This document shows positions 1-41,474 of a stretch of DNA of 41,474 bases, in pieces. The DNA is from Nitratidesulfovibrio liaohensis (GTDB lineage Bacteria; Desulfobacterota; Desulfovibrionia; Desulfovibrionales; Desulfovibrionaceae): NCBI RefSeq assembly GCF_011682075.1, contig NZ_VSMK01000331.1, forward strand, positions 1 through 41,474. The letters run 5' to 3'. Numbering within the stretch: position 1 is the stretch's first letter; every line of letters starts with the position of its first letter. The notes below the pieces were generated by a model. It saw only the letters and a program-made list of their open reading frames with translations, ran no database searches and had not been told where the DNA came from. The translations under genes and the position numbers were made by a program.

Positions 1-315
1 GTGGCCCCGTGGCGCGGCTACGAAGAGGCCACGGCCCTGCCGCAGTTGCACAGCCTTATCGTGGGGGCCGCCGGCGTGCGCAGGGGGCTGGGCCGGGTGA
101 CGGCCCCGCTGCTGGTCATGCAGGCCCGGGGCGATGCCACCGTGCACTACTCCAATGCCCTGCACATTGCCGCCCACGTGGCCTCGCCCGACGTGACCCT
201 GAAGCTGTTCGACATCGTGGACCGGCGCGCCGGGCACCATGTCATCACCACCCATATGGAGTGCCGCGACCGGGTGAGCGGGGCGGTGCGCGACTTTGTG
301 CGTGGGTTATTTTGA
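1..315 (+). CDS. Alpha/beta hydrolase (carboxylesterase-like), C-terminal fragment
   Basis: Only the last 104 residues lie inside the window; the reading frame is open at the left edge, so the start and the nucleophilic serine are outside it. The visible part fits the end of an alpha/beta hydrolase of the carboxylesterase/monoacylglycerol lipase type. A strand reading PLLVMQARGDATVHYSNA carries the acid residue (Asp in RGD), and GHHVITTH carries the catalytic histidine, followed by the usual Arg-rich last helix. Such enzymes hydrolyse short-chain esters or monoglycerides, probably in the cytoplasm; the substrate cannot be read from this part. It ends at a TGA just before an AT-rich intergenic region and has no visible link with the glutamate synthase genes downstream. 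Confidence 0.7.
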   Translation: MAPWRGYEEATALPQLHSLIVGAAGVRRGLGRVTAPLLVMQARGDATVHYSNALHIAAHVASPDVTLKLFDIVDRRAGHHVITTHMECRDRVSGAVRDFVRGLF

Positions 316-672
316 TGGTACAAAAATGTTATTTTTCGCATTTTTTTCCGTTTTTTACAAAAGGCATAATTTCACAAGCTAATATTCTGCAACAATTGCA
401 CTGTTTCAGCTGTGTGGTTGGTCAATCCTGACCAGGAAAGGTGGCGGGATTGACGATTTTGCACGGAAACGTTAAATTCTGATCATGCCGGACGCTCCGC
501 GGGGATTGCGCTGCCGCTTCCCCGGCCCTTTGCCGCATGAGGCATGCTGTGGTTTGTTCCGATTTCCACCGGACACACCGGACACGCACACGGAAGCATG
601 CTATGCAGGGGGCGAACCGGTCCGCCGTTCCCGGCAGTATTCCCACAGGTTCGCCAAGCCGAGGTTACCAGC
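316..672. promoter_or_regulatory. Intergenic region upstream of glutamate synthase genes, with gapped palindrome
   Basis: This 357-base gap contains no convincing gene. Its first 100 bases are strikingly AT-rich for this genome (runs of T near 331-356). It contains possible -10 hexamers such as CATAAT (365-370) and TAATAT (380-385), but no well-spaced -35 partner. A gapped palindrome TGGTCA-N4-TGACCA lies at 419-434 and is a plausible operator. The GTG start at 673 is preceded by GAGG at 661-664. The promoter is inferred from base composition and position, and no known regulator is assigned. Confidence 0.4.
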
Positions 673-2196
673 GTGCATGTGAAGCCCATCAGTCAGCATT
701 TCAATGACTTCGTCATCGAGCGTGAGCGAGCCCGGTGCATCAACTGTGAAGTCTGCGTGCGCCAGTGTTCGTACGAGGCTCATTTCTGGGACGAGGCGCG
801 CCAGTTCGTGGTGCATGACAGCGCCCGCTGCGTGGGCTGCCACCGCTGCGCGGCCATGTGCCCCACCAGTTGCCTGACCATCCGCAAGAAGCCCTCGGAT
901 TTCCGCGACAACTCGCTGTGGACGTCCACGTACATCAAGCACATCTTCAAGCAGGCCGACACGGGCGGGGTGCTGTTGTCCGGCATGGGCAATCCGCAGC
1001 CCAAGCCCATCTACTGGGACAACATGCTGCTGGACGCCAGCCAGGTGACCAACCCCTCCATCGACCCGCTGCGCGAGCCCATGGAATTGCGCACCTTTCT
1101 GGGTGCCAAGCCCGACGCCGTGGACTTCATCCACACCCCGGAAGGTCCGCGCCTGAAGCAGCCCCTGCCGCCGCAACTGCAGCTGGAATACCCCATCATG
1201 TTCGCGGCCATGTCGTTCGGTGCCATCAACTTCAACCTGCACGTGGCCATGGCCCGCGCCGCCACGCAGCTCGGCATCTGTTACAACACCGGCGAAGGGG
1301 GCCTGCACCCGGACCTGTACCAGTACGGGGCCAACACCATCGTGCAGGTGGCATCCGGCCGGTTCGGCGTGCACAAGGACTACCTGAACGCCGGGGCCGC
1401 CGTGGAAATCAAGGTGGGGCAGGGCGCCAAGCCGGGCATAGGCGGGCACCTGCCGGGCGAGAAGATCGATGAGGAAGTCTCGCGCACCCGCATGGTGCCG
1501 CAAGGCTCCGACGCCATTTCGCCCGCGCCGCACCACGACATCTATTCCATAGAAGACCTGCTCCAGCTCATCTACGCCATCAAGGAATCCACCCGCTACC
1601 GGGTGCCCGTTGCCGTGAAGATCGCCGCCGTGCACAACGCCCCGGCCATCGCCTCCGGCATCGTGCGCGCCGGGGCGGATATCGTGGTCATCGACGGGTT
1701 CCGGGGCGGCACGGGCGCTGCCCCCACCATGATCCGCGACAACGTGGGCATTCCCATCGAACTGGCCCTTGCCTCGGTGGATAACCGCCTGCGCGACGAA
1801 GGCATCCGCAACCATGCCTCGCTGGTGGTGGCCGGGGGCGTGCGGTGCAGTGCCGACGTGGTGAAAGCCATCGCCCTGGGGGCCGACGCCGTGTACATCG
1901 GCACCGCCGCACTGGTGGCCGTGGGCTGCACCCTGTGTGGACGTTGCTACACCGGCAAGTGCCCATGGGGTATCGCCACCAATGCCGCGCAGCTCAAGAA
2001 GCGCCAGAACCCGGACGTGGCCGCGCAGCGCATGACCAATCTGGTCCGCGCCTGGGGCCACGAGATTCAGGAAATGCTGGGCGGCATGGGGCTGAACTCC
2101 ATCGAAAGCCTGCGCGGCAACCGCGACAAGCTGCGGGGCGTGGGGCTGAACGAGGTGGAGCTGAATGTCCTGGGCATCAAGCACGCCGGTCTGTAG
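673..2196 (+). CDS. Glutamate synthase-like FMN/iron-sulfur subunit with N-terminal ferredoxin domain
   Basis: This 507-residue protein combines an N-terminal 2[4Fe-4S] ferredoxin domain (Cys22/25/28/32 and Cys53/56/59/63 in CxxCxxCxxxC pattern) with the FMN-binding TIM-barrel of glutamate synthase. The barrel is recognised from the GEGGLHPD and GQGAKPGIGGHLPGEKI segments and from the later FRGGTGAAP loop. A Cys-rich motif (CTLCGRCYTGKCPWG) near the C-terminus is the usual cluster site of the family. It should convert 2-oxoglutarate plus ammonia, delivered by the partner glutaminase, to glutamate, with electrons from ferredoxin or another donor. GTG at 673 is chosen because GAGG lies 8 bases upstream and the protein then starts just before conserved sequence; GTG at 679 is an alternative. 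It is the first of three genes which together make up one split GltB. No NADPH-oxidising GltD gene is present. Confidence 0.88.
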   Translation: MHVKPISQHFNDFVIERERARCINCEVCVRQCSYEAHFWDEARQFVVHDSARCVGCHRCAAMCPTSCLTIRKKPSDFRDNSLWTSTYIKHIFKQADTGGVLLSGMGNPQPKPIYWDNMLLDASQVTNPSIDPLREPMELRTFLGAKPDAVDFIHTPEGPRLKQPLPPQLQLEYPIMFAAMSFGAINFNLHVAMARAATQLGICYNTGEGGLHPDLYQYGANTIVQVASGRFGVHKDYLNAGAAVEIKVGQGAKPGIGGHLPGEKIDEEVSRTRMVPQGSDAISPAPHHDIYSIEDLLQLIYAIKESTRYRVPVAVKIAAVHNAPAIASGIVRAGADIVVIDGFRGGTGAAPTMIRDNVGIPIELALASVDNRLRDEGIRNHASLVVAGGVRCSADVVKAIALGADAVYIGTAALVAVGCTLCGRCYTGKCPWGIATNAAQLKKRQNPDVAAQRMTNLVRAWGHEIQEMLGGMGLNSIESLRGNRDKLRGVGLNEVELNVLGIKHAGL

Positions 2197-2237
2197 TTGC
2201 GGTCGGAAACGACCATTTCGTGGGCAATGGTGGCGTC

Positions 2238-2301
2238 AAACCGTTTTTTTGCTCCGGTCGAGTACAGCAAGAGTACACTCCCTCCGCAAAAAAAACGGTT
2301 T
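2238..2301. repeat. Long inverted repeat in the glutamate synthase cluster
   Basis: The left arm AAACCGTTTTTTTGC (2238-2252) is complementary to 2286-2301 with a single extra A in the right arm. The 33-base loop contains GAGTACA twice (2260-2266 and 2271-2277), 11 bases apart. The structure lies 42 bases after the FMN subunit gene and 250 bases before the glutaminase gene. It could be a transcription attenuator, a weak terminator or a small repeat element. There is no clean U-tract after the stem, so strong termination is doubtful. Confidence 0.55.
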
Positions 2302-2368
2302 TCCTTGCCCTTGCCGCACGCTCTGGCCCTTTCCTGACCGCAACTGCGCACAGGTTTCGGTAGCTCCG

Positions 2369-2410
2369 GGCGGGTAAAGACAGAGTGCTGGCGCCTCAGC
2401 GCTACCCGCC
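2369..2410. promoter_or_regulatory. Second hairpin in the intergenic region before the glutaminase gene
   Basis: GGCGGGTA (2369-2376) pairs with TACCCGCC (2403-2410), and an inner GCTG/CAGC pairing can extend the stem. The 354-base gap (2197-2550) holds this hairpin and the longer inverted repeat before it, and no gene. Together they suggest a structured leader for the downstream glutaminase and GXGXG genes. I do not recognise a known riboswitch class. Confidence 0.35.
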
Positions 2411-2550
2411 GCCGGGGGTGTGCCGGGACCGATGGAAAAGAAGAGTTAAAGAAAAACTTCAAGTTGGCGTAACCCGTCAGCACGATGGAATATGCACGCA
2501 CCGGCTATGCGGGATTGCTCCCGCCAGGTCGGACACCACGGAGAAAGGCC

Positions 2551-3660
2551 ATGCAGGCTCCACGCGATTTCTGGCATTTCGATAAGGATATTTCCGGCTG
2601 CGGCGTGTTCGGCGTCATCGACCGGGCGCGGCGGCTCATACCGGGGTCGGAACCCATCGCGGCCATGTGCACCATGCACGACCGGGGCAACGGCCTTGGC
2701 GGCGGCTTTGCGGCCTACGGCATCTATCCTGACCGGGCGGACTGGTACGCCTTCCACCTGATGTGCGACGACCGCGACGCGTTGGAACGGGCCGAGGGCG
2801 TCATCAAGCAGTTCCACGACATCCGCCATTCCGAGCCCATCCCCACCCGTAAGGTGGCCAGCGTGAAGAACCCGCCCGTGGTCTGGCGCTTCTTTGTCAC
2901 GCCCAAGTCCAACCGGCCTGCATGGGCCACCGGGGACGAGGCCGACTACATGGTGGGCACGGTGATGCACATCAACACCAAGGTGCCCGGCGTGTTCGTG
3001 TTTTCCAGCGGCAAGGACATGGGCGCCTTCAAGGGCGTGGGCTTTCCGGAGGACATAGCCGATTTCTTCCGGCTGGACGAATACCATGCCCACATGTGGA
3101 CCGGGCACAACCGCTTTCCCACCAACACGCCCGGCTGGTGGGGCGGGGCGCATCCGTTCACGTTGCTGGACTGGGCCATCGTGCACAACGGCGAAATCTC
3201 GTCCTACGGCATCAACAAGCGCTACCTGTGCCAGCACGGCTACGAGTGCACCCTGATGACCGACACCGAGGTGGTGGCCTATCTGATCGATCTTTTGATC
3301 CGCAAGCACGGCCTGACCAAGCGCGAGGCCAGTTGGGTGTTCGCGCCGCCGTTCTGGGACGAGGTGGACCGCATGCCCGAGGCCGAGCGAGAGGCCTTCA
3401 AGGCCCTGCGCATGGTCTACGGCCCGGCCCTGCTCAACGGTCCGTTCGCCATTCTGGTGACGGATTCCAACGGCATGATGGGCCTCAACGACCGGGTCAA
3501 GCTGCGCCCGCTGGTGGTGGCCGAACAGGGCGACCGGGTGTTCATGTCCAGCGAGGAAAGCTCCATCCGCGAAGTGTGCCGCGACCTTGACCGGGTCTGG
3601 GCGCCCAAGGCGGGCCAGCCCGTGATTGTTGATTACCTGCCGCAGGGGGGTGCAGCATGA
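2551..3660 (+). CDS. Class II glutamine amidotransferase (glutaminase part of glutamate synthase)
   Basis: This 369-residue protein matches the N-terminal glutaminase domain of GltB, here as a separate gene. Class II amidotransferases use an N-terminal cysteine exposed by removal of a short leader; Cys17 in the segment DISGCGVFGVI is the obvious candidate. The motifs WTGHNRFPTNTPGWWGGAHPF and VHNGEISSYG are typical for this fold (Ntn hydrolase). Its role is to hydrolyse glutamine and pass ammonia to the FMN subunit encoded upstream. ATG at 2551 is preferred over the upstream in-frame start at 2485, because GGAG stands 7 bases before it and the extra residues are not conserved. It overlaps the next gene by four bases (ATGA), which indicates translational coupling. 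Confidence 0.88.
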   Translation: MQAPRDFWHFDKDISGCGVFGVIDRARRLIPGSEPIAAMCTMHDRGNGLGGGFAAYGIYPDRADWYAFHLMCDDRDALERAEGVIKQFHDIRHSEPIPTRKVASVKNPPVVWRFFVTPKSNRPAWATGDEADYMVGTVMHINTKVPGVFVFSSGKDMGAFKGVGFPEDIADFFRLDEYHAHMWTGHNRFPTNTPGWWGGAHPFTLLDWAIVHNGEISSYGINKRYLCQHGYECTLMTDTEVVAYLIDLLIRKHGLTKREASWVFAPPFWDEVDRMPEAEREAFKALRMVYGPALLNGPFAILVTDSNGMMGLNDRVKLRPLVVAEQGDRVFMSSEESSIREVCRDLDRVWAPKAGQPVIVDYLPQGGAA

Positions 3661-4502
3661 GCGCCGATGTGATGTGCGACGATAAGGGCTTCTGCGTGCA
3701 GCGCGAGGGCGAGCGGTGCGTCATCGACGCCACCGGCGTCTACTACCGCCAGCTCAATGAACACATCCGCGCCGCGATGGAGCACGGCGTCACCGACATC
3801 GAGGTGGTGCAGGTGCGCGGGCAGCGCTACATCGCCACCGCCGTGGAGGGAGACGTGCGCTTCACCGTGCGCGGCGTGCCGGGGCAGGACCTGGGCGCGT
3901 TCATGCGCGGCCCCACCATCCATGTGCACGGCAACGCGCAGGACGGCGTGGGCAACACCATGGACGGCGGGCGCATCGTCATCCACGGCATGGCGGGCGA
4001 CGTGCTGGGCTACGCCATGCGCGACGGGCGCATCCTGGTGCGCGGCGACGTGGGCTACCGCGTGGGCATCCACATGAAGGCCTACATGGACCGCGTGCCG
4101 GTGATCGTGGTGGGCGGCAAGGCGGGCGACTTTCTGGGCGAATACATGGCGGGCGGGGCCATCATTTTGTTGGGCATGCATTCCGGCATGGCCGATGCGC
4201 CCATCACCGGGCGCAATCTGGGCACCGGCATGCACGGCGGGGTCATCTATCTGCGCGGTCGGGTGCCGGAATACCAGCTTGGACCGGGCCTTTCCATGGA
4301 ACCGCTGGACGAGGCGGACCTGGAGTTCCTGCGCGGGCATATTGCCGACTTTGCGGCAGAATTCGCGGGCGAGTTCGGGGCCGATGGCACGGAACCCGCC
4401 GATGCCGAGGCGCTGGCCGTGGCCATCCTGTCCGAGCCGTTCGTGAAGATCCGTCCCTTTTCGCACCGCCCCTACGGCAACATGTACGTGGGGACCAATT
4501 AG
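3657..4502 (+). CDS. Glutamate synthase GXGXG domain subunit
   Basis: The 281-residue product corresponds to the C-terminal GXGXG beta-helix domain of GltB. It shows the repeated glycine-rich turns (for example MDGGRIVIHGMAGD, MRDGRILVRGDVG and MAGGAIILLG) that stack into a right-handed parallel beta-helix. In the full enzyme this domain is structural and supports the ammonia channel between the glutaminase and FMN sites. The start overlaps the stop of the glutaminase gene (ATGA at 3657-3660), so the two are translated together. With the ferredoxin/FMN gene it completes a GltB split into three polypeptides, an arrangement also found in archaea and other anaerobes. An intrinsic terminator follows at 4548. 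Confidence 0.87.
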   Translation: MSADVMCDDKGFCVQREGERCVIDATGVYYRQLNEHIRAAMEHGVTDIEVVQVRGQRYIATAVEGDVRFTVRGVPGQDLGAFMRGPTIHVHGNAQDGVGNTMDGGRIVIHGMAGDVLGYAMRDGRILVRGDVGYRVGIHMKAYMDRVPVIVVGGKAGDFLGEYMAGGAIILLGMHSGMADAPITGRNLGTGMHGGVIYLRGRVPEYQLGPGLSMEPLDEADLEFLRGHIADFAAEFAGEFGADGTEPADAEALAVAILSEPFVKIRPFSHRPYGNMYVGTN

Positions 4503-4547
4503 CCCGCATCGTCAACCCGCCGGAATGGCGACATGACGGAATGCGTG

Positions 4548-4580
4548 AAGGCCCCGGAGCATGAATGTTCCGGGGCCTTT
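4548..4580 (+). terminator. Intrinsic terminator after glutamate synthase genes
   Basis: A perfect 11-bp stem (AAGGCCCCGGA at 4548-4558 with TCCGGGGCCTT at 4569-4579) and a 10-base loop end in TTT. It lies 46 bases after the stop of the GXGXG subunit gene. It separates the glutamate synthase genes from the antiporter gene. Confidence 0.85.
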
Positions 4581-4718
4581 CATGTTGCGCTTCGTCATTT
4601 CGGGCATGTCGGGGGTTGCACGACATGCCCGGAGTACGCATATTATCACATTGGTCCGCATTTCCGCGTTTCCGGTGCCGCCCCGCGCGCCGCGCCTTCA
4701 CCCCGACCGGAGCCCTGC

Positions 4719-6641
4719 ATGCCTCACAACATCGATCTCATCCTGACCCTGGCGGGCGGCCTTACCGCCGCGCTTGCCCTTGGTTTCATCACCCAGAAAC
4801 TGCGCCTGTCGCCCATCGTGGGCTACCTGCTGGCGGGCATGGTGGTGGGGCCGTATTCGCCGGGTTTCGTGGCCGATGCGGACACGGCCACCCAGTTCGC
4901 CGAGTTGGGCGTCATTCTGCTGATGTTCGGGGTGGGGCTGCATTTTCATCTCAAGGATCTGATGGCCGTGCGCTCCGTGGCCGTGCCGGGGGCCATCGTG
5001 CAGATAGCCGCTGCCACCGTGCTGGGCATGCTGGCCACGCATTTCTTCGGCTGGTCGTGGACGGCGGGGGCCGTGTTCGGCATGGCCATTTCCGTGGCCA
5101 GCACCGTGGTGCTTACCCGCGTGCTGGCCGACAACCGGGCCATGCACACCCCCGTGGGCCATGTGGCCATCGGCTGGCTGGTGGTGGAGGACCTGTTCAC
5201 CATCCTTGTGCTGGTGCTGCTGCCCGCGTTGTTTCCGCCCGCTTCAGCGTCTGGCGCTCCTGTATCGGTGTGGGGCACGCTGGGCACCACCACCCTGAAA
5301 CTGGGCGCCCTGGTGGTGTTCACCCTGGTGGCCGGCCAGCGGGTGATTCCGCTGCTGCTGTCCTACGTGGCCCGTACCGGCACGCGCGACCTGTTCACCC
5401 TGGCCGTGCTGGTGCTGGCACTGGGCATTGCCGTGGGGGCGGCGGAGTTCTTCGGCGCGTCCATGGCGTTGGGGGCCTTTCTTGCGGGCATGGTTGTGGG
5501 GCAGTCCGAGTTCAGTGCCCGCGCGGCGGCAGAGGCGCTGCCCATGCGCGATGCCTTTGCGGTGCTGTTCTTCGTGTCCGTTGGCATGCTGTTCGACCCC
5601 GCCTCGCTGGCCACCGGCTGGCCGCTGATGCTGGTCACCCTGGCCATCGTGCTGCTGGGCAAGCCGCTGGCCGCGCTGCTGGTGGTGCTGGTGCTGGGGC
5701 ACCCCCTGCGCAAGGCCGTTTCCGTGGCCGTGGCACTGGCCCAGATCGGCGAGTTTTCGTTCATTCTCGCCTCGCTGGGCACGGCGCTGGGCGTGCTGCC
5801 GCCAGAGGCGGGCAACGCCCTTGTGGTGGCAGCGGTGGTGTCCATCACCCTCAACCCCATGTTGTACAAGGGGATCGATCCCCTGATGAAGGCACTGGCG
5901 CGTCGGGGCATTGGCGTGGCGCGTCCGGCTGCCGGGGATGGTCCCGTGCCGGGTCCGGTCGATGATGCGCACCGCGTGGTGCTGATCGGCTACGGCCCGG
6001 TGGGGCGGGCCATCGCCCGCATCCTGCGCGACAACGACATGGACGTGGCGGTGGTGGAGATGAACATCGACACCGTGCGCGAACTGCATGAGCAGGCCGT
6101 GCTTGAGGCGGCCCCCCTGAAAGCGCAGGCCGAGGGCCCGGGCAACATGGCGGGTCCGGACAACATGGCGGGTCCGGGCAGCATGGCGGGCGCGGGCAGC
6201 ATGGCGGGCGCGGCTGGCAAAGCGGGCACCGACGCTGCCAGCGGTGACGATTCCGGCTGTATCGACGGCTCGGCCGATCAGGGGGGCCATGTCGAACACC
6301 CCCTGCGGCCCCTGCACGCCGTGCACGGCGACGCCACCCAGGCCGAGATACTGCGCCATGCGGGCCTGGAAGAGGCGGAGGCGCTGATCATCTCCACGGT
6401 GACGGCCCCCGCACGCGACATCATCGAGGTGGCCCGGGCGGTGAACCCCAATGTGCGCATCCTCATCCACACCACCTACCTGCGCGAGGCAGAGGCCCTG
6501 CGCGCGGGCGGGGCCGAGGTGGTCTTTTCCGGCGAGGGGGCGGTGGCCCTGTCGCTGTCCACCTTCCTTCTGCGCGAACTGGGCGCCACCGACGAGCAGG
6601 TGGAGGCCGAGCGCAGGCGCATCCGCCACGACTTCTGCTGA
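4719..6641 (+). CDS. KefB/YbaL-type cation:proton antiporter (CPA2) with RCK domain
   Basis: This 640-residue inner-membrane protein has about twelve hydrophobic segments in its first 400 residues with CPA2 hallmarks (LSPIVGYLLAGMVVGP near the N-terminus; LGAFLAGMVVGQSEF in the middle). A C-terminal Rossmann RCK/TrkA-N domain begins VVLIGYGPVGRAIARIL. It should exchange K+ or Na+ for protons, gated by a nucleotide or metabolite at the RCK domain. ATG at 4719 is preceded by GGAG at a 6-base spacing; the frame is open upstream to 4533 but that part resembles no antiporter. Unusual: the RCK fold is interrupted by about 60 residues of low complexity, including four copies of a six-residue repeat ([PA][GD][NS]MAG, DNA 6138-6209), before it resumes at HAVHGDATQAEIL. 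Confidence 0.85.
   Translation: MPHNIDLILTLAGGLTAALALGFITQKLRLSPIVGYLLAGMVVGPYSPGFVADADTATQFAELGVILLMFGVGLHFHLKDLMAVRSVAVPGAIVQIAAATVLGMLATHFFGWSWTAGAVFGMAISVASTVVLTRVLADNRAMHTPVGHVAIGWLVVEDLFTILVLVLLPALFPPASASGAPVSVWGTLGTTTLKLGALVVFTLVAGQRVIPLLLSYVARTGTRDLFTLAVLVLALGIAVGAAEFFGASMALGAFLAGMVVGQSEFSARAAAEALPMRDAFAVLFFVSVGMLFDPASLATGWPLMLVTLAIVLLGKPLAALLVVLVLGHPLRKAVSVAVALAQIGEFSFILASLGTALGVLPPEAGNALVVAAVVSITLNPMLYKGIDPLMKALARRGIGVARPAAGDGPVPGPVDDAHRVVLIGYGPVGRAIARILRDNDMDVAVVEMNIDTVRELHEQAVLEAAPLKAQAEGPGNMAGPDNMAGPGSMAGAGSMAGAAGKAGTDAASGDDSGCIDGSADQGGHVEHPLRPLHAVHGDATQAEILRHAGLEEAEALIISTVTAPARDIIEVARAVNPNVRILIHTTYLREAEALRAGGAEVVFSGEGAVALSLSTFLLRELGATDEQVEAERRRIRHDFC
6138..6209 (+). repeat. Four 18-bp tandem repeats inside the antiporter gene
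   Basis: Four in-frame 18-base units encode PGNMAG, PDNMAG, PGSMAG and AGSMAG. They lie inside the low-complexity insertion of the antiporter's RCK domain. The unit length is a multiple of three, so copy-number changes would keep the frame. Confidence 0.85.
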
Positions 6642-6859
6642 TACCTTACGTGCCATCCGGAAGGCTGGTGCATTTTCGCAGCCAGCTTCTGCCAGGCAGG
6701 GCATGCCTGTCGCCGTCTGCCTTCCGGCGCGCGCGCCGCACCGGCCACGCGGTCCGGCGGCCAGAAAAGCGTTGAAAAAAAAGGCCACGGCAGGTAGGTA
6801 AGTCACGTTTTGCGACCATAACGCCCTCCCAGCGGGGGCGTAACCTTCAAGGAGGCATC
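6642..6859. promoter_or_regulatory. Probable promoter region of yajC
   Basis: The region between the antiporter and yajC holds TTGAAA (6772-6777) and, 17 bases later, TAGGTA (6795-6800), a poor sigma-70 type pair. A short hairpin (ACGCCC/GGGCGT near 6821-6841) precedes the AAGGAGG ribosome-binding site of yajC. Assignment as a promoter is tentative. Confidence 0.3.
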
Positions 6860-7261
6860 ATGCTCTGGACCAACGTGGCGTACGCCATGGGCGCGGGTCA
6901 GTCGGCGGGCGGCGGGGCCAACCCCATCGCGTCTTTCGTGCCGCTGATTCTCATGTTCGCCATTTTCTACTTTCTCCTGATTCGTCCCCAGCAGAAGAAG
7001 GCCAAGGAACACAAGGCCATGCTGGAGTCCATCAAGAAGGGCGACAACGTGGTGACCGCCGGCGGCATCTACGCCCGCGTGTTCGAAGTGCAGGACGACG
7101 TGCTGGTGCTCGACCTTGGCGAAACCAAGATCCGCGTGGGCCGTTCCTTCGTCAGCGCGGTCATCGACCCCAAGGCGAAGAAGGAAGAAAGGAAGCCTGC
7201 CGACAAGAAGGCTGCCAAGGACGCGGACAAGAAGGAAGAAGGGAAGGACGGGCAGAAGTAG
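6860..7261 (+). CDS. yajC: Sec translocon accessory subunit YajC
   Basis: The 133-residue product has a short N-terminal part, one transmembrane helix (FVPLILMFAIFYFLLIRPQQ) and the conserved basic stretch RPQQKKAKEH directly after it. A cytoplasmic beta-rich domain (GDNVVTAGGIYARV) follows, all typical of YajC. YajC associates with SecDF and the SecYEG translocon in the inner membrane. The C-terminal 30 residues are an unusually Lys/Glu/Asp-rich tail beyond the usual family length of about 110. The start has a strong AAGGAGG site 6 bases upstream. It is followed by secD and secF in the classical order, with a terminator-like hairpin between yajC and secD. Confidence 0.95.
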   Translation: MLWTNVAYAMGAGQSAGGGANPIASFVPLILMFAIFYFLLIRPQQKKAKEHKAMLESIKKGDNVVTAGGIYARVFEVQDDVLVLDLGETKIRVGRSFVSAVIDPKAKKEERKPADKKAAKDADKKEEGKDGQK

Positions 7262-7281
7262 CCCTGTCTCCCTCGGCATGG

Positions 7282-7328
7282 GGCAAGCACGCGCGCCGTC
7301 ATCCTGGCTGGCGCCTGCTTGCCTTTTT
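7282..7328 (+). terminator. Terminator-like hairpin between yajC and secD
   Basis: GGCAAGCA (7282-7289) pairs with TGCTTGCC (7316-7323), with further GC pairs inside, and five T residues follow directly. Because secD starts only 59 bases later, it may act as a partial terminator that keeps YajC in excess over SecDF, rather than as an operon end. Confidence 0.6.
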
Positions 7329-7386
7329 GCCGTGAATGCGGCCGCGCGCCGCACCCGCGTGACATACCGCAACTCCAGGAGTCGCA

Positions 7387-8985
7387 ATGAAAGAGGGTTT
7401 CCGCTGGAGACTCGCCGTGGTGCTGGCCGTGCTGCTGTTCGGCGCGGCCTACGTGCTGCCGAGCCTGCCGGGCATCAAGTCTTCGCCGTTGGGCCGTTTT
7501 CTGCCCGACAGCACCATCAGCCTCGGGCTTGACCTCATGGGCGGCATCCACCTGACGCTCGGCGTCGACGTGGACAAGGCCGTGGAAAACTCGCTGACCC
7601 AGATGGGCCAGGACATCCGCACCATGGCGCGCGACAAGGACGCCTTCGTGCTGCGCCCCCGCGTGCTGCCCGGCGACCGCATAGAGTTCGTGCTGGCCAA
7701 GGCCGAGCAGCGCGAGGTGCTGGGCGAACTGCTGGCCAAGCAGTTCCCGCAGCTCAGCGTTGCCGCGCCGCAGACCACCGATGACGGGCAGTTGCGCTAC
7801 GTGGCCACCATGAAGCCGGAATATCGCAAGACCATCAGCGATATGGCGCTGGAGCAGGCGGTCAAGACCATCCGCAACCGCATCGACCAGTTCGGCGTGG
7901 CCGAACCGGACATTCGCAAGCAGCAGGACAACCGCATCCAGATCCAGTTGCCCGGCCTGCACGACACCCAGCGCGCCATCCAGATCATCGGCCAGACGGC
8001 CCACCTGGAATTCCACATCGTGCGCGATGACGTGGACGCGGAAAAGGCCGCCCGCGGCATCCTGCCGCCCGGCACCGAGGTGCGGCCCATGATCCGGCGC
8101 GGGGCTGACGGCAGTCAGGCCGAAACCCCCGTGGTGGTGGACAAGGAAGCCGTGCTTACCGGCGAATATGTGGCCGATGCGCGCCCCGGCTTCGACAATT
8201 TCAACCAGGCCTACGTGATGCTGACCTTCAACAGCCGCGGCGCGGCCATGTTCGAACGCATCACCCAGGAAAACGTGCGCAAGCGCCTGGCCATCGTGCT
8301 GGACGGCAAGGTCTACTCCGCGCCGGTCATCCAGGAAAAGATCGGCGGCGGTCGCGCCAGCATCACCGGCAAGTTCTCCACGGCGGAGGCGCAGGACCTG
8401 GCCATCGTGCTGCGCGCGGGTTCGCTGCCTGCGCCGGTGAGCGTGCTCGAGGAACGCACCGTCGGCCCTTCGCTGGGCCAGGAATCCATCGACAAGGGCA
8501 TCATGGCCGCCGTTGTCGGCGGCGTCGTGGTAATGCTCTTCATGGTGGTGTACTACGGCATGTCCGGCCTCATCGCCAACGTCATGCTGTGCTTCACCGT
8601 GCTGCTCATCCTGGCGGGCATGGCGGCTTTTGGCGCCACCCTTACCTTGCCGGGCCTTGCGGGCATAGTGCTGACCCTTGGCATGGCCGTGGACGCCAAC
8701 GTGCTGATCTACGAGCGCATCCGCGAGGAACTGCGCAAGGGGCACACGGTGCTTTCGGCCATCAACGAGGGCTTCGACCGCGCCACGCTGGCCATCACCG
8801 ACTCGAACCTGACCACCATCATCGCGGCGGCCATTCTGTACCAGTTCGGCACCGGCCCGGTGCGCGGCTTTGCCGTCACGCTGTCGCTGGGCATCATCGC
8901 GTCCATGTTCACCGCCATCTTCGTCTCGCGCGTGGTCTTCCAGGCCTGGAAGGGCGGTTCGGGCGACAAACGCCTCAGCATATAG
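7387..8985 (+). CDS. secD: Protein translocase subunit SecD
   Basis: This 532-residue protein is full length for SecD. It has an N-terminal transmembrane helix, the conserved GLDLMGGIHLTL motif, a large periplasmic domain (about residues 60-340) with IRNRIDQFGVAEPDI, and five C-terminal helices. The latter contain the motif GMAVDANVLIYERIREEL, a hallmark of the RND-like membrane domain. SecD works with SecF in the inner membrane, using the proton gradient to pull exported proteins out of SecYEG on the periplasmic side. The start ATG follows AGGAGTCGCA. SecF follows after only 15 bases, so the two are co-translated. Confidence 0.96.
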   Translation: MKEGFRWRLAVVLAVLLFGAAYVLPSLPGIKSSPLGRFLPDSTISLGLDLMGGIHLTLGVDVDKAVENSLTQMGQDIRTMARDKDAFVLRPRVLPGDRIEFVLAKAEQREVLGELLAKQFPQLSVAAPQTTDDGQLRYVATMKPEYRKTISDMALEQAVKTIRNRIDQFGVAEPDIRKQQDNRIQIQLPGLHDTQRAIQIIGQTAHLEFHIVRDDVDAEKAARGILPPGTEVRPMIRRGADGSQAETPVVVDKEAVLTGEYVADARPGFDNFNQAYVMLTFNSRGAAMFERITQENVRKRLAIVLDGKVYSAPVIQEKIGGGRASITGKFSTAEAQDLAIVLRAGSLPAPVSVLEERTVGPSLGQESIDKGIMAAVVGGVVVMLFMVVYYGMSGLIANVMLCFTVLLILAGMAAFGATLTLPGLAGIVLTLGMAVDANVLIYERIREELRKGHTVLSAINEGFDRATLAITDSNLTTIIAAAILYQFGTGPVRGFAVTLSLGIIASMFTAIFVSRVVFQAWKGGSGDKRLSI

Positions 8986-9000
8986 CGGAGGAGAGCCACA

Positions 9001-10086
9001 ATGGGTTTCTCGTTCATCCGGCATGATACCAATGTCGATTTCGTGGGCATGCGCCACAAGGCGTATGTGATTTCCATCGCGCTCATCCTCGTGGGGCTGC
9101 TCTCCATCGTCTTCAAGGGCGGGCTGACCTACGGCATCGACTTCGCGGGCGGGGCCATCGTGCAGGTCAAGTTCGACCGGCCCGTGGCCGACGACACCCT
9201 GAAGAAGAGCCTTTCGGGCGCCAGCCTGCCCGGCCTTGCCGTGCAGCGCTTCGGCGAGGGCGAAACCGAGTACCTCATCCGCATGTCGCATACCGACGAG
9301 TCGGCGGAGGTTCTTCGCGCGGCCGTCACCGAGGCGCTGACCGCCAACATCAAGGACGCCACGTTCGTGGTGCAGCGGCTGGAAATGGTTGGCCCCAAGG
9401 TGGGCGCCGACCTTAAGAGCAAGGCGGTGGAGGCGCTGTACTACGCGGTGCTGCTCATCGCCATCTACATCTCCGGTCGGTTCGAGCGCCGCTGGATGGC
9501 GTCCGCCGTCATGGCCGGCACCCTGGCGGGCGGCATGTACCTGCTGGGTCTCATCGGCGTGCCCAAGCTGTGGCTGGTGCCGTTTTCGCTGGTGCTCACC
9601 ATGGTGCTGTGCTGGAAGCTGCGGCTCAACTTCGCCCTTGGGGCCATCGTGGCCCTGGTGCATGACGTGCTGATCACCCTGGGCGTGCTGTCCCTGCTGA
9701 ACAAGGAAGTGGACCTGAACATCGTGGCGGCCATCCTGACCCTGGTGGGCTACTCGCTGAACGACACCATCATCGTCTACGACCGCATCCGCGAAACGCT
9801 GCGCACCCACCGCAAGGAATGGACCTATGCGCAGATCATCAACACCAGCATCAACCAGACGCTCAGCCGCACCATCCTGACGGGCGGCACCACGCTGTTG
9901 GTCATCCTGGCGCTGTTCGTGCTGGGCGGCGGGGTCATCCACGACTTTGCGCTGACCATGCTGGTGGGCGTGTTCGTGGGCATCCTGTCGTCCATTTTCG
10001 TGGCAAGCCCGGTGCTGCTGCACTTCGGCATGCCCGAGGAGGAAAAGGAACCCGCGCCGCGCGTCGGACAGGAAGGGGCCGTGTAG
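9001..10086 (+). CDS. secF: Protein translocase subunit SecF
   Basis: The 361-residue product has the SecF layout: a first transmembrane helix, the [16 protein letters not shown] motif, a short periplasmic domain, and five further helices. The motif [18 protein letters not shown] (the SecF counterpart of the SecD motif) is in place. It forms a complex with SecD for the late, proton-driven step of Sec export. The ribosome-binding site GGAGGAG lies in the 15-base gap after secD. The C-terminal 20 residues are charged and cytoplasmic. An intrinsic terminator follows 30 bases after the stop. Confidence 0.96.
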
Positions 10087-10115
10087 ACGGTCTGTTCCGG
10101 CATGGACTGAAATGG

Positions 10116-10145
10116 ACGGGCGGTGCGCGAGTGCCGCCCGTTTTT
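10116..10145 (+). terminator. Intrinsic terminator after secF
   Basis: ACGGGCGG (10116-10123) pairs with CCGCCCGT (10134-10141), with a run of T at 10141-10145. It ends the yajC-secDF transcript and separates it from the cytochrome/oxidase block. Confidence 0.8.
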
Positions 10146-10170
10146 CATGTTATCATCCTCAATAGCCGCC

Positions 10171-10214
10171 GATTGCGTAAGAACCGCGTAAGGATTGCGC
10201 AAGGGTTGCGGCAT
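10171..10214. repeat. 11-bp direct repeats upstream of cytochrome genes
   Basis: Units GATTGCGTAAG (10171), AACCGCGTAAG (10182) and GATTGCGCAAG (10193), plus a decayed fourth unit at 10204, follow one another with exactly 11-base spacing. That places each unit on the same face of the helix. They lie between the secF terminator and the cytochrome gene, so they may be regulator binding sites; this is an inference from position. Confidence 0.5.
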
Positions 10215-10243
10215 ATGCCGCGAAAGGGGCAAAGCCGTGGCGC

Positions 10244-10255
10244 GGGGGGGGGGGG
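10244..10255. repeat. Homopolymeric tract of 12 G
   Basis: Twelve consecutive G residues lie about 90 bases upstream of the cytochrome start at 10344, followed by a run of eight T at 10281-10288. Long G tracts are prone to slipped-strand length change and also to sequencing error. Confidence 0.8.
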
Positions 10256-10343
10256 CGGCCAATGCGCGAAGGCGGTTGCTTTTTTTTGCCATCAGGCGTT
10301 ATCCTACAGGTACTTGGAATCGTTTTTGCCCCGTGGAGGTGAC

Positions 10344-10670
10344 ATGAAGGCAATCGTGGTAGGTACGGTTCTGGGCGCGTTGCTGGCCTGTACGGGTTGG
10401 ATTCCGACGGCCCCCAACGCCGCCCTGGCCGCCGATGGCGCGGGGTTGTATGCCCAGTGCGCGGGCTGCCACGGCGAGGACGGCGGCAAGGCTGCCCTGG
10501 GGGCGGCCCGCCCCCTGAAGGGCCAGACCGCAGACGCCCTGTACGGCAAGCTCAAGGGCTATGCGGATGGCAGCTATGGCGGTTCGAAAAAGGCCGTCAT
10601 GGCGGGCATCGCCAAAAAACTTTCGGACGAGGACATGCGTGCTTTGGCCGCGCACATGGCCTCCTTCTAG
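10344..10670 (+). CDS. Cytochrome c-553-like monohaem cytochrome, possible lipoprotein
   Basis: This 108-residue protein is a paralogue of the cytochrome c-553 encoded next to it. It has an export signal, one CAGCH haem site in [14 protein letters not shown], the shared segment [16 protein letters not shown] with the probable axial methionine, and a terminal helix. The signal region contains LLAC at residues 13-16, which could be a lipobox; if so, it is a membrane-anchored version with a short linker before the haem domain. Otherwise cleavage would be after ALA near residue 30. The ATG has a GGAGG site 5 bases upstream. Placed just before c-553 and the oxidase genes, it probably carries electrons in the periplasm to the oxidase. 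Confidence 0.85.
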
Positions 10671-10740
10671 ACCGGTCAACGCGGAGTGCTCCGCGCGATG
10701 ATCCGGTGAAACCAGGCTTCACCAGAACAGGAGAATTCGC

Positions 10741-11049
10741 ATGAAACGCATTCTTGTGGTCATGAGCATCTGTGCCGCCCTTGCCTTTGGCATTTCCGCC
10801 GCCATGGCCGCCGACGGCGCCGCCCTGTACAAGTCGTGCGTGGGTTGCCACGGGGCCGACGGCTCCAAGCAGGCCATGGGCGTGGGCCATGCCGTGAAGG
10901 GCCAGAAGGCCGACGAACTGTTCAAGAAGCTGAAGGGTTATGCCGATGGCAGTTACGGCGGCGAGAAGAAGGCCGTCATGACTAACCTCGTCAAGCGCTA
11001 TTCCGACGAGGAAATGAAGGCCATGGCCGACTACATGTCCAAGCTGTAG
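10741..11049 (+). CDS. cyf: Cytochrome c-553
   Basis: This 102-residue precursor has a 23-residue Sec signal peptide (cut after AAMA) and a 79-residue mature domain starting [18 protein letters not shown]. The haem-binding CVGCH is at mature residues 10-14, and the axial methionine lies in KKAVMTN. The mature sequence agrees, as far as I remember it, with cytochrome c-553 of D. vulgaris Miyazaki F, which is the main basis for the organism assignment. It is a soluble periplasmic, low-potential electron carrier. Gene position next to the oxidase subunits supports a role as electron donor to cytochrome c oxidase; a link with formate dehydrogenase has also been proposed for the family. It is preceded by AGGAG 7 bases upstream. 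Confidence 0.96.
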
Positions 11050-11059
11050 GTGCATGGCG

Positions 11060-12316
11060 ATGCGCGTACGCTTTCACTCCGCGACGGTTGCCGGTGTACG
11101 CGCGTTCGTCGCCACGGCCTTGTTGATTGGTTTGTCCGTTGTGTCCGCCACGGAGGGACGGGCGGCGGTTTCCACTGCCGTTCCGTCCCCCGTTCTGCCA
11201 CCGGCCCTGCTTGCCGCCGCCGATGATGCGCCTTCCGTCACGGATGGCGGGGGCGGCACAGCCCATGCCGGGCACGATGCCCATGCGGGACATGATGTCG
11301 GCGCCATGCCCGCCGACCATGCAGGGCATGCCATGCCGTCCGCTACGGCAAGTACCCCTGGCGGTGACGCCCCCCATCAGGGCCACGGCGCAGCCGATAC
11401 CGGCCAGCCCCCGGCGGAGCACGTGCACCCGGTGCCGCCGCCCACCACGGGCAAGCTGGGCCAGCCCGGCCAGGCTACGGCGACAGACCCGTCCGCACAG
11501 ACCCCCCTTGCGGGGGTGGACGAACGCCTCGGCGAGATCATCCCCGAGGGCATCCTGCTGCGCGACGAGTCGGGCAAGCCCATCGACCCGCGCACCCTGA
11601 TGGACGTGCCGGTGATCATCGCGCCCATCTATTATTCCTGTCCCACCGTGTGCAACATGCTGCAAAGCTCGCTGGCGCGGGTCCTGCCGCAAATGTCGCT
11701 GCAGGCGGGCAAGGAGTACCGCGTGCTGTCCGTGAGTTTTGACGAAACGGACACCCCGCAACTGGCCACCCGCAAGAAGCAGAACTATTTCGCGGCCATG
11801 AATTTTGCCTACCCGGAAGACGGCTGGCGTTTCCTGTCCGGCGACCTTGCGTCCATCAACAGGTTCATGGAGGCCATCGGCTTCCGGTTCACCCGGCAGG
11901 GGCGCGACTTCATCCATCCCGTGGTGCTGGTGGTCACCGCGCCGGGGGGCAAGGTGGTGCGCTACCTGTACGGCCAGAACTTCATGCCCTTCGACCTGAC
12001 CATGGCCGTCACGGAAGCCTCGCACGGCACCATTGGCCTGTCGGTAAAGCGAGTGCTGTCGTACTGCTTCACCTACGACCCGGAAGGGCGGCGCTACGTG
12101 TTCGATTTCATGCGCATAGCCGGGGCCATCATCCTGTTCGGCGCCGCGGTGCTGCTGTTCGTGCTGGTTCGGGGCGGCCCGCGCAGGAAGGAACGCAAGG
12201 GCCCGGAAAGTTCGCCGCCTTCTGACACTCCCCCGTCAGGCACGCCGCCTGATGGAACTCACCCGGACGGCTCGCCCCCGTCAGACCCGCCGAAGCCGGG
12301 GGCTCCCCAGGCCTAG
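11060..12316 (+). CDS. SCO1/SenC-type copper chaperone for cytochrome oxidase, with His-rich and Pro-rich extensions
   Basis: The 418-residue protein begins with a signal or anchor helix. A low-complexity region (about residues 50-155) follows, containing a His-rich stretch HAGHDAHAGHD. Then comes a thioredoxin-like SCO domain with the copper-binding CPTVC motif and a downstream histidine in RDFIHPVV. A C-terminal transmembrane helix (AGAIILFGAAVLLFVLV) and a Pro-rich tail end the protein. SCO proteins deliver copper to the CuA site of oxidase subunit II. Both the length and the two extensions exceed the usual 200-residue family size. ATG at 11060 is chosen because AGG at 11048 is then 9 bases away; ATG at 11054 is possible. 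It opens the oxidase gene group after c-553. Confidence 0.85.
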   Translation: MRVRFHSATVAGVRAFVATALLIGLSVVSATEGRAAVSTAVPSPVLPPALLAAADDAPSVTDGGGGTAHAGHDAHAGHDVGAMPADHAGHAMPSATASTPGGDAPHQGHGAADTGQPPAEHVHPVPPPTTGKLGQPGQATATDPSAQTPLAGVDERLGEIIPEGILLRDESGKPIDPRTLMDVPVIIAPIYYSCPTVCNMLQSSLARVLPQMSLQAGKEYRVLSVSFDETDTPQLATRKKQNYFAAMNFAYPEDGWRFLSGDLASINRFMEAIGFRFTRQGRDFIHPVVLVVTAPGGKVVRYLYGQNFMPFDLTMAVTEASHGTIGLSVKRVLSYCFTYDPEGRRYVFDFMRIAGAIILFGAAVLLFVLVRGGPRRKERKGPESSPPSDTPPSGTPPDGTHPDGSPPSDPPKPGAPQA

Positions 12317-12407
12317 GCCGTCATTTCGTCTTCTCGCGCCCGCCATCGTTTCCGTTATCCGTCCTTTTCCCGGTTCACTGCCCGTACCAGACACAGGAGA
12401 CCATCGC

Positions 12408-14025
<1,618 letters not shown>

Positions 14026-14033
<8 letters not shown>

Positions 14034-14622
14034 GCACCGCGACTACGAAGGCGCCAAGATCGGCATGTGGCTGTTCCTGTTCACGGAAGTGCTGCTGTTC
14101 GGCGGGCTGTTCCTGCTCTATGCCGTGTACCTGCACCGTTACCCGGCGGAATTCCATGCCGCGGGCAAGGACCTGAGCCGCATCTTCGGCACGGCCAACA
14201 CCATCGTGCTCATTTCCAGTTCGTTGTGCATGGCCCTGGCCATCAGCGCGCTGCAACGCGGCAAGGTGCTGCTTTCGCAACGGCTGGTATTGCTGACCGT
14301 GGCCATGGCCGGGGTGTTCCTGGTGAACAAGTTCTTCGAGTGGAGCGCCAAGATCGGCCACGGCATCTACCCCAACAGCCCCGGCCTGCTGGCCCTGCCG
14401 CCCGGCGAGATGGTGTTCTTCAACCTGTACTACCTGATGACCGGGCTGCACGGCATCCACGTGATCATCGGCGGCGCCGTGCTGCTGTATGGCTGGCGCC
14501 TGATGCGCGCGGGCCGGGTGACCCCGGAGCACTTCGTGTTCCTGGAAAACGGCGGCCTGTACTGGCACCTGGTGGACCTGGTGTGGATCTACCTGTTTCC
14601 GCTTTTCTATCTTGTGGTCTGA
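14026..14622 (+). CDS. coxC: Cytochrome c oxidase subunit III
   Basis: This 198-residue membrane protein with five helices fits the short bacterial subunit III. The N-terminal AKIGMWLFLFTEVLLFGGLF, NKFFEWSAKI and GLHGIHVIIGG motifs are characteristic, as is the final HLVDLVWIYLFPLFYLV. Subunit III binds subunit I in the inner membrane and stabilises the active site. Its start lies inside the end of coxA (8-base overlap), so the two are translationally coupled, and subunit IV follows 10 bases later. Confidence 0.93.
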
Positions 14623-14632
14623 GGGGGGCAGC

Positions 14633-14995
14633 ATGACCGGACACGATATCAAGTACGATACCGGACCCGATACCGGACCCGATGCAGGACCCAATGCCGT
14701 GCACGACGCAGGGCATGACGCAGGGCACCACGCCGTCCCGGTGCGCACCAACATGCTGGTGTGGGCGGCACTGATGGTGCTGACCGCCATCACCGTGAGC
14801 GTCACCAGTTTCGACTTCGGCTTCCTGAACGTGGTGGTGGCGTTGACCGTGGCCACCACCAAGGCGGGATTGGTCATCCTGTGGTTCATGCACCTGCGCT
14901 ACGAGGGCAGGGTCATTCGGCTGATGGTGTTCACGGCCTTCTTCATCCTTGCCATCGCCATCGGGTTCACCTTCTTCGACGTGGCCTACAGGTAG
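14633..14995 (+). CDS. coxD: Cytochrome c oxidase subunit IV (caa3 type)
   Basis: The 120-residue product has three hydrophobic segments and the motif TTKAGLVILWFMHLRYEGR, typical of bacterial oxidase subunit IV. The first 35 residues are a hydrophilic low-complexity stretch with DTGP/DAGP repeats and a His-rich HDAGHDAGHH run, which is not usual for the family. The ATG at 14633 follows GAGGGGGGCAGC, a good ribosome-binding site; an upstream in-frame start at 14612 lies inside coxC and is less likely. It assembles with subunits I and III in the inner membrane, and subunit II follows after 6 bases. Confidence 0.88.
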   Translation: MTGHDIKYDTGPDTGPDAGPNAVHDAGHDAGHHAVPVRTNMLVWAALMVLTAITVSVTSFDFGFLNVVVALTVATTKAGLVILWFMHLRYEGRVIRLMVFTAFFILAIAIGFTFFDVAYR

Positions 14996-15001
14996 GTTCC
15001 C

Positions 15002-16219
15002 ATGTATCCGCAATCGTTGACGCCCGTGCAGCAGGTGGACCTGGCGTTCTACATCATCTTCGGGTTCTCGGTGTTCGTGTTGCTGGCCATCACCGCAGCC
15101 ATGCTGTGGTTCGTGTGGCACTACCGCGAATCGCGCCATCCCGTGCCCGCACAGATATCCGGCAACGTACCCGCCGAAATCGCCTGGACGCTTATTCCTT
15201 CCATCCTCGTCATGGGGCTGTTCTACTACGGATGGGAGGGCTACAAGGCCCTGCGCACCGTGCCCGAGGGTGCCATGGAGGTGAAGGTGACCGCCCGCAT
15301 GTGGTCGTGGGTGTTCGAATACCCGGGCGGCAAGCGGAACAGCGTGCTGGTGGTGCCGGTGGACACCCCGGTGAAGCTGCGCATGACCAGCGTGGACGTG
15401 ATCCACAGCCTGTACGTGCCCGCCTTCCGCATCAAGATGGACACCGTGCCCGGCATGGAAACCTATGCCTGGTTCAAGGCCGACCGCCCCGGAGAGTACG
15501 ACCTGTTGTGCGCCGAATACTGCGGCCTGAAGCACGCCAACATGATCACCACGGTGAAGGTGGTGGACAAGGCCGCCTTCGATACCTGGCTGGCCAGCAC
15601 CGAAACGCCCGGTGGAAAGGGCAGGGCGCTGATGGAAACCCACGGCTGTATTTCGTGCCATTCGCTGGACGGAACGCCGGGCGTCGGCCCCACCTTCAAG
15701 GACCTGTACGGGGCAGAGCGCGAGGTGGCCCTGCCGGACGGCAGCAAGCGCAAGGTGTTCGCCGACGAAGGGTATCTGCGCCGCGCCTTCACCGACCCCA
15801 ACGGTGAGGTGGTGGTGGGCTACGACCCCATCATGCCGTCCACGGAAGGCATGGTGCCGAACGAGGACATGGAACAGATGCTGGCCTGGCTGATGCACGG
15901 CAACGAGGTGGGCCGCGAGGAAGGCAGGCGGCTGATGGAAGCCGAGGGCTGCATTTCGTGCCATTCCACCGACGGCTCGATCATCGCGGGGCCGAGCCTG
16001 AAGGGATTGTGGAACGCGCCCACAACCGTGCTGCGTGACGGCAAGGAACAGCAGGTCACCGCCGACGAGGCGTATCTGCGCGCCAAGATCGCCAATGCGC
16101 CGTCCTTGGGCACGGTGAAGGGGTACGACCCCATGATGCCGCCGTACGAGCATCTGACGCCGGAGCAGCTGGGAAGCATGGTGGAATACATCAAGTCTCT
16201 TGGCGAACACGCACATTGA
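15002..16219 (+). CDS. coxB: Cytochrome c oxidase subunit II with two fused cytochrome c domains
   Basis: This 405-residue protein has two N-terminal membrane helices and a periplasmic cupredoxin domain. The full set of CuA ligands is present: His135, Cys170, Cys174, His178 and Met181, in CAEYCGLKHANM. Two C-terminal monohaem cytochrome c domains follow, each with CISCH (residues 216-220 and 317-321). Parts of the two domains repeat each other (GCISCHS, GYDPxMP), which indicates an internal duplication. The protein accepts electrons from periplasmic cytochrome c and passes them through CuA to subunit I, which fits a cc-type oxidase rather than simple caa3. Its stop overlaps the haem O synthase start by one base. 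Confidence 0.95.
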   Translation: MYPQSLTPVQQVDLAFYIIFGFSVFVLLAITAAMLWFVWHYRESRHPVPAQISGNVPAEIAWTLIPSILVMGLFYYGWEGYKALRTVPEGAMEVKVTARMWSWVFEYPGGKRNSVLVVPVDTPVKLRMTSVDVIHSLYVPAFRIKMDTVPGMETYAWFKADRPGEYDLLCAEYCGLKHANMITTVKVVDKAAFDTWLASTETPGGKGRALMETHGCISCHSLDGTPGVGPTFKDLYGAEREVALPDGSKRKVFADEGYLRRAFTDPNGEVVVGYDPIMPSTEGMVPNEDMEQMLAWLMHGNEVGREEGRRLMEAEGCISCHSTDGSIIAGPSLKGLWNAPTTVLRDGKEQQVTADEAYLRAKIANAPSLGTVKGYDPMMPPYEHLTPEQLGSMVEYIKSLGEHAH

Positions 16220-17319
16220 TGCACACGAGCCGTATGCCCAGCCTGCATGACCTGCGCCTGTTGCTGCGCCTGAACGTTACCCTGATGGTGGGGGCCGCCA
16301 CGGCGTTCGGCTTTCTGCTGGCCGTACCGCTGCCTTTTGCCCGCAAGATCGGTGGTGCCGGGCAGGCCGGGGGCAATCCCGCGCTCGCGTTCATCTGGGT
16401 GGTGGCCGGGGCCATGCTGCTGGCTGCCGCCTGTTCGGCGTGGAATCAGGTGCAGGAACGGGACACCGACGCGCTGTTGCCCCGTACGGCGGTACGACCG
16501 CTGCCAACCGGGCGCATGGTGTCATGGGCGGCTACCGGCATTGGCGCGCTGCTGTTCGCGGCGGCTCTGGGCTGCCTGCATGCTGCCGGAGAACTGGCCA
16601 CGGTGCTGGCACCCGGAATGGCCGGGAACCTTCCGTACGATGCCGTGCCCGGCGCCGGTTCGCCGATGTCAGGCTCTCCGGTGTCTGGTGGGCTGCTGCT
16701 TCTGGTGGGCGTGGGCATCGCCGTGGTCTACAACGGCGCGTACACCCCGCTGAAGCGCGTGACCTCGTTCGCCTTGCTGCCGGGTGCGCTTGTGGGCGCC
16801 ATGCCGCCCCTGCTGGGTTGGATGGCGGCGGGTGGCGATCCGCGTGACCCCGTGGCCATCCTGCTGTACGGGGTGTACGTGCTGTGGCAGGTGCCCCACT
16901 TCTGGCTGCGCGCCCAGCGCGAACGCATCCACTACCAACGGGCCGGGCTGCCCGTGCCCCCCGCCCAGTTTGCCGCCGCGCGCTACGCCGGGTTGTTGCG
17001 GGTGTGGTACCACGCCTACGCCGTGGCCGTGCTGATGCTGCCCGTGTTTCCCTTGCTGCATGCCCCGCTGGTGCGTGCCGGGGTGGTCCTGCTGGGCGTG
17101 GCACTGCTGGGGATATCGGTGTTGGCGCAGACGGCAGGAACTGCGGGGGGAGACGCGGCGCCTGATACGGCGGGTGTGACCGCAGGCGCGGACACAGTAC
17201 AGGCGCTGCCCTTCACCTGCATGGCCCGGCGTGATGTCGTCGCCCTGCGTGCCGCCGACGCAGCCATGCCAGCGCTGATGCTGCTGTTGCTGCTGGACCG
17301 GATGCTGCCTTTATTCTAA
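16219..17319 (+). CDS. ctaB: Protohaem IX farnesyltransferase (haem O synthase)
   Basis: The 366-residue membrane protein matches the UbiA-type CyoE/CtaB family: the prenyl-diphosphate binding motif NQVQERDTDALLPRTAVRPLP near residues 75-95, the YTPLKR motif, and QVPHFWLRA. It transfers a farnesyl group to haem b to make haem O for the oxidase. No haem A synthase (ctaA) is present in the window, so haem O is the expected product here. It is longer than usual (about 300) because of two low-complexity insertions, around residues 130-155 and in the Ala/Gly/Thr-rich stretch near 310-330. ATG at 16219 overlaps the coxB stop (TGATG); no strong ribosome-binding site is visible, consistent with translational coupling. 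ATG at 16231 is an alternative. Confidence 0.88.
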   Translation: MHTSRMPSLHDLRLLLRLNVTLMVGAATAFGFLLAVPLPFARKIGGAGQAGGNPALAFIWVVAGAMLLAAACSAWNQVQERDTDALLPRTAVRPLPTGRMVSWAATGIGALLFAAALGCLHAAGELATVLAPGMAGNLPYDAVPGAGSPMSGSPVSGGLLLLVGVGIAVVYNGAYTPLKRVTSFALLPGALVGAMPPLLGWMAAGGDPRDPVAILLYGVYVLWQVPHFWLRAQRERIHYQRAGLPVPPAQFAAARYAGLLRVWYHAYAVAVLMLPVFPLLHAPLVRAGVVLLGVALLGISVLAQTAGTAGGDAAPDTAGVTAGADTVQALPFTCMARRDVVALRAADAAMPALMLLLLLDRMLPLF

Positions 17320-17366
17320 GCATAAGAAACATACCCCCCTCCTCCACATTCGCACCGGGAGCCGTC

Positions 17367-17789
17367 ATGGTCTGGATTCACCCCGTTCTGCAATTCGTCG
17401 CCACGCTCATCGGTCTGTACGCCATGTATTTCGGCTGGATACGTTTTCAGGCCTCGCACATGGGGCGCAAGGTGGTCTTTCCGTGGAAGCCGCACGTCAA
17501 ATGGGGCACCGTGGCCCTTGGCGTATGGGCGGCGGGGTCGCTGCTGGGGCTGGCCGTGGCCCGGCTGGCGTGGTCAAGCATGTTCATTACCGGCGCGCAT
17601 GCCTGGGTGGGGCTGCTGATGGTGCCGCTGTGCGCGGTGGGCTACTTCACCGGCCAGCGCATGGACGTGGTGAAGAAACGCCGCAAGCTGTTGCCGCTGG
17701 TGCATGGCGTCAACAACCTGCTGCTGGTGGTGCTGGCCCTGTGGCAATTGTGGACCGGCATCATGGTGGTGCGCGTTTATCTGCTGTAG
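17367..17789 (+). CDS. Four-helix membrane protein, cytochrome b561-like (DUF4079-type)
   Basis: The 140-residue product has four predicted membrane helices and several histidines placed near helix ends (HPVLQF at the N-terminus, GAHAWVGLL, LVHGVNNLLL), a pattern seen in small b-type membrane cytochromes. It resembles the DUF4079 group of b561-like proteins, which I recognise only loosely. The gene lies 47 bases after haem O synthase on the same strand and ends just before a strong terminator, so it probably belongs to the oxidase transcript. A haem-binding or quinol-linked role is possible but not shown. The start has GGGAG 6 bases upstream. Confidence 0.6.
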   Translation: MVWIHPVLQFVATLIGLYAMYFGWIRFQASHMGRKVVFPWKPHVKWGTVALGVWAAGSLLGLAVARLAWSSMFITGAHAWVGLLMVPLCAVGYFTGQRMDVVKKRRKLLPLVHGVNNLLLVVLALWQLWTGIMVVRVYLL

Positions 17790-17813
17790 CCCGGGATTGT
17801 TCCGAATCTTTGC

Positions 17814-17852
17814 GCCCGGCGGCGGCAGTGGCAACCACTGCCGCCGCCGGGC
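17814..17852. terminator. Strong bidirectional terminator
   Basis: A perfect 18-bp stem (17814-17831 with 17835-17852) and a CAA loop, followed by ATTTTTA on the plus strand. It lies between the converging oxidase block and the AraC-type regulator gene and could serve both. Confidence 0.92.
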
Positions 17853-17916
17853 ATTTTTAGTGTGGCATGGGCAGCCCTGCCGGGGCGTGGGGGAGGGGAC
17901 GCAGTGGGCGGGCGGA

Positions 17917-18795
17917 TCATTCCCCGTTCACCCCGCCCGCGTGGCTGGGGCTGATGCCGAAGTAACGGCGAAATTCCCGGCTGAACTGCGAAACGCTTTC
18001 ATAACCCACCATGCGGGCCGCCTCGCTGGCGCGCACGCCATCCTCGCGCAGCAGGCTGCGCGCCTTGTTCAGGCGCACCCGTTTCAGGTACTGGATGGGC
18101 GAAAACGCGGTGACGTCCTTGAAGGCCCTGTGGAAGGTGGACGGGCTCATGTTCACGAAGCCCGCCAACTGGTCCACGTTGAACGGCTCGGAAAAGTTGC
18201 CGTGGATCTGCTTCAGCGCCTTTTCGATGCGCGACATGTTGGTATTCTTGGTGGCCAGCGCGTGCAGGGCCGCCGCGTTTTCTCCGCACAGCACCCGGAA
18301 TAGCAGTTCGCGCACCAGCCCCGGACCCAGTACCTGCGCTTCCAGCGGGCAGGACAACGCCATCAGCAGGCGCTGCACCGTGTTCTTGAACGCCGCATCG
18401 GCCTTGGCCAGGAACAGCCCCTGGTGGGTGCACCCTTGCGTCAGGGACCGGTAGTCGATACGGTCTTCTATCTGACCTATGATTTCGTTGAGCACGCCAA
18501 GGTCAATGTCCACGACCAGGGACAGCAACGGCTTTTCCGGCGTGGCCACGGCCTCGCATTCTGCGGCAATGGGCACGCTGAGGGCCAGGTAGTGGTCCTG
18601 ATCGTACTGGTAGACTCGCCCGCCAAAGTGCACGAGCTTGGCCCCCTGGCCGAGAATGATCAGCCCCTGCTGGTACAGCAGCGGCGTGCGGTGGATGGAA
18701 CCGGAGGTTCTGTACAGCCCAACTCCGGGCAGGCCGGTTTCGGTCTTGCCCTCGCTGATGGCCAGTCTGCTCATGAGTTCTGCTATTTCAGACAT
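17917..18795 (-). CDS. AraC family transcriptional regulator (AraC_N domain)
   Basis: The 292-residue protein has an N-terminal AraC_N-type cupin domain (residues 1-180, with GLYRTSGSIHRTPLLYQQ and LILGQGAKLVHFG). A C-terminal pair of helix-turn-helix motifs follows, in which MSPSTFHRAFKDVTAFSPIQYLKRVRL and the final FSREFRRYFGISP are typical AraC signatures. ATG at 18795 is preferred over an upstream in-frame start because GGGAG precedes it at 5 bases and the family starts with MSEIAELM-like sequence. It is divergent from the aldo/keto reductase gene. The E. coli homologue type, YqhC, activates aldehyde reductase genes, so control of its neighbour is likely. Confidence 0.9.
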   Translation of the reverse strand: MSEIAELMSRLAISEGKTETGLPGVGLYRTSGSIHRTPLLYQQGLIILGQGAKLVHFGGRVYQYDQDHYLALSVPIAAECEAVATPEKPLLSLVVDIDLGVLNEIIGQIEDRIDYRSLTQGCTHQGLFLAKADAAFKNTVQRLLMALSCPLEAQVLGPGLVRELLFRVLCGENAAALHALATKNTNMSRIEKALKQIHGNFSEPFNVDQLAGFVNMSPSTFHRAFKDVTAFSPIQYLKRVRLNKARSLLREDGVRASEAARMVGYESVSQFSREFRRYFGISPSHAGGVNGE

Positions 18796-19115
18796 GTAGT
18801 CTCCCGTTCGGCGTGCGGTCTGCGCCGCGCGACGATTTTGGGAACGTAACAGCTTTGATGCGTTTCTGCTATGTGTTGCAGGATCAGGCAAGAGATTGGC
18901 AGGAATGTGCCTTCTCACCAGGGCATGGTCCGTTTATTCACGGAGCATCGAACATCCCCCGCATTCGCTGGTTGCACCCGGCGGAACGCGGCCCGGATGG
19001 CGGCAGCGGCGGCCCTTTCCGCACGACACCTCACGATTCCTTACGGACGAGGGGTACCGCAAAGGCCGTGTAACCGTGAACGGGCGCACCGCGCCCGGCA
19101 TTGAAGGAGCGAGAC
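18796..19115. promoter_or_regulatory. Divergent promoter region between araC-type regulator and aldo/keto reductase
   Basis: This 320-base region contains no supported gene. It must hold the promoters for both divergent genes and, by analogy with other AraC pairs, the regulator's binding sites. I see no clear consensus -35/-10 pair and no strong palindrome. AAGGAG at 19104-19109 is the ribosome-binding site for the GTG start at 19116. Confidence 0.4.
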
Positions 19116-20318
19116 GTGCTGTACAGAACCATGCCCAAGAACGGTGACACGCTGTCCGCGCTGGGTTTCGGCTGCATGCGCCTGCCCATGCAGGACGGCA
19201 AGGTGGACGAGGCCCGCGCCATTGCCCAGATCCGCAGCGCCATCGATGGCGGAGTCAACTACCTGGACACGGCGTGGCCGTACCACCACGGCGAAAGCGA
19301 AATCGTGCTCGGCAAGGCCCTGCGCGACGGCTACCGCGAGAAGGTGAAAGTGGCCACCAAGCTGCCCTCATGGCTGCTGAAGACTCGCCCCGACATGGAC
19401 CGCTACCTGAACGCGCAGCTTGAACGCCTTGGCGTCGATTGCATCGACTACTATCTGGTGCACGCGCTGAACGGTCCCCTGTGGGACACTGTGCACGGGC
19501 TTGGCGTGCTGGAATTTCTGGAAACAGCCAAGGACGACGGGCGCATCGCCAACATCGGGTTTTCGTTCCATGGTCTGGCGGAAGACTTCAAGCGCATCAT
19601 CGACGCTTACGCCTGGGAGTTCTGCCAGATCCAGTACAACTACCTGGACGAGACCTATCAGGCGGGCACCGATGGGCTGCGTTACGCCGCGGGCAAGGGG
19701 ATTGGCGTGATCATCATGGAGCCGCTGCGTGGCGGCAACCTGGGGCTGATCACTGCGCCGCCCGCCGTGCAGGCCATCTGGGACGAGTCGCCCGTGCGGC
19801 GCACCCCGGTGGAATGGGCGCTGCGCTGGGTGTTGAACCATCCGGAAGTAACGCTGGTATTGTCCGGCATGAACGAGGAAGCCCACATCACCGAGAACCT
19901 GGCCATTGCCGGTTCCGCAGAGGCCGGATCCATGACCGCCCGGGAATTGGAACTGGTGGCCCGCGCCAGCGCCAAGTACCGCGAACTGATGAAGGTGCGC
20001 TGTACCGGCTGCGGCTACTGCATGCCGTGCCCCATGGGTGTTTCCATTCCCATGTGCTTCGAAACCTACAACAAGATGCACATGTTCGGGAACATTCAGG
20101 AAGGCAAGTTCATGTACGCCCTGCGCATGAGCGGCGAGATCGGCAGCGAGGGCCCCGGTTACGCCTCGCAGTGCGTGGCCTGCGGCCAGTGCATGGAAAA
20201 CTGTCCGCAAAACATCGCCATTCCGGAAGTGCTGGCCGAACTGGCCGCCGAACTGGAAGGGCCGGACTTTGCCCAGTTGCAGGAAGCGGGGCGGCAGCTT
20301 CTGCGCCGCACCGCGTAA
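19116..20318 (+). CDS. Aldo/keto reductase with C-terminal ferredoxin domain
   Basis: The 400-residue product starts with an aldo/keto reductase barrel (GFGCMRLPM; NYLDTAWPYHHGESE with the catalytic Asp and Tyr; ATKLPSW; the HALN active-site histidine). It ends with a cysteine-rich domain with CTGCGYCMPCP and CVACGQCMENCP, binding probably two [4Fe-4S] clusters. This fusion class is common in anaerobes and is thought to couple aldehyde or ketone reduction to ferredoxin or flavin; the true substrate is unknown. GTG at 19116 has AAGGAG at a 6-base spacing, which decides the start. The divergent AraC-type gene is probably its regulator. Confidence 0.9.
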   Translation: MLYRTMPKNGDTLSALGFGCMRLPMQDGKVDEARAIAQIRSAIDGGVNYLDTAWPYHHGESEIVLGKALRDGYREKVKVATKLPSWLLKTRPDMDRYLNAQLERLGVDCIDYYLVHALNGPLWDTVHGLGVLEFLETAKDDGRIANIGFSFHGLAEDFKRIIDAYAWEFCQIQYNYLDETYQAGTDGLRYAAGKGIGVIIMEPLRGGNLGLITAPPAVQAIWDESPVRRTPVEWALRWVLNHPEVTLVLSGMNEEAHITENLAIAGSAEAGSMTARELELVARASAKYRELMKVRCTGCGYCMPCPMGVSIPMCFETYNKMHMFGNIQEGKFMYALRMSGEIGSEGPGYASQCVACGQCMENCPQNIAIPEVLAELAAELEGPDFAQLQEAGRQLLRRTA

Positions 20319-20518
20319 GAGCGAGCAGGACGGAGTTCACCGGATCGAATGAACCCGGCAGGCCGGGGTGGACCATCCGCCCCGGCCCCGGATATGCTTT
20401 CGGCGGATATGCAATGGACCCCGGACAGACATCAGGTCCGGATATCGATGCGCAACACGTGCTCACCGCCCGTTCCGTGCGGGCAGCGATGGCGTACGCA
20501 ACCAGAGGGATACCCGGC

Positions 20519-22075
20519 GTGAAGATACTGTTCTACGATTGCTTCGCGGGCATGAGCGGCGACATGCACCTTGCCGCGCTGCTGTCCCTTGGCGTGGAGC
20601 CCGACTACCTGCGGGCCGAACTTTCGAAGCTGGGGCTGGACCACGAGTTCGAACTGCGGGTGACGCCCGGCATGCGCAAGGGCATTGCGGGCCTGCGCGT
20701 GGACGTGGTGCTGGCACACGAAGGCCCTGCTGCCGGACAGGACTGCGAGCAGAGCGGTGAACACCTCCACGCCCATGGTCATGAGCTCGATCATCATGAG
20801 CATCATGACCACGGGCATGGGCATCACCATGCGCACCATGAACATGGTGACCATCAGCATGGAGATCACCATGATCATCATCACGGGCATCATCACGCCC
20901 ACCCGCACGACGCGGCGCAGCATGCCGCGCACGATCATGCCCATGACCACGAACATGCCCATGAGCATGACCATAACCACGAGCATGCCCGCGAGCATGG
21001 CCATGCACACGCGCACCAGCACACCCACGGCCACCATCACCCGCCGCACCGCAACCTGCCGGACATAGAGGCCATCATCACTGCCAGCACGCTGCCGGAG
21101 CCGGTGCAGCGCACCAGTCTGGCCATGTTCCGCAAGCTGGCCGAGGCCGAGGCCAAGGTGCATGGCAAGCCGGTGGACGAAGTGCATTTTCACGAGGTGG
21201 GGGCCACCGATTCCATCGTGGACATCGTGGGCGCGGCCATCTGTTACCATCGCCTTGGCGTGGACGCGGCCTGGGCCTCGCCCGTGGAACTGGGCGGCGG
21301 CTTCGTGCGTTGCGCCCACGGGCTGATGCCCGTGCCTGCCCCTGCCACGTCGGAGATTCTGTCCGGCATTCCCACCACGCGCGGGGCCACCCCGCACGAG
21401 ACAACCACCCCAACGGGCGCGGCCATTCTGGCCACGCTGGTGACCCGGTTCACCGCCGCGCCGCGCATGGCCGTGCAGCGCACCGGCTACGGCATCGGCC
21501 ACCGGGATACCGAATTGCCCAACCTGCTGCGGGTACACGTGGCCGAGGTTGACGAGACCCACGCGGCCCTTGCGGCTGGCGGGGCGTCCTCTGCGGCGTC
21601 TTTCGCCACATCCGGTGCCACATCCGGAATCGCAGCACCGCTGCCCACGGAACCCGCGCGCCTGCTGCAATGCAACATCGACGACATGACCGCAGAGCAA
21701 CTGGCCGTGGCCATGGAGCAACTGATGGACGCAGGCGCCATGGACGTGCATTTCACGCCCATCATGATGAAGAAGGGGCGGCCCGCCACCTGCGTTTCGC
21801 TGCTCTGCGCCCAGAACGAGCAGGAGCGCTTCGCCCGGCTGCTGTTCCGGCACACCACCACGCTGGGCATCAAGAGCGTGCCCATCGACAAGCTGGTGCT
21901 GGAAACGCGCTTCGAGCGGCTGGAAACCCCGCTGGGGCCTGTAACCATGAAGCTGGCCCTGCTGGACGGCGAGGTGCTGCGCGCCAAGCCGGAACTGGAA
22001 GACTGCAAGGCGCTGGCGCGTAAGCATTCCATCCCGCTGGCCGATGTGTATCTTGCCATCGGCAAGGCCCGCTAG
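20519..22075 (+). CDS. larC: Nickel insertion protein LarC (pyridinium-3,5-bisthiocarboxylate mononucleotide nickel chelatase)
   Basis: The 518-residue protein matches LarC: the N-terminal KILFYDCFAGMSGDM motif, then EVHFHEVGATDSIVDIVGA, PVPAPATSEIL, TTPTGAAIL, and the C-terminal half starting LLQCNIDDMTAEQL. LarC inserts nickel into the pincer nucleotide cofactor first found in lactate racemase. In Lactobacillus the two halves are joined by a programmed frameshift; here they are one continuous frame. A histidine-rich insertion at residues 81-177 (about 49 His in 97 residues) probably stores or delivers nickel. GTG at 20519 is preferred (AGAGGGA 9 bases upstream, conserved sequence begins there); ATG at 20489 is possible. 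larB follows after a MITE-like element. Confidence 0.92.
   Translation: MKILFYDCFAGMSGDMHLAALLSLGVEPDYLRAELSKLGLDHEFELRVTPGMRKGIAGLRVDVVLAHEGPAAGQDCEQSGEHLHAHGHELDHHEHHDHGHGHHHAHHEHGDHQHGDHHDHHHGHHHAHPHDAAQHAAHDHAHDHEHAHEHDHNHEHAREHGHAHAHQHTHGHHHPPHRNLPDIEAIITASTLPEPVQRTSLAMFRKLAEAEAKVHGKPVDEVHFHEVGATDSIVDIVGAAICYHRLGVDAAWASPVELGGGFVRCAHGLMPVPAPATSEILSGIPTTRGATPHETTTPTGAAILATLVTRFTAAPRMAVQRTGYGIGHRDTELPNLLRVHVAEVDETHAALAAGGASSAASFATSGATSGIAAPLPTEPARLLQCNIDDMTAEQLAVAMEQLMDAGAMDVHFTPIMMKKGRPATCVSLLCAQNEQERFARLLFRHTTTLGIKSVPIDKLVLETRFERLETPLGPVTMKLALLDGEVLRAKPELEDCKALARKHSIPLADVYLAIGKAR
20759..21049 (+). repeat. Histidine-rich low-complexity segment of larC
   Basis: About half of the codons here are CAT or CAC, interspersed with Asp, Glu, Ala and Gly, in runs such as HHHAHHEH. 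It inserts between the N-terminal domain and the HFHEVGATDS region of LarC. Such segments in nickel chaperones (HypB, SlyD, UreE) bind several nickel ions. Confidence 0.9.
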
Positions 22076-22328
22076 GGGCTGTTTCCAAATTGTCCTTTCG
22101 CCCGTTGGCATCGTCAAACATCGCCAGCCATAGCGCTGCTGTCCTTATCCGTTAAGATTCGCGCTACGCGCTCACCTAACGGCGAAGGCTCAGTCAAATA
22201 CGAGAAGAGTGCGCGTTGCGGTCCTCATCCGTAATGCTCGAAGACTTGCATAACGGCTGCGGCATTCCCTCATGGCAGGCTCGTTTTTCTTGCCAACAAA
22301 CGAAAATCCTAATTTTGAAACAGCCCCT
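22074..22328. mobile_element. MITE-like element with imperfect terminal inverted repeats
   Basis: The first and last ~60 bases are imperfect inverted copies. Both ends read AGGGGCTGTTTC inward, then share AAATT, TTTCG, GTTGGCA, AAAC and GCCAT at matching positions. The element is 255 bases long and encodes no transposase. Its left end overlaps the stop codon of larC (TAG at 22073-22075). Inside are two copies of a 20-base motif, at 22133-22152 and 22213-22232. I see no clear target-site duplication. Confidence 0.65.
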
Positions 22329-22394
22329 CAAGAACAGCTTTTGACAATGATACCGGCAGTGCCCACGCGGCGCGCCGCAACGACGGACGACGAC

Positions 22395-23147
22395 ATGGAC
22401 AGGACAGACGCCCTGCGCGACCTGCTGGAAGGCATCCGCGCGGGCACCATCGATGTGGACAAGGGCATGTCGCAACTGCGCGACTTGCCGTACCTTGAAA
22501 TGGGACACACCCGCTTCGACCTGCACCGCAAGCTGCGCAACGGCTTTCCGGAGGTGGTCTACGGCGCGGGCAAGACGCCCGAGCAGGTGGCGGAGATTTT
22601 CACCCGGCTGCGCGGGGTCAGCCACGTGCTGGCTACCCGTGTTTCGCCGGAAATGGCGGAGCACGTGCTGGCCGCCTGCCCGGAGGCCACCTACAACCCC
22701 CTTGGCCGCACCCTGACCATGCTGCACGGCGAACTGGCCTTCAAGCCCGGCGAGATCGGCATCATCACCGCAGGCACCTCGGATCTGCCCGTGGCCGAAG
22801 AGGCCCGCGTGACCTGCGAGATGCTGGGCAGCAGGGCGTGGGTAATTTCCGACGTGGGCGTGGCGGGCGTGCACCGGCTGTTCGACCGGCTGGACGAGCT
22901 GCGCAAGGCCCGCGTGCTCATCGTGGTGGCGGGCATGGAAGGGGCCCTCACCAGCGTGGTGGGCGGCCTTGTCTCACAGCCGCTCATCGCCGTTCCCACC
23001 TCGGTGGGCTATGGGGCCAACTTCGCCGGGCTGTCCGCGCTGCTCGGCATGCTCACCTCGTGCGCCAGCGGCATCACCGTGGTCAATATCGACAACGGGT
23101 TCGGTGCGGCCTGCGCCGCGTGCCGCATCAACAACCTGTTTGCGTAG
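22395..23147 (+). CDS. larB: Pyridinium-3,5-biscarboxylic acid mononucleotide synthase LarB
   Basis: The 250-residue product is a LarB/PurE-related protein with a short N-terminal domain (residues 1-110) and a PurE-like C-terminal half: ITAGTSDLPVAEEA, VAGMEGALTSVVGGLVSQPLIAVPTSVGYG, and TVVNIDNGFGAACAA. LarB carboxylates and hydrolyses nicotinic acid adenine dinucleotide, the first step of nickel-pincer cofactor synthesis. Pairing with larC supports the assignment. larE and larA are not in the window. ATG at 22395 gives the usual family length; ATG at 22347 would add 16 residues and also lacks a good ribosome-binding site. A strong hairpin terminator follows the stop. Confidence 0.92.
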   Translation: MDRTDALRDLLEGIRAGTIDVDKGMSQLRDLPYLEMGHTRFDLHRKLRNGFPEVVYGAGKTPEQVAEIFTRLRGVSHVLATRVSPEMAEHVLAACPEATYNPLGRTLTMLHGELAFKPGEIGIITAGTSDLPVAEEARVTCEMLGSRAWVISDVGVAGVHRLFDRLDELRKARVLIVVAGMEGALTSVVGGLVSQPLIAVPTSVGYGANFAGLSALLGMLTSCASGITVVNIDNGFGAACAACRINNLFA

Positions 23148-23163
23148 GTGCTGCTTGCACCAC

Positions 23164-23200
23164 AACGAGAAGGGCTGCCCAATGGGCAGCCCTTCTCGTT
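23164..23200. terminator. Bidirectional terminator between larB and nadB
   Basis: A perfect 17-bp stem (23164-23180 with 23184-23200) and an AAT loop lie between converging larB and nadB. The outer pairs are AACGAG/CTCGTT, giving T-rich ends on both strands. Confidence 0.88.
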
Positions 23201-23211
23201 TGAACGGGGGT

Positions 23212-23232
23212 GCAGGGGGTGCTACCCCCTGC
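23212..23232. repeat. REP-like palindrome near the nadB 3' end
   Basis: GCAGGGGG (23212-23219) pairs with CCCCCTGC (23225-23232). GC-rich palindromes of this type, followed by CCGCCGGAGG, recur between genes in many GC-rich genomes. It lies 30 bases past the nadB stop. Confidence 0.5.
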
Positions 23233-23261
23233 CCGCCGGAGGCTGACAAAAAACGCCCTCT

Positions 23262-24854
23262 CTAATCCACCCGGTAGTGACACCCCAGGCTCTGCTTGTT
23301 CCGCAGCGCGGCCATGGTCACCATGTACGCGGTCTGGCAACCGTGGAACAGGTCCACGAGCGGCTTGGAGAGCGGGGTGCGCTTGTAGAAGTCGTGCAGA
23401 TGCCGCGACAGGTCGCGCAGGTCTTCGAAGGCGCGTTGCAGACGGCTGCGGGTGCGGGTGATGCCCACGTAGTTCCACATGGTGTGGCGGATGGTGGCCC
23501 AGTCCTGCGCGATGAGGGCCGGGTCGTCGTTGCGTTCGTCGCCGGAGGACTGCCAGTCGGGGATGGAGTCGCGCAGGCGCTTGCCAAGGCTGCGCTGGGC
23601 GCCGGAGCGTTTGGCGATGTCCTCTGCGGCGGCGCGGCCCCACAGCAGCGCTTCCAGCAGCGATGTGGAGGCCAGACGGTTGGCGCCGTGCACGCCGGTG
23701 CAACTGCATTCGCCCACGCTGTACAGCCGCTCCAGAGTGGTGCGGCCCGTCAGGTCGGTAAGGATGCCGCCGCAGAAGTAGTGCGCGGCGGGCACCACGG
23801 GGATCAGGTCGCGCCGGATGTCGATGCCCAGTTCCATGCACCGGGCGAAGATGGTGGGGAAGCGTTCCGAGGGGTCCTGTTCCATGTGGCGGGCGTCCAG
23901 GTACACGCATTCCTCGCCGTTGCGCAGCATTTCCTCCACGATGGACCGGGCCACGATGTCGCGCGGGGCAAGGTCGGCGCGGGGGTCGTAGCGTTCCATG
24001 AAATGTTCGCCGCTGCCGTTCACCAGCCGCCCGCCTTCGCCGCGCATGGCCTCTGTGACCAGGAACCGGCGCGAACTGCGGTGCAGCAGGGCGGTGGGGT
24101 GGAACTGCACGTATTCCAGGTTTTCGGTACGCACGAAGGCGCGGCTGGCCATGGCGATGCCGGATCCGATGCAGGCCGGGCTGTTGGTGGTGTGCAGGTA
24201 CACCTGCCCTATGCCGCCGGTGGCCAGCACGGTGATGTCCGCAAGGATGGTTTCCACCCGGCGCAACTGCTCGTTGAAGACGTAGGCGCCCACGCACTGG
24301 TTGTTGAGCTGGTAGCGGAATTCGTTGTTGCGGGCGTGGTGGTGGCTGGTCAGCAGGTCGACGGCAGTGCGTTCCGACAGCACGCGGATGTTGGGGGCGT
24401 CGTTCACCGCCGCCATCAGCCCGTCCATGATGGCCCGCCCGGTGTAGTCGGCGCAGTGCAGGATGCGGTGCGCCCCGTGGCCGCCTTCCATGGTCAGGTC
24501 CCATTCGCATTCGGGGGTGCGCCCTTTGGCGAAGGGGATGTGCAGCCGGTCCACAAGGATGTCCTGCACGGCCTTTGGGCCGCTGCGCGCGATGTGGCGC
24601 ACCGCGCGCAGGTGGTTGTGGCGGTGCCCGGCGATGAGGATGTCTGTTTCCAACTGGCGTGGGTCGCCGTCGCCAGCGCGGAACACGATGCCGCCCTGAG
24701 CCAGGGCGGAATTGCCGCTGTCCAGTTGCTGGCCGCTGTTGATGAGCGTCACTTCCATGCCCTGGTCGGCCAGGGTGAGCGCGGTGGTGCACCCGGCGAT
24801 GCCCGAGCCGATGACCAGTACCGGAGTGTGCAGACGGTAGGTGGAATTGTTCAT
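23262..24854 (-). CDS. nadB: L-aspartate oxidase
   Basis: The 530-residue flavoprotein belongs to the fumarate reductase/succinate dehydrogenase-like family. The FAD motif VLVIGSGIAGCTTAL is near the N-terminus, followed by SALAQGGI, EYVQFHPTAL, GEGGRLVN, and the C-terminal SVGECSCTGVHGANRLASTSLLEAL. NadB oxidises L-aspartate to iminoaspartate, which NadA condenses with dihydroxyacetone phosphate. In an anaerobe fumarate is the likely electron acceptor. nadC and nadA lie upstream on the same strand, but a 311-base gap separates nadB from nadA, so it may have its own promoter. The start ATG at 24854 has AAGGGA upstream. Confidence 0.95.
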   Translation of the reverse strand: MNNSTYRLHTPVLVIGSGIAGCTTALTLADQGMEVTLINSGQQLDSGNSALAQGGIVFRAGDGDPRQLETDILIAGHRHNHLRAVRHIARSGPKAVQDILVDRLHIPFAKGRTPECEWDLTMEGGHGAHRILHCADYTGRAIMDGLMAAVNDAPNIRVLSERTAVDLLTSHHHARNNEFRYQLNNQCVGAYVFNEQLRRVETILADITVLATGGIGQVYLHTTNSPACIGSGIAMASRAFVRTENLEYVQFHPTALLHRSSRRFLVTEAMRGEGGRLVNGSGEHFMERYDPRADLAPRDIVARSIVEEMLRNGEECVYLDARHMEQDPSERFPTIFARCMELGIDIRRDLIPVVPAAHYFCGGILTDLTGRTTLERLYSVGECSCTGVHGANRLASTSLLEALLWGRAAAEDIAKRSGAQRSLGKRLRDSIPDWQSSGDERNDDPALIAQDWATIRHTMWNYVGITRTRSRLQRAFEDLRDLSRHLHDFYKRTPLSKPLVDLFHGCQTAYMVTMAALRNKQSLGCHYRVD

Positions 24855-25165
24855 GGCGCGTCCCTTGCGAAGTGGCAGCGTGGGGGGATGTGGTGCGGTG
24901 CTCGTGCGTCGGGCCTTCCGGCTGCCAGGTATGCTCCGGGGCGAAAGGGACGGCTGGCGCGGGCGGGGAAAAACATTTCAGGCCTGGGTCAAATCAATCT
25001 GAACCAAAGCGGCTTGGTCCAAACCAGCCAGTCAGGCCAGCCGGGCAGTCAGGCCAGTCAGGCCAGTCAGGCCTGACGGGCCGGACGCAGGATGCTTGTC
25101 GGCCCGCGCGGCCCCCGTGTATCGGCGGGCATCGCGCGGGCCGCTGTTCATCTCTTTACGCCCGC
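24855..25165. promoter_or_regulatory. Region between nadA and nadB
   Basis: This 311-base region has no supported gene. It should carry the end of the nadA transcript and possibly a promoter for nadB. A cluster of 9-base repeats (CAGTCAGGC) lies near 25029-25072, close to the nadA stop. No consensus promoter or known riboswitch is recognised. Confidence 0.35.
25029..25072. repeat. 9-bp tandem repeats (CAGTCAGGC)
   Basis: The unit CAGTCAGGC occurs at 25029, 25046, 25055 and 25064, the last three exactly in tandem. The repeat tail GCCTGAC can pair with an upstream GTCAGGC, so the transcript from the minus strand can fold just after the nadA stop. Confidence 0.75.
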
Positions 25166-26215
25166 TCAGGCGCAGGCGTCCAGCATGCGTTGCAGGGCAG
25201 CCTTGGCGGGTTCGTGCAGGTCCATGGGCACGGTGACCGGGGCTTCCGTGCCCGCCGCCACGCCCTCCAGGGTGCGCAGCAGTTTGGGCTCGGTCACGCG
25301 GGCCATGTGCGAACAGGCGCTTTCCAGCAGGGGCAGCACGGTCAGGCGCCCGGCGTGCTGGCGGGCCAGCCGCTGCACGAGGTTGATTTCCGTACCCACG
25401 ATGACGGTGGAGCCGTCCGGGGCCTCGTCGGCAAAGCGGATGATGGTGGTGGTGGAACCGGCGGCATCGGCGGCGTTGACCACCTCTGGCGAACATTCCG
25501 GATGCACCACGATGCGGCAGCCGGGATGCGCGGCGCGGGCGGTTTCCATCTGGCGCAGGTTGAACCGGGCGTGGATGGCGCAACAGCCGGGCCAGATCAG
25601 CAGTTCCGCCCGGCGGGCCGAGTCGGTCAGCACGTCGGCGCCGAAATTGGCGGCCCGCACGTCCAGCATATGCCGCTTGCCGTCGGGAATGCCCAGCAGG
25701 TTCGCGGTGTTGCGAGCCAGGTTCTTGTCCGGAAGAAACAGCACGGCGTCACCCTGTGCGCGGGTCCATTCCAGCATGGTGCGGGCGTTGGCGGATGTGC
25801 ACACCGCGCCGCCGTGCCGCCCCACCACGGCCTTTACGGCCAGCGAGGTGTTCACGTAGGCCAGCGGCACCACCTTGCGCCCATCGGCTTCCAGGGCGCG
25901 CAGCACCGCGTCCACCCGTTCCGCCGGGGCCATTTGCGCCATGACGCAGTTGGCGGAATGCTCCGGCAGGTACACCTTCTGGCCGGGCCGCGCCAGCAGG
26001 GCGGCGGATTCCGCCATGAAGTACACCCCGCAGAACACGATGCTCGCGGCGTCCGTGTCGGCCACGCGGCGGGCCAGTTCCAGCGAATCGCCACGCAGGT
26101 CGGTGTGCCGGATGACCGATTCGTGCTGGTAGTGGTGGCCCATGATGGTCAGGTTGGGGCCGAGCGCGACGCGCAACGCGGCGATGCGCTCTTTCTGGGA
26201 AGGTTGTACGGTCAT
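25166..26215 (-). CDS. nadA: Quinolinate synthase
   Basis: The 349-residue protein has NadA hallmarks: IMGHHYQHESV near the N-terminus, the cluster-binding cysteines in AVCTSANA, in WPGCCAIHARF and in ESACSHMA, and HPECSPEV. It uses a [4Fe-4S] cluster to condense iminoaspartate with dihydroxyacetone phosphate, giving quinolinate. ATG at 26215 lies one base after the nadC stop, which points to translational coupling and explains the weak ribosome-binding site. It is the second gene of the nadC-nadA unit on the minus strand. Confidence 0.95.
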   Translation of the reverse strand: MTVQPSQKERIAALRVALGPNLTIMGHHYQHESVIRHTDLRGDSLELARRVADTDAASIVFCGVYFMAESAALLARPGQKVYLPEHSANCVMAQMAPAERVDAVLRALEADGRKVVPLAYVNTSLAVKAVVGRHGGAVCTSANARTMLEWTRAQGDAVLFLPDKNLARNTANLLGIPDGKRHMLDVRAANFGADVLTDSARRAELLIWPGCCAIHARFNLRQMETARAAHPGCRIVVHPECSPEVVNAADAAGSTTTIIRFADEAPDGSTVIVGTEINLVQRLARQHAGRLTVLPLLESACSHMARVTEPKLLRTLEGVAAGTEAPVTVPMDLHEPAKAALQRMLDACA

Positions 26216-26216
26216 G

Positions 26217-27125
26217 TCATGCCTTGCGTATGCGCATGCTGAAGTCCGCCACCGGGGCGGAGTGGGTAAGCCTGCCCACGGAGACGAAATCCGGCCCGTG
26301 GGGGGATGCCTCGGCCAGTTGCCGCAACGTTTCCAGGGTGACGCCGCCGCTGGCCTCTGTTTCGATGCCGGGGGGCACCAATGCAAGCGACTCGCGCAGG
26401 AGCGCAAGGTCCATGTTGTCCAGCATGATGCGGTCCACCTTGCAGGTCACGGCCTCGCGCACTTCGTCCGGGGTGCGGCATTCCACCTCTATGGGCGGGC
26501 AGGGCGCGTAGGCCGCGCGCAGCGCCGCCACGGCGGCGGTGATGGACCCGGCCGCGTCGATGTGGTTGTCCTTCAGCATCAGCATTTCGGCCAGGGTGCG
26601 GCGGTGGTTTTGCCCGCCGCCCACCAGCACCGCGTACTTTTCAGGAAAGCGCAGCCCCGGCAGTGTCTTGCGCGTATCCAGCAGGCGGGTGGCGGTGCCG
26701 TCCAGTTCGCGCGCGTAGCGGCGGGTAAGGTTGGCGATGCCGGACAGGTGGCAGACGAAGTTCAGGATGACCCGTTCCGCCTTCAGCACCAGCCGCGCCG
26801 GGCCTTCGATGTCGGCGGCGATGGAGCCGGGGGGCAGTTCGTCGCCGTCGGCGGTGTGCGGTGTCCACGTCCAGCCGCCCACCACCGGACTTTCCAGCAG
26901 GGCGGCGCAACGCTCCATCACCAGCGGAGCAATGGACAGCCCGGCCACCAGGGTCTGCTGCTTGGCCACGATCTGGGCGGCCAGCCGGTCCACGGGGCCG
27001 AACACGGCGTCGCTGGTCAGGTCGGGGCCGTCTTCCAGCAGGGCCAGGTCTATGGCGGCCAGCAGGTGCTCGCGGGGCTGCCCCGCGAAGAAGGCGTCGA
27101 AATCCGGTACGATATGCGATGACAT
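26217..27125 (-). CDS. nadC: Nicotinate-nucleotide diphosphorylase (quinolinate phosphoribosyltransferase)
   Basis: The 302-residue product contains the conserved quinolinate phosphoribosyltransferase motifs: LLDTRKTLPGLRFPEKYAV, GGGQNHRRTLAEMLMLKDNH (usually GGGGNHR), the EVECRT segment, IMLDNM, and EASGGVTLE. It converts quinolinate and PRPP to nicotinate mononucleotide, completing the de novo pyridine pathway with NadA and NadB. ATG at 27125 is preferred because it starts directly before MSSHIVPDF; a GTG at 27140 is an in-frame alternative. Neither has a good ribosome-binding site. It is the first gene of the unit and diverges from mgtE. Confidence 0.93.
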   Translation of the reverse strand: MSSHIVPDFDAFFAGQPREHLLAAIDLALLEDGPDLTSDAVFGPVDRLAAQIVAKQQTLVAGLSIAPLVMERCAALLESPVVGGWTWTPHTADGDELPPGSIAADIEGPARLVLKAERVILNFVCHLSGIANLTRRYARELDGTATRLLDTRKTLPGLRFPEKYAVLVGGGQNHRRTLAEMLMLKDNHIDAAGSITAAVAALRAAYAPCPPIEVECRTPDEVREAVTCKVDRIMLDNMDLALLRESLALVPPGIETEASGGVTLETLRQLAEASPHGPDFVSVGRLTHSAPVADFSMRIRKA

Positions 27126-27462
27126 GGATTGTGCCGTCACTGGCTAGATGATACACGCAGGGTGCCCCGCGCCGAGCCTGCGCCGCGTGGTGTCTTGCCG
27201 GCGCCATATGATGCGCGATACGGGGTGCACCACGAGGCATGCCACGAGGTGCTGCGACCGGGGCGCATGCCGTGTAGTAGGAGGCTGCCCCGCTTTCGTC
27301 AAGCCGACGACGCCGCGTCGCCACACGGAACGGGCATGTGCGTGGCATGCTCGCCAACGCCGCACGGGCAGATCCGGGCATAATCTCCATTCGTGCGCAT
27401 TTCACGCCTTCGCGCATTTCATGCGCATCATGTGCTTCACAGAACAGGGACAAGGGTATTTC
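27126..27462. promoter_or_regulatory. Divergent region between nadC and mgtE
   Basis: This 337-base gap has no supported gene. It should hold promoters for nadC (minus) and mgtE (plus). A 10-base direct repeat GCGCATTTCA occurs at 27395 and 27412. I looked for an M-box magnesium riboswitch and did not recognise one. CAAGGG is present 6-8 bases before the mgtE start. Confidence 0.35.
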
Positions 27463-28860
27463 ATGGCCGGGCAGGAACACGGGCAAGAGCGCGGGCACGA
27501 GTGCGTGGATGGCGTCCCCCGCGACGATGGGGACGCCTGCCGCACCATCGTGCTGCCCGAGGAATGCCGCGACCCCGCCACGCCCGGCGAAGACGCCGAG
27601 TTCGCCCACCCCGCAGACGTTGCCGACCACCTGGAGAATCTTTCGCTGGAACGGCAGGTGTGCGTGCTGCGCCACCTGCCCGCCGAGGATGCCGCCGACG
27701 CACTGGCCGAGCTTGACGAGCATGTGCGCGTCGATCTGCTGGAAAACCTCGACGCCGACGTGGCCGCCCAGATCCTGTCCGAAATGTCGCCCGACGACGC
27801 GGCGGACGTGCTGGACGAACTGGACGAGGACCACCGCGACGTCCTGCTGAGCAGCCTGGAAACCGAGGACGCCGAGGAAATCCGCCACCTCATGGGCTTC
27901 GACCCGGACACGGCGGGCGGGGTCATGAACACCGAGGTGATCATCCTCGACCACGGCCTGACCGCCGACCAGGCCATCCTGCAAATCCGCGCCGAGATCG
28001 AAGACAAGGAAATTCCCTACTACGCCTATGTCGTGGACGAGCAGGATCGGCTGGTGGGCGTGCTTTCGCTGCGCGACATCATGCTGTGCAAGCCCGGCAC
28101 CAGGCTGCGGGACGAGGTGCGCGGCCAGGGCCTGATTTCCGTGCTGTTCGACCAGGACAAGGAAGAGGTGGCGCACCTGCTGGGCCACTACAACTTCATG
28201 GCCATGCCCGTGGTGGACTACGAAGGCCGCCTGCTGGGCGTGGTCACCCACGACGACATCATCGACATCATCCATGACGAGGCGTCCGAGGACATGCTGG
28301 GCATGGTGGGCGCGGGCACGGACGAAACCGTGGACACGCCGTGGCACGAATCGGTGCTGAAGCGTCTGCCGTGGCTGGTCATCAACATGCTGAATTCGGC
28401 GGTGTCGGCGTCCGTGGTGTACATGTTCGAAGGGTCCATCGCCCAGATGGCGGTGCTGGCCGTGCTGATGCCCATGGTGGCCAACCAGGCGGGCAACACC
28501 GGGCAGCAGGCGCTGGCCGTGATGATCCGGCAGTTGGCGGTGGAGCGGTTCGACCGGCGCAAGGCATGGTGGGCCGTGCTGCGCGAGGCCAAGATAGGCC
28601 TGTCCAGCGGGGCCATTGTCGCGTTGCTGGTGCTGTGCGCGGTGTGGGCGTTTGCCGGGTCGTGGAAGCTGGCCTCGGTGATGTCGCTGGCGCTGCTGCT
28701 GGACATGCTGCTGGGCGCGCTGGCCGGTGCGTCCATTCCGCTCATTTTGCGGGCCGTGGGGCGTGACCCGGCGCAGGCGTCCAGCATCTTTCTGACGGCC
28801 ATCACCGACGGTGCGGGTTTTTTCATCTTTCTGGGGCTGGCGACGCTGGTATTGTTTTAG
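27463..28860 (+). CDS. mgtE: Magnesium channel/transporter MgtE
   Basis: The 465-residue protein shows the three MgtE parts. First is an acidic helical N domain (about residues 45-160, Asp/Glu-rich repeats such as LSEMSPDDAADVLDEL). Then come two CBS domains (about 165-290, with RLVGVLSLRDIM and RLLGVVTHDDIIDII). Last is a five-helix membrane domain with MPMVANQAGNTGQQ and a final helix region DPAQASSIFLTAITDGAGFF, matching the conserved pore and GxxGNxG motifs with some substitutions. It forms a homodimeric Mg2+ channel gated by Mg2+ binding to the N and CBS domains. ATG at 27463 is preferred, with AAGGG 6 bases upstream; ATG at 27421 would add a non-conserved leader. Confidence 0.92.
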   Translation: MAGQEHGQERGHECVDGVPRDDGDACRTIVLPEECRDPATPGEDAEFAHPADVADHLENLSLERQVCVLRHLPAEDAADALAELDEHVRVDLLENLDADVAAQILSEMSPDDAADVLDELDEDHRDVLLSSLETEDAEEIRHLMGFDPDTAGGVMNTEVIILDHGLTADQAILQIRAEIEDKEIPYYAYVVDEQDRLVGVLSLRDIMLCKPGTRLRDEVRGQGLISVLFDQDKEEVAHLLGHYNFMAMPVVDYEGRLLGVVTHDDIIDIIHDEASEDMLGMVGAGTDETVDTPWHESVLKRLPWLVINMLNSAVSASVVYMFEGSIAQMAVLAVLMPMVANQAGNTGQQALAVMIRQLAVERFDRRKAWWAVLREAKIGLSSGAIVALLVLCAVWAFAGSWKLASVMSLALLLDMLLGALAGASIPLILRAVGRDPAQASSIFLTAITDGAGFFIFLGLATLVLF

Positions 28861-28993
28861 GGGACGTGTCGCGTGGCTTAGGAGCGTGGGCACCCTGCGG
28901 ACGGAATCCTGCGCGCTGCGGTCGTCATCCGTTTGCCTGTGTGCCGTGATCCCCTTTAGCGTTGTTGCAAGGCATTGCTCTACTGCAAACAAG
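28861..28993. other. Intergenic stretch with a dispersed 20-base motif
   Basis: After mgtE, 28913-28932 repeats with two mismatches the 20-base motif found at 22213-22232 inside the MITE-like element. No gene or promoter is seen here; it may be a decayed element. Confidence 0.4.
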
Positions 28994-29026
28994 AAGGGCC
29001 GGTCCCCCATGGTGGGACCGGCCCTT
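28994..29026 (-). terminator. Terminator of the minus-strand taurine/ABC operon
   Basis: AAGGGCCGGTCCC (28994-29006) and GGGACCGGCCCTT (29014-29026) form a perfect 13-bp stem with a 7-base loop. On the minus strand it is followed by a T-rich CTTGTTTG stretch. It lies 35 bases past the last ABC gene and may also end the mgtE transcript. Confidence 0.8.
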
Positions 29027-29060
29027 GGCCGTTCGGTGCGGCAGCCCGCCGTCGCGCGGG

Positions 29061-29810
29061 CTACAGGGTGAGCACCGAGGCGTCTATGATCTCGCGGCGC
29101 ATCTCCAGAAAGTGCTTGCCCGTCAGGTCGCGAGGGCGGGGCAGGTCCACGGTGTAGGTGCGCTGCACCCGTCCGGGCAGCTTGCCCTCGATGGTCACGA
29201 TCCGGTCGGCCAGAAACAGCGCCTCGTCGGTGTTGTTGGTCACGAAAAGGACGGTGCGCTTGTCGGTCTGCCAGATGCGCTCTGTTTCCTGTTCCATGAA
29301 GATGCGCGTCTGGGCGTCCAACTGGCCGAAGGGTTCATCCAGCAGCATCACCCGTGGCTTGTTGGCGTAGGCGCGGGCAATGCCCACGCGCTGCTTCATG
29401 CCGCCGGAAAGCTGATGCGGGTAGTGCTTTTCAAAGCCGTTCAGCCCCACCAGGTCGATGTAGTGCATGGCGATGTCGCGGGCTTCGTCCCTGGGCAGGC
29501 CGCATAGCTTCGGCCCCATTTCCACGTTGCCGAGCACTGTCTTCCACGGAAACAGCATGTACCCCTGGAACACCAGGCCCCGGTCGGCCCCCGGCCCGGT
29601 CACTGGCTCGCCGTCAAGGATGACGGTGCCGGTGGTGGGCGTTTCCAGTCCGGCGATGATGCGCAGCAGCGTGCTCTTGCCGCTCTGGCCGGGGCCGAGG
29701 ATGACCACGAATTCGTTGGCCTGCACGTCGATGCTCACGTCCTCGAGCACCGGGACTTCCTGACTGCCCTTCTGGATGAAGGTCTTGCTCACGTTGCGGC
29801 ATTCGATCAC
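29061..29810 (-). CDS. ABC importer ATPase 2 (TauB/SsuB-like), H-loop His replaced by Asn
   Basis: The 249-residue ATPase has Walker A GPGQSGKST (residues 39-47), Q-loop FQGYMLFPW, a fully canonical signature LSGGMKQR (134-141) and Walker B RVMLLDEP. In the H-loop, where TauB-type proteins read VTHDxDEA, it reads FVTNNTDEA, so the catalytic His is Asn192. It sits in the cytoplasm under the permeases of a nitrate/sulfonate/taurine-type importer. It is the last gene of the operon tpa-ald-ATPase1-binding protein-permease-permease-ATPase2. The first ATPase has the complementary defect, so the two probably pair as a heterodimer. The substrate is inferred to be taurine or a related C2 compound from the operon partners. 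Confidence 0.88.
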   Translation of the reverse strand: MIECRNVSKTFIQKGSQEVPVLEDVSIDVQANEFVVILGPGQSGKSTLLRIIAGLETPTTGTVILDGEPVTGPGADRGLVFQGYMLFPWKTVLGNVEMGPKLCGLPRDEARDIAMHYIDLVGLNGFEKHYPHQLSGGMKQRVGIARAYANKPRVMLLDEPFGQLDAQTRIFMEQETERIWQTDKRTVLFVTNNTDEALFLADRIVTIEGKLPGRVQRTYTVDLPRPRDLTGKHFLEMRREIIDASVLTL

Positions 29811-29852
29811 GGCGTCGTCCCTTCCTTTGGGGCTGGGGTTCCGGCGGTGGGG

Positions 29853-30731
29853 CTACAGGCCCACGATCTTGCGCTTCCACGGACACAGCTTGCGTTCCAG
29901 CGCGGTGACCAGCAGCGTGGTGCCCCACGCCGCCGCCGCGATGACCGCCATGCCGCCGATGACCATGGCCGGTTGCGACAGGTTCATGCCCTGCACGATG
30001 ATGTACCCCATGCCCGAACGGGCGCTGACCAGTTCCGCCGCCAGCACGCAGGTCCAGGCGATGCTGAGCGATATCTGCAGCCCAGCGAAGATGGCCGGGA
30101 ACGAGGCGGGAAAACAGACGTGCAATATCTCGTCGCGCCGCTTGCCGCCCAGCATGCGCACCACATCGTACAGTTCCGGCTCCACCAGGCGCACGCCGTT
30201 GTAGGCGTTGAGCAGGCACGGCACGAAGGTGCCCAGCACGATGATGAACACCTTGGACGTTTCGCCGATGCCGAACCACAGGATGGATATGGATATCCAC
30301 GAGATGGGCGGCATGGGCTTCAGCAGGTCGAACAGGGGCTTGACGATGGCGTTGACGTAGCGGTTCAGCGCCATGAACAGCCCCAGCGGAACGGCGATGG
30401 CGGCGGCGATGGAAAAGCCTATCACCACGCGCTGGGTGCTGGCCCACACGTGGCCCCAAAGGGTCAGTTCCGCCAGTTCCTCGCGGGTGAGCACCGCCAG
30501 CTGTTCCAGCACTTCATGCGGGCGGGCCAGGACGCTGCTGCCCGCGCCCAGCACGTTGGAGCGGGCCAGCCAGTCCCACAACCAGAAGAACGCTACGATG
30601 GACACGGTATGAAGGAACCAGCGGTTGGTGAGGATGCGCCCCAGGCTGATGGGGCCGCGGTCCACCACCTGCCCCACGGTCTCGTTGGCGATGGAAGAGC
30701 TTGCGGCGCTGCACGTGGCTTCCTGCGACAT
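29853..30731 (-). CDS. ABC importer permease 2 (nitrate/sulfonate/taurine type)
   Basis: The 292-residue inner-membrane protein has about six helices and the binding-protein-dependent permease signature, visible as VRMLGGKRRDEILHVCFPASFPAIFAGLQISL with the coupling helix that contacts an ATPase. It has a longer cytoplasmic N-terminus (about 35 residues) than permease 1. It starts 3 bases after the permease 1 stop, which indicates translational coupling, and its own ATPase gene follows 42 bases later. With permease 1 it would form a heterodimeric channel for the imported C2 substrate. Confidence 0.88.
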   Translation of the reverse strand: MSQEATCSAASSSIANETVGQVVDRGPISLGRILTNRWFLHTVSIVAFFWLWDWLARSNVLGAGSSVLARPHEVLEQLAVLTREELAELTLWGHVWASTQRVVIGFSIAAAIAVPLGLFMALNRYVNAIVKPLFDLLKPMPPISWISISILWFGIGETSKVFIIVLGTFVPCLLNAYNGVRLVEPELYDVVRMLGGKRRDEILHVCFPASFPAIFAGLQISLSIAWTCVLAAELVSARSGMGYIIVQGMNLSQPAMVIGGMAVIAAAAWGTTLLVTALERKLCPWKRKIVGL

Positions 30732-30734
30732 GGT

Positions 30735-31532
30735 CTACCTCCTGATTCCGGCCAGCAGCCGCTTTTCCACCCTGTCGATGATCACGCCGATGAAGGCGCC
30801 GGTCAGCCCCACCATGAACATGCCCAGCACCACCATTTCGGGCATGGCCAGGCGACGGCCCATGGTGATCATGAACCCCAGGCCCGCGTCGGCGGCCAGC
30901 AGTTCCGCCGCGACAAGGTTGGTCCAGCAGCAGGCCAGCGCGATCTGCAGGGCGCCGAAGACCATGGGCAGGGCGGAAGGGATGCACAGCTGCCTGAAAA
31001 TCTGCCAGTCGCTGGCCCCGTAGGTGCGGGCCATCTGGATGAGCGTGGGATTGGTCATCTTGACCCCCACGTAGGCGTTGATGACGCACGGAACCAGCCC
31101 CCCCAGCCAGATGATGAATATCTTGCCGGGCAGCCCGATGCCGAACCAGAAGATGGTCAGGGGTATCCACGCCACGGGGGGAATGGGCCGGATGATCTCG
31201 AAGATGGGCCGCGCAAGGCCCTCGGCCACGTTGAACCAGCCCATGGCCAGCCCCAGCGGCAGCCCCACGGCCAGGGCCAGGAAATAGCCGCCGAAGGCCT
31301 CCTGGATGCTGACCCAGGCGTGCTGGTGCAGCAGGGCGCCGTCGGGGTCCATGTTGGTGAACTTGTCGAACAGCAGTTGCGTCACGGTGGTGGGCGCGGC
31401 CAGCATGGTGTCCGGCACGACCCCGGTGCGCACGACGATCTCCCATGCGATGAAGAACGTGGCCACGCTGACGATGGGCAGTATTTTCAGCGCCAGCGGC
31501 GTTCTTACGACAACCTCGCGATATGCGGTCAT
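30735..31532 (-). CDS. ABC importer permease 1 (nitrate/sulfonate/taurine type)
   Basis: The 265-residue product is a six-helix permease with the typical segments FEIIRPIPPVAWIPLTIFWFG and ARTYGASDWQIFRQLCIPSALPMVFGALQIAL (the coupling EAA-like loop). Its sequence is clearly related to permease 2 but not recent: identity is confined to the motifs. It follows the binding-protein gene by 71 bases on the same strand and is coupled to permease 2. It is expected to form half of the membrane channel for the importer. Confidence 0.9.
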   Translation of the reverse strand: MTAYREVVVRTPLALKILPIVSVATFFIAWEIVVRTGVVPDTMLAAPTTVTQLLFDKFTNMDPDGALLHQHAWVSIQEAFGGYFLALAVGLPLGLAMGWFNVAEGLARPIFEIIRPIPPVAWIPLTIFWFGIGLPGKIFIIWLGGLVPCVINAYVGVKMTNPTLIQMARTYGASDWQIFRQLCIPSALPMVFGALQIALACCWTNLVAAELLAADAGLGFMITMGRRLAMPEMVVLGMFMVGLTGAFIGVIIDRVEKRLLAGIRR

Positions 31533-31603
31533 GCATGCCTCCGGTGTCGGCGGTGGAGGGGAGCGGCGCCCGCCCCGCGCGGGCGGGCGCCGTGCGGAAA
31601 CGG

Positions 31604-32668
31604 TTACTTCACGGTGGGCACGAGCTTCAGGAACTTGTCGGTGATGTAGTAGCCGGTCAGCAGCTTCTCGCCTTCAGCAGGCTTCAGCTTGCCGAGTTCG
31701 GTAAAGAACTTCACCAGGTCCTTCTGCCATGCCTGCACCTGGCTTTCACCGGTGGAGGCATCGAACATCTTCAGCTGTTCCTGCAAGGTGAACACCGGGT
31801 GCAGTTCCAGGTCCATCTTTGCTTCTTCTTCGGTCATGTTCAGCCCGGCCCACTTCAGGAAACGGGTGTATTCGGGGGCCAGCTTCACGCCTTCGGCACG
31901 CAGCGCGTCGATGCCCTGGAAGTACACCTTGAGGAAACGCGCCACTTCTTCGGGGTTCTTGTCACAGTATTCCTTGTCGCCGATGAGCACGATGGGCACG
32001 AAGCCGCCCGCCGTCTTGACGTCGGAGGCAACCTTCCAGCCCTTCTTGAGGCCGTTGTACATTTGCGGGGCCCACAGCACCACGGCGTCGCCGATGCCCT
32101 TTTCGAACGCGGCCACGCACTGGGCGGGGTCCATGTTCTTGATGGTCACGTCCTTGTCGGTCAGGCCAAGCGACTTCAGCCACAGGCTCATGGCGTAGTG
32201 GCCGGACGAGATGGTGGTGGCGAGGATGGTCTTGCCCTTGACGCTTTCAGGCGAGCCGAACACGTCGGGGTGCTTGGGGTTGAAGCCCTTGGTCTTCAGG
32301 ATGGGGCTGTCCGGGCGCACCAGCACCGCATTGGTCACCGACTCATCGTTGGCGATGGCGATGAGGTAGGCGTTCTGGCGCAGCGCGCCGAACATCATGG
32401 GCACGCCGCCCGTGCCGCCCACGACCCACTGTTTGGCGGGCAGGGCCTCGATCTGGGCCATGCCCGAATCAAACATGTGCAGCTTGAAGTCGAAACCGGC
32501 GGCCTTGTCCCAGCCTTGCTGCTTGGCGTACCAGGGCACGAAGGTTTCGTGCTCGGCCTGCCAGGTGGTGTCCAGGGGCTTCACCTCGGCGGCAAGGGCC
32601 GTCACCGCCATGGCAAGAAGAGCCATCACGGCAGCCGCAAATCCAACCCAACGTTTCATCTGGAGCAT
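31604..32668 (-). CDS. ABC importer substrate-binding protein (taurine/sulfonate-type)
   Basis: This 354-residue precursor has a Sec signal (basic MLQMKRW, hydrophobic stretch, cut at ALA-AE near residue 26) and a periplasmic binding domain of the NMT1/TauA type. The start of the mature part reads TTWQAEHETFVPWYAKQQGWDK and is followed by AKQWVVGGTGGVPMM. It is the only binding protein in the operon, so it should serve both permease/ATPase pairs. Its genomic partners (tpa, ald, xsc, phnX) suggest it binds taurine or a related aminosulfonate/aminophosphonate, but the ligand is not read from the sequence. ATG at 32668 has a strong AAGGAGG 7 bases upstream, which overrides the longer frame that starts at 32779. 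Confidence 0.88.
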   Translation of the reverse strand: MLQMKRWVGFAAAVMALLAMAVTALAAEVKPLDTTWQAEHETFVPWYAKQQGWDKAAGFDFKLHMFDSGMAQIEALPAKQWVVGGTGGVPMMFGALRQNAYLIAIANDESVTNAVLVRPDSPILKTKGFNPKHPDVFGSPESVKGKTILATTISSGHYAMSLWLKSLGLTDKDVTIKNMDPAQCVAAFEKGIGDAVVLWAPQMYNGLKKGWKVASDVKTAGGFVPIVLIGDKEYCDKNPEEVARFLKVYFQGIDALRAEGVKLAPEYTRFLKWAGLNMTEEEAKMDLELHPVFTLQEQLKMFDASTGESQVQAWQKDLVKFFTELGKLKPAEGEKLLTGYYITDKFLKLVPTVK

Positions 32669-32744
32669 GGTCAGACCTCCTTGAAGCAGGTTACGGTAGA
32701 CTGTCTGGGCGTATGTTCTTGCCATTGCGTGTCCCCTTGGGGGG

Positions 32745-33500
32745 TTACCACCATCTGATGAGGTCCGTGACGTGTTCACGGATGCGCACGAATTCCGGGT
32801 CCATGAAGTCGCGCGGGCGGGGCAGGTCCACCTTCACCTCCGCCTTGATGCGGGTGGGCTTGTTGGACAGCACCAGGATGCGCTCGGAAACGTAGACCGC
32901 TTCCTCGATGTTGTGGGTGATGAACAGCACCGTGCTTTTCAGCTTGCGCCACAGGTTGACCAGTTCGTCCTCCAGGTAGAACCGCAGCTTCACGTCCAGT
33001 TGGCCGTACGGCTCGTCCATCAGCAGCAGGTCCGGGTCAACGGCGAACGCGCGCGAAACCGCGATGCGCTGCTGCATGCTGGCGGATATCTGGTTGGGAT
33101 ATAGGTTCGCGCACTGGGTCAGCCCCACCATGTCCAGGATATGGTCGAGCCGCTCGTCGATCTCCTTCCGGGGGCGTCCCTTGACCTCCATGCCGTAGGC
33201 CACGTTTTCGCGCACGGTGCGCCAGGGCAGGCAGGTGGGTTCCTGGAAGACGTAGGAGATGTTGTGGCGCTTGGGGTTGGCGGGGGTGCCGTCGATGAGG
33301 ATCTGTCCGCTCGATGCGGGCAGCAGGCAGGACAGGGTGTTGAGGAAGGTGGTCTTGCCGCAGCCCGTGGGGCCGACGATGGCCACGAACTCGCCCTCGG
33401 CCACCGAGAAGGAGATGTCGTTGAGCACCAGCAGTTCTCCGAACCGCTTGGTGAGATTGCATACTTCGATCTTGTTCCGTGGTCTGGCGGCGTTTTGCAC
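32745..33500 (-). CDS. ABC importer ATPase 1 (TauB/SsuB-like), signature motif altered to ISAS
   Basis: The 251-residue ATPase has Walker A GPTGCGKTT (residues 43-51), Q-loop FQEPTCLPW, Walker B DLLLMDEP and an intact H-loop histidine (ITHNIEEA, His196). Its signature, normally LSGGM, reads ISASM (residues 138-142) within NQISASMQQR. GTG at 33500 is preceded by GGAG at 7 bases. It lies after ald, separated by a 185-base gap that includes a GC-rich hairpin. Together with ATPase 2, which keeps LSGGM but lacks the H-loop histidine, one consensus site (Walker A and His of ATPase 1 with LSGGM of ATPase 2) and one degenerate site would form. Confidence 0.88.
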   Translation of the reverse strand: MQNAARPRNKIEVCNLTKRFGELLVLNDISFSVAEGEFVAIVGPTGCGKTTFLNTLSCLLPASSGQILIDGTPANPKRHNISYVFQEPTCLPWRTVRENVAYGMEVKGRPRKEIDERLDHILDMVGLTQCANLYPNQISASMQQRIAVSRAFAVDPDLLLMDEPYGQLDVKLRFYLEDELVNLWRKLKSTVLFITHNIEEAVYVSERILVLSNKPTRIKAEVKVDLPRPRDFMDPEFVRIREHVTDLIRWW

Positions 33501-33530
33501 GGGTACGCTCCATCGGCGGGGTGGCCGTCT

Positions 33531-33569
33531 CCTGCGGCCCGCCCTTGGGGGAGGGGGCGGGCGCGCAGG
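33531..33569. repeat. GC-rich hairpin between ald and ATPase 1
   Basis: CCTGCGGCCCGCCC (33531-33544) pairs with 33555-33569 with one extra base. It lies in the 141-base-plus gap between ald and the importer genes and could reduce read-through or stabilise the transcript. It lacks a T-tract, so it is not called a terminator. Confidence 0.55.
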
Positions 33570-33685
33570 AAACGGGCTGCCGCGTTGACAGGGGCGGCGG
33601 ATTCCGCGTCGTCGTCATGCTTCCGGGGGCGGGGCGTACCTGGCCGACCCCCGTGCGGGGACCGGCCGTGCCCGGATTGCCCCGA

Positions 33686-34795
33686 CTACAACACCTCTTC
33701 AACCGGCGCGTGCGGCAGCCCGAAGGCTTCGGCCACGGCCGGGTAGGTTATCTTGCCGTCCACCACGTTCAGCCCCTTGCGGATGTCCGCGTGCTGGCGG
33801 CAGGCTTCCTTCCACCCCATGTCCGCGATGGTCAGGGCGTAGGGAAGGGTTGCGTTGGTCAGCGCGGCGGTGGAGGTCATGGCCACCGCGCCGGGTATGT
33901 TGGCCACGCAGTAGTGGCTCACGCCGTCCACCACGTATACCGGGTCGGCATGGGTGGTCGGGCGGGAGGTTTCGAAGCAGCCGCCCTGGTCGATGGCCAC
34001 ATCCACCAGGATGGAGCCCCTGCGCATCTGTTTCAGGTCTTCGCGGGTGACCAGGTGGGGCGCCTTGGCGCCGGGCACCAGCACCGCGCCCACCACCACG
34101 TCGGCTTGGGGCAGCAGCTTGCGGATGGCGTAGGGGCCGGACATCATGGTGATACAGTTGGGGGGCATCACGTCGCTGAGGTAGCGCAGCCGGTCCAGGT
34201 TCTTGTCCAGCAGGTACACCGTTGCGCCAAGGCCGCAGGCCATCTTGGCCGCGTTGATGCCCACGGTGCCCCCGCCGATGACCACCACCACGGCGGGTTC
34301 CACGCCGGGCACGCCGCCCATCAGCTTGCCCATGCCCCCCGTGGGTATTTCCAGGTATTTTGCGGCCTGCTGAATGGCCATGCGGCCCGCCACCTCGGAC
34401 ATGGGGGTAAGCAGCGGCAACGAGCCGTCCGCCTTCTGGATGGTTTCGTAGGCGATGTTCACGCTGCGCGCGGCCACCAGCGCGTGGGTCTGTTCCTCGT
34501 CGGCGGCCAGGTGCAGGTAGGTGAACAGTATCTGATTCTTGCGCAGCATGCCGTATTCCGAAGGCTGCGGTTCCTTGACGTGCATGACCATGCCGCATTC
34601 GGCAAAGATGGTCCGCGCATCGGCCATGACCGCGCCCGCGGCCACGTATTCGTCATCGCCAAAGCCCGCGCCTTCGCCCGCACCGGCCTGCACCAGCACC
34701 GAGTGCCCGTGCGACCGCATGGCCACCACACCCGCGGGCGTCATGGCCACGCGGTTCTCCAGTACCTTGATCTCTTTCAGAATGCCGACCTGCAT
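33686..34795 (-). CDS. ald: Alanine dehydrogenase
   Basis: The 369-residue enzyme matches alanine dehydrogenase throughout: N-terminal MQVGILKEIKVLENRVAMTP, VKEPQPSEY, TYLHLAAD with the catalytic histidine, a Rossmann motif VVIGGGTVGINAA, and DVAIDQGGC. It oxidises alanine to pyruvate, NH3 and NADH in the cytoplasm. Next to tpa it regenerates the pyruvate used as amino acceptor and makes taurine deamination net ammonia-releasing; a tpa-ald pair is known from Bilophila. ATG at 34795 follows GGAG at 7 bases; a longer start at 34828 would overlap tpa and is not favoured. Confidence 0.95.
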   Translation of the reverse strand: MQVGILKEIKVLENRVAMTPAGVVAMRSHGHSVLVQAGAGEGAGFGDDEYVAAGAVMADARTIFAECGMVMHVKEPQPSEYGMLRKNQILFTYLHLAADEEQTHALVAARSVNIAYETIQKADGSLPLLTPMSEVAGRMAIQQAAKYLEIPTGGMGKLMGGVPGVEPAVVVVIGGGTVGINAAKMACGLGATVYLLDKNLDRLRYLSDVMPPNCITMMSGPYAIRKLLPQADVVVGAVLVPGAKAPHLVTREDLKQMRRGSILVDVAIDQGGCFETSRPTTHADPVYVVDGVSHYCVANIPGAVAMTSTAALTNATLPYALTIADMGWKEACRQHADIRKGLNVVDGKITYPAVAEAFGLPHAPVEEVL

Positions 34796-34824
34796 GGGGT
34801 GCTCCTGTGAGGTGATTGCGGGTA

Positions 34825-36204
34825 TCAACCGAGCACCTTGGTCATGGCCGCGCGCAGGGCGCGGAGAATGACGTCGATGTCATCCCGGGTGACCACGTAG
34901 GCCGGGGCGATATTGATGATGTTGTTGTGGCCGGGCAGGCTGCGGTTGGTGCGGCCCACCAGCACGCCGTTGGCCGCCATTTCGCCCACCACCTGGATGA
35001 CCTTGCCTTCGGGCAGGGGTTTCCTGCTCGCCTTGTCTTCCACCAGTTCCACACCACACAACAGACCCTTGCCTCGCACGTCCCCCACATAAGGCAGCTT
35101 GCCCAGTTCCTTCAGGCCCGCCAGCAGGTAGTCGCCCATGGCCCTGACGTTATCGAGCAGGTTTTCCTCCTCGATGATGGCCATGTTCTCCAGGGCGGCG
35201 CTGCACCCGGCGGCGCACCCGCCGTAGGTGCTGATGTCACGGAAGTAGGCCAGTTTGTCGCCCGGGTCGTGCAGGAAGGATGTGAAGAGGTCTTCGGTGG
35301 TGACGGTGACCGAGATGGGCATGTAGGCGCTGGCCACACCCTTTGCCATGGTCACGATGTCGGGCGTGACGCCGTAGTGCTGGTAGCCGAGCATGGTGCC
35401 GGTGCGGCCCATGCCGCAGACCACTTCGTCCATGATCAGCAGCACGCCGTGGTTGCGACAGACCGCCGCAAGTTCGGTGTAGTACTCGGCCACCGGGGGA
35501 ATGACCCCGCCGCCCGCCGTGATGGGTTCGACGATGAGGCCGCCGACTGTTTCCGGACCTTCTTCGCGAATGATGCGGTCGACCGCCTTGACACAGTCAA
35601 GGTCGCAGCCGGGATAGGTTTTGCCGAAGGCGCAGCGGTAACAGCAGGCATGGGGGAATTCGACGAAGCCGGGGACGAACGGGCCGAACCATTCCTTGCG
35701 TTCCGCCTGACCGGTGGAACTGAGGGCGCCCAGGGTGGTGCCATGGTAGTCGCGGGCGCGGAACAGGATCTTCTTCTTGGTGGTGTTGCCCGAAATGTGG
35801 GCCAGCGCCCGGATCATCTTGTAGGCCTTTTCGTTGGCCTCGGACCCGCTGTTGGAAAGGTATACCCGCGACAGGCCGGGCATGTGAGAGACCAGCTTAC
35901 GGGCGAATTCGATGTAGGGAATGTTGCCGGCAGTGGCCGCGTAGTAGGGCATGGCCCTGAGTTGTTCGTACACCGCCTTGGCGATGCGTTCGCGGCCGTA
36001 GCCCACGTTCACGCACCACACGCCGCCAGAGGTGGCGTCCAGGTATTCCTTGCCGTTGATGTCCCGCAGCTTCAGTCCTTCGCCTTCGACCACGATCATG
36101 GGGCCTTTTCCGGCGAGGGCCTGGTGCTGGACGAGGTGATGCCACACGTGGGCCATGTCGGCCGCTGCGTATGCCGCTGGGTCATGCTTCAGACTGGGGC
36201 TCAT
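34825..36204 (-). CDS. tpa: Taurine:pyruvate aminotransferase (class III, PLP-dependent)
   Basis: The 459-residue enzyme is a class III aminotransferase with SNSGSEANE, DYHGTT, LLIMDEVVCGMGRTG (Asp259) and the PLP lysine Lys288 in TMAKGVASAYMP. The N-terminal VWHHLVQHQAL and GGVWCVNVGYGRERIAKAVYEQL and the CCYRCAFGKTYPGC segment are those of the taurine:pyruvate aminotransferase group rather than omega-amino acid transaminases in general. It converts taurine plus pyruvate to sulfoacetaldehyde plus alanine; 2-aminoethylphosphonate could be an alternative substrate. It is the first gene of the minus-strand operon, divergent from xsc, with AAGGAG 7 bases before the ATG. Confidence 0.9.
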   Translation of the reverse strand: MSPSLKHDPAAYAAADMAHVWHHLVQHQALAGKGPMIVVEGEGLKLRDINGKEYLDATSGGVWCVNVGYGRERIAKAVYEQLRAMPYYAATAGNIPYIEFARKLVSHMPGLSRVYLSNSGSEANEKAYKMIRALAHISGNTTKKKILFRARDYHGTTLGALSSTGQAERKEWFGPFVPGFVEFPHACCYRCAFGKTYPGCDLDCVKAVDRIIREEGPETVGGLIVEPITAGGGVIPPVAEYYTELAAVCRNHGVLLIMDEVVCGMGRTGTMLGYQHYGVTPDIVTMAKGVASAYMPISVTVTTEDLFTSFLHDPGDKLAYFRDISTYGGCAAGCSAALENMAIIEEENLLDNVRAMGDYLLAGLKELGKLPYVGDVRGKGLLCGVELVEDKASRKPLPEGKVIQVVGEMAANGVLVGRTNRSLPGHNNIINIAPAYVVTRDDIDVILRALRAAMTKVLG

Positions 36205-36514
36205 GTCCTGCTCCTTGAGGTTGTCAGGAAAAATGATGGCACCTGTGATGCGGACCGCAGGAAGTGTACCTCCGGGCGGGAATAGTGCGGATATGATCCG
36301 TCAATGGGCAGTGTTCCGGGCGGTCCTCCAGGAAATTTTGCGAAACTTCGAAGATTGCGGTCTTCTTTTTCGCTTTGTCTAGACAAAGAAATGAGGCTTT
36401 GTTATTTTTCTGTCAAGCGTTTTTTACGACGGGCGGGAACTCGGCGTAAAACTACTTCAACACCGTGCATTGTCAGGCAAAGACGGCACGGCATGCCCCC
36501 GAGGAGGCTTTGAA
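36205..36514. promoter_or_regulatory. Divergent promoter/operator region between tpa and xsc
   Basis: This 310-base region separates two divergent transcription units. Its centre (36340-36430) is much more AT-rich than the genome average. It contains a perfect 16-bp palindrome at 36373-36388 and a smaller CTTCGAAG palindrome near 36347. No consensus sigma-70 pair is certain, and no convincing sigma-54 pair was found. GGAGG at 36503 is the ribosome-binding site for xsc at 36515. Confidence 0.6.
36373..36388. promoter_or_regulatory. Probable operator of the HutC-type GntR regulator
   Basis: CTTTGTCTAGACAAAG is a perfect 16-bp palindrome with core GTCTAGAC, which fits the HutC-subfamily pattern GTnTAnAC. 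The regulator gene at 39567 in the same island is of this subfamily. The site lies midway between tpa and xsc and could control both directions. Binding is inferred. Confidence 0.7.
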
Positions 36515-38257
36515 ATGCCCAAGATGACCCCCAGTGAAGCAATGGCGGAAGTGCTGGTGCAGGAAGGCGTCACCCATGTCAGCGGCATTCTCGGCTCCGC
36601 TTTCATGGATCTGCTGGACCTGTTTCCGGCGGCGGGCATCGATTTCATTTCGGTGCGTCACGAACAGACGGCAGGCCACATGGAGGACGCCTTTACCAGA
36701 ATGACTGGCAGGGCGGGCGTTTGCATCGGCCAGAACGGCCCCGGCATCACCAACTACGCCACGGCGGTGGCCACTGCCAACATGGCTCACACGCCCATGG
36801 TGCTCATTTCGCCCAGCGCGGGCAGCATTTCTGTGGGTTGGGACGGCTTTCAGGAATGTGACACCTGGAACATGTTCAAGCCGATCACGAAAGCATCACT
36901 TCGCGTGCCGCACCCCAAGCGCGCCGCCGACATCCTGCGCACCGCCTTCCGCATCGCCTACGCCGAACGCGGCCCGGTGCTGGTGGATATCCCGCGCGAC
37001 TTCTTCTACGGCGAACTGGACGAGGACATTCTGACCCCGTCGCAGTATCGCGTGGCCCCTGGCGGCATCGGCAATCCGGAGCAGTTCCGCGAGGCGGTGG
37101 AAGTACTGAAGGCCGCCAAGCGTCCGGTCATCGTCTCCGGTCGCGGGGTGGTGGATTCCGACGCGCTGGAAACCGTGAAGGCCCTGGCGGAACACCTGAA
37201 TGCCCCCGTGGCCTGCACCTACCTGCACAACGACGCCTTCCCCTGCGACCACCCGCTGTGGACCGGCCCCATCGGGTACATGGGTTCCAAGGCGGCCATG
37301 CGCATCCTGCAGCAGGCCGACGTCATCCTGGCCATCGGCACCCGGCTGTCCTACTTCGGCACGTTGCCGCAGTACGACATCAACTACTTCCCGAAGACCG
37401 CCAAGATCGTCCAGATCGACATCAATCCCCGCCACATCGCCAAGACCCATCCCGTGGCCGTGGGCCTGTGCGCCGACGCCAAGGACGCCGCCGTGGAACT
37501 GCTGGCCCGCGTGCGAGAAGCCATGCCGAATCCCAAGCGCGACGATGCCGTGTACGGCATGGTCAAGGCGGAACTGGAGGACTGGTACAAGGAAATCGCC
37601 GCCATCGCCGACGAACCGGTGATGGAAGGCCGCATGCATCCGCGCAAGGCGCTGGACGTGGTGGGCCGCTTCGTCACCGAGCACAACGCCATCGCCACCA
37701 CCGACATCGGCAACACCTCGTCCACGGCCAACAGCTACCTGCGCTTCCGCAACGCCAAGCGTTCGGTGGCCACGCTGACCTTCGGCAACACCGGTTTCGC
37801 CTATCAGGCGGGCCTTGGCGCGCAGCTGGCCTGCCCCGAGGACACGGTGGTGGCCATCGTGGGTGACGGCGCGTGGGGCATGAGCCTGTTCGAGGTGCCC
37901 ACCGCCGTGCAGTACAACCTGCCGGTCATCGCCACCGTGTACAACAACGGGGCGTGGTGCGCGGAAAAGAAGAACCAGGTGGACTTCTACAACAACCGCT
38001 TCGTTGGCGCGGACATCTGGTCCAACTCCTACGCGGCCATCGCGCAAGCCATGGGCGCCACGGGCTACAAGGTGAACACCCAGGCCGACCTGGCCGACGC
38101 GCTGGACGCTGCCCGCAAGAGCCGCAAGCCTGCCGTCATCGAGATCATGACCGACGGCACCCGCCTGGCTCCGCCCTTCCGGCGCGATGCCCTGGCCCTG
38201 CCCACCCGGCACCTGCCCAAGTACGAACACCTGGACAAGCGGCACTTCCCCAAGTAG
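36515..38257 (+). CDS. xsc: Sulfoacetaldehyde acetyltransferase (Xsc), somewhat divergent
   Basis: The 580-residue thiamine diphosphate enzyme resembles Xsc over its length. Shared parts include [15 protein letters not shown], the HNDAFP and [12 protein letters not shown] region, [14 protein letters not shown], and [12 protein letters not shown]...[11 protein letters not shown] (around residues 450-485, the ThDP/Mg site). The FRRDAL segment is near the end. The ThDP-activating Glu is in [13 protein letters not shown], where classical Xsc reads HExNAGxxxDGF. It should cleave sulfoacetaldehyde with phosphate to sulfite and acetyl phosphate. ATG at 36515 has GGAGG 7 bases upstream. It is divergent from tpa and followed by phnX. 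Other ThDP lyases are less likely but not excluded for this divergent member. Confidence 0.85.
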
Positions 38258-38414
38258 CCGCCCCAGCAGGGTAATACGGCATGGGCGGCGCACCGTACGG
38301 TGCGCAGCAATGAACCCGGACAGGCCATGGCCCAAGCCCGGAACGGCGCGCCGCCAGTGCCATTCGAGATAAACCCGAAGGGCGGGTACTCCCCCTTCCT
38401 CGGTTACAGGGCGT

Positions 38415-38444
38415 GTACCGGCATCCTTGCAGGGGTGCCGGTAC
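38415..38444 (+). promoter_or_regulatory. Hairpin between xsc and phnX
   Basis: GTACCGGCA (38415-38423) and TGCCGGTAC (38436-38444) form a 9-bp stem. A direct repeat GTTCCTCTGG follows at 38446 and 38464. The 253-base gap otherwise has nothing recognised. The hairpin could attenuate read-through from xsc to phnX; there is no T-tract. Confidence 0.45.
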
Positions 38445-38510
38445 CGTTCCTCTGGCCGGTATTGTTCCTCTGGAAGGTTGCCAGCCTTTCAAAACTGTGG
38501 GCAGGTGAAC

Positions 38511-39353
38511 ATGAAGCCGTTTCTTCGTACCCGCGTGTACCACGGCCCGGTGCGGGCCGTGGTGCTGGACTGGGCTGGCACCGCCGTGGACCACGGCTGC
38601 CTGGGGCCGGCGGCGGTCTTCGTGCAGGCCTTTGCCCTGCATGGAGTAGAGGTGACCGTGTCCGAGGCTCGCGAACCCATGGGCACCGAAAAGCGCGAGC
38701 ACGTGCGCCGCATGCTGGGCATGGATGGCGTGGCGGCCCGCTGGCGCGCCGCGCACGGGCATGTGCCCGGCGAGGTGGCGGTGGACGCCGTGTACCGCGA
38801 CGTGGAGCCGCTGATGTTGCAAACCATCGCCGCCCATGCCGTGCCGGTTCCCGGCCTTGGGGAATTCGTGGACCGGGTGCGGGGCCGAGGCATGGGCCTT
38901 GGCTCGTGTACCGGCTACACCGGCCCCATGATGGAAGTGCTGGTGCCCGAGGCGGCCCGCCAGGGCTACAGCCCCGACGTGGTGGTGCATGCGTCCGAGG
39001 TGCCCGCCGGGCGTCCGTATCCGTGGATGTGCTATCTGAACGCCATGCGGCTGGGTGTGCATCCCATGGAATCCATGGTCAAGATCGGCGACACGGTGGC
39101 CGACATGCACGAGGGGCGCAACGCGGGCATGTGGACCGTGGGCGTGGTGCGCACCGGCAATGACATGGGCCTTTCCGAGGCGGATGCCGCGCGCATGCCC
39201 CCTGATCAGCTGGCCGCGCGCATGGCCGTGGTCACCGCTCGGCTGCGCGAGGCCGGGGCGCACTATGTGGTGGATTCCATCGCCGACTGTTTTTCCGTCA
39301 TCGAAGCCATAGAGGCGCGCCTTGCCCGAGGCGAGGCGCCGTATCCCACCTGA
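38511..39353 (+). CDS. phnX: Phosphonoacetaldehyde hydrolase (phosphonatase)
   Basis: The 280-residue HAD-family protein carries the PhnX catalytic set: Asp20 nucleophile in VVLDWAGT, Cys30 in DHGC, the Schiff-base lysine Lys61 and His64 in PMGTEKREHV, CTGYTG, and PAGRPYPWMC. The Mg-binding GDTVADMHEGRNAGMWTVG follows. It cleaves phosphonoacetaldehyde to phosphate and acetaldehyde, the second step of 2-aminoethylphosphonate breakdown. It lies 253 bases after xsc, with AGGTG upstream of the ATG, and precedes the GntR regulator. Its presence next to taurine genes suggests the shared aminotransferase or importer also handles 2-aminoethylphosphonate, or that sulfoacetaldehyde is an alternative substrate. 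No phnW homologue is seen here. Confidence 0.9.
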   Translation: MKPFLRTRVYHGPVRAVVLDWAGTAVDHGCLGPAAVFVQAFALHGVEVTVSEAREPMGTEKREHVRRMLGMDGVAARWRAAHGHVPGEVAVDAVYRDVEPLMLQTIAAHAVPVPGLGEFVDRVRGRGMGLGSCTGYTGPMMEVLVPEAARQGYSPDVVVHASEVPAGRPYPWMCYLNAMRLGVHPMESMVKIGDTVADMHEGRNAGMWTVGVVRTGNDMGLSEADAARMPPDQLAARMAVVTARLREAGAHYVVDSIADCFSVIEAIEARLARGEAPYPT

Positions 39354-39566
39354 GGCCGCCGCGCTCGGACGTGCCATGCCGGGGGATGCCGGATGAAAAC
39401 GGACAAAATACGCCCTGGGGCTGGCCTGGCGAACGCTTCCGTGGTACGCGGGCTGTGTCCGCTGCTGACGGGTGAGGCTGTTTGCTCCCCTGCGGACTGC
39501 AACAAGCGAAATGAGGGGGAATACGCGGGGTACGGTGTCTGCACCGTGCCCGGCCACGGAAAGGAC

Positions 39567-40361
39567 ATGGCTAAATCGAAGTATCTCGTCATCTACGAAT
39601 GGCTTTCGGAGCAGATACGGAACAAGGTGTACCAGCCGGGGGACAAGATTCCCAACGAGAACGACCTGGCCGCCATGTTCGGTGTGCATCGCATGACCGT
39701 GCGCCAGGCCATCGACAAACTGGTCAACGACCACATGGTGGTGCGCAAGCGCAGCAAGGGCACGTTCCTGCTTTCGGAAAAGAACCCCGTGCTCACCCGT
39801 TCGCTGGAAAGCATCACCACGTACTACGACGACATCGTCAACGCCGGGCTGGAGCCGCATTACAAGACCATTGCGGCGGGCATAGAATTCGCCGATGCGG
39901 AGGTGGCCGCCCACCTGAACCTTGCCGTGAGTCAGCCGGTGATCTTCCTGTACCGGCTGATGCTGGCCAGCGGCGTGCCGCTGGTGCTTGAACGCTCCAT
40001 CCTGCCCACGGACATGGTTCCGGACTTTCTGGAAAAGAAGCTGGATACCGCGCTCTACAAGGTGCTGCACGAGGATTACGGCATACGCCTTTTGCATTCA
40101 CGGCAGGAACTGGGGGCGGTGATGCCCACGGAGAATGAGCGCAAGTACCTGAAGATCGGCGACAACTGCCCGTGCATCTGGGTGGAGAGCGTAGTCTACA
40201 CCGATACGGGGCGGGCCGTGGAATTCGGCCGCGCCCTGCACCGGGGCGACAAGTACCGCTTCCGCTGCGCCATTGGCGCGTACGTGTACGACAAGGATGG
40301 CACCGCCGGGCAGGCGCCGCTTGTTGGCACCCTGGTGGACCCTTCCGGTGCTGGCGGGTAG
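39567..40361 (+). CDS. GntR family transcriptional regulator, HutC subfamily
   Basis: The 264-residue protein has an N-terminal winged-helix GntR domain (LSEQIRNKVYQPGDKIPNE, MTVRQAIDKLV, RKRSKGTF). A C-terminal UTRA-type ligand domain (about residues 85-250) follows, with FLYRLMLASGVPLVLERSILP and FGRALHRGDKYRF. This is the HutC/PhnF subfamily. Such regulators bind small catabolic ligands and repress the nearby operon. It is the likely regulator of the divergent tpa/xsc region, which contains a matching palindrome. ATG at 39567 is preceded by GGAAAGGA; an upstream in-frame start at 39393 would add 58 non-conserved residues. Confidence 0.88.
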   Translation: MAKSKYLVIYEWLSEQIRNKVYQPGDKIPNENDLAAMFGVHRMTVRQAIDKLVNDHMVVRKRSKGTFLLSEKNPVLTRSLESITTYYDDIVNAGLEPHYKTIAAGIEFADAEVAAHLNLAVSQPVIFLYRLMLASGVPLVLERSILPTDMVPDFLEKKLDTALYKVLHEDYGIRLLHSRQELGAVMPTENERKYLKIGDNCPCIWVESVVYTDTGRAVEFGRALHRGDKYRFRCAIGAYVYDKDGTAGQAPLVGTLVDPSGAGG

Positions 40362-40442
40362 GGCCGCATCAGCAGGCGGCAAGGTCCGCCTGGTCGTGCG
40401 GACGAGAGACCGTTCACGACCGCACAGCGGACAGACAAACAC

Positions 40443-40474
40443 AAGGCCGGACTCCCTGAGGAGCCCGGCCTTTT
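40443..40474. terminator. Bidirectional terminator between regulator and queuosine transporter genes
   Basis: AAGGCCGGACTCC (40443-40455) pairs with GGAGCCCGGCCTT (40460-40472) with one A-C mismatch, a 4-base loop and TTTT at 40471-40474. It lies between converging genes and can serve both. Confidence 0.85.
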
Positions 40475-40573
40475 CACATTGGAACGCGGGGCGGCGCATT
40501 GCGTGCCATGGACGCTCGCCATGCCGTGGCAGCACTGGCGGCTGGCGGGCAGGCAGTGCCGGTAGCCCGGTTT

Positions 40574-41278
40574 TCATCCAGCCGCAGCGGCTGCGCGGGC
40601 GTCCGCCGGGCGTGCGCGCTGCAGGCGGCGGGCCAGGTAGATGAACGGGGTGTCCAGCAGGGCCACCACGGCCTTGAACAGGTAGGTGGTCAGCATGATC
40701 TCCAGCACCACCTCGAACGGGTACACCCCGGTGAAGGCGGCCAGGCAGAACACCGAGGAATCGAGCACCTGGCTGACCAGGGTGCTGGCATTGTTGCGCA
40801 GCCACAGGTGGCGGCCTCCGGTGCGCTGCATCCAGAAGTGGTAGGCCCACACGTCGTGGTATTGCGAGACCAGGTAGGCCAGCAGGCTGGCCCCGGCCAG
40901 GCGCGGCAGCAGGCCGAACAGGGCTTCCAGGTGCGGCTGGGCGAAGTCCGAAGGGGCCGGGGCATACAACAGCGAGGCCTGCATGTAGGCCGTGCCCAGC
41001 AGCAGGGTGATGAAGCCGAGCAGCACGCCCTTGCGCGCCTCTGCCTTGCCGTGAAATTCGCCCAGCATGTCGGTGGCCAGGAACACCCCGGCGTACACGA
41101 TGTTGCCGAGGGTGGTGGTCATGCCGAACAGGGTCACGGTTTTCAGCACCTGGATGTTGCACACCATCAGGTTGAGCACGATGAGGGCATGCAGCCCGGC
41201 GGCGCCGAACAGGCGGTGCATGAGTACGGTGATGCCCATGTCGAACAGGGCGAAGCACAACCAGAGCAGTTCGTTCAT
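40574..41278 (-). CDS. Queuosine precursor transporter (YhhQ/DUF165)
   Basis: This 234-residue membrane protein has about six helices. The YhhQ features visible are VYAGVFLATDMLGEFHGKAEARKG, with the conserved Asp and Glu, and LDSSVFCLAAFTGVYPFE near the C-terminal third. YhhQ-type proteins take up queuine precursors such as preQ0 or preQ1 for tRNA modification. ATG at 41278 has GGAG at a 6-base spacing. The C-terminus ends in an Ala/Arg-rich tail. The 196 bases upstream to the window end contain no recognised preQ1 riboswitch. It has no functional link with the taurine genes. Confidence 0.88.
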   Translation of the reverse strand: MNELLWLCFALFDMGITVLMHRLFGAAGLHALIVLNLMVCNIQVLKTVTLFGMTTTLGNIVYAGVFLATDMLGEFHGKAEARKGVLLGFITLLLGTAYMQASLLYAPAPSDFAQPHLEALFGLLPRLAGASLLAYLVSQYHDVWAYHFWMQRTGGRHLWLRNNASTLVSQVLDSSVFCLAAFTGVYPFEVVLEIMLTTYLFKAVVALLDTPFIYLARRLQRARPADARAAAAAG

Positions 41279-41474
41279 GCGGAACTCCGGAAAAGCGAGA
41301 TGGGCCGCGAACCGAGCCCGCGAGGTCGGATTGTGGCCGAATGGTGGCCGGAAGGCGGCGCGTAAGGCGGCGGAGGGTACGGGCTGCGGGAGGTGGGCGG
41401 CGGAACGGGGGGCTTACGCCACGCCGCGCGCCGGGTCAAGCCGCGAGGGGGGCGGTCAGGTCACGGCGCGCGGT
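41279..41474. other. Upstream region of the queuosine transporter, to the window end
   Basis: The remaining 196 bases are very GC-rich and contain no supported gene; they should carry the promoter of the minus-strand transporter gene. I see no preQ1 riboswitch, terminator or consensus promoter that I can defend. Confidence 0.3.

Follow-up and report, generated by a model that had tools for sequence, protein, structure and literature searches.

A palindrome in the tpa-xsc gap of Nitratidesulfovibrio as the predicted operator of a HutC-type GntR/UTRA regulator

We analysed a DNA stretch of 41,474 nucleotides from Nitratidesulfovibrio liaohensis (contig NZ_VSMK01000331.1, called the window below) in which a 16-bp palindrome lies between the divergent genes tpa and xsc. 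Judging from comparative sequence analysis, this palindrome is very probably the operator of the GntR/UTRA protein encoded at 39567-40361, and presumably a repressor site, because it is present beside tpa in every examined relative in which that gene and the repressor co-occur and is missing beside tpa in the examined relatives without the repressor. The single site probably acts on both directions, and there is a reasonable likelihood that the effector is a metabolite of the taurine pathway.

The gene island and the palindrome in its divergent gap

The minus strand of the island carries taurine/sulfonate-type ABC transporter genes (29061-33500), ald and tpa. A 310-bp gap follows, beyond which xsc, phnX and the GntR/UTRA regulator gene (gntR) lie on the plus strand. 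The tpa gene (34825-36204, minus strand) encodes a class III aminotransferase, named taurine:pyruvate aminotransferase by context; its best NCBIfam match was a general aminotransferase subfamily, and no Tpa-specific model was among its best 25 matches. The product of ald (33686-34828, minus strand) matched the alanine dehydrogenase model TIGR00518 above cut-off. The transporter genes, all on the minus strand and none reaching a taurine-specific cut-off, encode two ATPases (32745-33500 and 29061-29810), a binding protein (31604-32779) and two permeases (30735-31532 and 29853-30731, the latter named from its similarity to the former). On the plus strand, xsc (sulfoacetaldehyde acetyltransferase, 36515-38257) and phnX (phosphonoacetaldehyde hydrolase, 38511-39353) matched TIGR03457 and TIGR01422, respectively, above cut-off. 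The phnX coordinates are those of an ATG start; the listed open reading frame starts upstream, at TTG 38427. A phosphonoacetaldehyde hydrolase gene was observed in the taurine arm in the genus group and also in G237, a genome of another genus.

The third gene of the xsc-phnX-gntR run, gntR (39567-40361, plus strand), encodes a presumed repressor of 264 aa. The earlier note had described it as a HutC-type GntR protein, and indeed both the N-terminal GntR winged helix-turn-helix (PF00392, 70.9 bits) and the C-terminal UTRA domain (PF07702, 118.2 bits) that mark the HutC subfamily scored above cut-off. The model of the histidine-utilisation repressor HutC itself (TIGR02018) reached 114.9 bits against a cut-off of 220. 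Relatives with 89-96% identity were found in four named records: two Desulfovibrio MAGs, Desulfovibrio sp. A2 and N. oxamicus NCIMB 9442, where the gene is partial. The intergenic gaps of 253 bp before phnX and 213 bp before gntR could accommodate a promoter for gntR alone; a promoter scan of 38200-40600 detected no promoter-like match in either of them. The same interval held five terminator-like matches, versus 1.8 (sd 1.7) in shuffled sequences, and those on the plus strand fell within the end of phnX.

The gap between the starts of tpa (36204, minus strand) and xsc (36515, plus strand) houses the predicted operator palindrome CTTTGTCTAGACAAAG at 36373-36388, exactly where a perfect 16-bp palindrome had been reported. 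As had been noted, it contains a core of the GTnTAnAC type, namely, the HutC-type core GTCTAGAC at 36377-36384. Its placement in an AT-rich middle of the gap was borne out as well, since GC content was 37% over the 100 bp at 36331-36430 compared to 51% for the whole gap, and the centre of the palindrome lies about 21 bp off the middle. CTTTGTCTAGACAAAG was the sole match in the window at up to three mismatches (0.01 in shuffles), and the assembly of the strain, rated 86.84% complete, contains one exact copy and none with one or two mismatches.

The window contains four perfect palindromes of at least 16 bp compared to 1.64 expected from shuffles, and palindrome length was dropped as evidence. 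When the gap was shuffled (5,000 times per test), a GTnTAnAC core arose in 2.3% of the shuffles and a 16-bp palindrome in 0.4%, and none of the 5,000 gave a 16-bp palindrome containing the core. By itself, the palindrome is barely beyond chance, and the case rests on comparison.

Distribution of the site and of the regulator gene

The genus sample comprised eight genomes (that of the window, G000, and seven others), which are related and do not count as independent observations; seven of them retain the cluster. In each of these seven (G000, G001, G002, G004, G005, G006 and G007), TGTCTAGACA occurs exactly once genome-wide, always in the tpa-xsc gap; two of the assemblies are incomplete (G000, as above, and G002, 75%), and further copies are possible there. 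In the eighth genome, N. oxamicus (G003), whose assembly is without the cluster, TGTCTAGACA had no copy genome-wide, tpa gave no match at E ≤ 1e-140, and just the rear half of gntR is present.

Several observations concern the assemblies of the genus. In N. oxamicus NCIMB 9442 (G003:C443, about 11344-11366), the rear of tauA (from residue 122) abuts the rear of gntR (from residue 131), and tauB1, ald, tpa, xsc and phnX are absent between them; this junction is either a strain deletion or an assembly error. At the xsc gene of this strain (G003:C604, 4327-6069, minus strand), GTCTAGAC is absent, and the neighbouring genes encode a sigma-54-type activator and a TRAP binding protein. A gene for a regulator of the sigma-54 type also adjoins xsc in another family member, G252, and it seems likely that xsc is controlled in a second way in the family. 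In G004 and G006, the contig with gntR breaks inside xsc, and the tpa side with the site lies on another contig; the breaks within xsc in both assemblies may reflect a second, nearly identical copy of xsc. The xsc gene of G002, a MAG, aligns at 8192-9803 in two parts (residues 1-495 and 549-580), its reading frame being either broken or misassembled.

Across the family, a search at E ≤ 1e-40 gave a gntR orthologue in 11 of 288 genomes, belonging to 3 of 44 genera. We compared this distribution with 30 tpa loci, the best matches from the 68 of 288 genomes that matched at E ≤ 1e-140, taking the two sets of 288 genomes to be the same. GTCTAGAC was present within 700 bp upstream of tpa at all nine loci in gntR-bearing genomes and at none of the 21 others (Fisher's P of 7e-8, which ignores kinship). 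Even the loose core GTnTAnAC was absent upstream of these 21 loci, two of which had just 515-552 bp of upstream sequence. G237 stands outside this table, its contig beginning inside tpa.

For xsc, 30 loci were likewise tabulated, with 42 of 297 genomes of the order matching at E ≤ 1e-150. The strict core was present upstream of xsc at five of six loci in gntR-bearing genomes, G003 being the exception, versus 1 of 24 others (G252), and the loose core was present in one further genome without gntR (G026). Three of the 24 belong to another family, and for two of these three, G068 and G098, it is not known whether they were among the genomes searched for gntR. Relatedness inflates the co-occurrence figures for both genes. 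An association of the site with xsc as such was rejected: of the 24 xsc loci from outside the gntR-bearing genomes, 23 have no strict core and 22 no loose one, and the xsc gene of G003 is also without the site. By these comparisons, the regulator and the site track tpa rather than xsc as such or phnX, and the pattern of site and regulator holds over several genera. The earlier note had made its reading depend on conservation of the palindrome upstream of orthologous xsc and tpa genes; such conservation was found where the genome has the regulator, apart from the xsc gene of G003, and was wanting at orthologous loci of regulator-less genomes, apart from the xsc gene of G252.

G252 has no gntR match at E ≤ 1e-40 and yet carries six copies of the core, one of them 264 bp upstream of xsc. 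Two TGTCTAGACA copies in this genome stand in identical sequence context, probably as parts of a repeated element. For these reasons the G252 site was put aside, and it was still tallied as a miss.

Outside the genus, G237 retains both the xsc-phnX-gntR order and the site. A second TGTCTAGACA copy in this genome, roughly 100 bp away from where another UTRA gene, 27% identical, matches (G237:C49, site at 1501, match at 1401-760 on the minus strand), is possibly a self-regulatory site of this paralogue. In two genomes of a third genus, G156 and G168, gntR faces tpa, and each gap contains two sites; tpa is followed by ald, the two sets of transporter genes and a gene for a SarD-like dehydrogenase, the last name being tentative, since the SarD model scored 476-485 bits, below its cut-off of 700. 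A phnX match at E ≤ 1e-20 was not found anywhere in either genome. Both genome-wide copies of the core in G156 lie in the gntR-tpa gap, and the genome has a single UTRA match; G168 has a third core copy elsewhere.

The most distant case is G726, a Desulfobulbaceae MAG of the class Desulfobulbia. Its gntR product, encoded near a contig end, is 62% identical to that of the window, and on a separate contig tpa (75%) faces an xsc gene of a different type, whose product is 39% identical to Xsc of the window and well above the Xsc cut-offs. Two of the three genome-wide TGTCTAGACA copies fall within this tpa-xsc gap. No island protein matched around the third copy, and no GTnTAnAC core was found near gntR. 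This genome comes close to a blind test, since the core was searched before its tpa gene had been seen; the gntR contig being a separate one, misbinning is possible.

We rejected the regulator of G045, 34% identical, as an orthologue, since it is encoded among peptide-type transport genes (labels read from translations); GTCTATAC lies about 100 bp upstream of its gene. A search of the phylum gave seven more distant regulators with 35-37% identity, of which four (G354, G455, G509 and G616) were compared for their residues only; the G509 regulator also has GTCTATAC close upstream.

Promoter geometry around the site

Fourteen sites were aligned. The core is better conserved than the outer bases, the exact 16-bp form being present at three of them (G000, G002 and the proximal site of G156). 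Across eight aligned tpa-xsc gaps, those of the seven same-genus genomes and G237, the longest invariant run is TTTGTCTAGACA, followed by TGTCAAG, presumed to be the tpa -35 element on the opposite strand, and GAGGAGG, read as the ribosome-binding site of xsc.

A promoter for xsc is predicted at 36380-36408 (plus strand), with the -35 hexamer TAGACA (36380-36385) inside the palindrome, a 17-nt spacer and an extended -10 element consisting of TG (36400-36401) and TATTTT (36403-36408). It was the single sigma-70-like match in 36180-36560 (0.2 in shuffles), and it would place the xsc start near 36415. TAGACA followed after 17 nt by TATTTT, or by TATCTT as in G237, was found at 10 of the 14 aligned sites, directed toward xsc or, in G156 and G168, toward gntR, and all 10 have TG one base ahead of the -10 hexamer. 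The exceptions are the distal sites of G156 and G168 and both sites of G726. In the other direction, a tpa promoter may be placed at 36388-36416 (minus strand), with the -35 hexamer TTGACA (36416-36411), a 17-nt spacer and a weak -10 hexamer, CATTTC (36393-36388), which is a poor match, as is CATCGC in most congeners; the predicted start, near 36381, would lie inside the palindrome. At 11 of 14 sites, 26 bp separate GTCTAGAC from a TTGACA hexamer facing tpa; at one more the distance is 25 bp.

From this geometry we infer that a dimer on the site would cover the -35 element of xsc and the -10 and start region of tpa. Without inducer, the bound protein, presumably acting by repression rather than activation, would silence both the xsc-phnX-gntR arm and the tpa-ald-transporter arm. 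Transcription of gntR is taken to proceed from the xsc promoter, and putative self-repression of gntR is likely. Once taurine, sulfoacetaldehyde or, less likely, another metabolite of the taurine pathway binds the UTRA domain, the dimer would leave, and both arms would be switched on. The earlier proposal of a single operator governing both directions agrees with the promoter-like -35 element of xsc inside the palindrome and with the near-fixed distance of TTGACA toward tpa; as a refinement, G156, G168 and G726 have two sites rather than one.

Alternatively, the palindrome could serve one direction only, either xsc through its -35 element or tpa at its start, the other operon being controlled elsewhere. 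We consider this unlikely, although it is the strongest of the competing readings. It would fit the weak -10 element of tpa and the failure of the promoter scan of 36180-36560 to detect a tpa promoter. It would also fit G726, in which one site has TTGACA toward tpa and the other, on the xsc side, has TAGACA-17-TATACT toward xsc, so that the promoter roles look split between the two; the second site of G168 likewise has TTGACA facing tpa. Against it, there is a single core site per gap in the seven same-genus genomes and G237, with both promoter geometries meeting on it, and HutC divergons are, in the parts of the subfamily survey consulted (PMC4494728), usually regulated in both directions by a single mid-gap site.

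Regulator, effector and known systems

As far as the contigs permit a view, every regulator-bearing cluster has tpa and ald, and the Xsc type, the SarD-like enzyme, the transporters and phnX vary. The constancy of tpa and ald, together with the lack of a phnX match in G156 and G168, points to taurine or sulfoacetaldehyde as the effector and away from phosphonates. It is nonetheless conceivable that operator and regulator are real and that a phosphonate (2-aminoethylphosphonate or phosphonoacetaldehyde) is sensed, as by PhnR or PhnF, in which case the island would combine sulfonate and phosphonate functions in one cassette, and Tpa would double as the phosphonate transaminase. Consistent with this, phnX adjoins gntR in the window, G001, G002, G004-G007 and G237, and the PhnF and PhnR models match the regulator at 97.3 and 90.0 bits. 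These scores are, however, below the respective cut-offs of 156.8 and 296.75; in G156 and G168, the sites persist together with gntR, tpa, ald and the two transporter sets although phnX gave no match, and the phnX match of G726 is on a contig other than that of tpa. We therefore regard phosphonate sensing as improbable. For the preferred taurine-pathway effector, a sulfonate in the UTRA pocket would not be far-fetched by analogy, since the part of the NagR study consulted mentions an earlier NagR structure with bound sulfate (PMC4333415).

Another GntR/UTRA protein, or an unrelated dimer, might bind the site and account for its conservation. A second UTRA match exists in the genome of the window (G000:C185), GntR regulators have sites of the GTnTAnAC type in common, and GTCTAGAC itself is printed alongside other GntR proteins in the portions of the literature consulted. 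However, the one UTRA match of G156 is the orthologue, with both sites beside it; G003 retains the second UTRA protein and lacks the site; and no GTnTAnAC core was found in stretches of 5 kb (G007) and 4 kb (G000) around the second UTRA gene. Such a protein is thus a distinctly improbable owner of the site.

The assignment to the GntR/UTRA protein of the island also agrees with the form of the operator. GTCTAGAC has the GT-4nt-AC arrangement of HutC-subfamily operators (GTMTAKAC), the pairing with the protein being drawn from co-occurrence, and a GTMTAKAC-type core was also present in the orthologous gaps found by the looser GTnTAnAC scan. According to the part of the NagR study consulted, Arg38 and Arg48 of NagR read G-5 and G-4 (PMC4333415). 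In an alignment that leaves out the truncated G003 gene, the Arg48 position is Arg in 11 of 11 orthologues, that of the window included, and the Arg38 position is Asn in eight and Ser in three (G004, G168 and G726). The bases at -5 and +5 are T and A, respectively, throughout the 14 sites; base -5 lay outside the search pattern for 10 of them and is T by construction for the other 4 (G004, G006 and G726). In the HutC survey, as far as consulted, Arg at position 28 prefers G/C, and Asn weakly prefers A/T without statistical significance (PMC4494728); the mapping of this position to NagR Arg38 was made in this analysis. The match of residue and base would be consistent support for a fit between operator and regulator and is no proof, since Ser also co-occurs with T. 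We regard a chance origin of the palindrome, or its being a promoter by-product without a regulator, as very improbable: such palindromes are expected more than once per window and TAGACA alone could be kept as a -35 element, but in the eight aligned gaps the left half, TTTGTC, varies no more than the -35 hexamer, the palindrome of G156 is a perfect one of 26 bp, and presence of the site tracks gntR into other genera and another class.

The HutC-subfamily consensus NyGTMTAKACNy and single-site divergons are already well described, and the survey table consulted contains only one deltaproteobacterial HutC regulator (PMC4494728). The present system resembles the HutC divergons of that source in its UTRA-type regulator, the 4 nt between GT and AC, the palindrome near mid-gap and the occurrence of single or double sites. 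It differs in its taurine pathway, which we did not find assigned to the HutC subfamily there, in the regulator gene, which in the window group is third in the xsc arm and does not adjoin the site, and in an operator half that fits as a -35 element. The best-scoring solved relative by sequence is NagR (YvoA; 2e-30). With NagR and its dre-sites in Bacillus subtilis (PMC4333415, in part), the regulator shares the domain architecture and the Arg48 equivalent, whereas the Arg38 equivalent is Asn or Ser here and, in step, G at -5 is replaced by T; moreover, a sulfonate pathway takes the place of N-acetylglucosamine.

Taurine genes elsewhere are under the MocR-type TauR, according to the parts of PMC5320631 consulted. 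Like the regulator described here, TauR controls taurine-utilisation genes; unlike it, TauR has an aminotransferase-like domain, is a reported activator and recognizes a motif of the direct-repeat type (PMC5320631 and PMC4494728, both in part). The aminotransferase-like C-terminal domain of the MocR subfamily is not present in the product of gntR, whose C-terminal domain is UTRA and whose site is a palindrome. In Bilophila wadsworthia, a tpa-ald-sarD cluster is reported as taurine-inducible (PMC8667426, as far as consulted), and a similar cassette, with tpa, ald and a gene of the SarD-like type, is present in G156 and G168; the gntR orthologue was confined to 3 of the 44 genera in the family sample, which may or may not have included Bilophila. 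Within the literature searched, in the parts consulted (including PMC4641369, PMC8667426 and PMC10507020, and with a 2013 survey of Desulfovibrionales GntR regulons outside it), we found neither a UTRA regulator for taurine nor a named regulator of any anaerobic tpa/xsc cluster. A taurine regulon of this type thus appears to be new within that literature.

We lean slightly toward regarding this system as the first example of UTRA-type sensing of taurine or sulfoacetaldehyde. Such a module, its operator fused into the -35 element of its partner promoter, would move together with tpa across two classes of sulfate reducers and be kept while the downstream step (the Xsc type, with a second Xsc about 39% identical, or a SarD-like reductase), the transporters and phnX change. 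Taurine respiration by Desulfovibrionaceae produces hydrogen sulfide in the gut, according to the part of PMC10507020 consulted. With one protein, an exact site and few candidate effectors, control of the first taurine step becomes directly testable, and if the effector is taurine, the GntR/UTRA protein could be used as a taurine biosensor.
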